Below, one piece after another: positions 1 to 45,864 of a stretch of DNA of 45,864 nt. Each line of letters begins with the position of its first letter. Position 1 is the first letter of the stretch. The stretch covers positions 1 to 45,864 of the forward strand of contig JACPGB010000023.1 of the NCBI GenBank assembly GCA_016182655.1, written 5' to 3'. The position numbers were made by a program, and so were the translations under genes. The DNA comes from Deltaproteobacteria bacterium. GTDB taxonomy: Bacteria > Desulfobacterota > GWC2-55-46. Below the pieces are notes generated by a model. It was not told the origin of the DNA. It made no database searches and saw only the letters and a program-made list of their open reading frames with translations.

Positions 1-141
1 GAGATGGTAATGCCCGGAGACAACGTGAACCTTGAAGTCGAGCTCATCACGCCGATTGCGATGGAAGAGGGCTTGAGGTTCGCCATCCGCGAGGGCGGCA
101 GGACCGTCGGAGCGGGTGTAGTCACAAAGATAATAGCGTAA
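1..141 (+). CDS. tuf: Elongation factor Tu, C-terminal fragment (5' end outside window)
   Basis: Frame 1 reads without a stop from base 1 to TAA at 139-141. It gives 46 residues of the EF-Tu third domain, including [16 protein letters not shown] and a closing [13 protein letters not shown], which is the conserved EF-Tu terminus. EF-Tu is the GTPase that delivers aminoacyl-tRNA to the ribosome. Its place directly before rpsJ is the usual str-to-S10 junction, so this is one continuous ribosomal supercluster. Confidence 0.95.
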
Positions 142-222
142 CCGCCCGTTGGCCCGAAGGGCTTATGTTTACCGGGATAAAAATTTAAAGAAGATTTGCT
201 AAAAGATCCAAGGGAGTATAGG

Positions 223-534
223 GTGGACAATCAGAAGATAAGGATAAGGCTCAAGGCTTTCGACCACAGGCTGCTCGACAAATCCGTAAAGGAGATAGTC
301 GACACAGCGAGAAGGACAGGCGCCCGGATAAAGGGGCCGATCCCACTGCCCACGAGGATAAACAAGTTCTGCGTGTTGCGTTCCCCGCACGTGGACAAGA
401 AGAGCCGTGAGCAGTTCGAGATCAGGACCCACAAGAGGCTCATGGACATAATGGAGCCGTCGCAGACGACCGTCGACGCCCTTATGAAGCTCGACCTCCC
501 CGCGGGCGTGGACGTCGAGATAAAGCTCGACTAG
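223..534 (+). CDS. rpsJ: 30S ribosomal protein S10
   Basis: A 103-residue protein of the S10 family, a head protein of the small subunit that also acts in NusB-dependent antitermination. The motifs [15 protein letters not shown] and GPIPLPTR are plain, and the C-terminus VEIKLD is typical. The frame stays open upstream to a TTG at 196, but I choose GTG 223 because AAGGGAG at 210-216 is well placed and the family begins with this sequence. Of 11 Arg codons 7 are AGG, and of 9 Ile codons 7 are ATA, which is unusual for a highly expressed gene. It is the first gene of the S10 block, 81 nt after tuf. Confidence 0.96.
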
Positions 535-605
535 GTCGCGTAAACTCTAAGCTAAAATTGCTGGCGGCCGCGGTCTGAAAATGCGGCGCTCAAAAGGTTG
601 GGATT

Positions 606-1235
606 ATGATAGAAGGCGTGCTTGGAAAAAAATTGGGAATGACGCACATCTACTCCGAAGCCGGGGAGATGGTCCCCGTCACCGTCATACAGGCCGGCAA
701 CTTCGTCGTCCAGAAGAAGACGAAGGAGAACGACGGCTACGAGGCTCTCCAGATAGGCATCCTCGAGAAGAAGGAGTCCAGGGTCAATAAGGCCATGAAA
801 GGGCATTTCAAGAAGGCCGGAACCCCCTGTCTCTACAGGCTCATGGAACTCAAGGGCGACAAGCTCGACGATTACAAGCCGGGGCAGGCGATCAACTGCG
901 GCGAGGTCTTCAAGGTCGGCGACTGGATCGACGTCACAGGCACCTCGAAGGGCAAGGGCTTCATGGGCTCGATGAGGAGGCACCACTTCAGCGGAGGCGC
1001 CGAGTCGCACGGCTCAATGCACAACAGGGCGCCGGGCTCCATCGGCTCAAGCTCCGACCCCTCCAGAGTCTACAAGGGCATGAGGATGGCAGGCCACATG
1101 GGCTCGGCCAAAATAACCGTCCAGAACCTTAAGGTGGTGGGCGTAAGGGCGGAAGAGAACGTCCTTCTTGTGAGCGGCGCCGTGCCTGGAGCGATAAACG
1201 GTCTGGTAGTCATAAAAAAGGCGCTAAAGAAGTAA
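606..1235 (+). CDS. rplC: 50S ribosomal protein L3
   Basis: A 209-residue L3, one of the first proteins to bind 23S rRNA, with a finger reaching towards the peptidyl transferase centre. It begins with the typical LGKKLGMTHIY. The central segment with SHGSMHNRAPGSIG and GMRMAGHMG is the conserved L3 extension. Length is normal for bacteria (about 205-215). A spacer of 71 nt separates it from rpsJ. No oddities in the frame. Confidence 0.97.
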   Translation: MIEGVLGKKLGMTHIYSEAGEMVPVTVIQAGNFVVQKKTKENDGYEALQIGILEKKESRVNKAMKGHFKKAGTPCLYRLMELKGDKLDDYKPGQAINCGEVFKVGDWIDVTGTSKGKGFMGSMRRHHFSGGAESHGSMHNRAPGSIGSSSDPSRVYKGMRMAGHMGSAKITVQNLKVVGVRAEENVLLVSGAVPGAINGLVVIKKALKK

Positions 1236-1304
1236 GATAAGCCTTGTGAATTTTGCGGGAAGTGTATATATTAGTTGTTTACTGAAAATCCGAGGAACCG
1301 GAAG

Positions 1305-1922
1305 ATGATGATAGAGGTTTTGAGCAAGAACGGGAGCAAGGTCTCCGATATCAACCTGAACGAAGAGCTCTACGGGGGGGAAGTAAAGGAGCACCTCTTC
1401 TACGAGGTCGTGAAGATGCAGCTCGCGAACCGGAGAGCCGGGAACGCGTCGACCAAGACAAAGGGTGAAGTCTCCGGCGGCGGCATAAAGCCCTGGAAGC
1501 AGAAGGGCACCGGCCGCGCAAGGTCGGGCTCGACGAGGTCCCCTGTGTGGAGACACGGCGGCACCGTATTCGGTCCGCACCCCAGGGACTATTCCTACAA
1601 GCTCCCGAAGAAGGTCATGAAGGAGGCGCTCAAATCGGCCCTCCGGCTGAAGGTAAGGGACGGACGGCTTAAGGTGTATGAGTCGCTGGAGCTATCAGCG
1701 CCGAAGTCGAAGCTCGCGCTCGAAGTATTGAGGGCCGCAAAGCTCGACAACGCCCTCATAGTCATCGACGGCAGGGACAGAAACCTCGAGCTCGCGGTCA
1801 GGAACCTCAAGGACTACAAGCTCATTAGCGCGGGCGGCATCAACGTATACGACATCCTTGATTACGACAACCTCGTGATCACAAGGAGCGCCCTTGAGAA
1901 AGTGGAGGCTTTCGTACAGTGA
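1305..1922 (+). CDS. rplD: 50S ribosomal protein L4
   Basis: L4, about 205 residues, lines the peptide exit tunnel and in many bacteria autoregulates the S10 operon. The long tunnel loop is clear (KTKGEVSGGGIKPWKQKGTGRAR, then SPVWRHGG). The frame is open from a TTG at 1275, but GAGGAA at 1292-1297 points to ATG 1305 (or the adjacent ATG 1308). The stop TGA at 1920-1922 overlaps the GTG start of rplW, so the two are translationally coupled. Confidence 0.95.
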   Translation: MMIEVLSKNGSKVSDINLNEELYGGEVKEHLFYEVVKMQLANRRAGNASTKTKGEVSGGGIKPWKQKGTGRARSGSTRSPVWRHGGTVFGPHPRDYSYKLPKKVMKEALKSALRLKVRDGRLKVYESLELSAPKSKLALEVLRAAKLDNALIVIDGRDRNLELAVRNLKDYKLISAGGINVYDILDYDNLVITRSALEKVEAFVQ

Positions 1923-2206
1923 AGAACGCCTATTCGATAATAAAGTCGCCTGTTATAACCGAGAAGTCCACCGCAAAGACCGTCGAAGGAAAGGTCGTCT
2001 TCTGGGTCGATGTGAACGCCAATAAGAACGACATCAAGTCCGCGGTCGAGAAGGCCTTTAACGTAAAGGTCCTCGACGTCAACACCCAGAGGGTCCCGGG
2101 CAAGATGAAGAGGATGGGCAAGTACGCCGGGCAGAGGCCGACAAGAAAAAAGGCCTACATATCGCTACGCGAAGGCGACAAGATAGAGATATTCGAGGGC
2201 GTCTAA
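1919..2206 (+). CDS. rplW: 50S ribosomal protein L23
   Basis: A 95-residue L23, located at the tunnel exit, where it docks trigger factor and the signal recognition particle. The motifs IIKSPVITEKS near the N-terminus and VPGKMKRMGKYAGQRPTRKKAYI near the C-terminus identify it. The GTG start overlaps the rplD stop by 4 nt. A 117-nt spacer without an ORF follows before rplB. Confidence 0.96.
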   Translation: MKNAYSIIKSPVITEKSTAKTVEGKVVFWVDVNANKNDIKSAVEKAFNVKVLDVNTQRVPGKMKRMGKYAGQRPTRKKAYISLREGDKIEIFEGV

Positions 2207-2323
2207 ACGGAGCCTTTGGGCGGGTGGCCGAATTTGACGGGGTGGCTTGACTTATTTTGACTCCCTGTTCGTCTCCCCCGGGTTTTTAGAATCGATATCA
2301 ATAAACAGGAAAGATAAAGAGCC

Positions 2324-3145
2324 ATGCCAGTAAAAAAGTACAAACCTACTTCTCCCGCTCTCAGAGAAAAGACGACTCTCGTCTTCGAGGGCATCACCAA
2401 GAAGCGCCCCGAAAGGACGCTCACGAAGCCCAAGAAGAGGACCGGCGGAAGGAATAACTTCGGCAGGGTCACGAGCCGCTGGATAGGCGGGGGCCACAAG
2501 AAGCTTTACAGGGTCATCGACTTCAGGCGCGACAAGATCGACATCCCGGCAAAGGTCGAGGCAATAGAGTACGACCCGAACAGGACCTCGAACATCGCGC
2601 TACTCGCGTACGCCGACGGAGAGAAGAGGTACATACTCGCGCCCGTCGACCTTAAGGTCGGAGACACGGTAGTAGCCGGCCCGGGCGTAGACATAAAGCC
2701 GGGTAACGCCCTTCCGTTGAAATCCATCCCGGTCGGCACGTTCGTCCACAATATCGAGATGAAGAAGGGCAAGGGCGGACAGCTCGCCAGGACCGCCGGC
2801 GCGTACGCGCAGCTCATGGCGAAAGAAGGCGGCCATGCCACACTTAAGCTCCCCTCAAACGAAGTAAGGTACATACTCCAGGACTGCTACGCGACCATCG
2901 GGCAGGTCGGGAACCTCGACCACGAGAACGTCACCATAGGCAAGGCCGGCAGGTCGCGTTGGCTCGGCAGGAACCCGAGGGTCAGGGGTGTGGCCATGAA
3001 CCCGGTCGACCATCCGCACGGCGGAGGCGAAGGCAAGAGCAAGGGCGGCAACCACCCGACAAACCCGTGGGGCGTGCCGACAAAGGGATATAAGACCAGG
3101 AAACGCAAGACGAGCGACAAGTACATAATAACCAGGAGGAAGTAA
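2324..3145 (+). CDS. rplB: 50S ribosomal protein L2
   Basis: A 273-residue L2, needed for subunit association and peptidyl transferase assembly. It carries the conserved [20 protein letters not shown] region with the His close to the catalytic centre, and the RNA-binding OB and SH3-like middle part. It begins [13 protein letters not shown] after the initiator Met-Pro. Length is standard. The next gene starts 2 nt after its stop. Confidence 0.97.
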
Positions 3146-3147
3146 GA

Positions 3148-3435
3148 GTGCGCTCCTTAAAGAAAGGGCCGTTTGTAGACGGACACCTGCTCGACAAGAT
3201 AAAAGAATCGACCGACGCAAGGTCGAAGAAAGTCGTAAAGACCTGGTCCAGGCGGTCGATGATAACCCCTGAGATGGTCGGCTTCACGATAGCGGTACAT
3301 AACGGCAAGAAGTTCATACCCGTATTCGTCACCGAGAACATGGTCGGGCACAAGCTCGGCGAGTTCTCGCCGACGCGCACCTTCCACGGCCACTCCGGCA
3401 TAAAGAAGGCGAAGGTCCCCGGGGCAAAGGGTTAA
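3148..3435 (+). CDS. rpsS: 30S ribosomal protein S19
   Basis: A 95-residue S19, which binds 16S rRNA in the head with S13. [17 protein letters not shown] at the start and [19 protein letters not shown] are diagnostic. The start is GTG 3148, preceded by AGGAGGAAG inside the end of rplB. A 136-nt spacer without a gene follows. Confidence 0.96.
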
Positions 3436-3571
3436 TCGGGGGCGCGGGTCCGGAAAGACGGCGGGCCTTGAGACCAATGGGCTTGAAGTGTTGCGCAGTT
3501 AAAATTTGAGTTGAGATTCATGACGCCGCCTGAAACAACGCGGCAAGCGCCAATAAGGAGCATCGCTTAAA

Positions 3572-3904
3572 ATGGAAGCCAAGGCCGTATTAAAATACCT
3601 GAGAACCTCGCCGCAGAAGGCGCGCCTGGTCGTTGACCTCATAAGGGGCAAGAAGGTCGACGAGGCCATCACGATCCTGAGTTTCAACACCAAGGCCGTA
3701 AGCAGGGATATCTCGAAGCTCGTAAAGAGCGCGGCGGCGAACGCCGAGAACACGAAGAACCTGAACGTGGACAGGCTTTTTGTGACGAAGGCCTTTGTGG
3801 ACCCGGGCCCGACGATAAAGAGGACGCACTCCAAGGCGATGGGCAGGGGAGCGCTCATACGGAGAAGGTCGAGCCACGTGACCATAGTCGTCAGCGAAAA
3901 GTAA
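3572..3904 (+). CDS. rplV: 50S ribosomal protein L22
   Basis: A 110-residue L22. Its beta hairpin (here RLFVTKAFVDPGPTIKRT followed by GRGALIRRRSSHVTI) reaches into the exit tunnel, where macrolide contacts occur. The helix with RTSPQKARLVVDLIRGK is diagnostic. Length is normal. Start ATG 3572 follows AAGGAG at 3555-3560. Confidence 0.96.
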   Translation: MEAKAVLKYLRTSPQKARLVVDLIRGKKVDEAITILSFNTKAVSRDISKLVKSAAANAENTKNLNVDRLFVTKAFVDPGPTIKRTHSKAMGRGALIRRRSSHVTIVVSEK

Positions 3905-3968
3905 CCGCGGCTTGATATAAAGGGCAATTTTTAAATTTTAACCCTGAAGAGACAACGGAGGTAGTTTT

Positions 3969-4628
3969 TTGGGTCAGAAGGTTCATCCAATAGGCTTTAG
4001 GCTCGGCATTTCGAAGGGCTGGAATTCCAGGTGGTACGGCGCGAAGAACTACGCCGCCTTCGTCCACGAGGACTTGAAGATAAGAAAGTTCGTGAAGAAG
4101 AAGCTCTTTCACGCGGGCATCTCCTCCATCGAAATTGAAAGGACCGCCAACGCCGTAAAGGTCATCATCAGGACCGCGAGGCCGGGCATCGTCATAGGCA
4201 AGAGGGGCGCTGAGATAGACGTCATGAAGAAACAGCTCTCCAAGCTCACCGGCCGCGTAGTGGACCTTGAGATAGTAGAGGTAAGAAAGCCCGACACAGA
4301 CGCCCAGCTCGTCGCGGAAAACGTAGCACTTCAGCTCGAAAGAAGGGTATCCTTCCGGAGGGCGATGAAGAAGGCCGTGACCTCGACCCTTCGCATGGGC
4401 GGCAAGGGCATCAAGATCACCTGCGCCGGAAGGCTCGGCGGCGCCGAGATAGCCAGGACTGAGTGGTACAGGGAAGGCAGGGTCCCGCTCCACACATTGA
4501 AGGCGGACATAGACTACGGTCAGGCCGAGGCCTTGACTACATTCGGAATAATAGGCGTAAAAGTATTAATATACAAGGGCGACGTGGTCCCGGTCAAGGC
4601 GCAGGCCGGCGAGACCGCGGCCCAGTAA
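3969..4628 (+). CDS. rpsC: 30S ribosomal protein S3
   Basis: A 219-residue S3 with a type II KH domain; the GxxG loop is GKRG in the segment [11 protein letters not shown]. It lies at the mRNA entry site and contributes helicase activity. It begins [12 protein letters not shown] after a TTG start at 3969, with GGAGG upstream near 3957-3961. The C-terminus is short and not extended. rplP follows after 12 nt. Confidence 0.96.
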
Positions 4629-4640
4629 GGATATATAGCC

Positions 4641-5054
4641 ATGTTGATGCCAAAGAAGGTAAAATTCAGGAAACACCAGAGAGGCAAGAGGAGAGGGCTC
4701 GCCACAAGGGGCGCCAATCTGGACTTCGGCAACTACGGCCTGCAGGCGGTCGAGTGCGGCTGGCTCTCCACGAGGCAGATAGAGGCCGCCCGAATAGCCA
4801 TGACCCGCTATATCAAGAGGGGCGGCAGGATCTGGATAAGGGTGTTCCCTGACAAGCCCGTAACCAAGAAACCCGCCGAGACCAGGATGGGTAGCGGAAA
4901 GGGCGGCCCGGAGGACTGGGTAGTGGTAATAAAGCCCGGCAGGATCCTCTATGAGATGGAGGGCGTGACAGAGGCCATAGCAAGAGAGGCGTTCAGGCTG
5001 GCCGCTCACAAGATTTCGATACCGACCAAGTTCATCAAAAGGGATGTAATATGA
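4641..5054 (+). CDS. rplP: 50S ribosomal protein L16
   Basis: A 137-residue L16, which contacts A-site tRNA in the large subunit. The start [16 protein letters not shown] and the segment [22 protein letters not shown] are diagnostic. ATG 4641 gives the usual three-residue lead Met-Leu-Met; ATG 4647 is an alternative. Its TGA overlaps the rpmC ATG by 4 nt. Confidence 0.96.
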
Positions 5055-5245
5055 AACCGGCTGAGATAAGAGATTTGACCGTCGAGGAGATGAAGGCGAA
5101 GGAGACGGAGCTCTCCAAGGAGCTCTTCAACCTGAAGATGCGCCACGCCACCAATCAGCTCGAAAACCCGCTGAAGCTCCGCATCATAAAGAGAGACATA
5201 GCGCGGGTGAAGACCGTCATGGCCGAGAAGGGGAGGTCCAAGTAA
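5051..5245 (+). CDS. rpmC: 50S ribosomal protein L29
   Basis: A 64-residue helical hairpin protein near the tunnel exit. It starts [14 protein letters not shown] and has the family [17 protein letters not shown] and [13 protein letters not shown]. The ATGA overlap with rplP and a TAA directly abutting the rpsQ ATG make an L16-L29-S17 coupled unit. Confidence 0.95.
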
Positions 5246-5509
5246 ATGGCAGAGGCAAGAAAAGACAGAAAGACCCTTATCGGCAACGTGCTCTCCGGCG
5301 GCAAGATGAGCCAGACGGTCGTCGTTTCCATAGAGAGGCTCTCCAAGCACCCCTTCTACGGCAAGTACGTGAAGAGGCGCGTAAAGTACAAGGCCCACGA
5401 CGAGAAGAACGAGTGCGCGGCCGGCGACAAGGTCCTGATAGTAGAGACACGGCCCCTCAGCAAGACCAAGAGGTGGCGCGTTAAGGAAATCCTGGAGAAG
5501 GCGAAATGA
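5246..5509 (+). CDS. rpsQ: 30S ribosomal protein S17
   Basis: An 87-residue OB-fold protein of the small subunit. The motifs [29 protein letters not shown] and [17 protein letters not shown] match the family. It starts immediately after the rpmC stop, and its TGA overlaps the rplN ATG. Confidence 0.95.
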
Positions 5510-5874
5510 TACAGATCCGTTCGATACTCGGAGTCGCAGACAATTCGGGCGCAAAGAAGGTCTCGTGCATAAAGGTCATAGGCGCTTCAAATAAGCTCAT
5601 CGCCCAGGTCGGCGACATCATAGTGGCCAACGTTAAGGAAGCCATTTTCGACGGCAAGGTGAAGAAGGGCGAAGTCGTGCGCGCGGTAATAGTAAGGACC
5701 GTGAAAGAGGTAAGGCGCCCCGACGGCTCATACATAAAGTTCGACGAGAACTCCGTCGTCATCATAAACAAGGACAACGAGCCCGTCGGCACAAGGATAT
5801 TCGGCCCCGTGGCAAGGGAGCTCAGGGCCAGGAAGTTCATGAAGATAGTCTCGCTCGCCCCCGAGGTCCTCTAA
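5506..5874 (+). CDS. rplN: 50S ribosomal protein L14
   Basis: L14 of exactly the standard 122 residues. It forms an intersubunit bridge and is bound by the silencing factor Rsf[25 protein letters not shown] and the C-terminal [20 protein letters not shown] are unmistakable. Its start lies in an ATGA overlap with rpsQ. A 93-nt spacer separates it from rplX. Confidence 0.97.
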
Positions 5875-5967
5875 AGGGGATGGCTGAGCGGCCGGCTTTG
5901 CCTTCCGCTGATCGAGGCGCGATAGTCTTAAAAAAATAGAGTCCACTAAACAAAAGGGTTCGGACAA

Positions 5968-6285
5968 ATGTCACTCAGGATAAGGAAAGACGACCAGATA
6001 ATGGTCATAGCCGGGAAGGAAAAGGGCAAGACCGGCAAGGTCACAAGGGTCCAGCCCGACAAGGGAAAGGTCTTCGTCGAGAAGGTCAATTTGGTAAAGC
6101 GCCACCAGAAGCCCTCGGCCAAGTACAAGCAGGGCGGTATTATAGAAAAAGAAGGCCCGATAGCCATCTCCAACGTCATGCTCCTTTGCGCCAAGTGCAA
6201 GGGTCCGGTAAGGACCGGCGTAAAGGTTGACGGCGACAAGAGGGTCCGGGTCTGCAAAAAGTGCGGCGAGGTGCTCGACAAATGA
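5968..6285 (+). CDS. rplX: 50S ribosomal protein L24, zinc-ribbon form
   Basis: A 105-residue L24, an early assembly protein with a KOW motif ([18 protein letters not shown]). The C-terminal part carries CxxC pairs at residues 74/77 and 96/99, a metal-ribbon form of L24. The E. coli protein lacks this complete set. TGA overlaps the rplE ATG, which starts at 6282. Confidence 0.95.
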
Positions 6286-6824
6286 CGGCAAGGCTCAAGG
6301 AAAAATACCATAAGGAAGTCGTTCCTTCGCTCATGAAGGAATTCAAATACTCGAACGTCATGCAGGTCCCGAAGCTCGAGAAGATAGTCCTGAACATCGG
6401 GTGCGGCGAGGCCGTAAAGGACATCAAGGTAATGGACGCGGCTGTCCGCGACATGACCATGATCGCCGGGCAGAAGCCCGTCGTCACCAAGGCGAAGAAG
6501 TCGATAGCGACGTTCAAGCTTCGCGCCGGGATGCCGATCGGGTGCATGGTGACTCTCCGCGGCCCGAAGATGTACGAGTTCTTCGATAGATTAGTGAACT
6601 TCAGCATGCCCCGCATCCGCGACTTCAAGGGCATGCCGGACAAGTCCTTCGACGGCAGGGGCAACTACACCATAGGCGTAAAAGAGCAGATAATATTCCC
6701 CGAGATCGAGTACGACAAGATCGACAAGATCAGGGGCTTGAACATCACGATATCGACGACGGCCGGGAACGACGAGGAGGCAAAGGCGCTCCTTAAGAAC
6801 CTCGGGATGCCGTTCCGCTCGTAA
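6282..6824 (+). CDS. rplE: 50S ribosomal protein L5
   Basis: A 180-residue L5, which binds 5S rRNA in the central protuberance. The motifs [38 protein letters not shown] and [12 protein letters not shown] are typical. The reading frame is open from an ATG at 6261, but ATG 6282 overlaps the rplX stop (ATGA) and gives the normal family start, so I use it. Confidence 0.96.
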
Positions 6825-6912
6825 AGTCCCCGGAGGCGGCAATCTCCGGCTTGGCTACAAGGCAGTCTTAATACAACAATAAACACGCGCTCTAACGCAT
6901 TCGGAGGAAAGC

Positions 6913-7098
6913 TTGGCTAAAAAGTCACTCATAGCGAAGGCCAAAAGGAAACAGAAGTTCAAGGTGAGGGAGTATAACCGTTGTCCCATCTGCGGCAGGT
7001 CCCGCGCCTACTACAGGAAGTTCGACATGTGCAGGCTCTGCTTCCGCAAGATGGCATTGAAGGGCGATCTTCCGGGTGTCTCCAAGTCAAGCTGGTAA
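6913..7098 (+). CDS. rpsN: 30S ribosomal protein S14, type Z (zinc)
   Basis: A 61-residue S14 of the short zinc-binding class. Cys24, Cys27, Cys40 and Cys43 form the CPIC...CRLC site. It starts at TTG 6913 behind GGAGGAAAG at 6902-6910. The 61-residue form is normal for Firmicutes and many deltaproteobacteria, whereas E. coli uses the longer form lacking the zinc cysteines. Confidence 0.97.
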
Positions 7099-7117
7099 AG
7101 CGGCCCGCGAGGGTGAA

Positions 7118-7172
7118 GGGGCCGGGGGTGCCTGGGGGGAGCAGGGTGATTGTGGGGCAGGAAGACGGGGGG
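7118..7172 (+). other. G-rich tract in the rpsN-rpsH spacer, possible G-quadruplex
   Basis: In the 173-nt spacer after rpsN the coding strand has six G-runs of 3-6 bases. The first four (7118-7121, 7124-7128, 7134-7139, 7144-7146) are separated by loops of 2, 5 and 4 nt, which fits the G3+N1-7 quadruplex rule. A perfect 14-bp palindrome (GGCCCTTAAGGGCC) lies just downstream at 7227-7240. Any role in translation or mRNA processing is inference. Confidence 0.45.
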
Positions 7173-7271
7173 CGCAGTTCTGATAGATGCGGTTTTGCTC
7201 GTTCCCTTTAGTGAATTTGAACAAGCGGCCCTTAAGGGCCTTCAAGAACAATCCAGAACGGAGAATTTAAG

Positions 7272-7670
7272 ATGTCGATGACCGATCCCATAGCGGATAT
7301 GCTCACAAGGATAAGGAATGCGATACAGGCGAGGCAGAACGACTTCACCATGCAGGCCTCGAATGTAAAGCTCGCGATAGCCAGGATCCTCAAGGAAGAG
7401 GGCTATATAAAGGACTGCGGCACCGTGAAGAGCGAAGGCCGCACGCTCCTGAAGATCTCCCTCAAGTACACGCCGGCGAAGAAGAACTCGATAACGGTGA
7501 TAAAGAGGGTGTCCAAGCCGGGCCTGCGCATTTATGTAGGCAAGGACGATATCCCGAGGGTGTTGAACGGGCTCGGCATCGCGATAATCTCCACATCCCG
7601 CGGGCTCATGACCGACAGGAAAGCCCGGGAGGTCGGGGTCGGCGGAGAGGTCGTCTGCAAGATCTATTAA
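7272..7670 (+). CDS. rpsH: 30S ribosomal protein S8
   Basis: A 132-residue S8, the classical translational repressor of spc operons in enterobacteria. [16 protein letters not shown] and the C-terminal [23 protein letters not shown] are diagnostic. ATG 7272 lies behind ACGGAG at 7258-7263. It is separated from rpsN by an unusual 173-nt G-rich spacer. Confidence 0.96.
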
Positions 7671-7748
7671 TCCCTTGAGGCGTTTTTAGCCGCAAGGTCT
7701 CGATTATCGGAATAATTCAGGCAAGAAAACACAAGAAGGGTTTTTAAA

Positions 7749-8300
7749 ATGTCCAGAATAGGTAAGCGCCCGATAACTGTACCGTCGAATGTAAAGGTGG
7801 CGATAGATTCCGGGGTCGTAAAGACTAACGGCCCGGCAGGCTCTCTCGACTTCGCCCTAAGGCCAGGCATATCGGTCGAAGTCAATGGGACCGAGATAAT
7901 CGTGTCGAGGGACGCCGAGACGAGGGAGGCGCGCTCTCTCCACGGCCTTACCCGCACGCTTATAGCCAACATGGTCAAAGGGGTCTCCGAGGGTTTTGCG
8001 AAGAAGCTCGACATAGTCGGCGTCGGATACAAGGCCGATGTGCAGGGCAACATAGTGAACCTCGCGCTCGGGTACTCGCACCCGGTGAAGTACGAGCTTC
8101 CGAAGAACGTGACCGCGACCGTCGAAAAGCAGACCGCGATAACGCTCAAGGGCCCCGACAAGCAGGTCGTCGGCCAGGTAGCCGCCGACATAAGGGCCTT
8201 GAGGCCGCCGGAGCCCTACAAGGGCAAGGGCATCAAGTACTCTGACGAAGTAATCAGGAGAAAGGCCGGTAAGGCAGGGAAAGCCGCCGGAGGTAAATAA
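7749..8300 (+). CDS. rplF: 50S ribosomal protein L6
   Basis: A 183-residue L6 with two alpha-beta domains, located near the sarcin-ricin loop and the L7/L12 stalk base. It begins SRIGKRPITVPSNVKV and ends with the family signature RPPEPYKGKGIKYSDEVIRRKAGKAG. Length is normal. rplR follows after 3 nt. Confidence 0.96.
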   Translation: MSRIGKRPITVPSNVKVAIDSGVVKTNGPAGSLDFALRPGISVEVNGTEIIVSRDAETREARSLHGLTRTLIANMVKGVSEGFAKKLDIVGVGYKADVQGNIVNLALGYSHPVKYELPKNVTATVEKQTAITLKGPDKQVVGQVAADIRALRPPEPYKGKGIKYSDEVIRRKAGKAGKAAGGK

Positions 8301-8303
8301 GAT

Positions 8304-8663
8304 ATGATCGCGAAGAAGACACAGAGGAGCGGCTGGCTTAACAGGAAGGCCCGCGTAAGGAAGAAGGTGCTCGGCACCGCCGAGAGGCCGAGGCTGAACG
8401 TTTACAGGTCGAATAAGCACATGTACGCGCAGATAATAGACGACGCCGCGGGCAGGACCATAGTAGCGGCCTCCACCCAGACCGACGGGATCCCCGAGAG
8501 CGCCAAGAAGGCCGAGGCGGCCAAGAGGGTCGGCGAACTCATCGGAAAGCTCGCGAAGGAAAAGGGCGTCGATAAGGTCGTTTTCGACAGGAGCGGGTAC
8601 ATCTACCACGGCAGGATCAAGGCCCTGGCCGATGGCGCAAGGGAAGCCGGGCTCAAGTTCTGA
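8304..8663 (+). CDS. rplR: 50S ribosomal protein L18
   Basis: A 119-residue 5S rRNA-binding protein. The features [36 protein letters not shown] and the C-terminal [18 protein letters not shown] are the family pattern. It starts 3 nt after rplF. A 74-nt spacer follows. Confidence 0.96.
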
Positions 8664-8737
8664 TAAGTAACTCAAAGTCCTCTTGGGGACGAGGCATATA
8701 AGGCACAAGCTGTTGCAATAATAAGGAGGTTTTTCTT

Positions 8738-9235
8738 TTGGACAAGATCGACGCTAACGCCCTGGAACTGAAAGACAAGCTCGTATACCTGAACCGTGTC
8801 GCCAAGGTCGTAAAGGGCGGCAAGAGGTTCAGCTTCAACGCCATCGTCGTAGTCGGCGACGGAAAAGGCTACGTCGGAGTTGGACTCGGCAAGGCCAACG
8901 AAGTCCCCGAGGCGATAAGAAAGGCGATAGAGCAGGCCAAGAAGACGCTCTTCCGCGTCCCCGTGGCCGAGGGTACGATACCCTACGAGGTAACGGGCTC
9001 CTTCGGCGCCGGCAGGGTGTTCCTCCGGCCCGCGACTCCCGGTACCGGCATCATCGCCGGCGGAAGCGTAAGGGCGGTCGTAGAGGCCGCGGGCATCTCC
9101 AACGTGCTCACGAAATCGCTCGGCACCTCGAACCCGCACAATGTCGTAAAGGCCACCATTGAGGCGCTAAAACAATTGAAGAGCCCTGAAAGTATAGCGG
9201 AACTCAGGGGCAAGCAAGTACACGAGGTAAGATAA
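8738..9235 (+). CDS. rpsE: 30S ribosomal protein S5
   Basis: A 165-residue S5, which affects decoding fidelity and mRNA entry. The segments [19 protein letters not shown] and [19 protein letters not shown] are clear. It starts at TTG 8738 behind AAGGAGG at 8723-8729. The TAA at 9233-9235 overlaps the rpmD ATG by one base. Confidence 0.96.
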
Positions 9236-9414
9236 TGGCAGGCAAGGTAAAGGTAACTCTCAGGAAAAAACCCGCGACCCAGAGGCTCCGCGTGATCTTG
9301 AAGGGCATGGGGCTTAATAAAACGGACAGCTCAAGGGTCCTTACCGACACCCCGGCGACGCGCGGGATGATCGGAAAGGTCTCTCACCTCGTCACGGTCG
9401 AGGAAACGAAGTAA
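9235..9414 (+). CDS. rpmD: 50S ribosomal protein L30
   Basis: A 59-residue L30 read directly from the sequence: [16 protein letters not shown], then [17 protein letters not shown] and [14 protein letters not shown]. It starts in a TAATG overlap with rpsE and ends with TAA at 9412-9414. L30 is a small optional large-subunit protein. A 219-nt spacer containing a repeat element follows before rplO. Confidence 0.95.
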
Positions 9415-9452
9415 TTATTGATGTCTCCGAGTAATTTTTTTTAAATATCCCC

Positions 9453-9614
9453 AAGAGATTGCTGAAGACCTGAAGTTGTTCAGGTATCAAATAAGCTCCA
9501 GATGCGGGCCCATGTTGAAACCGACGAGCGAGACGCGAGGCGTACTCTTTCGTACGCCGCAGGGACGAGCGACGATGACAACAAAGCAGATGGACTTTTT
9601 CAGCAACCTCTAAG
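9453..9614. repeat. MITE-like dispersed repeat with terminal inverted repeats inside the spc operon
   Basis: The spacer between rpmD and rplO is bounded by an imperfect inverted repeat: AAGAGATTGCTGAA at 9453-9466 against TTCAGCAACCTCT at 9599-9611. In between are two perfect hairpins, ACCTGAA-GTTG-TTCAGGT (9468-9485) and GGCGTAC-N6-GTACGCC (9539-9558). The right end ...GGACTTTTTCAGCAACCTC resembles a short element I recall as common in deltaproteobacterial intergenic regions. It lacks a gene of its own. Dispersal cannot be shown from this window, where I see only one copy. Confidence 0.6.
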
Positions 9615-9633
9615 TAAAAAGGAAACGAATACA

Positions 9634-10074
9634 ATGCTGAACAGGCTAAAGGCGCCCAAGGGCGCCAACCAGAAGAAGACCAGGAGAGGCAGGGGCGAAG
9701 GCTCGGGCCTTGGCAAGACCTCAGGCAGGGGCGGCAAGGGACAGACCGCGAGGACCGGCGGGAGCATAAAGCCGGGCTTCGAGGGCGGACAGATGCCGCT
9801 CCAGAGAAAGCTCCCGAAGAGGGGCTTTACGAACGAATTCAAGGTCAAGGCCCGAATAGTGAACGTAGGCGACATAGCCGCCGCCTTCAAGGCAGGCGAA
9901 GTGGCCGACCCTGCGACACTCGCGGAAAAGGGTCTTATAAAGGGCAGGAAGGGTCCGGTGAAGGTATTGGGCGACGGGGACGTGAAGACCGCGATAACCG
10001 TAAAGGCCGACCTCTTTTCCAAGTCAGCGATAGACAAGATAAAGGCCGCAGGCGGTAATGCGGAGGTAATATAG
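9634..10074 (+). CDS. rplO: 50S ribosomal protein L15
   Basis: A 146-residue L15 with the glycine-rich N-terminal tail (RRGRGEGSGLGKTSGRGGKG) and the GFEGGQMPLQRKLPKRGF motif. The frame is open 132 nt further upstream, but that part is the repeat element, so ATG 9634 is the start. The secY TTG follows 1 nt after the stop. Confidence 0.96.
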   Translation: MLNRLKAPKGANQKKTRRGRGEGSGLGKTSGRGGKGQTARTGGSIKPGFEGGQMPLQRKLPKRGFTNEFKVKARIVNVGDIAAAFKAGEVADPATLAEKGLIKGRKGPVKVLGDGDVKTAITVKADLFSKSAIDKIKAAGGNAEVI

Positions 10075-10075
10075 A

Positions 10076-11386
10076 TTGGCGGCTTTGACACCGAACATAA
10101 GCAAGATCCCGGAGTTAAACCGCCGCATACTCATTACCCTCGTCATGCTCGCCATATTCAGGGTCGGGGTGTTCATACCAACGCCCGGTATAGACTCCGT
10201 GGCGCTCTCGGGGTTTTTCAAGGCGGCGAGCGGCACGCTCCTGGACTTCGCCACGATGTTCACGGGAGGCGCTCTCGAGCGCTTCTCGATTTTCTCTCTC
10301 GGCATCATGCCGTACATAAGCGCCTCCATCATCCTTCAGCTCCTCGCGGCCGTGGTGCCCCAGCTTGAGAAGCTTCAGAAGGAAGGCGAGTCCGGCAGAA
10401 ACACGATAACGCAGTACACGAGATACCTTACCATAGTCTTAAGCATCATCCAGTCGATGATGATAGCCTACGGGCTCGAATCGATGAGGGGCCCCGCCGG
10501 AGAAGCGATAGTCCTGACCCCCGGCTGGGGTTTCAGGCTGATGACCGTAATAACGCTCACATCCGGGACCTCGTTCCTCATGTGGCTCGGCGAGCAGATA
10601 ACCGAGAGGGGCATAGGCAACGGCATCTCTCTCATAATATTCGTCGGCATCATCGCCAACATGCCGTCGGCGCTCTATAACACGATACAGCTCGTAAGGG
10701 CCGGGGAGATGAGCTTCCTCTTCATCCTCTTCCTCCTCGCGCTCATGGTCGCGGTCGTGGGCTTCATCGTCTTCATGGAGATGGGGCAGCGGAAGATACC
10801 GATACAGTACCCGAAGAGGGTCGTCGGCAGAAAGGTCATGGGAGGGGGCACGCAACACCTGCCTCTGAAGGTAAATTCGGCGGGCGTCATCCCGCCCATA
10901 TTCGCCTCTTCCATAATAGTCTTCCCGGCAACGGTCGCGAACTTCATCGACGTCCCGTTCATGAAGACCGTGTCGAACAGCCTTAACCCCGGAGGCGTGC
11001 TCTACAATGTGCTCTACATCGTCTTCATAATATTCTTCACCTATTTTTATACGGCTATACAGTTCAACCCGAAGGAAGTCGCCGATAACCTGAAAAAGAA
11101 CGGCGGGTTCGTCCCCGGCATAAGGCCGGGCGCAAACACCGCGGACTACATAGACACCGTGCTCTCCAGGCTCACGCTCTGGGGGGCGATCTACCTTGCG
11201 GCGGTATGCGTACTGCCGACGTTCTTCATTTCGCAGTTTAACGCGCCGTTCTACTTCGGCGGCACGGCGCTCCTCATCGTCGTAGGCGTGGCGATGGACA
11301 CCGCCCAGCAGATCGAATCGCACCTGCTTGCCAGGAGCTACGACGGGCTTCTCAAGAAGGGAAAAATAAAAGGTAGAGGCCTTTAG
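10076..11386 (+). CDS. secY: Preprotein translocase subunit SecY
   Basis: A 436-residue SecY, the pore of the Sec translocon in the inner membrane, with ten predicted membrane segments. Conserved stretches are FRVGVFIPTPGID, MPYISASIILQLL, KEGESGRNTITQYTRY, a cytoplasmic loop with AQ-like QRKIPIQYPKRVVG, and FKFNP-like IQFNPKEVADNLKKNGGFVPGIRPG. The last matches the family GxFIPGxRPG. It starts at TTG 10076 behind GGAGGT at 10062-10067. Confidence 0.97.
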   Translation: MAALTPNISKIPELNRRILITLVMLAIFRVGVFIPTPGIDSVALSGFFKAASGTLLDFATMFTGGALERFSIFSLGIMPYISASIILQLLAAVVPQLEKLQKEGESGRNTITQYTRYLTIVLSIIQSMMIAYGLESMRGPAGEAIVLTPGWGFRLMTVITLTSGTSFLMWLGEQITERGIGNGISLIIFVGIIANMPSALYNTIQLVRAGEMSFLFILFLLALMVAVVGFIVFMEMGQRKIPIQYPKRVVGRKVMGGGTQHLPLKVNSAGVIPPIFASSIIVFPATVANFIDVPFMKTVSNSLNPGGVLYNVLYIVFIIFFTYFYTAIQFNPKEVADNLKKNGGFVPGIRPGANTADYIDTVLSRLTLWGAIYLAAVCVLPTFFISQFNAPFYFGGTALLIVVGVAMDTAQQIESHLLARSYDGLLKKGKIKGRGL

Positions 11387-11392
11387 ACAAAA

Positions 11393-12049
11393 ATGAATCT
11401 TATACTTCTCGGGGCCCCGGGCGCGGGCAAAGGCACGCAGGGTAAGAACCTCTCTGAGAGGTACAGGATACCCCAGATATCGACGGGCGACATACTCCGC
11501 GCCAACGTGAGATCGAAAACTCCCCTTGGTCTCAAGGCAAGGGAGTTCATGGACAAGGGCGCGCTTGTCCCGGACGACATAGTAGTAGGGATGGTCTCGG
11601 ACAGGATCCGCGAGGAGGACGCTGAGAAGGGCTTCATACTCGACGGTTTTCCGAGGAACATCAACCAGGCGGAGGTGCTTGAAGCCACCCTTGCCAGGAT
11701 GGGCAAAAAGATCGACCGCGTCATCGGCATGGAAGTCGAGAGGAAAGAGCTCGTAAGGAGGCTTTCGGGCCGCAGGGTCTGCAGGAAGTGCGGCGCGAGC
11801 TATCACGTAATTTTCAGCCCCCCGATGAACATCGGGATGTGCGACAAGTGCGGCTCCGAGATATACCAGCGCGACGACGACAAGGAAGAAACGATAGAGG
11901 CGCGGCTCGCCGTCTATGAAAAGGAGACCCTCCCTCTCGTCGAGTACTACGCGAAGAAGGGCCTTTACGCCGCGGTAGACGGCATAGGGACCGTCGACCT
12001 GATAACAAAGAACATCGTGGACGCCATTGAAGGAAGAAGCAATACTTAA
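11393..12049 (+). CDS. adk: Adenylate kinase, zinc-LID form
   Basis: A 218-residue adenylate kinase (2 ADP = ATP + AMP), cytoplasmic. The P-loop GAPGAGKGTQ is at residues 7-16, the AMP site has STGDILRA, and DGFPRN is present. The LID carries CRKCGASYH and CDKCG, the four-cysteine zinc-binding form typical of Gram-positives and several deltaproteobacteria. It begins 6 nt after secY and overlaps map by 23 nt. Confidence 0.96.
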   Translation: MNLILLGAPGAGKGTQGKNLSERYRIPQISTGDILRANVRSKTPLGLKAREFMDKGALVPDDIVVGMVSDRIREEDAEKGFILDGFPRNINQAEVLEATLARMGKKIDRVIGMEVERKELVRRLSGRRVCRKCGASYHVIFSPPMNIGMCDKCGSEIYQRDDDKEETIEARLAVYEKETLPLVEYYAKKGLYAAVDGIGTVDLITKNIVDAIEGRSNT

Positions 12050-12782
12050 GTCCCGTGACGAAATAGACATTATGAGGGCGTCCTGCCTTATCGTGGCGGA
12101 GGTCCTCGATGTGCTTAGAAACAGCGTAAAGCCGGGCATCACCACCCTCGACCTCGAGCGCATCGCCGAGGAAGAGACGAAGAAGAGGGACGCGAAACCA
12201 GCGTTCAAGGGCTACAGGGGCTATCCGTTCTGTCTATGCACCTCACTCAACAGCGAGGTCGTTCACGGGATGCCCTCGAAGAAGGCGCTTAAAAGCGGCG
12301 ACATCCTCTCCATAGACTTCGGGGTGCGCTATAACGGTTTTTACGGCGACTCGGCCATAACGGTCCCGGTTGGAGAAGTCTCGGGGGACGCGCTCCGGCT
12401 TATTGAAGTCACGAAGGCGTCGCTCGACGCCGCGATAGAGCAGGTGGTTGCGGGAAACAGGCTTACGGACGTGTCTTCCGCGGTTCAGAGACTCGTAGAG
12501 TCGCACGGTTTTTCAGTTGTAAGAGAGTTCGTGGGCCACGGCATCGGCAGAGAGCTCCACGAGCCGCCGCAGGTGCCTAACTTCGGTCTCCCGGGGCGCG
12601 GGATAAAGTTGAAACCCGGGATGGTCCTTGCAATAGAGCCCATGATAAACATGGGCGGGTCCGCGGTAAAGGTGCTCGACGACGGCTGGACGGCGGTAAC
12701 GGTGGACGGGTCGCTCTCCGCCCACTTCGAACACACTGTGGCAGTCACCCCGGACGGCCCTTACGTCCTCAGCCGCATATAG
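12027..12782 (+). CDS. map: Methionine aminopeptidase, type I
   Basis: A 251-residue enzyme that removes initiator Met from nascent proteins. The metal ligands are visible in context: SIDFGV, GDSA, the GHGIGRELHEPP histidines, IEPM and FEHTV. The start TTG 12027 lies inside the end of adk (23-nt overlap). No ATG exists until IMRASC, too far inside the family fold. The secY-adk-map order is classical. Confidence 0.95.
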   Translation: MKEEAILKSRDEIDIMRASCLIVAEVLDVLRNSVKPGITTLDLERIAEEETKKRDAKPAFKGYRGYPFCLCTSLNSEVVHGMPSKKALKSGDILSIDFGVRYNGFYGDSAITVPVGEVSGDALRLIEVTKASLDAAIEQVVAGNRLTDVSSAVQRLVESHGFSVVREFVGHGIGRELHEPPQVPNFGLPGRGIKLKPGMVLAIEPMINMGGSAVKVLDDGWTAVTVDGSLSAHFEHTVAVTPDGPYVLSRI

Positions 12783-12817
12783 AACGGAAGCAGTCGCACA
12801 CATTTAGAAAGGTTTAA

Positions 12818-13036
12818 ATGGCCAAGGAAGAGGCGATACAGGTAGAAGGAACGGTAATAGAGACCCTCCCGAACGCTATGTTCAGGGTCGAGCTCGAGAA
12901 CGGGCACAAGGTGCTCGCGCATGTCTCGGGCAAGATGAGGATGCACTTCATAAAGATACTCCCCGGGGACAAGGTCACGGTCGAGCTCTCGCCTTACGAC
13001 CTTACAAGGGGCAGGATAACATACAGGGCAAAGTAA
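12818..13036 (+). CDS. infA: Translation initiation factor IF-1
   Basis: A 72-residue OB-fold factor that occupies the ribosomal A site during initiation. [29 protein letters not shown] and [13 protein letters not shown] are family signatures, and the length is exactly that of most bacterial IF-1. The spacer from map is 35 nt. Confidence 0.97.
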
Positions 13037-13068
13037 TAAGTAATTATAAAACGGAACGGGTGTTGACT

Positions 13069-13182
13069 ATGAAGGTAAGAAGCTCGGTAAAAAAGATTTG
13101 CGCGAAGTGCAAGATAGTCAAGAGGAGCGGTGTGGTGCGCGTAGTATGCACTAACCCCAAGCACAAGCAGAGACAGGGATAA
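13069..13182 (+). CDS. rpmJ: 50S ribosomal protein L36, zinc form
   Basis: A 37-residue protein read from the sequence: [17 protein letters not shown], then [13 protein letters not shown]. The C-x2-C...C-x4-H set is the zinc-ribbon version. ATG 13069 to TAA 13180-13182. It stands 32 nt after infA, the usual infA-rpmJ-rpsM order. Confidence 0.96.
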
Positions 13183-13288
13183 CTGGCTCAGGCAGGGGCG
13201 AATACCCGATTGCGGGAATAGCCCGATGAAGCATGCCCTGCTAAAAAGCATTTAAAAGCCGTTTGCCTTAAACGCAAGGAGGAAGAAG

Positions 13289-13663
13289 TTGGCAAGGATC
13301 GCAGGAGTAGACTTACCGAAGAACAAAAGGATAGACGTCGCCCTGACCCGTATTTACGGCTTGGGAAACGCATCCGCGGCGAAGATCCTGGAGAAGTCCG
13401 GCGTTGACGCCGGCATAAAGACCCAGGACCTTACCGAACCCCAGGTGGCCGCAATAAGGAAGGTCATCGACACCGAGTTCAAGGTCGAGGGAGACTTGAG
13501 AAAAGAGGTCTCCATGCATGTAAAGATGCTCATCGACATGGGGTGCTACAGGGGGCTCCGTCACAGGAAGAACCTCCCGGTGCGCGGGCAGAGGACCCAC
13601 ACCAACGCGCGCACGAGGAAGGGCCCCCGTAAGGGCGTCGTAGCCGCAAGGAAGTCCGAGTAA
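13289..13663 (+). CDS. rpsM: 30S ribosomal protein S13
   Basis: A 124-residue S13 of the small-subunit head that contacts P-site t[55 protein letters not shown] and the basic tail are diagnostic. It starts at TTG 13289 with GGAGGAAG at 13279-13286. Confidence 0.96.
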
Positions 13664-13962
13664 CCCGGGCAAGCGGGCGGTGTTGCGGGGGGGATGGGGT
13701 GAGCGGTGGGCGTTATAGGCCGTCCGCATAGCCGTAATGGGGCCGGATAGCAGAGGCAGAGCGGCAAGCCTCAAAGGCCGGTCTGGCGCAAAACAGAGTA
13801 GCCGATTTCGCCGGTTTTGTGTTCCATATGGCTGCAAGCGATAAGGGCATGAGCTTTTTGAAATAGTCCCTCCCGACGGGCTTGAAAAAATCTCTTTTAT
13901 AAATCTTTTATTTATCGTATAATAAACACTTTGCGCTTGGAAAGCGATTCCGGAGGACATTG
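13664..13962 (+). other. 299-nt gap between rpsM and rpsK
   Basis: No convincing ORF or RNA gene is seen. The first 50 nt are G-rich, with runs at 13674-13711. The last 80 nt are AT-rich and promoter-like. A gap of this size between rpsM and rpsK, normally adjacent, suggests that rpsK-rpsD-rpoA-rplQ forms its own transcription unit. Confidence 0.5.
13895..13923 (+). promoter_or_regulatory. Possible promoter for rpsK-rpsD-rpoA-rplQ
   Basis: A perfect TATAAT lies at 13918-13923 in an AT-rich stretch. The best -35 at 17-bp spacing is weak (TTTTAT, 13895-13900); a TTGAAA sits further out at 13882-13887. RpsK starts 39 nt after the -10. The call rests on the -10, the AT-rich context and the long gap. 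Confidence 0.45.
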
Positions 13963-14337
13963 ATGTCAAAGGCCAAGAAGGAAAAAAGGGCGGTCTCCAA
14001 GGGTGTAGCCCACATAAAGTCCACCTTTAACAACACGATAATAAGCATAACCGACCCGGCGGGCAATGTCATCGCATGGGCGTCCTCAGGCGGGCAGGGC
14101 TTCAAGGGCTCAAGGAAGGGCACCCCGTTCGCGGCGCAGGTCGCGGCCGAGACCGCCGCCAGGAAGGCGATGGACAGCGGAGTGAAATCCGTTGACGTCT
14201 ACATAAACGGCCCCGGCGCGGGCAGGGAAGCCGCGCTCCGCGCGCTTCAGTCCGCGGGGTTCAGCATAAGCCTCATAAGGGACGTAACGCCTCTTCCGCA
14301 CAACGGCTGCAGGCCCCCGAAGAGGCGCAGAGTCTAA
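13963..14337 (+). CDS. rpsK: 30S ribosomal protein S11
   Basis: A 124-residue platform protein. [32 protein letters not shown] and the closing [17 protein letters not shown] are diagnostic. A TTG at 13960 is in frame, but GGAGG at 13952-13956 is correctly spaced for ATG 13963. Confidence 0.97.
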
Positions 14338-14427
14338 AATTTTTTCGATTCAGGCGCGGTACTCGCTCCTGACCTGAACATAAAAGTTTTATTCTAACGA
14401 ATTAACCCGAACAGATGGGAGGAGAAG

Positions 14428-15054
14428 TTGGCCAGGTATTTGGAATCAGTATGCAAGATGTGCAGAAGAGAGGGGATGAAGCTCTTCTTCAAGGCTGAAA
14501 GGTGCTACACCGATAAGTGCTCCTTTGAGAGGAGGAGCTACGCGCCGGGCCAGCACGGCCAGGGCAGGGGCAAGGTCTCCGAGTACGCTCTCCAGCTCCG
14601 TGAGAAGCAGAAGGTGAAGAGGGTCTACGGCCTTCTTGAGTCCCAGTTCAAGGGCACCTTCAAGGACGCGGACAGGGCAAAGGGCATCACGGGCGAGAAC
14701 CTTATAAGCCTCCTCGAGAGAAGGCTCGATAACGCCGTCTACAGGCTCGGTTTCGCCGGATGCAGGGTCGAGGCGAGGATGATGGTCACCCACGGGTACT
14801 TCCGCGTGAACGGCAGGAAGGTGGACATCCCGTCCTTCAGGCTGAAGGCCAACGACGTCGTCGAGATAGCCGAGAAGCGCAAGAAAGAGGAGCGGGTACA
14901 TTCGAACCTGAAGGCCGCCGAGAGGCACCCGCATCCGGAGTGGCTCTCGCTCGACAAGGACGCGCTCAAGGGGACGGTCACGAGGCTCCCGAGAAGGGAC
15001 GACACCACGCTCCCGATGCACGAACAGCTCATAGTCGAGCTCTACTCGAAGTAA
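14428..15054 (+). CDS. rpsD: 30S ribosomal protein S4, zinc type
   Basis: A 208-residue S4, primary 16S rRNA binder and often the autoregulator of alpha operons. Cys9, Cys12, Cys26 and Cys31 form the C4 zinc site of the C+ type, and the S4 domain (LDNAVYRLGFAGCRVEARMMVTHGYFRVNGRKVDIPS) follows. It starts at TTG 14428 behind GGGAGGAGAAG. Confidence 0.96.
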   Translation: MARYLESVCKMCRREGMKLFFKAERCYTDKCSFERRSYAPGQHGQGRGKVSEYALQLREKQKVKRVYGLLESQFKGTFKDADRAKGITGENLISLLERRLDNAVYRLGFAGCRVEARMMVTHGYFRVNGRKVDIPSFRLKANDVVEIAEKRKKEERVHSNLKAAERHPHPEWLSLDKDALKGTVTRLPRRDDTTLPMHEQLIVELYSK

Positions 15055-15135
15055 CAAAGACCGTTTAATCTGATTGAGCGCCGCAGGCTTATATTGAAAT
15101 CAGGGTCTCTCTTATAATAAAACGACGGGGGAACC

Positions 15136-16155
15136 ATGCAAAAAAACTGGCGTGACCTTATAAAGCCGAAAAAGCTCGAGGCCGAAAAAGAGACTCTCAC
15201 GAACACCTACGGGAAGTTCGTGGCAGAGCCCCTCGAGCGTGGTTTCGGTGTCACCATCGGCAACTCCCTGAGGAGGATACTCCTGTCCTCGCTCCAGGGC
15301 GCCGCTATCACTTCCGTCAGGATAGAAGGTATCCTCCATGAGTTCTCCTCGATACCTGGCGTGAAGGAAGACGTATCCGACATAATACTCAACCTTAAGC
15401 AGGTCAAGCTCAAGATGCACGGCGAGGGCCCGAAGGTGCTCCGCATAAAAGGCTCGAACGAAGGCATCGTAAGGGCCGGGGACATCATATGCGATTCGAC
15501 GGTCGAGGTGCTGAACCCCGACCTGCCGATAGCCACTGTCTCGAAGGACGCGAAGTTCGAGTGCGAGTTTACGGCCAATATCGGCAAGGGGTACGTCCCA
15601 TCCGAGAGGAACAAGCTGCCCGAACAGCCGATCGGCGTCATCCCGATCGACTCCATCTTCCAGCCCGTGACGCGCGTCAACTTCAATGTGACGCATGCGA
15701 GGGTAGGGCAGAGGACCGATTACGACAAGCTCGTACTCGAGCTCTGGACGACGGGCGCGATCGACCCGCAGAGCGCGGTCTCGATAGCCGCAAAGATACT
15801 CAAGGACCAGCTCTCGGTATTCATCACATTCGAGGAATCCGAAGAGGAGGCGCTCGGCGAGAGGTCTGAAGCCAAGCCCCAGTTCAACGAGAACCTCTTC
15901 AAGACCGTGGACGAGCTCGAATTGTCGGTCAGGTCCGCGAACTGCCTTAAGAACGCCGACATCAAGTACATAGGCGAGATGGTGCAGAAGACCGAGCAGG
16001 AGATGCTCCGCACAAAGAACTTCGGAAGAAAGTCGTTGAACGAGATAAAGGAACTCCTCCACAGCATGGGGCTCGACTTCGGGATGAAGGTCGATGGTTT
16101 CCCTTTGAGGAAAGATCTTGACGCGATGCACACGGAACACAAGGAAACCGCCTAA
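15136..16155 (+). CDS. rpoA: DNA-directed RNA polymerase subunit alpha
   Basis: A 339-residue alpha subunit. The N-terminal dimerisation domain includes PLERGFGVTIGNSLRRILLSSLQGAAIT. The C-terminal domain, after an acidic linker near residues 230-250, includes the DNA- and regulator-contacting segment ELSVRSANCLKNADIKYIGEMV and KNFGRKSLNEIKELL. Full length with no changes visible. It precedes rplQ as in most bacteria. Confidence 0.97.
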   Translation: MQKNWRDLIKPKKLEAEKETLTNTYGKFVAEPLERGFGVTIGNSLRRILLSSLQGAAITSVRIEGILHEFSSIPGVKEDVSDIILNLKQVKLKMHGEGPKVLRIKGSNEGIVRAGDIICDSTVEVLNPDLPIATVSKDAKFECEFTANIGKGYVPSERNKLPEQPIGVIPIDSIFQPVTRVNFNVTHARVGQRTDYDKLVLELWTTGAIDPQSAVSIAAKILKDQLSVFITFEESEEEALGERSEAKPQFNENLFKTVDELELSVRSANCLKNADIKYIGEMVQKTEQEMLRTKNFGRKSLNEIKELLHSMGLDFGMKVDGFPLRKDLDAMHTEHKETA

Positions 16156-16166
16156 AAGGGAAAGCC

Positions 16167-16712
16167 ATGAGACACAATAGAGACGAAAAAAGATTCGACC
16201 GCAGGCCCGGACATTTAAAGAGCATGCTCTCCAACATGACGAACGACCTCGTCATATTCGGGAGGATAAAGACCACCACGCCCAAGGCGAAGGTGCTCCG
16301 CCGCTTCGCCGAGAGGATGATAACCCTCGGCAAGGACGGCACGGTCGCCGCCCGCAGGCGCGCGATGGCCTTCATGAGAAGCAAGGAAGCTGTCACGAAG
16401 CTCTTCGATGTCGTCGCCCCCCAGTACAAGGAGCGGAACGGCGGCTACACGAGGATACTGAAGATAGGCGTAAGGCCCGGCGACAACGCCGCCATGGCCT
16501 TTATAGAGCTTGTCGAGGGCGCTTCCAGGCCGGCCGCCACGGAGGAGAAGCCGAAGGCGAAGAAGGCCGCCGCAAAGCCGCGCGCCAAGGCCCCCGCTAA
16601 AAAGGCGGCCGCGGCCCCCGCGAAGGAAAAGGCCAAAAAGGCCCCGGCAAAGAAGGAGCCCGCCGAGAAGAAGCCGAGAAAGACCGCAACAAAGGCCAGG
16701 TCGGAGGCCTGA
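16167..16712 (+). CDS. rplQ: 50S ribosomal protein L17 with Lys/Ala/Pro-rich C-terminal tail
   Basis: The first roughly 120 residues are a normal L17 (MRHNRDEKRFDRRPGHLKSMLSNM start, GYTRILKIGVRPGDNAAMAFIELV). Residues 124-181 form an additional tail made almost only of Ala, Lys, Pro, Glu and Arg, with PAKKA/AKAPAK-like repeats resembling the C-terminal domain of histone H1. L17 tails of this kind occur in some other lineages, but E. coli L17 stops at about 127 residues. The tail is basic and probably disordered. A terminator follows 15 nt after the stop. Confidence 0.95.
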   Translation: MRHNRDEKRFDRRPGHLKSMLSNMTNDLVIFGRIKTTTPKAKVLRRFAERMITLGKDGTVAARRRAMAFMRSKEAVTKLFDVVAPQYKERNGGYTRILKIGVRPGDNAAMAFIELVEGASRPAATEEKPKAKKAAAKPRAKAPAKKAAAAPAKEKAKKAPAKKEPAEKKPRKTATKARSEA

Positions 16713-16727
16713 TCTGGAAAGCTTCCA

Positions 16728-16760
16728 GGGGCAAGGGGAGCCATTCTCCTTGCCCCTTTT
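16728..16760 (+). terminator. Rho-independent terminator of the ribosomal supercluster
   Basis: GGGGCAA (16728-16734) pairs with TTGCCCC (16750-16756), and GGAG with CTCC, with a 2-nt bulge and loop CCATT. A run of T follows at 16757-16760. It lies 15 nt after rplQ. Confidence 0.85.
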
Positions 16761-17062
16761 CATTAAAGCCGCACCAGGGCAGAGCGCGAGGGCGGGCCGA
16801 TTCCAGGGCCAGGTCCCGGGGCTTCTCAACCGATTGAGCGGATAAAGCCCGCACATCCGCCTGCGTTGATCGAAGTGAATTCGGCTGACGCTTTCGCATA
16901 TGGCTGTCCTTCATCGAAGAGCCTGTCCGTCTTGTTTTTCGCAACCGTATAATCCGTTCCCGCAACAAAGAGCCTTTGCCATACCGGCTTAAGCGCTAAA
17001 AGCTCCGCGCAAGGACTTGCGGAGGAACAATATTTCTATACACTTTCCATATGGAGGTATCT
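16761..17062 (+). other. Upstream region of the HU gene, no ORF
   Basis: About 300 nt between the rplQ terminator and the HU start. TATAAT at 16948-16953 and TATACA at 17037-17042 are -10-like, but neither has a good -35 at 16-18 bp. Promoter assignment is therefore open. Nothing else is recognisable. Confidence 0.35.
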
Positions 17063-17347
17063 ATGGCCAAGGCTATGACCAAGTCCCAGATCGAGGATAC
17101 AATTTCGAAAAAGACAGGCGTGCAGAAAAAAGGCGTTAAGGACGTCCTTGCCGAGCTATCAAACCTCGCGTACCAGGAAGCGCCGAACTCCTTCACCATC
17201 CCCGGCATAGGCAAGCTCGTACTTGTCAACCGCCCGGCGAGGACCGGCAGGAACCCGAGGACCGGCGAGGCGATCGAGATACCCGCCAAGCAGGTCGTAA
17301 AATTCAGGATAGCAAAGGCGTGCAAGGACGCGGTATTGAAGAAGTAA
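17063..17347 (+). CDS. hup: HU/IHF-family DNA-binding protein
   Basis: A 94-residue nucleoid protein. The beta-arm region reads NSFTIPGIGKLVLVNRPARTGRNPRTGEAIEIPAKQVVKFRIAK, the HU signature including GRNPRTGE. GGAGGT at 17053-17058 is correctly spaced for ATG 17063; the upstream in-frame ATG 17051 precedes this site and is rejected. HU bends DNA and compacts the chromosome. The gene is monocistronic, with a terminator 20 nt after the stop. Confidence 0.94.
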   Translation: MAKAMTKSQIEDTISKKTGVQKKGVKDVLAELSNLAYQEAPNSFTIPGIGKLVLVNRPARTGRNPRTGEAIEIPAKQVVKFRIAKACKDAVLKK

Positions 17348-17363
17348 GCGCGCTACAGTAGAT

Positions 17364-17402
17364 AATAAAAAAAGGGGGGCTCATCGCGAGCCTCCCTTTT
17401 TC
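17364..17402 (+). terminator. Terminator of the HU gene
   Basis: A run of A, then GGGGGGCTC paired with GAGCCTCCC (one G-T pair) around the loop ATCGC, then TTTTT. The A/T flanks extend the stem. Confidence 0.85.
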
Positions 17403-17550
17403 GTTTATAGCGCCATCTCTCTTGTGAGAGAGGCGGCGGTGTGCTTTCACCGGCGCGGCCGGAAATACACGCATATCGTTTTTTTAACACACTCCTCATT
17501 TCAAAGAAGCCTTCTACATACCTCGCTTGCCTGACATCAGGTATTTAGAA

Positions 17551-17633
17551 CTGGATTCCCCGATAAAAACCTCGGGAATGACGGAGAGATGATTTAATAT
17601 CGTCATTCCCGCATGCTTCAAGCGGGAATCCAG
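17551..17633. repeat. Two inverted copies of an ATTCCC...GGGAAT palindromic repeat
   Basis: Copy one (17551-17583) begins CTGGATTCCC and ends CGGGAATGACG. Copy two (17601-17633) begins CGTCATTCCC and ends CGGGAATCCAG, the reverse orientation of the first. Each is 33 bp and itself a palindrome of the ATTCCC-N-GGGAAT type, like the dRS3 units of Neisseria and similar intergenic repeats in many proteobacteria. The 17 nt between them are AT-rich. Otherwise 17403-17673 contains no gene I can support. Confidence 0.75.
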
Positions 17634-17673
17634 CGTCTTATGCAAAGGTTTCTTTCGCAGGGGGGCGGGATGA

Positions 17674-17706
17674 AATAAAAAAAGGCAGGGCCTTCGGCCC
17701 CGCCTG
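17674..17706 (-). terminator. Terminator of the GGDEF/lipoprotein unit
   Basis: Read on the minus strand: AGGCGGGGC, loop GAAG (UUCG on the other strand), GCCCTGCCT, then seven T. One A-C mismatch in the stem. It lies about 20 nt after the lipoprotein stop. Confidence 0.8.
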
Positions 17707-17724
17707 GAAAGATCTATACAGCCT

Positions 17725-18102
17725 CTAATTCTCCGACGACCTGTACCTGAACGACGAGACGATATCTCCCTTGAATATCACTTCGAGCGTCGCCGCGCTC
17801 GAAGTCCTCGCGGTCTCGTTCTCGACCACGCCGAAATAGACAGGTACTTTTTTCTCCTTGAACTCGTAGGTTATCTTTTCCGTCCCGTCGTCCGCACTTA
17901 CGCTCGTCGGCGGACCGAAGGCGTCGAGCACCATCTGCCGCGTCGTCTCGCCCGGCTTTATCCTGTCGATCACGGCCTGCCTCTCGATACGGGCGCCTTC
18001 TACGCTCTCGGTCTTTCTGGTAACGGCCTGGGAGCATCCCGCCAGAATGAAAGCCGTCGCCGCTATAACGACCATTTTCGATGCCGAACCTGTCTTCATC
18101 AT
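17725..18102 (-). CDS. BamE/SmpA-like outer-membrane lipoprotein
   Basis: About 125 residues with a lipoprotein signal peptide: basic start, hydrophobic VVIAATAFI, lipobox ILAGC near residue 23. The mature part has the SmpA/BamE-like pattern IKPGETTRQMVLDAFGPPTSV...ITYEFK, a fold common in envelope lipoproteins including the BAM subunit BamE. The start ATG 18102 overlaps the stop of the upstream cyclase (ATGA); ATG 18099 is an alternative better spaced from GGAGG. Coupling to a diguanylate cyclase is unexpected for a true BamE, so I do not assign that symbol. Confidence 0.75.
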   Translation of the reverse strand: MMKTGSASKMVVIAATAFILAGCSQAVTRKTESVEGARIERQAVIDRIKPGETTRQMVLDAFGPPTSVSADDGTEKITYEFKEKKVPVYFGVVENETARTSSAATLEVIFKGDIVSSFRYRSSEN

Positions 18103-19169
18103 GCCTCCGCCACCCCATCCCTGCTCGAGTTCTTGACCCTGTACATGGCCGAGTCTGCAAGGTGTATGAGGTCGTCTTTGTCTTCCGCGTCCTCCGGGAA
18201 AGACGCTACGCCGAAGCTCCCGGTAAGCCTTATGTTGATGCCTTCGTCGCAGAGGAATACCGTCTCTTTCATTGCAGAGCGAAGCTTCTCAGCGACCATC
18301 AAGGCGTTCTTCTTGGATGTCTCGGGCATGAGCACGAGGAACTCGTCGCCGCCGTACCTGCACGCCATGTCCACGTTCCGTATCAACGAGAGTATCAGAC
18401 GGGCCACTTCCTTTAGAAGCCTGGAGCCCATGAGGTGGCCGTGGGTGTCGTTCACGGCCTTGAAGTAGTCGAGGTCGACGAATATCATCGAGAGGTCGTA
18501 TTTGAAGCGCCTGGCGCGCTCGACCTCGTATTCGAGCCTGCTGTGAAGGAATCGCGAGTTGTAGAGCTTCGTGAGGTCGTCGGTGATGGTCAGCTCCTGG
18601 ACCTTGTTGAAGAATATGGCGTTCTCTATGGCAATGGCCGTGTAGTCGGCGAGTGTCGTGAGTATGAGGAGGTCGTCCTCCGAGAACCCGCCATCCTCGT
18701 CCTTGTTGATGAGCTCTATGACGCCTCGGCATTTGCCGCGGATAAGGAGCGGCACGCATATGATGGATTTCGTCCTGAAGTTCGATACGCGGTCGGCCTT
18801 GGAGCTGAAGCGCGGGTCCTCGGCCACGTCCGGGACGAGGAGCGGTTTTTTCTCGAGCGCGACCCAGCCGGCCACACCTTCGCCGACCTTAAGGCGCAAG
18901 TCCTTTAACTTCTCCGAACCCTTGCCGACGACTATCTCGAACTTGAGCTCGTTCGTCTCCTCGTCGAGGAGCAGAAGCGACCAGTTATTAGGGTGGAGGA
19001 GGTCGCTTATCTTTACCATCACGATGTTGAGTATCTCCCTTAGATCGAGGGAAGAGGTGAGGGCCTTGCCTATCTCGGTGAAGGTGGCGAGCTGAAGCCT
19101 TCTCTGCTTAAGCTCTGCCGAGTCCGCAGGGGTGCAGGCGATGATGTTTTCGGCGTCTTTCATGTCCAT
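18099..19169 (-). CDS. GAF-GGDEF diguanylate cyclase
   Basis: A 356-residue cytoplasmic protein without membrane segments. A GAF sensor domain covers about residues 30-180 (LREILNIVMVKISDLL ... GVAGWVALEKKPLLVPDVAEDPRF ... VPLLIRGKCRGVIELINK). A GGDEF domain covers about 190-350 with an intact active site GGDEF. An RxxD inhibitory site (RNVD) sits five residues before it, so c-di-GMP product inhibition is expected. The GAF ligand is unknown. The stop overlaps the downstream lipoprotein start, so the two are coupled. Confidence 0.93.
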   Translation of the reverse strand: MDMKDAENIIACTPADSAELKQRRLQLATFTEIGKALTSSLDLREILNIVMVKISDLLHPNNWSLLLLDEETNELKFEIVVGKGSEKLKDLRLKVGEGVAGWVALEKKPLLVPDVAEDPRFSSKADRVSNFRTKSIICVPLLIRGKCRGVIELINKDEDGGFSEDDLLILTTLADYTAIAIENAIFFNKVQELTITDDLTKLYNSRFLHSRLEYEVERARRFKYDLSMIFVDLDYFKAVNDTHGHLMGSRLLKEVARLILSLIRNVDMACRYGGDEFLVLMPETSKKNALMVAEKLRSAMKETVFLCDEGINIRLTGSFGVASFPEDAEDKDDLIHLADSAMYRVKNSSRDGVAEA

Positions 19170-19176
19170 CCGAAAA

Positions 19177-19205
19177 AATATAGCTTAGAGAGGCAAAAAA
19201 AGCAA
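19177..19205 (-). promoter_or_regulatory. Sigma70-type promoter of the GGDEF gene, almost leaderless
   Basis: On the minus strand TTGCTT (19205-19200) and TATATT (19182-19177) are separated by exactly 17 bp. Transcription would begin around 19170-19171, and the ATG is at 19169. There is no Shine-Dalgarno sequence between. Confidence 0.65.
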
Positions 19206-19265
19206 GAAACGGACGGGTTGGGCCAGGTTGCCCCTGAGGCGCGGTACGCCTTTAAGAAGGCCGAT

Positions 19266-20147
19266 TTAATACTTTTGCAGATAAAGCCCCTGGAGCCTTC
19301 TTGTGATAGGCCCTCTCCTGCCCGAGCCTATGGGGGCCTTGTCCACCCTTGTAAGCGGCGCTATCCCGAGTATGGCGTTCGTGAGAAAGGCCTCCTCGCT
19401 CATGAGGAGCTCGGTGACCGAAACGGGCCCTTCGGCGACGATGACGCCGTTCTCCTTCGCCACACCGATGACCGCGTCGCGGGTTATCCCGGGGAGCAAC
19501 CCCTCGCCGGAGAGCGGCGGCGTCCTCAAGATACCTTTTAATACGATAAACAGGTTCGTGGATGTGCCTTCTGTTACACGGGCGCGAGTGGTGGTAAAAA
19601 GCCCCTCGTCGGCCTTCAAATCGTCGGCCTCGATCCGGGCAAGGATATTAGAGATGTAATTGAGGGTTTTTATCCCCGGCAGGGCCGGTCCGTAGTCCCT
19701 GATAAGCGCGGCCTTCAGGCCCTTTGAGCGGACCCTCTCGAGAAAGGACGCCTCTATGGGCTTGGTATACATGATTACGGTGGGCTTGATGTCTCTGGCA
19801 GGCAGATGCCCGCCCCTGTCCACGCCGCGCGTGACGATTATTTTTACATATGCCTCGCCGTCAGCAAGGCCGTTTTCCTTAAGGAGCCTGGATACGAGCC
19901 TGTCATCTATCTTTTGAAGGATGGGGGCCAAGGCATTTTTTGGCATGAGGATGGCATCCGCCCCGGCCTTCAGCCTCTGAAGATGACCAGCGAAAAGCAG
20001 AGGCCTGCCGTCGCGCGCCCTTATTGTCTCGAAGAGGCCGTCTCCGTAAGACAAGCCCCTGTCGAATACGGATATAACGGCCTTTTCTTCGGAGACGAAC
20101 TTGCCGTTAATGTACGCCGTGGGTTTGGTCAGTTTTGTCTTTTCCAT
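19266..20147 (-). CDS. pabC: Aminodeoxychorismate lyase / class IV aminotransferase
   Basis: A 293-residue PLP enzyme of fold type IV. FDRGLSYGDGLFETIRARDGRPLLFAGHLQRL is the N-terminal signature. The PLP lysine lies in LPGIKTLNYISNILARIEA, and EGTSTNLFIV is the phosphate-binding segment. PabC releases pyruvate from 4-amino-4-deoxychorismate to give p-aminobenzoate for folate. Its 5' end overlaps pabB by 41 nt, which favours PabC over IlvE or D-amino-acid transaminase, although these share the fold and cannot be excluded by sequence alone. Confidence 0.85.
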   Translation of the reverse strand: MEKTKLTKPTAYINGKFVSEEKAVISVFDRGLSYGDGLFETIRARDGRPLLFAGHLQRLKAGADAILMPKNALAPILQKIDDRLVSRLLKENGLADGEAYVKIIVTRGVDRGGHLPARDIKPTVIMYTKPIEASFLERVRSKGLKAALIRDYGPALPGIKTLNYISNILARIEADDLKADEGLFTTTRARVTEGTSTNLFIVLKGILRTPPLSGEGLLPGITRDAVIGVAKENGVIVAEGPVSVTELLMSEEAFLTNAILGIAPLTRVDKAPIGSGRRGPITRRLQGLYLQKY

Positions 20148-21504
20148 CGATAGCCTCCCCTGGGGTTATCCCCGCCGCGTCGAGGAAGTCCTTTGCCTTG
20201 AGTATCGTCTCGTCGTATTCGTCCTCGGGGACCGAGTCGGCTACTATCCCTCCGCCGACATTGAGGTACATGTGCCCGTCCTTGAAGACCGCGGTCCTTA
20301 TGGCCATCGAGATATCCATGTTGCCGCTAAAGTCGACCCAGCCAACGGCGCCGGTGTAGATGGACCGGCAATTAGGCTCAAGCTCGTCGATTATCTCCAT
20401 CGCCCGGACCTTCGGCGCGCCGGTAATAGACCCGCCCGGGAATATGGCCCGGAGGGCCTCCGCGCCGGTCACCCCGCGTTTGAGAGTGCCCTTTACGGTA
20501 GAGACCATGTGGTGGAGCGCCGGGAAGGTCTCAATGCCCGCAAAGGCGGCGACCTCCACGCTTCCCGCCTCCGAGACCTTGCCGAGGTCGTTCCGTTCGA
20601 GATCGACTATCATTACGTGCTCGGCGTTCTCCTTGACGCTCTTCTTTAATTCCTCCATCAGTGCCGCGTCGTCCTCTGGGGTTGCGCCCCGAGGCCTCGT
20701 CCCCTTTATGGGGGAGGTCTCGATAGTCCTGTCCTTGACCTTCAGGAGCCGCTCGGGCGAGTTGCATATCACCTGAAAGCCCTTGTAGTCGAGGAAGTAG
20801 CTGTACGGCGCGGGGTGCTTTGTAGCGAGCTCCATGTAATAGGAGAGCGGGTCGCCGTGGAAATGGAGTTTAAGCCTCTGCGAGAGGTTTATCTGATAGA
20901 TGTCCCCTTCCGAGATGTACGCTTGAGCCTTTTGAACGGCCTTTATGTACTCATCCTTTGTCATGTTCGAGGAGAGGTGGCAGGCCGTGGCGCGCCCGGC
21001 AGGCCTTTCAGACCCCCTTGAGGCGAGGAGGCGCGACTTGAACTCCTCGAGCTTTGTCTTGTCTTCAGAGGACGAGATGAGAAAGCCCGTGCCGTCCCTG
21101 TGCCGGTATATGAATACCGGGTCGTAGAAGCCGAAGAGGGCGTCTGGCAGTTCCAGCCCGCTTTTTTTTTCGAACCTACCGGGCTCTATCAGCCCCTTAA
21201 GGTCATACGAGAAGTATCCGACGCCTCCACCGCTGAACGGTAGCGGCCCCCGCTCCCTCCTCTTATATTCAGGGAGTATCTTCGAGATAGCCTCGAAAGG
21301 GTCGGCGAATACGCGCTTCGCGAGGTCTCCGCCTTCGACGATGGTCGCGCCATTGAGCGTTGATATCGTTATCTCGGGCTCCGCGCTCATCGCGGTGTGC
21401 CTGTTGTCCATAGGCCCGAACGTGAACATGAAGGGCCATGTGAGGTCCCGGAGTTGCGCAAAAGCGCTGTAGGGCTCAAGCCCGTTCAGAAATTCCATTA
21501 GCAT
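20107..21504 (-). CDS. pabB: Aminodeoxychorismate synthase component I
   Basis: A 465-residue chorismate-binding enzyme. The N-terminal half resembles TrpE/PabB domain I. The catalytic half contains GDIYQINLSQRL, SPERLLKV and SPIKGTRPRG (the PIKGT lysine typical of PabB), then IVDLERNDLGKV, FPGGSITGAPKVRAMEIIDELE and a final GGGIVADSVPEDEYDE. It makes 4-amino-4-deoxychorismate from chorismate with glutamine or ammonia. No glutaminase gene (pabA) is in the window. ATG 21504 coincides with the predicted transcription start; ATG 21498 is the alternative. Confidence 0.92.
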   Translation of the reverse strand: MLMEFLNGLEPYSAFAQLRDLTWPFMFTFGPMDNRHTAMSAEPEITISTLNGATIVEGGDLAKRVFADPFEAISKILPEYKRRERGPLPFSGGGVGYFSYDLKGLIEPGRFEKKSGLELPDALFGFYDPVFIYRHRDGTGFLISSSEDKTKLEEFKSRLLASRGSERPAGRATACHLSSNMTKDEYIKAVQKAQAYISEGDIYQINLSQRLKLHFHGDPLSYYMELATKHPAPYSYFLDYKGFQVICNSPERLLKVKDRTIETSPIKGTRPRGATPEDDAALMEELKKSVKENAEHVMIVDLERNDLGKVSEAGSVEVAAFAGIETFPALHHMVSTVKGTLKRGVTGAEALRAIFPGGSITGAPKVRAMEIIDELEPNCRSIYTGAVGWVDFSGNMDISMAIRTAVFKDGHMYLNVGGGIVADSVPEDEYDETILKAKDFLDAAGITPGEAIDGKDKTDQTHGVH

Positions 21505-21510
21505 GTCAAT

Positions 21511-21539
21511 AGAATATAACCTTTTCCCCGCACGGTCAA
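21511..21539 (-). promoter_or_regulatory. Sigma70-type promoter of pabB, predicted leaderless
   Basis: On the minus strand TTGACC (21539-21534) and TATTCT (21516-21511) are 17 bp apart. The expected transcription start is at about 21504, the first base of the pabB ATG. No ribosome binding site is present ahead of the ATG. Confidence 0.7.
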
Positions 21540-21608
21540 GGTCGCCATCGACTGACGGGCAAAGTTCGCACCGATATGATTCAGATTATTTCATTGCGGG
21601 TCATTTAC

Positions 21609-21681
21609 ACCCTCTTTTCTAAAGAGGGGCGAGGGGAGATTATCATTCAAAACCCGATAGGCTGGACTAACGCGCCCCGCC
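21609..21681. repeat. Dispersed intergenic repeat, family D copy 1
   Basis: CCCTCTTT-TCT-AAAGAGGG forms a perfect hairpin, followed by GGGGAGAT and further down GATAGG...GACTAAC. The same series of blocks in the same orientation occurs at 26216-26278, so this is a dispersed repeat of about 70 bp. It lies in the pabB-ispG divergent spacer. Confidence 0.6.
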
Positions 21682-21747
21682 TCCCATTAATAAAATGAGG
21701 GTGAAAATCCGGGGTGTTTATAGTATCATTTCGAATTGAGGTTACTC

Positions 21748-22830
21748 ATGACAACGAGAAGAAAGACCCGCGAGATAAAGATAGGCGGCGTAAGCGTCGG
21801 GGGGGACGCCCCTGTTACCGTCCAGTCCATGACGAACACGGACACCGCTGATGTTAAAGAGACCGTCGCGCAGATAAAGGCGCTTGAATACAGCGGGTGC
21901 GAGATAGTCCGCGTCGCGGTCCCGAACGAGGACGCGGCGGGGGCCCTCGGGGAAATAATCAAAGAGATAAACATCCCTCTCATCGCCGACATACACTTCG
22001 ACTGGCGGCTCGCGTTGAAAGCCCTTGACGAGGGAGTGCAGGGCCTCCGCCTCAACCCCGGCAATATCGGCTCTAAAGAGAGGATCGGCGAGGTCGTGAA
22101 GGCCGCAAAGGAGCGGAGAGTCCCGATACGCATTGGCGTCAACGCCGGGTCGCTTGAAAAAGATATATTAGAAAAATACGGCCACCCCACGAAAGAGGCG
22201 CTTGTGGAGAGCGCCATGCGCCATATCTCCATTCTTGAAGACATGGATTTCACGGATATAAAGATCTCTCTCAAGGCGTCGAGCGTTCCTCTTACAATCG
22301 AAAGCTACAGGTTGCTCGCCACAAAGGTCGACTACCCGTTCCACATAGGCATAACGGAGGCAGGGACGACCTTCGGCGGCACGATAAAATCGTCTGTCGG
22401 GCTCGGCGTGCTTTTGTACGACGGCATCGGGGACACTCTCCGGGTGTCCCTTACCGGCGACCCGGTCGATGAGGTAAAGGTCGGCTGGGAGATACTTAAA
22501 TCTCTTGGCTTAAGAAAGCGCGGGGTGAATATTATCTCGTGCCCGACCTGCGGGCGCATAAAGCTCGACAGCATAAAAATAGCTACGGAAGTCGAAAAGA
22601 GGCTCTCCCATATTGAAGAGCCTCTGAATGTCGCCATCATGGGGTGCGTGGTGAACGGGCCCGGCGAGGCGGTCGAATCAGATGTGGGCATCGCCGGGGG
22701 CGACGGCGTCGGCCTCATCTATGTAAAGGGCGAGGCCGTGAGGAAGGTAAAGGAGGCGGACATCGTCGAGGCCCTGATAGACGAGGTCGAGAAGATAGTG
22801 GGGGCGAGGAAAGAAGAGAAAGTTCTGTAG
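21748..22830 (+). CDS. ispG: (E)-4-hydroxy-3-methylbut-2-enyl-diphosphate synthase
   Basis: A 360-residue iron-sulfur enzyme of the MEP isoprenoid pathway. A TIM barrel opens with REIKIGGVSVGGDAPVTVQSMTNTDT; the C-terminal [4Fe-4S] cysteines are in SCPTCGRIKLD and AIMGCVVNGPGEA. The frame is open from TTG 21736, but GAGG at 21738-21741 places the start at ATG 21748. Length is that of the short bacterial form. Confidence 0.95.
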   Translation: MTTRRKTREIKIGGVSVGGDAPVTVQSMTNTDTADVKETVAQIKALEYSGCEIVRVAVPNEDAAGALGEIIKEINIPLIADIHFDWRLALKALDEGVQGLRLNPGNIGSKERIGEVVKAAKERRVPIRIGVNAGSLEKDILEKYGHPTKEALVESAMRHISILEDMDFTDIKISLKASSVPLTIESYRLLATKVDYPFHIGITEAGTTFGGTIKSSVGLGVLLYDGIGDTLRVSLTGDPVDEVKVGWEILKSLGLRKRGVNIISCPTCGRIKLDSIKIATEVEKRLSHIEEPLNVAIMGCVVNGPGEAVESDVGIAGGDGVGLIYVKGEAVRKVKEADIVEALIDEVEKIVGARKEEKVL

Positions 22831-22926
22831 ATGGGGCTGGCCCACAATAAATTGATTCAACTCTGAGTCCGCTTGTCAGATCACGAATTATAAGGATTCA
22901 GGTTACAGACCACGCGAGAGATTACT

Positions 22927-23640
22927 ATGAAGCTACCAATCATGTGTTCTCAGTGCATTAATAATGATATTGCGTCAGAACACCCTATTGTAGCAATTGA
23001 ATTTCGTGACGATGGTCGGTATGAGATAACATGTCCAAAAGGGCATAAATCAGTAACGATCTTACAGCAACAAAGATTTGAGATTCTCTACGAAATTGGA
23101 GCATGTGCGATTATTGATGGATACTATAGGGAAGCCGTTTCTTCTTTTACATCAAGTCTAGAAAATTTTTATGAATTCTTTATTAAAGCCGTGCTGTTTG
23201 AAAAAGGAATAGAAAAGGAAATGTTTATTAGTTGCTGGAAGCAAGTGGCGGGTAAATCCGAAAGACAACTTGGAGCATTTGTTTTTCTATATCTTTCGGA
23301 ATTTGGAGAGGTTCCCATCCTCTTAGATACTAAAAAAGTAGAGTTTAGAAATAGTGTTATTCATAAGGGAAAAATCCCAACTCGCGCCGAGGCATTAATA
23401 TATGGGCAAGATGTACTGAATATATTGCGACCAATCATTAAACAATTAAAAACAAAATATGACAAAGGTGTGCAGGAAGCAGTTGGTCAGCACTTAATTC
23501 AATGTAGAAAAGAAAATGATCATCCAGTAACTACAATGGGTATAAGCACGATACTAAGTTTAACATTTACAAATTCTGATGATTCTCTTGAGAAATCTTT
23601 GTGTCGGCTATGTCAAAAAATGAGGGCGGTTAAAGCATAA
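22927..23640 (+). CDS. AT-rich orphan protein with zinc-ribbon-like N-terminus and HEPN-like motif
   Basis: A 237-residue protein. The DNA is visibly AT-rich against GC-rich neighbours, with AAA, ATT, TTT and AGA codons. The N-terminus has Cys7-x2-Cys10 and a later CPKGH, like a small zinc ribbon. The middle is helical, and FRNSVIHKG places Arg141 and His146 in the R-x4-H arrangement of HEPN proteins, many of which are RNases or defence components. A CRLC pair lies near the C-terminus. It is a single gene without an obvious partner. I infer horizontal acquisition; the HEPN assignment is by motif and helix pattern only, and the function is unknown. Confidence 0.65.
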   Translation: MKLPIMCSQCINNDIASEHPIVAIEFRDDGRYEITCPKGHKSVTILQQQRFEILYEIGACAIIDGYYREAVSSFTSSLENFYEFFIKAVLFEKGIEKEMFISCWKQVAGKSERQLGAFVFLYLSEFGEVPILLDTKKVEFRNSVIHKGKIPTRAEALIYGQDVLNILRPIIKQLKTKYDKGVQEAVGQHLIQCRKENDHPVTTMGISTILSLTFTNSDDSLEKSLCRLCQKMRAVKA

Positions 23641-23950
23641 AACGCAACTTTTTTATAATAATGTTGACTGGGCTCCGCCCACCAATGAATAGGTTCGGAG
23701 GGTTCAGGGTGCAAGCCTGAACCGCAAAAATGTTTTTTGTACTGTTTTTCAAACACACGGGCGCATGGCGGAGAGCGCATAAGGGTGGGGGAGGCGAGCG
23801 CGCCGAGGAGATTAGGCGCGAAGCGCCCTAAGGGGCGCGCGAGCGGGTGGGGGAGGAAGGAAGCGCTCGGAGCCATCGCCGAAAGCGCGCGGAGCGCGCA
23901 AAAAGGCATTCTCTAAAATAGCAATTAACAATCAACCACAGAAAGAAGCT
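23641..23950. other. 310-nt non-coding stretch with hairpin and GC-rich low-complexity block
   Basis: A hairpin GGTTCAGG-N7-CCTGAACC lies at 23701-23723. From 23755 to 23900 the plus strand is rich in G and GCGC, with a 12-bp direct repeat GGGTGGGGGAGG at 23783-23794 and 23845-23856. Between these copies a bulged palindrome TTAGGCGC/GCGCCCTAA is centred near 23822. No ORF here looks real. It may be part of the acquired segment or another intergenic repeat. Confidence 0.45.
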
Positions 23951-24298
23951 ATGCCCATCTCTTCCATACTCAACCTCTTCGGAGGTAGCGACAGGATAAC
24001 CGTCGAGGAGCTCAAGACAATGATGGAGAGTAAAGAGGACATCTCCATCATCGATGTCCGGAACCCCAACGAGTTCAAGTCCGGACACATACCCGGTTGC
24101 GTGCTTATACCCCTGAGCGAATTGGAAGGCGCGGAGAACATCCCCTCAAAGGGCAGGCTCGTGCTATATTGCGCGGCGGGGGTTAGAAGCATGAAGGCGC
24201 GGGATATCCTGAAAGGCCGCGGCATCAAAGACGCCGTGGATCTTAAGGGCGGCATAGGCGCCTGGATAAAGGCAGGCGGAAAGGTCGTCAAGCCCTGA
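23951..24298 (+). CDS. Single-domain rhodanese-like protein
   Basis: A 115-residue sulfurtransferase-fold protein. RITVEELKTMMESKEDISIIDVRNPNEFKSGHIPGCVLIPLSEL is the rhodanese signature, and the active-site loop CAAGVRS holds the catalytic cysteine in LYCAAGVRSM. There is no signal peptide, so it is cytoplasmic. The substrate is not predictable. TGA overlaps the ATG of the next gene. Confidence 0.92.
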   Translation: MPISSILNLFGGSDRITVEELKTMMESKEDISIIDVRNPNEFKSGHIPGCVLIPLSELEGAENIPSKGRLVLYCAAGVRSMKARDILKGRGIKDAVDLKGGIGAWIKAGGKVVKP

Positions 24299-24705
24299 TG
24301 TTCTCCATCCATCCCACCCTTGAAAGCGATACTTGTGAAATCACAGACCTCCCGCTCTCCCGCGTCCTCCTCATGAAAGACAGGGGCTTCCCGTGGCTCA
24401 TCCTCGTGCCCAGGAGGGACGCCGTAAGAGAGATACACGAGCTTACGCCGGACGACCGCGCGATACTCATCGAAGAGGTCTCGCTCGCGTCCACTATACT
24501 CACAAGGCTCTTCAGCCCCGCAAAGATAAATGTCGGCGCGCTCGGGAACATCGTCCCGCAACTCCACATACATGTAATAGCCCGTTTTGAGAAAGACCGC
24601 GCCTGGCCCGGCCCTGTCTGGGGGAGCGGGCCAAGAGTCCCTTACTCAGAAGAAGAGCTTGCCTCGACCGTCTCGCGCCTCCAGGACGCTTTCAGCCGCG
24701 CCTGA
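24298..24705 (+). CDS. HIT-family nucleotide-binding protein
   Basis: A 135-residue protein with the histidine-triad region NIVPQLHIHVIARFEKD. The first triad position is Gln rather than His (Q-L-H-I-H-V), a pattern of a proteobacterial HIT-like subfamily. WLILVPRRD and the GALGN segment before the triad fit nucleotide hydrolases or transferases acting on dinucleoside polyphosphates or adenylates. It overlaps the rhodanese stop by 1 nt and is probably co-transcribed. Confidence 0.88.
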   Translation: MFSIHPTLESDTCEITDLPLSRVLLMKDRGFPWLILVPRRDAVREIHELTPDDRAILIEEVSLASTILTRLFSPAKINVGALGNIVPQLHIHVIARFEKDRAWPGPVWGSGPRVPYSEEELASTVSRLQDAFSRA

Positions 24706-24733
24706 GCTTCCATATAGCTTACCGTCTCCCCCC

Positions 24734-24761
24734 TTGACACGACCTGTCCGCAAGCTAAAAT
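24734..24761 (+). promoter_or_regulatory. Strong sigma70-type promoter ahead of the alcohol dehydrogenase
   Basis: A perfect TTGACA at 24734-24739 and TAAAAT at 24756-24761, with 16-bp spacing. Transcription would begin near 24768, leaving a leader of about 184 nt. The leader contains the hairpin AGCACT-TTCC-AGTGCT at 24781-24796 and a palindromic repeat. Confidence 0.75.
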
Positions 24762-24885
24762 TTAAGTAGGGAGATCTGTAAGCACTTTCCAGTGCTATTC
24801 ATCCCCTGAAAGCAAGAGACGGCATTTATATGAACCACGCCCATCTCTTATTTCATTGAAGGTAGAGATCGAGAAAAGGGAAAAT

Positions 24886-24926
24886 CCCCCTCACCCTCCG
24901 CCCTCTCCCACAGGGGGGGAGAGGGG
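24886..24926. repeat. Palindromic repeat, family B copy 1 (before adh)
   Basis: CCCCTCACCC... followed by CCCTCTCCC (24901-24909) paired with GGGAGAGGG (24917-24925). A reverse-oriented relative lies just after the same gene at 26006-26043. This is a common type of proteobacterial intergenic palindrome. Here it lies inside the adh leader. Confidence 0.7.
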
Positions 24927-24951
24927 ACAAAGAGAAAAAGGAGATGATCTT

Positions 24952-25989
24952 ATGAAGGCCCTCGTATACCACGGCCCGGGAAAACAGTCCTGGGAAGAGA
25001 AGGAAAGGCCTAAGATAAAGGAAGAGACCGACGCTATCGTCAGGATCACCAAGACGACGATATGCGGGACAGATCTGCACATCATGAAGGGTGACGTGGC
25101 GACCGTAATTGACGGCCGGACGCTCGGCCACGAAGGCATAGGCACGATAGAGGAGACGGGCAAGGCGGTCAAGAATTTCAAGAGAGGGGAAAAGGTGCTG
25201 ATATCGTGCATCACATCGTGCGGGACCTGCGATTCCTGTAAGAAGGGCATGTACTCACACTGCGTCCACGGCGGCTGGATACTCGGGAACACCATAGACG
25301 GCACGCAGGCCGAGTTCGTAAGGATCCCTTACGCCGACACGAGCCTCTATCACGCGCCCGTTGGCGCTGACGAGGACGCGCTCGTCATGCTCTCGGATAT
25401 CTTTCCCACCGGTTTTGAGTGCGGCGTGCTTAACGGCGCAATAAAGCCCGGAGACACCGTGGCGATAGTCGGCGCGGGGCCCATAGGGCTTGCGGCGCTC
25501 TTGACCTCGAAGTTCTATTCGCCGTCTTCTATCATCATGATAGACGTGGACGACGAGAGGCTCAAAAGGGCCCGCTCGTTCGGAGCGACGCACACAGTGA
25601 ACACCGCGAAGGAAAACGCGGAGGAGAGCGTAATGGAGTTGACCGGCGGCAGGGGCGTGGACGCGGCGATCGAGGCGGTAGGGATCCCGAAGACCTTCGA
25701 GCTCTGCGAATCGATCGTGGCGGCGGGCGGCCACATCGCGAACATCGGCGTATTCGGCGAAAAGGTAGACCTCCACATGGAGAGGCTCTGGTCCAGGAAC
25801 ATCACGATAACGACGCGGCTCGTCGATACCGTGACGACCCCGATGCTCCTTAAGAGCCTTGAGGCCGGGAACCTCCACCCAGAGGCGCTTGTGACGCACC
25901 ACTATAAGTTGGGTGAGATACTCAAGGCCTACGACACATTCTCGCACGCGAAGGATACGAAGGCGCTTAAGGTGGTGCTTGAAGGTTGA
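24952..25989 (+). CDS. Zinc-dependent alcohol dehydrogenase (MDR superfamily)
   Basis: 345 residues. Catalytic zinc ligands lie in ICGTDLH and GHEGIG. The structural zinc lobe is CGTCDSCKKGMYSHC. The NAD(P)-binding glycine motif is VGAGPIGLAA, and IDVDDERLKRA follows the second strand, whose acidic residue suggests NAD preference. It resembles the isopropanol/threonine dehydrogenase branch. The frame extends upstream to 24856 through the repeat, but AAGGAG at 24938-24943 marks ATG 24952. The substrate is not predictable. The gene is bracketed by inverted repeat copies. Confidence 0.92.
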   Translation: MKALVYHGPGKQSWEEKERPKIKEETDAIVRITKTTICGTDLHIMKGDVATVIDGRTLGHEGIGTIEETGKAVKNFKRGEKVLISCITSCGTCDSCKKGMYSHCVHGGWILGNTIDGTQAEFVRIPYADTSLYHAPVGADEDALVMLSDIFPTGFECGVLNGAIKPGDTVAIVGAGPIGLAALLTSKFYSPSSIIMIDVDDERLKRARSFGATHTVNTAKENAEESVMELTGGRGVDAAIEAVGIPKTFELCESIVAAGGHIANIGVFGEKVDLHMERLWSRNITITTRLVDTVTTPMLLKSLEAGNLHPEALVTHHYKLGEILKAYDTFSHAKDTKALKVVLEG

Positions 25990-26005
25990 TCAAGCAAGTC
26001 CCATT

Positions 26006-26043
26006 CCCCCTTTCCCCTTGTGGGAGAGGGCCGGGGTGAGGGG
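26006..26043. repeat. Palindromic repeat, family B copy 2 (after adh, inverted)
   Basis: CCCCC-TTTCCCC-TTGTGGGAGAGGG-CCGGGGTGAGGGG. Its reverse complement lines up with 24886-24926 (CCCCTCACC..., CCCTCTCCCACA...). The two copies therefore flank the dehydrogenase in opposite orientation. Confidence 0.65.
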
Positions 26044-26114
26044 CAGGTCTTTGACTGCGAAGGCGCGGTTTGCAACCGCGCCTTGAGTTTTTTGTGCAAA
26101 GGGAAGGTTTGAAG

Positions 26115-26202
26115 CACCCCTCCTTAACAAGGAGGGGCCGGGGGAGGTCGTTCTTATTCTAAATTCACCCCTCCCAGCCTCCCCTTGTTAAGGGGAGGAG
26201 TT
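26115..26202. repeat. Convergent pair of family C repeats (CCCCTCCTTAACAAGGAGGGG type)
   Basis: CCCCTCCTT (26117-26125) pairs with AAGGAGGGG (26129-26137). A second copy in reverse orientation at 26170-26202 has CCTCCCCTTGTTAAGGGGAGG. This stem with a TAAC loop is a widespread deltaproteobacterial and other intergenic palindrome. Confidence 0.65.
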
Positions 26203-26215
26203 AAACGCGCGTGTT

Positions 26216-26278
26216 CCCCCTCTTTTCTAAAGGGGTGAGGGGAGATCAATTCTATAGGCGGTGACTAACTAGCCCGCA
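26216..26278. repeat. Dispersed intergenic repeat, family D copy 2
   Basis: CCCCCTCTTTTCTAAAGGGG, GGGGAGAT and TATAGGC...GACTAAC match the order of blocks at 21609-21681 in the same orientation, with small gaps. Confidence 0.55.
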
Positions 26279-26409
26279 TTTACCGGGTGGGACAGTGCAA
26301 AAAACAACATTTTCAGCATCAATCGAAAAAAGACTTTTAAACGCACGCCCCTGTGCTGTAAAATACAGGGATAAGTTTTTTATACCAGGAAGGATAGCGG
26401 GTCTCTGTT

Positions 26410-28251
26410 ATGCTTAAGTTCAATAGTCTCAGCAAAGGTTACAGCATGGATTATCTTTTCCGCGACGTCAGCTTTTCCCTGACGCCGGGCGAGAGGCTCG
26501 GGCTCGTCGGCAGGAACGGCACGGGGAAGACGACGCTCTTTAAGCTCATACTCGGCGAGGAGGAGCCGGACTCCGGCACCATCACCGCCCCCAAAAACTA
26601 CAGGATAGGCCACCTCTCCCAGCACTTGAAGCTGAGCGAGGATACCGTAATAAAAGAGGCGCTCCTGGGCCTTCCTAAGCACGAGGACGGGATAGACGAG
26701 ACATACAAGGCAGAGGCGATCCTCATGGGCCTCGGCTTCTCCGAAGAGCAGTTCAACATGCACCCCACCGGCCTCTCCGGAGGCTTGCAGATAAGGCTCA
26801 ACCTCGCAAGGACCCTTGTGGCGGAGCCGAACCTCCTTCTGCTGGACGAGCCGACCAACTACCTCGATATCGTCTCGGTCAGGTGGCTGAAGAAGTTCCT
26901 CCAGTCCTGGAAGGGCGAGCTTATGCTCATCACCCACGACAGGGAGTTCATGGACAGCGTAACGACCCACACCATGGCCATCCACAGGGCGAAGGTGAAG
27001 AGGGTATCGGGCGGGACCGAAAAGCTCTACGCTCAGATACTCCTTGAAGAAGAGGTCTACGAGCAGACGCGGGAGCGGGACGAGAAAAAACGCGCCGAGA
27101 TAGAGAAGTTCGTAAACCGCTTCAGGGCAAAGGCGACAAAGGCGAGCGCCGTGCAGTCGAGGATAAAGGCGCTCGACAAGATGGACAAGAAGGACAAGCT
27201 CGCGGACATCAGGACGCTCGACTTCGAGTTCAACTCCGCGCCTTTCATGGGCAAGTGGCTGATAGAGGCCGACGGGGTCTCGTTCGGCTACGACCGGACG
27301 GCCCCGCTCATAAAGGGGCTATCCTTCTCGATAGGTAAGGAAGACCGCATAGCCGTAATAGGCAAGAACGGCAAGGGCAAGACTACGTTACTGAACCTCC
27401 TCGACGGGGATATCGAGCCGACAGCGGGCGCGGTAAAATACCACCCTAACTTCAAAATCGCCTATTTCGGCCAGACGAACATCTCAAGGCTCGACCTCTC
27501 AAGGACGATAGAAGAAGAGCTCATGTCCGCAGACCCGTACCTGAGGCGCGAAGGCGCGAGGAGAATAGCCGGCGCCATGATGTTCTCCGGCGACGCGGCG
27601 CTTAAAAAAATAAGCGTCCTTTCCGGCGGTGAAAGGGCGCGCGTGCTTCTTGGCAAGCTCCTGGCTACCCCGGCGAACCTGCTCCTTCTGGACGAGCCGA
27701 CGAACCACCTCGACATGGATTCCATCGATTCGCTCGTAGAGGCCATAGACGCCTTCGACGGCGCGGTAGTCATAGTCACGCACAGCGAGCTAATTTTAAA
27801 GGCCCTCGCGACAAAGCTCATCATATTCGACAAGGGGTCGGTGAGCGTATTCGACGGCAATTACGACGAATTCCTTGAAAAAATCGGATGGGAAGGGGAG
27901 TCCGCCCCGGGGCCGGCGAAAAAGAAGAGCGGCAAGGGGAACTGGAAGGACGCGAAAAAACTCCGGGCCGAGGCATTATCCGAGAAGTTCCGCGTGCTCG
28001 GGCCGCTTAAAAAAGAGATGACCGGGCTGGAGGATGAGATAACGGAGCTCGAGAGCGTATCCGAGGCTACGAGCAGGGAGCTCCTCCTTGCGTCGGAAAG
28101 GGGCGAGGCCGATCTCATTGCGAAGCTCTCAAAGGCCTACCACGAGTCCAGGGAACGCATCGATACGCTTTTTGACAGGCTTGAGTCCCTTACGAATGAG
28201 CACGACGCGAAGGTTAAGGAGTTCGAGGAGAGGGTCCGGGAGATAGGTTGA
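26410..28251 (+). CDS. ABC-F family ATPase (Uup/YheS/EttA-like)
   Basis: A 613-residue soluble protein with two ABC cassettes and no membrane segments. Walker A is GRNGTGKTT in the first and GKNGKGKTT in the second. The signatures are LSGGLQIRL and LSGGERARV, with Walker B LLLLDEPTN in both. A charged linker joins the cassettes. A Lys/Glu-rich, coiled-coil-like C-terminal extension follows from about residue 495, as in Uup- and YheS-like members. These proteins act on the ribosome to resolve stalled or problematic translation. The subfamily is not certain. Confidence 0.93.
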   Translation: MLKFNSLSKGYSMDYLFRDVSFSLTPGERLGLVGRNGTGKTTLFKLILGEEEPDSGTITAPKNYRIGHLSQHLKLSEDTVIKEALLGLPKHEDGIDETYKAEAILMGLGFSEEQFNMHPTGLSGGLQIRLNLARTLVAEPNLLLLDEPTNYLDIVSVRWLKKFLQSWKGELMLITHDREFMDSVTTHTMAIHRAKVKRVSGGTEKLYAQILLEEEVYEQTRERDEKKRAEIEKFVNRFRAKATKASAVQSRIKALDKMDKKDKLADIRTLDFEFNSAPFMGKWLIEADGVSFGYDRTAPLIKGLSFSIGKEDRIAVIGKNGKGKTTLLNLLDGDIEPTAGAVKYHPNFKIAYFGQTNISRLDLSRTIEEELMSADPYLRREGARRIAGAMMFSGDAALKKISVLSGGERARVLLGKLLATPANLLLLDEPTNHLDMDSIDSLVEAIDAFDGAVVIVTHSELILKALATKLIIFDKGSVSVFDGNYDEFLEKIGWEGESAPGPAKKKSGKGNWKDAKKLRAEALSEKFRVLGPLKKEMTGLEDEITELESVSEATSRELLLASERGEADLIAKLSKAYHESRERIDTLFDRLESLTNEHDAKVKEFEERVREIG

Positions 28252-28335
28252 GGGCAGTTCACGTGTCTACGCTTTCAGGCCGCATTTTGAAGGCGTTTGC
28301 GGGATACCCGACAGCGCGGATAATCGCGTCAAATA

Positions 28336-28369
28336 AAAAAAGGCCGGATTCGCATCCGGCCTTTTTTTA
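28336..28369. terminator. Bidirectional terminator between the ABC-F gene and uspA
   Basis: A-run, AGGCCGGAT (28341-28349), loop TCGC, ATCCGGCCT (28354-28362), T-run. The stem is perfect over 9 bp and works for both converging genes. Confidence 0.9.
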
Positions 28370-28389
28370 TTTTCTAAATAACAGGCCTG

Positions 28390-28827
28390 TCAGAACACCC
28401 AGAGTATCGGGCAGGGTGATTTTTTAGTGACCCTGTCGATCACCGAGCCCATGAAGAGCTTGCCCATGGGCGAGTACCTGTGCGTGGCCATTACTATGAG
28501 GTCCGCGCGGTGCTCTACGGAGAGAGCGACTATCTCGTGAGAGGCGTCGCCTTCCCTGAGCACGGTCTCTATATTGTGCAGGCCTTCCTCGCGGAGCTTG
28601 TTGGCGGTGGCCTCAAGGAGCTCCCTGCCTTTGTTCAGCCAGTCCTCGTGGATCGCCGACCATTCCTCGGAGTTCGTGACCAGGTGCGCGGCCCTGTACC
28701 ATTTTTCTACCACATGGAGGACCGTGAGCTGGGCCCCGGAGACCTTGCTCAGGTACGCCGCGTGCTTGAGGCCTACGTCGGAGACCTCGGAACCGTCGAT
28801 CGGGCAGATGATGTGTTTGTACTCCAT
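28390..28827 (-). CDS. Universal stress protein, UspA family
   Basis: 145 residues in one USP domain. YKHIICPIDGSEVSDVGLKHAAYLSKV at the start, VATNKL/REGDASHEIVALS in the middle, and the ATP-loop-like ATHRYSPMGKLFMGSVIDRV followed by SPCPILWV at the end. The frame is open to 28878, but GGAGGAGAG upstream of ATG 28827 fixes the start. Probably an ATP-binding USP. It lies downstream of narK on the same strand but has its own promoter. Confidence 0.92.
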   Translation of the reverse strand: MEYKHIICPIDGSEVSDVGLKHAAYLSKVSGAQLTVLHVVEKWYRAAHLVTNSEEWSAIHEDWLNKGRELLEATANKLREEGLHNIETVLREGDASHEIVALSVEHRADLIVMATHRYSPMGKLFMGSVIDRVTKKSPCPILWVF

Positions 28828-28849
28828 TTGTTGTCTCTCCTCCTGCATG

Positions 28850-28878
28850 ATTTTATCAGAATACTTGAAAACTGGCAA
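28850..28878 (-). promoter_or_regulatory. Sigma70-type promoter of uspA
   Basis: On the minus strand TTGCCA (28878-28873) and TAAAAT (28855-28850) are 17 bp apart. This gives a leader of about 15-20 nt that contains GGAGGAGAG. Confidence 0.75.
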
Positions 28879-28943
28879 GCGCCGACGGGTATTTTGCAGG
28901 TGAGTCCGTCTTTTTATCGGTCTTTACGCCTTCCGGATGAACA

Positions 28944-28974
28944 AAAGGGGTACCGTTCTTTCGAACGGTACCCC
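28944..28974 (-). terminator. Terminator of the minus-strand narK
   Basis: GGGGTACCGTTC (28947-28958) and GAACGGTACCCC (28963-28974) pair perfectly around TTTC. On the minus strand the stem is followed by TTTTGTT. It lies 27 nt after the narK stop. Confidence 0.85.
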
Positions 28975-29000
28975 CCTATGGAACCGAGATGAGCCACTCT

Positions 29001-30239
29001 TTAGGAGTAGGTCTTGACCTCTTCGGCGTGTGCGTTGATGGCCTTGCCGCCCTTGCCGACCCAGGTGCGGGTCCAGCGGCGCTGAGCCACCCTTAGTACT
29101 ATGAATACCAGCGCGGAGAAGATACCGAAGGCTATGAAGCCGTAGGAGAAGGAGCCGTAGTACTGCTTGGAGATGCCCATGGCGTTCGGGATGAATCCGC
29201 CGCCGAGCGCGCCTATCTCTCCTATCATGGAGCCGGCTACGGCCGTTGTGATAGGCCAGCGGAGAGGAACGAGCTGGAAGAGCGAGCCGTTACCCATGCC
29301 GAGGAAGGCGAAGGTGCACATGAAGAGTATCGTCGTAGCCGTGATCGACGGCATGGTCGAGTTTATGAACATGAGGATCGTGACCATGACGAAGACGAGT
29401 GTGAGCGAGTTGATGCCGCCCCACCTGTCCGAGACATAGCCGCCGAGGATACGGATGCCGCTACCCATGACCGCGGCCAACATCGTGAGCTGTCCGGCCT
29501 GTATCTTGGTGACGCCGAACTGGTCGTGGAAGTAGGTCGGCAGGAAGTTGGAGAGGCCTATGAACCCGCCGAAGGTGATGATGTAGATGGCATTGAAGAC
29601 CCAGCCGTCCTTCTCAACGAGGCACTTGAGCATCTCTTTCAGGTTGTGGTCGTCGCCCCTGTCCGGGGGCTCCTTGGCGAATATGAGCATTACGAGGAAC
29701 GGGATGAGCATGGTGAACGCCGCGAAGCCGTAGACGTTCTGCCAGCCGTACGATGTGGCAAGGGGCGGGGCCAGAAGCACCGCGAGGACCGTGCCGCTAT
29801 TTCCCGCGCCGGCTATGCCCATCGCGAGGCCCTTGTACTGCGGGGGGAACCAGCCGGAACCGAGGGACAATGCGACGCCGAAGGACGCGCCTGCAATGCC
29901 CAGGAGGACGCCCATGGCGAGCACGTCGTTATATGTGCTCACCGCAAAGTAGCCGTAGATCATCGCTATGAGTATGAGACCCATCTCGACGAGTGCGGCC
30001 CTCTTTCTTCCGATGTACTGGGATAATACGCCCAGCGGGAACCTCATGATCGCGCCTGACATGATGGGCACGGATATCATGAAGCCTTTCTGGGCAGGTG
30101 TCAGGGCGAAGGCCTCGCTGATGAACGGGGCCATGGCGCCGTTGAGCACCCAAATGGCAAAGCAGAAGTCGAAGTACAGGAACGAGGCGAACAGGGTCGG
30201 AGGGTGACCAGCCTTTAAAAATGTCTTGAAACTTGCCAT
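29001..30239 (-). CDS. narK: Nitrate/nitrite transporter, NarK family (MFS)
   Basis: A 412-residue protein with about 12 membrane segments. Both glycine-rich nitrate signatures are present: GIAGASFGVALSLGSGWFPPQYKGLAMGIAGAGNSG in helix 5 and AFLGMGNGSLFQL in helix 11. Arg residues in GAIMRFPLG and SGIRILGG are the conserved substrate-binding arginines of helices 2 and 8. The frame is open to 30287; AAGGAG suits ATG 30239 (ATG 30248 is too close to it). It is transcribed away from the nar operon across a 1.2 kb gap. It is probably the nitrate-proton symporter type, but this is not certain. Confidence 0.9.
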   Translation of the reverse strand: MASFKTFLKAGHPPTLFASFLYFDFCFAIWVLNGAMAPFISEAFALTPAQKGFMISVPIMSGAIMRFPLGVLSQYIGRKRAALVEMGLILIAMIYGYFAVSTYNDVLAMGVLLGIAGASFGVALSLGSGWFPPQYKGLAMGIAGAGNSGTVLAVLLAPPLATSYGWQNVYGFAAFTMLIPFLVMLIFAKEPPDRGDDHNLKEMLKCLVEKDGWVFNAIYIITFGGFIGLSNFLPTYFHDQFGVTKIQAGQLTMLAAVMGSGIRILGGYVSDRWGGINSLTLVFVMVTILMFINSTMPSITATTILFMCTFAFLGMGNGSLFQLVPLRWPITTAVAGSMIGEIGALGGGFIPNAMGISKQYYGSFSYGFIAFGIFSALVFIVLRVAQRRWTRTWVGKGGKAINAHAEEVKTYS

Positions 30240-30573
30240 TTTCTCCATTCTCCTTTCTGAAATTTTCCACCCGGATTGCCAACACATAAGCGGAATGATG
30301 GTACTGGGGCGTCTTCTGGAGAGCCTGGAGGCGGTGTTGCGGCGCGGGATTAAGTCTTCTGGCAGGTATGGATTACTTTAATTAAATATTACTTTTGACC
30401 TTGGCCAGGATATACTTATGCCCTTTAGTGAATAAGCCCCCCGAATCCACCTTTTTCCACTTTATGGTATTGGTCAGTTACTCTAAATCTATCAACTTTG
30501 CAGTTTCATGTCAAGACTTAAATCACAATAAATGGGGTAAAATGCGAAATATATTCATGATTAATTAAAATAA

Positions 30574-30587
30574 TGTATACAAATCAA
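30574..30587 (-). promoter_or_regulatory. FNR/DNR-like half-conserved box
   Basis: On the minus strand TTGATTTGTATACA matches 8 of 10 bases of the FNR-type TTGAT-N4-ATCAA. It lies about 335 bp before narK, which is far for direct activation. Low confidence. Confidence 0.25.
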
Positions 30588-30600
30588 CTACTTGCCTTGT

Positions 30601-30770
30601 GGGGCGTTTTTGCGTGGCGAATTGGAAAAATGCCCCATGTGAGAGCCGGATGAGAGCCTGCGTGCGCTTGCAAGCGCATGTGCGCATGGTCCGTTGAATA
30701 GTAGCTTGAGTATGTCTGCCGTAGCCGATGTGTTACGGGATGGTAACACATCGTAACGCGGACCCGCTTT
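30601..30770. other. Cluster of strong stems, candidate structured RNA or regulatory DNA
   Basis: GGGGCGTTTTT/AAAAATGCCCC (30601-30611 and 30626-30636, one G-T pair) is followed by the perfect palindrome TGCGCTTGCAAGCGCA (30663-30678). GGTCCG (30688-30693) pairs with CGGACC (30759-30764) and encloses the 10-bp perfect hairpin GATGTGTTAC-GGGATG-GTAACACATC (30727-30752). CGCTTTT follows the outer stem on the plus strand. No known RNA family is recognised. Confidence 0.4.
30732..30747. promoter_or_regulatory. Inverted-repeat box GTTAC-N6-GTAAC, copy 1
   Basis: A perfect inverted repeat, extended to TGTTAC-N6-GTAACA, with the 16-bp layout of CRP/FNR-family operators. A second copy lies 93 bp downstream. 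The regulator is unknown. Confidence 0.45.
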
Positions 30771-30824
30771 TATGAGCAATCGAAGCTCGAAAGAGTTTTT
30801 TGAAAAGCCGTACCGTTACCGTTC

Positions 30825-30840
30825 CGTAACATCGTTTGAT
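30825..30840. promoter_or_regulatory. Inverted-repeat box GTTAC-N6-GTAAC, copy 2
   Basis: The same half-sites and the same 6-bp spacing as copy 1 but a different spacer, so the half-sites rather than the centre appear conserved. Confidence 0.45.
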
Positions 30841-31463
30841 CCTGCCCTTGGGGCGCCGTTAATCCGGATACGGGGATTTAGCCTCGCAAATCAGATGTTT
30901 TTGAGACGCGCGTGAAGGGGGACGCTCATATGGTATATTTATTGCTTATAAATTAATTTCGATAATCCCTGAAAATGGCATTTGCGGAAAAAACGCACCC
31001 TCTCGAAGAAACCTCTTTACACGGTATTTCGATTGTGGTATTAAGCCACGGAACCGGAAAACGACTGCGGCGCGGGGGAGCGGAGCGGGGCTTGAGCCGC
31101 CACCTGGAGATGCCTGATAAAAGACATGTAAGGCCGGCGCTCTGGACGCATTCTGCCCTGTAACGGCGCGGTCAAAGTCTATGCCGGGCGCGTGGAAGGT
31201 ACGATTGATAAATACGATGGACAGCGGCGCATATATGTATTATGATGCCGTCCATAATTTTAAAATCGAATGCGGCTGTCCGGTTTTTTTTCCGGGGATA
31301 GAAAAAAAGCTGGACAGGCTTTTTTGAATCTGGTAATTTACGGCCTGTCCTGCCGGTCCGTCCTGACAACGGAACCGGTGAATCAGGGCGGTCGGCGTTA
31401 AACCCCATTATAAACCCAAAAGAAAAATACATAAGCTTTTTTATCCGGAGGACTCGGTAACAG

Positions 31464-31886
31464 GTGAGTCAATCTATCAGGATAGCGATCGTCCGCCTCT
31501 GCAAGTGCATTATCTACATGGCCGCGGTGCGTCTGTGCCCGGCCGTGAGGAAGAAGGCGCGCGGCGGCGCCGCTTTAGAAGTCATTGCTCGCATCGAATC
31601 GCCCGAGGCCAGAGAGGCTACGGGCGCCATTTCCATTTTCGGCAAATTCATCTCATCCATCCCCGCCCCGGCGGGGCCCTTCAATTGCGCTGACGCGTTC
31701 GTATTCGATTACCAGGACCATTTAACGGAGCTCGGGACGAAGCAGGCCGCCGAGGAGGCTGAGCCTGTCGCGGAGTACATGCGCGGCGGCAAGCCCTTGA
31801 AGACCGGTTTCGACCTCATCCGCCTCACCTTGAATCTGGCGAGGGGAAACCTTGAGGGCTCCTCATTCGCCGTTCTGATTCCCTGA
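31464..31886 (+). CDS. Possible small hypothetical protein before the nar operon
   Basis: A 140-residue frame from GTG 31464 to TGA. Codons in the second half look normal for this genome (GC-rich third positions), and the C-terminal part (DYQDHLTELGTKQAAEEAEPVAEYMRGGKPLKTGFDLIRLTLNL) reads like a real protein. The start is poorly supported: GGAGGA lies 11-12 nt away, and the N-terminus is basic and Cys-bearing. I recognise no family. It may be a short gene, a remnant of a longer one, or chance. Confidence 0.35.
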   Translation: MSQSIRIAIVRLCKCIIYMAAVRLCPAVRKKARGGAALEVIARIESPEAREATGAISIFGKFISSIPAPAGPFNCADAFVFDYQDHLTELGTKQAAEEAEPVAEYMRGGKPLKTGFDLIRLTLNLARGNLEGSSFAVLIP

Positions 31887-31928
31887 CAAGAAACGCGAAC
31901 ACAGCCAGGCCCCGAGAGTCAAACCGCA

Positions 31929-31944
31929 GGCCCCTTGAGGGGCC
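31929..31944. other. Small perfect hairpin upstream of the cytochrome c gene
   Basis: GGCCCC-TTGA-GGGGCC, 43 nt after the preceding ORF. It is not followed by a T-run, so a terminator function is weak. It could be part of the nar leader. Confidence 0.3.
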
Positions 31945-32023
31945 GCTCGGGTTTACATACGCTATCTATGGGCGGTCATAGGTATATAAAAAAGAAAGAA
32001 GCAGTACAAAGGAGGTGTAGGGT

Positions 32024-32659
32024 ATGGATTTAAAGAGTTGTAAAAGGGTTTTCTGGAAAGGGCTGCAACTCGGTTTGGCCGCGTTCCTCGTCACGGGCGC
32101 TCTTGTGACGGTCGAGGCCGCTGATCAGGCCACTCCGGCCCCGGCTGTTGCTCCGGCTGAGACGGCGCCTGCTGTAGAGGCTGCTCCGGCCCCTGCAGAG
32201 CCTGGTGACGCGAGGCTTGGTGAGCTCTACTTCACGGGCGGCAAGAGGTTCGCAAGCGGCGCGCCTCCGTGCATCTCGTGCCACAGCGCAAGCGTCGGCT
32301 CCCTTGGCGGCGGCGTGCTTGGACCGAACCTGACGAAGGTATACGCCGATGAGTCAAAGAACCCGCTCATCAATTCCGCCTGGATCAATAACCCGTCGAC
32401 CCCCGTCATGGGCACCGTATTCTCCAACAGGCCCGTTGGCGACGACGAGGTAGGGCACTTGAGGGCGTTCTTCGCTCAGCAGGCTCAGGGCAATGTTGCT
32501 CCCTCTTCGACCGGGACCTTCACGATCGTGGGCATAGGCGGCTTCATAGGCATACTGATCATATTCAACATAATCTGGAGCGGAAGGTACAGGAACAGGA
32601 ACAAGGGCACCGCCCACGATGCCTTATGGAGAAACTACGGCGGAAAAGGAGGAAGGTAA
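32024..32659 (+). CDS. Membrane-anchored monohaem cytochrome c of the nar operon (NarC-like)
   Basis: A 211-residue protein. A signal peptide or anchor covers about residues 13-32. An Ala/Pro-rich linker to about residue 60 is followed by a class I cytochrome domain with CISCH at 83-87 and a likely axial Met129 (STPVMG). A C-terminal membrane helix at about 164-188 and a basic cytoplasmic tail complete it. AAAGGAGGT at 32008-32016 gives a strong ribosome site for ATG 32024. The TAA abuts the narG ATG directly. A cytochrome c gene ahead of narG is known from Thermus (narC) and from nxr operons of nitrite oxidisers. It probably exchanges electrons with the NarGHI complex on the periplasmic side. 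Confidence 0.88.
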   Translation: MDLKSCKRVFWKGLQLGLAAFLVTGALVTVEAADQATPAPAVAPAETAPAVEAAPAPAEPGDARLGELYFTGGKRFASGAPPCISCHSASVGSLGGGVLGPNLTKVYADESKNPLINSAWINNPSTPVMGTVFSNRPVGDDEVGHLRAFFAQQAQGNVAPSSTGTFTIVGIGGFIGILIIFNIIWSGRYRNRNKGTAHDALWRNYGGKGGR

Positions 32660-35600
32660 ATGTCTAACTGGATACAGGATGAAATCAACCCCGGTAAAAG
32701 GGGATGGGAAGAGTTCTACAGGAACCGCTGGCAGTACGACAAGACCGTAAGGTCGACTCACGGCAACAACTGCACCGGCGGCTGCTCCTGGATGGTATAC
32801 GTAAAGGACGGCATCATCACCTGGGAGCTCCAGGCCGTTGACTACCCGAAGCTCGACCAGTCTCTGCCGCCTTACGAGCCGCGCGGCTGCCAGAGAGGTA
32901 TCTCCGCCTCCTGGTATGTCTACAGCCCCGTGAGGATCAAGTACCCCTACGTCAGGGGCATCGTCATCGACGCCTGGAAGGAAGCGAGGTCGAAGCACTC
33001 CGACCCCGTCGACGCCTGGAGGTCGATCGTCGAGAACGCCGAGCTCTCCAAGAAGATAAAGTGGTCGAGGGGCAAGGGCGGATTCCGCAGGTTTGACTGG
33101 GACACCGCCGCCGAGATCATCGCCTCGGCCCAGATATACACCATAAAGAAGTACGGTCCGGACAGGAACATAGCCTTCTCCCCGATCCCGGCCATGAGCC
33201 AGATCAGCTACACCTCCGGCGCCCGCTACAACCAGCTCATCGGCGGCGTGCACCTTAGCTTCTACGACTACTACACAGATCTCCCGAACGCTGAGCCCGA
33301 GGTATGGGGCGAGCAGACCGACTCGTGCGAAAGCGCGGATTGGTACAACGCCGGCTACGTCGTCATGAACGGCGCGAACCCGAACATGACCAGGACCGCC
33401 GACGCGCACTTCGTCTCCGAGCTCAGGATGGGCGGCGCGAAGCTCGTCGTCTGCGCCCCGGACTACTCGCAGGTCACCAAGTACGCCGACATGTGGGTGC
33501 CCTTGAAGACAGGTTCCGACACGGCCTTCTGGCTCGGCGTGAACCACGTCATCCTTAAGGAGTTCTTCGTCGACAAGAAGACGGCCTACTTCGACGCCTA
33601 TTGCAAGAACTACACCGATCTGCCGAACCTCGTGAAGCTCACGAAGGGCAAGGACGGCTACGAGCACGGCCGGTATCTTAAGGCCTGCGATCTCGCCCCC
33701 TACGCCGACGAGGACAACCCGGAGTGGAAGTTCTGCATGTGGGACGAGAAGACCGGCAAGGCCCGCGTCGTGAACGGCGGCATGGGCTACAGGTACCCCC
33801 AGAAGCACGAGAGCCACGGCAAGTGGAACACGCTCCTTAAGGACGGCAAGACCGGCGAGGACATCTCTGCGGCCCTTACCCTCCTTGACATAAAGGACGA
33901 CGCCATCGAAGTCGTGTTCTACGAGCTCGACAAGCCCGAGAAGTACAAGAGGCAGGTGCCCGTAAAGTACGTGGAGACCAAGGAAGGCAGGGTCCCCGTA
34001 ACCACGGTATTCGACCTCTACATGGCGCATTGCGGCGTAGGCAGGAAGGGCCTTTCCGGCGACTACTGCAGGAACTACGACGACGACAGGGGCTTCTCCC
34101 CGGCATGGCAGGAGAAGTACACCGGGATCGGCCGCGACACCATCATCCAGATCGGCAGGGAGTTCGCCTCCAACGCCGAGGTGACGAAGGGCCGCTCGAT
34201 GATCATCTGCGGCGCCTCGTTCAACCACTGGTACCACTCCGACCTCATGTACAGAGCGGGCATGAACGCCCTCATGCTCTGCGGTTGCGTCGGAAGGAAC
34301 GGCGGCGGCCTCCAGCACTACGTCGGACAGGAAAAGCTCGCTCCGTTCGACTCATGGGGCCAGATAGCCCACTCGCTCGACTGGGTAAGGCCTCCGAGGC
34401 TCATGTCCAACCCGATCAACTGGTACCTCCACACCCAGCAGTTCAAGTACGACTCGGCCATCACCGACTACCACGTCGTGCCGGACAAGTCAGCGCTTGA
34501 ATACCAGCACACCGCCGACTACGCCGTAAGGTCGGTAAGGCTCGGCTGGATGCCTGGGTACCCGCAGTTCAACAAGAGCTCGATCGCCCTTTACGAAGAG
34601 GCCCAGAGGTCCGGCGCCAAGACCGACGCCGAGGTCGTGGACTACGTCGTAAAGCAGCTTAAGAGCGGCTCGCTCGACTTCGCCATCGCCGATCCGGACG
34701 CCCCGGAGAACTGGCCGAGGGTCTGGTTGATCTGGCGCGCCAACGCGCTCGGTTCCAGCGCCAGAGGCCAGGAGTACTTCTTCAAGTTCCTCCTCGGCAC
34801 CCACAACAACCTCGTCACCGAGGAAGTCGCGAAGCCGTATCTTAAGGAGCTCAAGTACAGGGAGTCGCCGCTCGGTAAGCTCGACCTTCTCGTCGACCTT
34901 AACATGCGTATGAACACGACCCCGACCTACTGCGACATCGTGCTCCCGGCGGCCCACTGGTACGAGAAGGAAGACATCAACACGACCGAGCTCCACTCCT
35001 TCATCCACCCGATGGGCGCGGCCGTACAGCCGAACTGGGAAGCGAAGAGCGACTACGACGCCTACAGGTTCCTCTCTGAGAAGTTCTCCGAGATAGCCAA
35101 GAAGCACTTCCCGAGGCCGGTCAAGGAAATCATGACCGCCCCGCTCGGACACGATACCCCGGGCGAGATCGCCCAGCCGGCGCTTAACGGCGTGCAGGAC
35201 TGGAAGAAGGGTCAGTGCGAGGCCATCCCCGGCAAGACCATGCCGTCCATCAGCGTGGTCGAGAGGGATTACGCCAACATCGACAAGCAGTACATCTCCG
35301 TAGGACCCCTCATGAAGGGCAAGTACGGTTTCCACGGCATCATGCTCGACGGAAAGGACCTCTACGAGAACTACCTCAAGCAGGAGCACGTAGACTCCGT
35401 CGACTTCAACGGCCAGAAGTTCATCTCCATCAGGACCGCCAAGGAAGCCTGCAACTTCGTCATGGCCTTCTCCGGCACGACCAACGGTGAAGTCGGCTTC
35501 AGGCAGTGGACCGAGGAAGAGCACCACACGGGCCTCCACGCCGAGACCTACGAAGCGGCCAAGAAGGCCGTCAGGGAAATATACCCCGAGGTCGAGTTCA

Positions 35601-36379
35601 GGGCAGGCGCGCACGGCCTTGCCGAGGAGATCGCGGGTCCTGACAGGAACTTCACGGTCACCTACGATGACATCGTAGCCCAGCCGAGGCGCTGGCTCAC
35701 CAGTGCTCTCTGGACCGGCGACAACAGAAAGGGCCGCGCGTACGGCACCTGGACCATCCAGACCGAGCGCAGGGTGCCCTGGAGGACGCTCACGGGCAAG
35801 CAGCACTTCTACCTCGATCATCCGATATATCTCCAGTTCGGCGAGGCGCTGTGCTCACACAAGTACAAGCTGAACCCGGCGAGGATGAACGAGCTCCAGA
35901 AGTCGGACAAGACCGACGCTCTTATGCTCAACTACATCACCCCTCACAGCAAGTGGGCGATCCACTCAACCCACTATGACAACCTGAGGATGTTGACCTT
36001 GTCCCGCGGCGGAAACTCCGCCTGGATCAACGACAGGGACGCCGAGAGCGTGGGCATAAAGGACAACGACTGGATCGAGGCTTACAACGACAACGGCATA
36101 TTCGTCTGCCGCGCCGTAGTAAGCGCCAGGATCCCCACCGGGACCTGCTTCGCGTACCACTCTCAGGAAAGAACCATCAACATCCCGAAGGCGGAGCAGA
36201 GGAACAAGATCAGGGGCGGATTCCACAACTCGCTCACCAGGCAGCGTCTGAAACCGACCCTTATGACCGGCGCCTACGGGCAGTTCTCCTATGCCTTTAA
36301 CGGCTGGGGCCCGATCCCGATCATCAGGGACACCACAGTGTTGGTGAGAAAAATGAGAAATCAGGAGGTGAAGTGGTAA
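32660..36379 (+). CDS. narG: Respiratory nitrate reductase, alpha subunit (Mo-bisMGD)
   Basis: 1239 residues, against about 1247 in E. coli. The FS0 [4Fe-4S] ligands are His34, Cys38, Cys42 and Cys77 (STHGNNCTGGCSW and EPRGCQRG). The molybdenum ligand is Asp221 in EQTD. Strong similarity runs throughout, including HPHxxR-like SIHSTHYDNLRMLTL near the C-terminus. There is no twin-arginine signal, so it is the cytoplasm-facing type. It catalyses nitrate + 2 e- to nitrite; the homologous Nxr enzymes run the reverse reaction. Codon use leans to ATC for Ile, unlike the ribosomal genes. The stop overlaps narH. Confidence 0.97.
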   Translation: MSNWIQDEINPGKRGWEEFYRNRWQYDKTVRSTHGNNCTGGCSWMVYVKDGIITWELQAVDYPKLDQSLPPYEPRGCQRGISASWYVYSPVRIKYPYVRGIVIDAWKEARSKHSDPVDAWRSIVENAELSKKIKWSRGKGGFRRFDWDTAAEIIASAQIYTIKKYGPDRNIAFSPIPAMSQISYTSGARYNQLIGGVHLSFYDYYTDLPNAEPEVWGEQTDSCESADWYNAGYVVMNGANPNMTRTADAHFVSELRMGGAKLVVCAPDYSQVTKYADMWVPLKTGSDTAFWLGVNHVILKEFFVDKKTAYFDAYCKNYTDLPNLVKLTKGKDGYEHGRYLKACDLAPYADEDNPEWKFCMWDEKTGKARVVNGGMGYRYPQKHESHGKWNTLLKDGKTGEDISAALTLLDIKDDAIEVVFYELDKPEKYKRQVPVKYVETKEGRVPVTTVFDLYMAHCGVGRKGLSGDYCRNYDDDRGFSPAWQEKYTGIGRDTIIQIGREFASNAEVTKGRSMIICGASFNHWYHSDLMYRAGMNALMLCGCVGRNGGGLQHYVGQEKLAPFDSWGQIAHSLDWVRPPRLMSNPINWYLHTQQFKYDSAITDYHVVPDKSALEYQHTADYAVRSVRLGWMPGYPQFNKSSIALYEEAQRSGAKTDAEVVDYVVKQLKSGSLDFAIADPDAPENWPRVWLIWRANALGSSARGQEYFFKFLLGTHNNLVTEEVAKPYLKELKYRESPLGKLDLLVDLNMRMNTTPTYCDIVLPAAHWYEKEDINTTELHSFIHPMGAAVQPNWEAKSDYDAYRFLSEKFSEIAKKHFPRPVKEIMTAPLGHDTPGEIAQPALNGVQDWKKGQCEAIPGKTMPSISVVERDYANIDKQYISVGPLMKGKYGFHGIMLDGKDLYENYLKQEHVDSVDFNGQKFISIRTAKEACNFVMAFSGTTNGEVGFRQWTEEEHHTGLHAETYEAAKKAVREIYPEVEFRAGAHGLAEEIAGPDRNFTVTYDDIVAQPRRWLTSALWTGDNRKGRAYGTWTIQTERRVPWRTLTGKQHFYLDHPIYLQFGEALCSHKYKLNPARMNELQKSDKTDALMLNYITPHSKWAIHSTHYDNLRMLTLSRGGNSAWINDRDAESVGIKDNDWIEAYNDNGIFVCRAVVSARIPTGTCFAYHSQERTINIPKAEQRNKIRGGFHNSLTRQRLKPTLMTGAYGQFSYAFNGWGPIPIIRDTTVLVRKMRNQEVKW

Positions 36380-37899
36380 TGGATATAAGAGCTCAGTTAT
36401 CGATGAGTTTTCACATGGACAAGTGCATCGGCTGCCATACCTGCAGCGTGTCCTGCAAGAACGTGTGGACATCCCGCAGAGGCGCCGAGTACATGTGGTG
36501 GAACAACGTTGAGACCAAGCCCGGCGCCGGCTACCCCCTCACCTGGGAAGACCAGGAGAGGTACAGGGGCGGCTGGGAGGTCTCCGGCGGGTCCTTGAGG
36601 CTTAAGCTCCTCAAAGGCCCCGGCAAGATCAGGACGCTGGCTAACATCTTCTTCCAGCCGAACCTGCCGACCGTGGACGACTACTACGAGCCGTTCACCT
36701 ACGACTATCAGAACCTCTTCAACGCTCCGGCCGGAGACGACCAGCCGACCGCGCGTCCGAAGTCGCTCATCACCGGCGAGTTCATGGAGAAGATAGTCCT
36801 CGGCCCCAACTGGGACGACGACATGGCCGGAAGCCCGCTCTACTCCGCGAACGACCCGAACCTCAAGGGCCTTTCGGAGTCGCAGAAGGAGATGCTCACC
36901 AAGTTCCACAAGCTCTTCTTCTTCTACCTCCCGAGGATATGCAACCACTGTCTCAACCCCGCGTGCGTCGCGTCCTGCCCGTCAGGCGCGATATACAAGA
37001 GGGGCGAGGACGGCATCGTGCTCATTGACCAGGATACCTGCAGGGCCTGGAGGTTCTGCGTGAGCGCCTGCCCGTACAAGAAGCCCTACTACAACTGGGC
37101 GAACGGCAAGAGCGAGAAGTGCATATTCTGCTACCCCAGGACCGAGACCGGCCAGCCGAACGCCTGCGCGCACGCATGCACCGGCAGGATCAGGTTCGTA
37201 GGCGCCCTTTTATATGACGCCGACAGGATCGAAGACGTCGCCAAGACCCCCGACGACAGGCTCGTCGAGGCGATGAGGGAGATAGTCCTCGACCCGAACG
37301 ACCCGAGGGTAGTCGAAGAGGCCAGAAAGGCCGGCATCGACGAGAACTGGATAAGGGCCGCTCAGCAGTCGCCTGCGTACAACCTCTTCAAGAAGTGGCG
37401 CATAGCGATGCCGAACCACCCCGAGTTCAGGACCGTTCCGATGAACTTCTACATCCCGCCCCTCTCTCCGATCCTTCACAACGCGAAGGCGGAGAACGGC
37501 GGAACGTTCGATCCCGAATCGACCGAGTTCTTCAACGAGATAGACAAGATGAGGATCCCGGTCAGGTTCCTCGCCAACATGCTCTCGGCCGGCAACGAGC
37601 AGGTAGTGCTCGAGTCGCTGAAGAAGCAGATGGCGGTCAGGATCTACATCCGCCAGAAGAGGGTCGGCGACATCGGCGACTCCAAGGCGAAGAGCGTCCT
37701 TTCGTCCGTCGGGCTCACCCCGCAGGACGCCGAGGACATCTACAGACTCACCTCGCTCGGAACCTTCCAGGAGAGGTTCGTGATCCCCGAGACCCACCGC
37801 GAGCACATGACCACGGTGGACCCGAGGACCATGTACGAGAAGAGGGGCTCCGTAGGCTTCGGACCGAAGAAGAAGGAGTTCCTTGGGAGGACCTGGTAG
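36379..37899 (+). CDS. narH: Respiratory nitrate reductase, beta subunit (iron-sulfur)
   Basis: 506 residues. The first cysteine group CIGCHTCSVSCKNVW lies in the N-terminus. Later CNHCLNPACVASCPSGAIYKR, CRAWRFCVSACPYKK and CIFCYPR...CAHACTGR complete four clusters. The Trp in CRAWRFC replaces a cysteine and gives the [3Fe-4S] cluster, as in E. coli CRGWRMC. AGGAGGT at 36364-36370 points to ATG 36379, overlapping the narG TAA; the in-frame GTG 36373 is less likely. It carries electrons from the NarI haems to NarG. Confidence 0.96.
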   Translation: MDIRAQLSMSFHMDKCIGCHTCSVSCKNVWTSRRGAEYMWWNNVETKPGAGYPLTWEDQERYRGGWEVSGGSLRLKLLKGPGKIRTLANIFFQPNLPTVDDYYEPFTYDYQNLFNAPAGDDQPTARPKSLITGEFMEKIVLGPNWDDDMAGSPLYSANDPNLKGLSESQKEMLTKFHKLFFFYLPRICNHCLNPACVASCPSGAIYKRGEDGIVLIDQDTCRAWRFCVSACPYKKPYYNWANGKSEKCIFCYPRTETGQPNACAHACTGRIRFVGALLYDADRIEDVAKTPDDRLVEAMREIVLDPNDPRVVEEARKAGIDENWIRAAQQSPAYNLFKKWRIAMPNHPEFRTVPMNFYIPPLSPILHNAKAENGGTFDPESTEFFNEIDKMRIPVRFLANMLSAGNEQVVLESLKKQMAVRIYIRQKRVGDIGDSKAKSVLSSVGLTPQDAEDIYRLTSLGTFQERFVIPETHREHMTTVDPRTMYEKRGSVGFGPKKKEFLGRTW

Positions 37900-37902
37900 G
37901 CG

Positions 37903-38451
37903 ATGGTCATGGAAAAGAGCTTATATTCACAGCTTGCAGGGCTGCTTGAATATCCGAAAGAGGATATGAAGCTCAGGGCAGAGGAGTGCGTCAAGACGCT
38001 CTCCTCCACGCCCGGCCACCCGGAAGAGTCTGTGGAAGAGCTCAAGAAATTCCAGAAGGACCTGGAGGAGATACCCCTTGATGATCTTCAAGGGGTATAC
38101 TCCTACACCTTCGAGCTTACTTCGGACTTCACGCTCGACATGGGATACCATCTCTACGACGGCTTCAAGAGGGCGAGCAAGCTCTCCTCCATAAAGTCGA
38201 TGTACAACGAGAACGGCTTCCCGTTCGACGAGATTGCCAGGGGCGAGCTCCCGGACCATCTGCCTGTCATGCTCCATTTCCTCGGTTTCGTCAAGGACGA
38301 GTCCCTTAAGAAGGACTTCAAGGAATCGTTCGTGATCATGGGGATGGAGAAGCTCCACAAGAACTTCGAGAAGAACAGAAAGAGCATATACTTTCACGTG
38401 ATCAGCGCAATCTACAGAGTCATAGAAAAGGATGTTAAGGAGGCTAAATAA
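37903..38451 (+). CDS. narJ: Nitrate reductase molybdenum cofactor assembly chaperone
   Basis: A 182-residue TorD/NarJ-family chaperone, shorter than E. coli NarJ (about 236). It has LLEYPKEDMK near the start, the YVETFELTSDF-like YSYTFELTSDFTLDMGYHLYDG, and DELPDHLPVMLHFL, the NarJ core pattern. It guides cofactor insertion into apo-NarG and is not part of the final complex. It starts 3 nt after narH, and its TAA overlaps the narI ATG. Confidence 0.92.
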   Translation: MVMEKSLYSQLAGLLEYPKEDMKLRAEECVKTLSSTPGHPEESVEELKKFQKDLEEIPLDDLQGVYSYTFELTSDFTLDMGYHLYDGFKRASKLSSIKSMYNENGFPFDEIARGELPDHLPVMLHFLGFVKDESLKKDFKESFVIMGMEKLHKNFEKNRKSIYFHVISAIYRVIEKDVKEAK

Positions 38452-39149
38452 TGGACAAGGTCCTGTTCGGCGCAATGCCGTACGTGCTGATCTTTACCGC
38501 AATAGTCGGCGCGATATGGAGATTCAGAAGCAACAAGTACACATGGTCGTCGCAGTCCTCGCAGTTCCTGGAGAATAAGACCCTTTTCTTCGGTTCGTTC
38601 CCATGGCACTACGGGATCATAACGATCCTTCTCGGCCACATATTCGGGATATTCTTCCCGAGCGCGATACTCGCGTGGAACGGCGTGCCGGTCAGGCTCT
38701 ACATACTCGAGCTCACCGCGCTCTCGTTCGGTTTCCTGGCGCTCTTCGGCCTCCTCGCCCTCATCTACAGGAGGCTCACGAACTCCAGGGTCAAGGCCCT
38801 TACCAGCTCCTGGGACGTGCTCATACTCATCGTCCTCCTCATACAGGTGGTGACCGGCGTCCTCAACGCCACCATGTACAGGTGGGGCTCCAACTGGTAC
38901 GCCGGAGCGGCTGTACCCTGGATCTGGTCGATCCTGAAGCTCAACCCCAATGTTGACTATGTGGCCACGCTTCCCCTCATCACCAAGGTCCACATCTTCA
39001 ACGCGATGATATTCATCGGCTTCATACCGTTCTCGAGGCTCGCCCACTTCGTGGTATTGAACCCTTACAAGTACCTCGTAAGGCCTTACCAGGTCGTGAG
39101 GTGGTACAAGAGGACACCGCAGACCGAGAACATCGTACAGTATAAGTGA
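38451..39149 (+). CDS. narI: Respiratory nitrate reductase, gamma subunit (dihaem cytochrome b)
   Basis: A 232-residue membrane protein with five segments. Candidate haem ligands are His53 and His63 in FPWHYGIITILLGHIFG, and His181 and His199 in KVHIFNAM and RLAHF. The 18-residue spacing of the latter pair is the same as E. coli His187/His205. WSSQSSQFLENK before the first pair is also family-typical. It oxidises quinol at the periplasmic side. A terminator follows 6 nt after the stop. Confidence 0.95.
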   Translation: MDKVLFGAMPYVLIFTAIVGAIWRFRSNKYTWSSQSSQFLENKTLFFGSFPWHYGIITILLGHIFGIFFPSAILAWNGVPVRLYILELTALSFGFLALFGLLALIYRRLTNSRVKALTSSWDVLILIVLLIQVVTGVLNATMYRWGSNWYAGAAVPWIWSILKLNPNVDYVATLPLITKVHIFNAMIFIGFIPFSRLAHFVVLNPYKYLVRPYQVVRWYKRTPQTENIVQYK

Positions 39150-39155
39150 CCACGG

Positions 39156-39186
39156 GAGGGTGGGCCTTCGGGCCCACCCTCTTTAG
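39156..39186 (+). terminator. Terminator of the cyt c-narGHJI operon
   Basis: GAGGGTGGGCC and GGCCCACCCTC pair perfectly over 11 bp around a TTCG tetraloop, then TTTAGTTT. Confidence 0.88.
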
Positions 39187-39260
39187 TTTCGTTTCGCCAG
39201 TTGACGCCTTTCGCCGTAGCGCTCCACCGGTTTCAGCACAAATACCTACCTACTAACAAC

Positions 39261-39274
39261 TTGACTGATATAAG
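39261..39274 (+). promoter_or_regulatory. Weak FNR-like box before narK1
   Basis: TTGACTGATATAAG matches about 7 of 10 positions of TTGAT-N4-ATCAA. It is about 90 bp before the transporter start. The TTGACT could also be a -35. Low confidence. Confidence 0.25.
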
Positions 39275-39362
39275 AAGATGGGCTTTCCGGGCCCTTCCAT
39301 CAGACGCACGGCTACACCCTGTACCCTCTCGTAGTTCATTAAGGTGAAAGGAGTAATCTGAA

Positions 39363-41063
39363 ATGGCAAAGTTGACAAAATGGCAGCCGGAAAATGAACA
39401 GTTCTGGCGCGAGACCGGCAGCGGGATAGCGTGGCGCACATGCGGCGTCACCACTTTCTCGCTGATATTTTCCTTCGCCACGTGGTTCGTCATGAGCGCT
39501 GTGGTCGTGAGGCTTCCCGCAATAGGCTTCAAGTTCACGACGATGGAGCTCTTCTGGCTCGCGGCGATACCCGGGTTCGCCTCCGGCATCTTGAGGCTCA
39601 TCCACTCGTTCTTCATCCCGATACTCGGGACAAGGCCTGTCGTAAGCATAGCGACGATCATCAAGCTCATACCGATGGTCTGGCTTGGTTACGCGGTGCA
39701 GGACCTGAACACTACGTGGGGAACCTTCATGATTATCGGGTTCCTCTCAGGCATGGGCGGCGGAGACTTCTCCTCCTACATGCCTTCGACCTCAATCTTT
39801 TTCCCGAAGAGGCTCCAGGGCCTCGCGATGGGCATCCAGGCCGGCATAGGCAACTTCGGCGTTAGCGTCGTCCAGTTCGTAACGCCCGTCATCATCGGCG
39901 GCGCTGTCCTCGGCGCCATCGCCGGCGGCCCGCAGATATTCACGAAGGCCGACCCGGTCAAGGGCGCGATAACCGTTACGAAGGAAGGCGACATAGTTAA
40001 GGACGTAGTGGTAAACAATCCGGAGCTCGTCTCCGCGATAATCGTCACCAAGGACGGCGACGTGGTAAAGGACGTGGTCCTTCAGGAAACAGATACCGTA
40101 AAGGCGTTGAAGGAAGACGTCACAAAGAACGAAAAGGGCGCCATCACTGAGGTAAGGAAGTCCGCTGGCTACAAGCTGGATGTCAAGAAGAACGACGCCG
40201 GTGTTGTAACCGATGTTGTGCTCAAGAAGGGGATAAAGAAGGGCATGTGGGCCCAGAACTCCGCGTTCTGGTATATACCTTTCCTCATCCTGGCATTCAT
40301 CCTCTGCGTGCTATTGCTCAAGAGCATCGACCCTGCGGCGCTCGGGGTCAAGAGCGGAGGCTTCAAGAAACAGTTTGAAATACTCAGCACGAAGGACAGG
40401 GCCCTGACGCATACCTGGAACTGCACGATAACCTACATCGCGTCATTCGGTTCGTTCTCAGGTTTTGCGGCCGCGTTCCCGATGATGATAAAGGTCATCT
40501 ACGGCGGTTTTGACGGCTCGCCGGACCCCCTGCAGTACGCCTACCTCGGGCCTCTCATCGGCGGCGTCTCCCGCGCGGTTACCGGCCCGATATTCGACAA
40601 GTGGGGCGGGTCCAAGGGCATGTTATGGTGCTTTATAGGGCTCATCATCGGATGTCTGGCCCTCATCTTCGGAGGGTACCTTAAGCCTACCGGGCTTGAG
40701 CAGTTCAGCGGGTTTGTCCTCCTTATGCTCTGGATATTCCTGATGACCGGCATAGCCAACGCGGCGACCTTCCGCCAGTACCCGATAGTATTCGCGTATT
40801 CGCCAGCCAAGGGCGCGCAGATGCTCGGCTGGACAGGTGCCTGGGCGGCATTCGGCCCGTTCATCTTCACCAGCCTCGTCGGCGCCTCCATAACCAAGTA
40901 CGGCAGCGCCGTACCGTTCTTCGCAGGCGCGGCGATCTACTATGTGTATGCCAACTTCCTCAACTGGTGGTATTACACCAGGAAGGGCGCCGAGAGGTAC
41001 GACTGGGGCAATTCCGGCGGTACCTGGTGGGACAAGGCCAAGGGGTCCTGGCAGGGGCAGTAA
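39363..41063 (+). CDS. narK1: NarK-family nitrate/nitrite transporter with a repeat-containing insertion
   Basis: A 566-residue MFS transporter, about 125 longer than its neighbour. The N-terminal half has GFLSGMGGGDFSSYMPSTSIFFPKRLQGLAMGIQAGIGNFGVS, the first nitrate signature; the second is ANAATFRQYPIVF. A soluble insertion of about 95 residues (196-294) lies between PQIFT and WAQNSAFWY. It contains two near-identical 23-residue units (AITVTKEGDIVKDVV, AIIVTKDGDVVKDVV) and a weaker third. The rest aligns with the following paralogue. AAGGAG at 39348-39353 sets the start. Nitrate uptake or nitrite export is expected. Confidence 0.93.
   Translation: MAKLTKWQPENEQFWRETGSGIAWRTCGVTTFSLIFSFATWFVMSAVVVRLPAIGFKFTTMELFWLAAIPGFASGILRLIHSFFIPILGTRPVVSIATIIKLIPMVWLGYAVQDLNTTWGTFMIIGFLSGMGGGDFSSYMPSTSIFFPKRLQGLAMGIQAGIGNFGVSVVQFVTPVIIGGAVLGAIAGGPQIFTKADPVKGAITVTKEGDIVKDVVVNNPELVSAIIVTKDGDVVKDVVLQETDTVKALKEDVTKNEKGAITEVRKSAGYKLDVKKNDAGVVTDVVLKKGIKKGMWAQNSAFWYIPFLILAFILCVLLLKSIDPAALGVKSGGFKKQFEILSTKDRALTHTWNCTITYIASFGSFSGFAAAFPMMIKVIYGGFDGSPDPLQYAYLGPLIGGVSRAVTGPIFDKWGGSKGMLWCFIGLIIGCLALIFGGYLKPTGLEQFSGFVLLMLWIFLMTGIANAATFRQYPIVFAYSPAKGAQMLGWTGAWAAFGPFIFTSLVGASITKYGSAVPFFAGAAIYYVYANFLNWWYYTRKGAERYDWGNSGGTWWDKAKGSWQGQ
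39948..40244 (+). repeat. Internal tandem repeat inside narK1
   Basis: Two units with a 69-bp (23-residue) period begin at 39966 and 40035, followed by a diverged third copy with the AITEV...VVTDVVLKK pattern. Third-position differences between units show that this is not a recent duplication. The paralogue at 41297 has only a short linker here. Confidence 0.8.
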
Positions 41064-41114
41064 TCCAGACCTGCCACACATGGTTTTTGTCAGGCAGTCG
41101 GCAGTCATTAAGGC

Positions 41115-41145
41115 AGGGTGGGCGCTCGCGCCCACCCTTTTTTTA
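41115..41145 (+). terminator. Terminator of narK1
   Basis: GGGTGGGCG and CGCCCACCC pair around CTCG, followed by seven T. The stem is nearly identical to the terminator after narI. Confidence 0.9.
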
Positions 41146-41296
41146 CGCACCGTTTTGACCCGCTTTCGATTTGCAGAGATGAAGTGCTGGACATGCCCTG
41201 CCGACCGGGTCGTCGCACGCAGGAATAGCTCGCTTTTCGTCCTGCGCCCGGCGCGCCAAACCCGGCTGGGGCAGAGTTACAAAAGGAGTGCCTTCA

Positions 41297-42616
41297 ATGG
41301 CTTTGTTGAAAAGATGGGAGCCTGAAGACCAGCGGTTCTGGAAGGGCACGGGCTCCAGGATCGCCTGGACGACGCTCATAATCACCACCATAAGCCTCAT
41401 ACTCTCGTTTTCCACATGGTTCGTCATCAGCGCGATCGTCGTCAGGCTCCCGCAAATAGGTTTCAAGTTCGACACCATGCAGCTGTTCTGGCTCGCCTCG
41501 ATGCCTGGCCTCGCGGGCGGGACCTTTCGCCTTGTCCACATGTTCCTGATACCTATATTCGGCACAAGGGCCGTGATCGGGGTCGCCAACTTTTTAAAGA
41601 TAATACCGTGCGCGGGCCTCGCCTACGCGGTCCAGGACCCGGCGACCCCCTTCTGGGTGTTCATAGTGCTTGCGTTCCTCGCCGGCTTCGGCGGCGGGGA
41701 CTTTTCATCCTTCATGCCCTCGACCTCGATGTTCTTCCCCAAGAGGCTCCAGGGCGCCGTGCTCGGCGTTCAGGCCGGCCTTGGCAACTTCGGCGTCTCC
41801 CTTGCCCAGTTCGTGACCCCATGGATCATAGGTTTCGCGGCCTTCGGGGCCGCAATGGGCGGCCCGCAGGTCTTCACATCGGGGGAGATAGCAAAGGACA
41901 TCTGGCTCCAGAACGGAGTCGTCTGGTACGTGCCCATTCTCATTATCTTCGGCGTTCTCTCGTTCCTTTTCCTCAAGAGCGTGCCTATCAAGGCCTCTTT
42001 CACCGAACAGCTCGACATATTCGGGAACAAGCACACCTGGTTCATGACGCTCCTCTACATCATGACATTCGGTTCGTTCTCGGGTCTTGCCGCGACGTTC
42101 CCGATGATGATAAAGGCTCTCTACGGCACGTTCCCGAACGCTCCGGACCCGCTTAAGTACGCGTTCTACGGCCCGCTCATCGGCGCGGTCTCCCGCGTCA
42201 TATTCGGGTTCGTATCCGACAAGACCGGCGGCGCGATAATCACGACGATCTGCGGCATAGGCACGATAATCTTCTCGTTCCTCATCATGCCGTCGCTCGC
42301 GCCGACCTCGTTGGATTCGTTCAATACATTCGTCTACCTCATGCTCACGATATTCTTCTTCACGGGCATAGGCAACGCCTCGACCTTCAGGCAGATACCG
42401 ATGATCTTCTCCCCGAGGCAGGCTGGCGGCGTCCTCGGCTTCACCGGCGCTATCGCGGCGTACGGTCCGTTCATCTTCGCGCTCCTCATAGGCGCGGCGA
42501 TAGCGAAGACCGGCTCGCCGAAGCCCTTCTTCTGGGGCCTCATCGTTTTCTGCGCCATCTGCACCATAATCAACTTCTACTACTACAACAGGAAGGGCGC
42601 CGAGAAGCCCTGCTAG
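41297..42616 (+). CDS. narK2: NarK-family nitrate/nitrite transporter
   Basis: A 439-residue MFS transporter with 12 predicted segments. It shares the N-terminal KRWEPEDQRFWKGTGSRIAW type with the preceding gene and has both nitrate signatures (AGFGGGDFSSFMPSTSMFFPKRLQGAVLGVQAGLGNFG; GIGNASTFRQIPMIF). The conserved arginines VVRLPQIGF and SRVIFGF are present. AAGGAG at 41283-41288 places the start at ATG 41297 rather than GTG 41288. The pair of adjacent NarK paralogues is common beside narG in denitrifiers. Here each has its own terminator. Confidence 0.94.
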   Translation: MALLKRWEPEDQRFWKGTGSRIAWTTLIITTISLILSFSTWFVISAIVVRLPQIGFKFDTMQLFWLASMPGLAGGTFRLVHMFLIPIFGTRAVIGVANFLKIIPCAGLAYAVQDPATPFWVFIVLAFLAGFGGGDFSSFMPSTSMFFPKRLQGAVLGVQAGLGNFGVSLAQFVTPWIIGFAAFGAAMGGPQVFTSGEIAKDIWLQNGVVWYVPILIIFGVLSFLFLKSVPIKASFTEQLDIFGNKHTWFMTLLYIMTFGSFSGLAATFPMMIKALYGTFPNAPDPLKYAFYGPLIGAVSRVIFGFVSDKTGGAIITTICGIGTIIFSFLIMPSLAPTSLDSFNTFVYLMLTIFFFTGIGNASTFRQIPMIFSPRQAGGVLGFTGAIAAYGPFIFALLIGAAIAKTGSPKPFFWGLIVFCAICTIINFYYYNRKGAEKPC

Positions 42617-42654
42617 TCCTGTAAGAGTCAAGGCGGCTGTAGCCGCGGTGTTCA

Positions 42655-42688
42655 GGGGGGAGGCCTTTCGGCCTCTCCCCTTTTTTTT
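42655..42688 (+). terminator. Terminator of narK2
   Basis: GGGGGGAGGCC and GGCCTCTCCCC pair over 11 bp (one G-T) around TTTC, followed by eight T. Confidence 0.9.
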
Positions 42689-42872
42689 GCCCTTTCAAGC
42701 CCGATCTGCGCCTTGCACCGTATCTTCCAATTTATATAATTCCGTGACTGCCGCACTTGACGATTCCCATGAACCCCGATATATTTCATGCATACAGAGT
42801 CCTTCACCGGAACTCTCCGATTTTTAAGCCGTTTTACCGCTCAGGCGGCGCTAAAACCTCAAGGAGGGAAAA

Positions 42873-43193
42873 ATGGGTAAGTACGACAGGATCGACAAGT
42901 TCGGCATCGAGAAGATGGAAAAGGCCGAGTACCAGAAGCGCCAGGAATACGTCCTCAAGAAGTGCAAATGTCCGACATGCCCTACCTATGTCGCCGGGGA
43001 CGCGCCTACAGGGTACTGCTTCCCGCTTATAGGAACGTCCAAGAAGATACAGTGGGAAAAAGACTGCGTTTGCGCAACATGCTCGATCTACAAGGAATAC
43101 GAGCTCAACCACACATTCTATTGCACGAGATGCTCCCAGGTCTGCCAGACGATGAAGGTCGAGGGCATATCCGACCAGGGCGGCGGCGGCTAA
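42873..43193 (+). CDS. Ten-cysteine small protein, DUF2769-like
   Basis: A 106-residue protein with ten cysteines at 31, 33, 36, 49, 65, 67, 70, 84, 87 and 91. CKCPTCPTY...GYCFPLIG and CVCATCSIYKEYEL...FYCTRC match what I know of the DUF2769 family, seen in methanogens and anaerobic bacteria and of unknown function. There is no signal peptide, so metal or Fe-S binding in the cytoplasm is likely. AAGGAGGG lies ahead of ATG 42873. It is flanked by terminators on both sides and so is monocistronic. The position after the nar transporters suggests, but does not prove, a link to nitrogen oxide metabolism. Confidence 0.85.
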   Translation: MGKYDRIDKFGIEKMEKAEYQKRQEYVLKKCKCPTCPTYVAGDAPTGYCFPLIGTSKKIQWEKDCVCATCSIYKEYELNHTFYCTRCSQVCQTMKVEGISDQGGGG

Positions 43194-43237
43194 AGACTAT
43201 TGCCTTTAGAGCAGGTAGCGGCCTGTATTATTCGATA

Positions 43238-43280
43238 GAAGGGGGCCGGACCCATAGGGGGCCGGCCCCCTTCGTTTTTT
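43238..43280 (+). terminator. Terminator of the DUF2769-like gene
   Basis: GAAGGGGGCCGG (43238-43249) and CCGGCCCCCTTC (43262-43273) pair perfectly over 12 bp, followed by GTTTTTT. Confidence 0.9.
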
Positions 43281-43393
43281 GGGCCAAAAGGCTTGAAAAA
43301 GGCTCTTTGGACTGGACAACCGGCCTCCCGTTGTAGTAAGATGAAATACACCCCAAATCAAGGGAGAATTCATACTTAACAGGAGAGGTCTAA

Positions 43394-43906
43394 ATGGAGA
43401 ATACTACCCCGGAGCAGGCGAAAGCAATCATAAAGAAGTGGCTTGAGGAGAACCACCACCAGGTCAACGATATCAAGGACGATAACGTCAACTTCCACCT
43501 GGAGGTCGATTATCCCCTTGGTTCCATGAAGAGACAGCGGGTCATACAGCCCAAGGACTATCCCGGGCTCATCGTGGTCCTTAACGGCGTCGCCATCGCA
43601 AACGAACACGTCGAGAAGATGAAGAAGATGAACGAGAACGACCGCGACGCTTTTTACGGCGAGATCAGGAAGGACCTTATCTTCCTGCAGAACTCATACG
43701 ACATGAACCTTGACGACCAGGGTGTAGCCAAGCAGGTCCAGTTCTCGTACGAGTTCTACGTAGACAGCCTTACCAAGACCAAGCTCTACGAGGGCCTCCT
43801 CCTCAACCACAGGACCCTCCTTTACATAATAACCAAGTTCAACGACGAGTTCGGTATGCCGATCATGCCTTCCGCCAACAAGGGCGAGACCGTAGGCCAC
43901 GCCTGA
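43394..43906 (+). CDS. DUF2299-like protein
   Basis: A 170-residue soluble protein. The N-terminal AKAIIKKWLEENHHQVNDIKDDNVNFHLEVDYPLGSMKRQRVIQPKDYPGLIVVLNGVAI resembles the DUF2299 pattern (WLxEEG, FHxxVxYP, IxQPK), a family mainly known from archaea with no known function. The C-terminal half is helical (YEFYVDSLTKTKLYEGLLLNHRTLLYIITKF), as in those proteins. AGGAGAGG precedes the ATG. The hemerythrin gene follows after 29 nt on the same transcript. The family call is from memory. Confidence 0.6.
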   Translation: MENTTPEQAKAIIKKWLEENHHQVNDIKDDNVNFHLEVDYPLGSMKRQRVIQPKDYPGLIVVLNGVAIANEHVEKMKKMNENDRDAFYGEIRKDLIFLQNSYDMNLDDQGVAKQVQFSYEFYVDSLTKTKLYEGLLLNHRTLLYIITKFNDEFGMPIMPSANKGETVGHA

Positions 43907-43935
43907 TAGCGGGGCGCGCCGAGGAGGTTGTTCCG

Positions 43936-44733
43936 ATGTCAATGAAGCTCGAAATAAAATACCGTTGCACGCAGGGCACCTGTTGCGCCATCTGCCGCGA
44001 TGGTACAATAGCCTTCGACGAGGCCGCGTTCAATGACCTCAAGGCCGCTTATGAAGACCCGGAGCTTTTCAGGAGCCCGAAGGGCTACTGCAAGCTCGGG
44101 TTCTCCCGTGCATTCAAGATCAAGGAGATAGTCCGGCTCGCGCCCGAGGCCGACGGGGCCGACGAACAGTGGCTCGACGAGAACGACCCGATCGGCACCC
44201 TCATCCTCGAGCACAGGCAGATATTGAAGATGTTCGACGAGGTAGAGGCACAGATAAAGAGGCGCGACATCAAGGCCCTCTGGGTCTCGACCTATGAGCT
44301 TGCCAACGCCATTCACCTCCACTCGGGGTTGAAGGAAGAGGAGGTACTCTTCCCGGCGATGCGCGATGTCCTGGCCTTCGGCGAATCCCTTACCGCCATC
44401 ATAAAAGAGGAGCACAGGGAGATCATGACGCTCCTCTCGAACTTCCGCTCGGCCCTCGAGGAGGAGACCATCCTTGACAGCATCATAACCTCCATGATCG
44501 TCTCTTTGAGGGGACACATCAGGAAGGAGGACCAGGAGTTCTTCGAGATGGTCGACAAGTGCCTCGACAGGAACATGAGGATCGGGATAGCCGAGGGGAT
44601 GAGTAAGATAGAGGCGGAGTTCACGCCCGCCCCGATAACCGAGATGCAGAGGCGCGTCAATGAGGCGAGGGGCGAGTTCGACGAAGAAGTCATCGCCTTA
44701 AGGGAGCTCACGCACCAGGGGTGCTGCCACTGA
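43936..44733 (+). CDS. Hemerythrin-domain protein with extra N- and C-terminal cysteines
   Basis: 265 residues. The N-terminal about 75 residues carry Cys11, Cys16, Cys17, Cys20 and Cys52 (CTQGTCCAIC). A HHE hemerythrin four-helix bundle follows with candidate di-iron ligands His93, His129 with the following Glu pair (HSGLKEEE), His160 and GHIRKEDQEFFEM. The protein ends in Cys-Cys-His. GAGGAGG lies ahead of the ATG. Hemerythrin domains bind O2 or NO or serve in iron-cluster repair. The added cysteines suggest a second metal or redox site. A terminator follows. Confidence 0.88.
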   Translation: MSMKLEIKYRCTQGTCCAICRDGTIAFDEAAFNDLKAAYEDPELFRSPKGYCKLGFSRAFKIKEIVRLAPEADGADEQWLDENDPIGTLILEHRQILKMFDEVEAQIKRRDIKALWVSTYELANAIHLHSGLKEEEVLFPAMRDVLAFGESLTAIIKEEHREIMTLLSNFRSALEEETILDSIITSMIVSLRGHIRKEDQEFFEMVDKCLDRNMRIGIAEGMSKIEAEFTPAPITEMQRRVNEARGEFDEEVIALRELTHQGCCH

Positions 44734-44767
44734 CGGCCCAAGCTCTCTAAAGCAGTTTCCAGATATA

Positions 44768-44806
44768 TAAAGGCCCCTGTAGCGTCAGCTACGGGGGCCT
44801 TTATTT
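44768..44806. terminator. Terminator between the hemerythrin gene and the convergent minus-strand genes
   Basis: TAAAGGCCCCTGTAGC and GCTACGGGGGCCTTTA pair over 16 bp (one G-T) around GTCA. AT-rich flanks on both sides could serve both directions. Confidence 0.88.
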
Positions 44807-44859
44807 CACGCGAGTAATTGTCCTCCGGATGTGATGCGCTTCGTTAAAGGCAGGGCCTT

Positions 44860-45240
44860 CTATACCGGTATGTGGATGTAGACCATGTAGAGCCAGACGA
44901 GTATGAGGGTGCCGCCGAGCCAGCTCAGGTACTTGAACGCCCGTCTCTTTTTGGACCGCACTATCAATATCTTGAGTAGGAAGACGCAGAGCCCGGAGCC
45001 CCAGCCGAGGAGGCGGAGAAACCCGAACCCCTCGTACCAGAAGGCGAGGACGGCGAGTATGACGTATATGGCGAGGGCCGTAAACCCGTTGAAGCGGTGT
45101 ATCTTCCTCTCTACTATGGAGGCGGCCTTTACGAGCTGGAGCCCGCTTATGAAGCTGGAAGTGGCCAGTATAAGCCCGAAGCTCGCAAGCACGATGGAAG
45201 CGGTGCTGAAGACGCCGAGCATTTTGAGTATCCGTTGCAT
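44860..45240 (-). CDS. Small four-helix membrane protein coupled to nosD
   Basis: 126 residues with four predicted membrane helices (about 7-30, 50-70, 73-95, 102-122). Histidines flank helix 2 (ERKIHRFNGFTALAIY) and end helix 4 (YMVYIHIPV), like small b-type cytochromes, but no family is certain. The ATG overlaps the nosD-like stop by one base (TAATG), so they are translationally coupled. A role with the nos system or as a membrane redox component is inference. Confidence 0.6.
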   Translation of the reverse strand: MQRILKMLGVFSTASIVLASFGLILATSSFISGLQLVKAASIVERKIHRFNGFTALAIYVILAVLAFWYEGFGFLRLLGWGSGLCVFLLKILIVRSKKRRAFKYLSWLGGTLILVWLYMVYIHIPV

Positions 45241-45864
45241 TATCTTACCCCGTACACGAGCTTGAAGACATTTTTCTGTATCAGGTAAGTGACTACCCCG
45301 AGGTAGATGAGGACGACCGGGAGTATGAGGAACACATTCGGGAGCGTCGTGTTCTCCGAGACCTCGTTGTCCTTCGAGTCGCTTACCACAATGCTGTACA
45401 TGTTCCGGAGGGCGGTATTCTCGACGATGACATTGTTGTTGGAGGACCAGAGCGTGACGCCGTTCCAGGTGTTGAGGTTGGCGGTGTTGTCCCGTATGAC
45501 ATTGCTGTTCGAGTAGCTTATGAAGAGGCCCTTGTCGTCGTTCCTGTTCGCGTTGTTGCCTTCGATCGCGTTGTGGTGCGACTTCTCCAGATAGATGCCG
45601 TAGTATTCGTTCCTGCCCGCCGCGTTGCCGGTGACGGCGTTCTCGCTCGAGTCATATAAGGCTATGCCGTAGACGTTCCCGTCCGCGACGTTGCCGCTCA
45701 CTTCGGAGTTCGTTACGCTCTTGAGGGTTATCCCCGAGCTCTGCGACCCTTTCGCCGTGAACCCGGATATGACGACGCCTTCGGTGCCGGAGGCGAGTAT
45801 CACCGGCTCTTCCTTTACGGCGGGCCTTACGACGGTAAACTCGGGCCCCTTGACGGACTTGAGC
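45240..45864 (-). CDS. nosD: NosD-like parallel beta-helix protein, C-terminal part (5' end outside window)
   Basis: The frame is open to the window edge; 207 codons are visible. Repeats of about 22-24 residues of the type NSxVSGNxAxxNxYGIxLxxS form a right-handed beta helix (CASH/NosD repeats). A C-terminal membrane helix (VFLILPVVLIYLGVVTYLI) ends the protein. NosD is a periplasmic accessory for copper-site maturation of nitrous oxide reductase. Similar beta-helix proteins exist elsewhere, so the symbol depends on nos genes lying outside. Confidence 0.7.
   Translation of the reverse strand, partial: LKSVKGPEFTVVRPAVKEEPVILASGTEGVVISGFTAKGSQSSGITLKSVTNSEVSGNVADGNVYGIALYDSSENAVTGNAAGRNEYYGIYLEKSHHNAIEGNNANRNDDKGLFISYSNSNVIRDNTANLNTWNGVTLWSSNNNVIVENTALRNMYSIVVSDSKDNEVSENTTLPNVFLILPVVLIYLGVVTYLIQKNVFKLVYGVR

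Follow-up and report, generated by a model that had tools for sequence, protein, structure and literature searches.

A respiratory nitrate reductase gene cluster of a deltaproteobacterium is followed, directly 3' of its nitrate transporter genes, by three genes encoding a cysteine-rich DUF2769 protein, a DUF2299 protein and a hemerythrin-domain protein (hereafter HHE), which raises the question of what such a trio does for nitrate respiration. The initial annotation of this locus proposed a redox or nitric oxide (NO)-handling module, directed against the nitrosative stress caused by nitrite reduction. Here, the trio was considered both in the whole stretch of DNA that contains it (45,864 nucleotides, contig JACPGB010000023.1, hereafter the window) and in the genomes where its members recur.

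The nar cluster and the genes that follow it

The features of the window on which the analysis rests are listed by position and strand.
28390..28848, minus strand, universal-stress-like protein
29001..30287, minus strand, MFS nitrate/nitrite transporter NarK0
32024..32659, plus strand, cytochrome c in a NarC-like position (CISCH haem motif)
32660..36379, plus strand, narG (TIGR01580, 1393.9 bits, cut-off 1084)
36379..37899, plus strand, narH (gene order and homology across loci)
37903..38451, plus strand, narJ, dedicated chaperone (gene order and homology across loci)
38451..39149, plus strand, narI (TIGR00351, 135.9 bits, cut-off 105.6)
39363..42616, plus strand, narK1 (39363-41063) and narK2 (41297-42616)
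42873..43193, plus strand, DUF2769 protein, 106 aa (PF10967, 46.7 bits, cut-off 22.8)
43394..43906, plus strand, DUF2299 protein, 170 aa (PF10061, 89.3 bits, cut-off 22.8)
43936..44733, plus strand, HHE, 265 aa (PF01814, 51.9 bits, cut-off 25.3)
44860..45240, minus strand, memb126, a small hydrophobic and probably membrane protein
45240..45863, minus strand, NosD-like beta-helix protein with a C-terminal hydrophobic anchor, cut by the window end

The enzyme encoded 5' of the trio is a respiratory nitrate reductase NarGHI, as judged from the equivalog scores of NarG and NarI and from conserved cofactor regions, the window NarG matching E. coli NarG in the HGNNCTGGC and FYDYYTDLP regions of the alignment. 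The cytochrome c in the NarC position had no match in Pfam. In Nitrospirota, the NarK0 gene lies 5' of the universal-stress gene and narC, co-directional with nar, and the universal-stress-like gene sits between NarK0 and narC in loci L176 and L177.

The three ORFs of the trio are found where they had been placed, 3' of narK1 and narK2, with coding-like codon usage and Shine-Dalgarno sequences. The initial description of their products was also borne out: the DUF2769 protein passes its Pfam model and has exactly 10 cysteines, the hemerythrin passes its own and has eight cysteines in the window copy, and the protein first called 'DUF2299-like' is in fact a full member of the family, its match covering profile positions 2-138 of 138. 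The idea of a three-gene unit is correct in that the trio is conserved, but the real unit is larger, since memb126 and the NosD-like gene belong to it and carry it past position 44733.

Terminator-like hairpins 3' of narK1 (41115), narK2 (42654) and DUF2769 (43256), together with promoter-like sites 5' of DUF2769 (42757-42785) and DUF2299 (43313), all of which are consensus matches only, suggest that the trio is probably not a single transcript in the window. DUF2769 is probably monocistronic there, and only DUF2299 and HHE, separated by a gap of 29 bp, would form an operon. The assumption that the three genes are one operon was dropped for the window, given the terminator-like hairpins that separate genes. 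In Nitrospirota, DUF2299, HHE, NosD-like and memb126 genes are co-directional and tightly spaced 3' of narK. The regions 5' of narC, DUF2769 and DUF2299 shared no FNR/DNR-type box and had no excess of such boxes over shuffled sequences, and anti-phage defence models (PADLOC) gave no match. Elsewhere in the window, positions 22001-24000 have a G+C content of 48%, against about 56% in the otherwise uniform flanks, and codon usage did not mark a 237-aa ORF of this low-G+C stretch (22927-23640) as coding.

A conserved cassette tied to one NarG clade

Gene maps revealed the order narC-GHJI-narK-DUF2769-DUF2299-HHE-NosD-like/memb126 in other genomes. Within the GTDB family of the window, DUF2299 was found in 25 and DUF2769 in 24 of 30 genomes; 23 genomes have both, and in 20 of these the two genes are no more than about 1.4 kb apart. 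A DUF2299 profile scan of bacterial genomes, one per species, yielded 48 loci, mostly from metagenome-assembled genomes of Deltaproteobacteria and some from Nitrospirota; genomes bearing the cassette are mostly metagenome-assembled, many of them from groundwater. HHE immediately adjoins DUF2299 in all 48 fetched loci, and nar genes (31/48) and a NosD-like gene (33/48) were often present on the fetched stretch, many contigs being short. One locus (L144:1576-3678) has two DUF2299 copies, one on each side of HHE.

In four genomes (G010, G011, G018 and G083), the block is split, with DUF2769 remaining next to nar and HHE next to DUF2299, and both parts are kept. In G083 (L109/L151), DUF2299-HHE lies beside a Moco/molybdate cluster, nar and DUF2769 being on a different contig. 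DUF2299 is also found directly 3' of mogA, the last gene of a full moaA-mop-modABC-moaCDE-mobBA-moeA-mogA cluster, in three loci (L146, L147 and L149) and 3' of moeA-mogA in two others (L148 and L154), a neighbourhood that belongs to a single sublineage and is partly explained by the clustering of nar and Moco genes. In L120, L129, L130 and L136, DUF2299-HHE lies away from nar among unrelated genes.

Among 297 genomes of the window's phylum, DUF2769 was detected in 17, DUF2299 in 12 and both in 11 (Fisher p 4e-15, an optimistic value given species relatedness). NarG was found in 23 of the 297 genomes: the 11 genomes with a NarG of 71-100% identity were exactly the 11 carrying both DUF2769 and DUF2299, and the 12 with a NarG of 45-55% identity had neither. 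In a sample of 246 genomes from a second phylum, Nitrospirota according to their record titles, DUF2299 was present in 10; it occurred in nine of the 10 genomes with a NarG of at least 72% identity and in none of the 10 with a NarG of 46-54% identity. The exceptions, G355 with a partial NarG and G383 with DUF2299 and no NarG, are small genomes that may be incomplete. All 23 trio-associated sequences formed one group of the NarG tree, with a support of 100, and a single label change accounted for the trio association, compared with 14.1 in shuffles. Pairwise distances of the cassette proteins and of NarG were correlated (0.81-0.86 over 17 loci), which may reflect shared ancestry only.

Twenty nar loci of other NarG clades were also fetched, 19 of which could be mapped (L181 had no nar calls). 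None of these 19 loci contained DUF2769, DUF2299, NosD-like or memb126 genes; a cytochrome c gene was found 5' in seven, and a hemerythrin-domain gene in two. The latter lies near nar in G127 (L188, about 2.0 kb) and G189 (L190, about 10.8 kb), just 5' of the cytochrome c gene or shortly 3' of narI, and its presence at these clusters indicates that hemerythrin and nar genes may have become linked on more than one occasion.

The trio is tied to nitrate respiration and tracks one NarG clade in two phyla, and DUF2769, DUF2299, HHE, memb126 and the NosD-like protein make up a conserved accessory cassette of this clade. The association with nitrogen oxide genes, which was part of the initial annotation, was upheld by the neighbourhood survey: rather than independence from such genes, it revealed a strong link to nar in two phyla.

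Properties of the cassette proteins

Every one of the 10 cysteines of the DUF2769 protein is invariant among 23 homologues. They follow the patterns CxCxxC..C and CxCxxC..CxxCxxxC, that is, two similar blocks and a CxxCxxxC, and a sequence search of solved structures returned an insignificant ribosomal match as its best result (E 0.16). DUF2769 is optional in the cassette outside the main group, since it was found in only one of the seven genomes reached via such loci; it is carried by the Nitrospirota loci L177 and L179. In L104 (G022), a tandem duplicate (4688-5002 and 5184-5495) adjoins DUF2299-HHE. Divergent DUF2769 copies also exist in genomes without this nar (L058:9872-10375 and L059:9928-10206), one having a Tat-like signal and lying near an efflux cluster, the other lying near a copper-type P-ATPase gene and a DUF302-like gene (recognised by eye), and these neighbours suggest a general metal-binding role for the domain. 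DUF2299/DUF2769 matches were found in the control genomes of Sulfolobus acidocaldarius and Methanosarcina acetivorans, and tblastn searches of a plasmid collection with both proteins gave none. A full-text search of a literature collection identified no paper with DUF2769 or DUF2299.

The DUF2299 protein has no cysteine. By sequence, it resembles 3cxj, a DUF2299 protein of Methanothermobacter thermautotrophicus (E 5.6e-16), which is also the top match of its predicted structure (pLDDT 86.7; Z 19.5 over 144 residues, 1.5 A). Lower-scoring matches, at Z 8-11 over about 110-135 residues, are to YbjN/AmyR and type III secretion chaperones, and the predicted fold is the one shared by YbjN and the class I members of these chaperones. 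The protein had no Pfam match to the chaperone or YbjN families, and no secretion system or effector was recognised in the mapped DUF2299 neighbourhoods. The shared fold alone shows no function.

HHE combines an N-terminal domain, in which C11, C16, C20 and C52 are invariant among 28 sequences and C17 is not conserved, with a hemerythrin-type bundle and a C-terminal tail that is usually Cys-Cys-His (CCH). Bundle residues H93, H129, H160, H194 and E198 are invariant in the same 28 sequences. Four residues past H129, where a glutamate is expected, 27 of the 28 have a lysine, followed by invariant glutamates at +5 and +6 (E134/E135), so that the exact make-up of the putative iron site, including the two bridging carboxylates of a complete di-iron ligand set, is unsure. 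In the predicted model, residues 80-228 form a helical bundle close to the hemerythrin-like structures 2p0n, 3cax and 6q09 (Z 16-17), and the N-terminal domain, barely probed by the structure search, is beta-rich; a sequence search of solved structures gave nothing meaningful. HHE scores 18.3 bits against the 204.7 required by the RIC equivalog TIGR03652, and its identification as a classical RIC/YtfE was rejected on this failure. It had no Pfam match to ScdA_N, its four-cysteine pattern differing from the CC pair of that domain. Iron in YtfE is held by four histidines and two glutamates, and YtfE can donate iron to Fe-S assembly (PMC9268430); the comparison of HHE with YtfE also draws on PMC9052748. 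Away from nar, the window's genome encodes a 225-aa fusion of DUF2249 with a hemerythrin domain (G000:C9:212-811), a domain pair mentioned for Thermus DrpAB relatives.

Of the two remaining members, memb126 has one invariant His-x-x-Asn-Gly motif, and the window copy of the NosD-like protein, cut by the window end, fails the curated NosD model (TIGR04247, 49.4 bits against 300). No nosZFY genes were recognised near the NosD-like gene, and copper delivery to N2O reductase was dropped as its role for lack of recognisable nos genes nearby.

Function of the cassette and relation to known systems

The cassette probably helps to build, protect or control NarGHI rather than serving general NO defence. 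We tentatively favour, at slightly less than an even chance, the view that the trio, memb126 and the NosD-like protein are a lineage-specific accessory cassette of one NarCGHJI clade that most likely matures or repairs the enzyme. DUF2299, acting beside NarJ, would hold an unfolded or cofactor-free Nar subunit. The iron or Fe-S centres of NarG and NarH would be supplied or repaired by HHE, with its putative YtfE-like iron site, four-cysteine domain and CCH tail, and DUF2769, through its two cysteine clusters, could carry metal or Fe-S to the same end. From the periplasmic side, the NosD-like protein and memb126 would work as a pair, perhaps with NarC/NarI as their target. We infer each of these biochemical steps from the observed gene content, order, co-occurrence, clade specificity and invariant residues and from the predicted DUF2299 fold. 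Maturation or repair is favoured because of the strict tie to the NarG clade, the chaperone fold, the Moco neighbourhood, the iron and cysteine chemistry and a precedent in Thermus, where DrpA and DrpB are encoded 3' of narCGHJIKT (PMC6282519, PMC7694296) and in the absence of both, NarG is still made but nitrate reductase activity is low (PMC6282519). Against it, co-occurrence with the NarG clade is also expected from a regulator, a protector or the co-transfer of linked genes, and the NarJ chaperone is already present.

A nitrite/NO-handling module would have HHE bind or reduce nitrite or NO like YtfE and NorA, and DUF2769 buffer thiols or metals, in protection of the cell or of NarGHI. The five invariant bundle residues of HHE and its likewise invariant E158/E162 do recall the iron site and acidic channel of YtfE, and eNOR-like genes occur inside the cluster in three loci, where the segment between narI and the cassette (L137:235-7718, L139:349-8010 and L142:3326-9028) holds two different heme-copper-oxidase pairs and an SCO-like gene, with cytochrome b/ferredoxin genes also in L137 and L139. 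In the 500-aa subunit I of this insert, GHPEVY is replaced by GHPSQQ, an eNOR trait (criterion from PMC8756737); the 478-aa subunit I has a different motif, FGHILMNMAMY. The window's genome likewise has an eNOR-like cluster on another contig (G000:C18:51041-52537; L175 about 8.2-13.8 kb), which encodes a cupredoxin subunit, subunit I, an SCO-like protein and cytochrome b, and its eNOR-like gene shares 69% identity with its counterpart in the L137 insert. However, an eNOR-like gene is present in most but not all trio genomes, and five genomes that are 94-100% complete (G003, G010, G011, G014 and G020) lack any close eNOR-like gene although they carry nar together with DUF2769 and/or DUF2299, which, for this type of NO reductase, argues that the trio tracks the NarG clade and not NO reductase. 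Other NarG clades of the same phyla should also make nitrite, yet their genomes lack DUF2299 altogether; HHE fails the RIC model; and the cysteine-free DUF2299, with its predicted chaperone/adaptor fold, makes the trio something other than a uniform 'redox' set. The initial annotation was thus right about the nitrogen oxide link, but its nitrosative-stress reading, for which the YtfE-like ligands and the three eNOR-like loci speak and which we consider unlikely, is possible rather than favoured. A set that senses nitrate, oxygen or redox state and regulates nar expression or activity in a DrpAB-like manner, by protein-protein contact instead of DNA binding, appears distinctly unlikely: its position after narCGHJIKT matches that of drpAB, through which nar expression depends on nitrate (PMC6282519), proteins of the DUF2299 fold include regulators that bind other proteins (e.g., ExsC and CesT-CsrA), and iron and cysteine sites could sense O2 or NO, but the trio has no recognisable DNA-binding or signalling domain, no shared FNR/DNR-type box and no DUF2249. 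That the genes are passengers, moved with the nar island without a shared function, is very improbable; given its single appearance on the NarG tree, much of the pattern could stem from one inherited linkage event, but in two phyla the linkage has outlasted rearrangements and a divergence of NarG down to about 70% identity, and both parts are kept in the four genomes with split blocks. The data do not separate maturation, NO protection and regulation decisively.

With this locus, two protein domains of unknown function become linked, across two phyla, to a single defined clade of an enzyme, and the question arises of which need of the cassette-linked NarG is absent from other NarGs. Should the cassette serve maturation or repair, it would join NarJ and DrpAB among the few accessory factors dedicated to nitrate reductase, and would place a secretion-system chaperone fold at work on a metalloenzyme. 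It is a lesser but real possibility that the cassette is a previously undescribed assembly/repair system dedicated to one NarGHI clade, combining DUF2299, a Cys-tailed hemerythrin-fold iron protein, a ten-cysteine carrier and a periplasmic NosD-like/membrane pair; if true, this would give DUF2299 and DUF2769 their first function. In the literature search, no published nar cluster of this type, with hemerythrin, NosD and narK genes, came to light.

Several known systems resemble parts of the cassette. Like YtfE/RIC/NorA/ScdA, HHE has a bundle with four histidines and a conserved C-terminal glutamate ligand, acidic residues beside the third histidine and a separate N-terminal cysteine domain; it differs by a C-x4-C-x3/4-C...C pattern where these proteins have the DfCCgG of ScdA_N, by a one-residue shift between the second histidine and the glutamate pair, and by its CCH tail. 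DUF2299 shares its predicted fold with class I type III chaperones and YbjN/AmyR, but only 3cxj is related by detectable sequence. The NosD-like protein shares with the NosD of nitrous oxide reductase clusters a beta-helix, a Pfam NosD match and, in full-length copies, a signal-peptide-like N terminus, but lies far below the curated score and is partnered with memb126. Similar in gene order is the narCGHJIKT-drpAB locus of Thermus thermophilus, in which, as here, genes for a cytochrome c, NarGHJI and tandem MFS transporters are followed by those for small proteins of uncharacterised domains; there, losing DrpA and DrpB affects the expression as well as the activity of the enzyme. The trio had no DUF2249 match, the two DUF2249 genes of the window's genome being on other contigs, and the small proteins differ: DUF2249/DUF1858 proteins (DrpA/DrpB) in Thermus, and DUF2769, DUF2299 and a hemerythrin-domain protein in the window.
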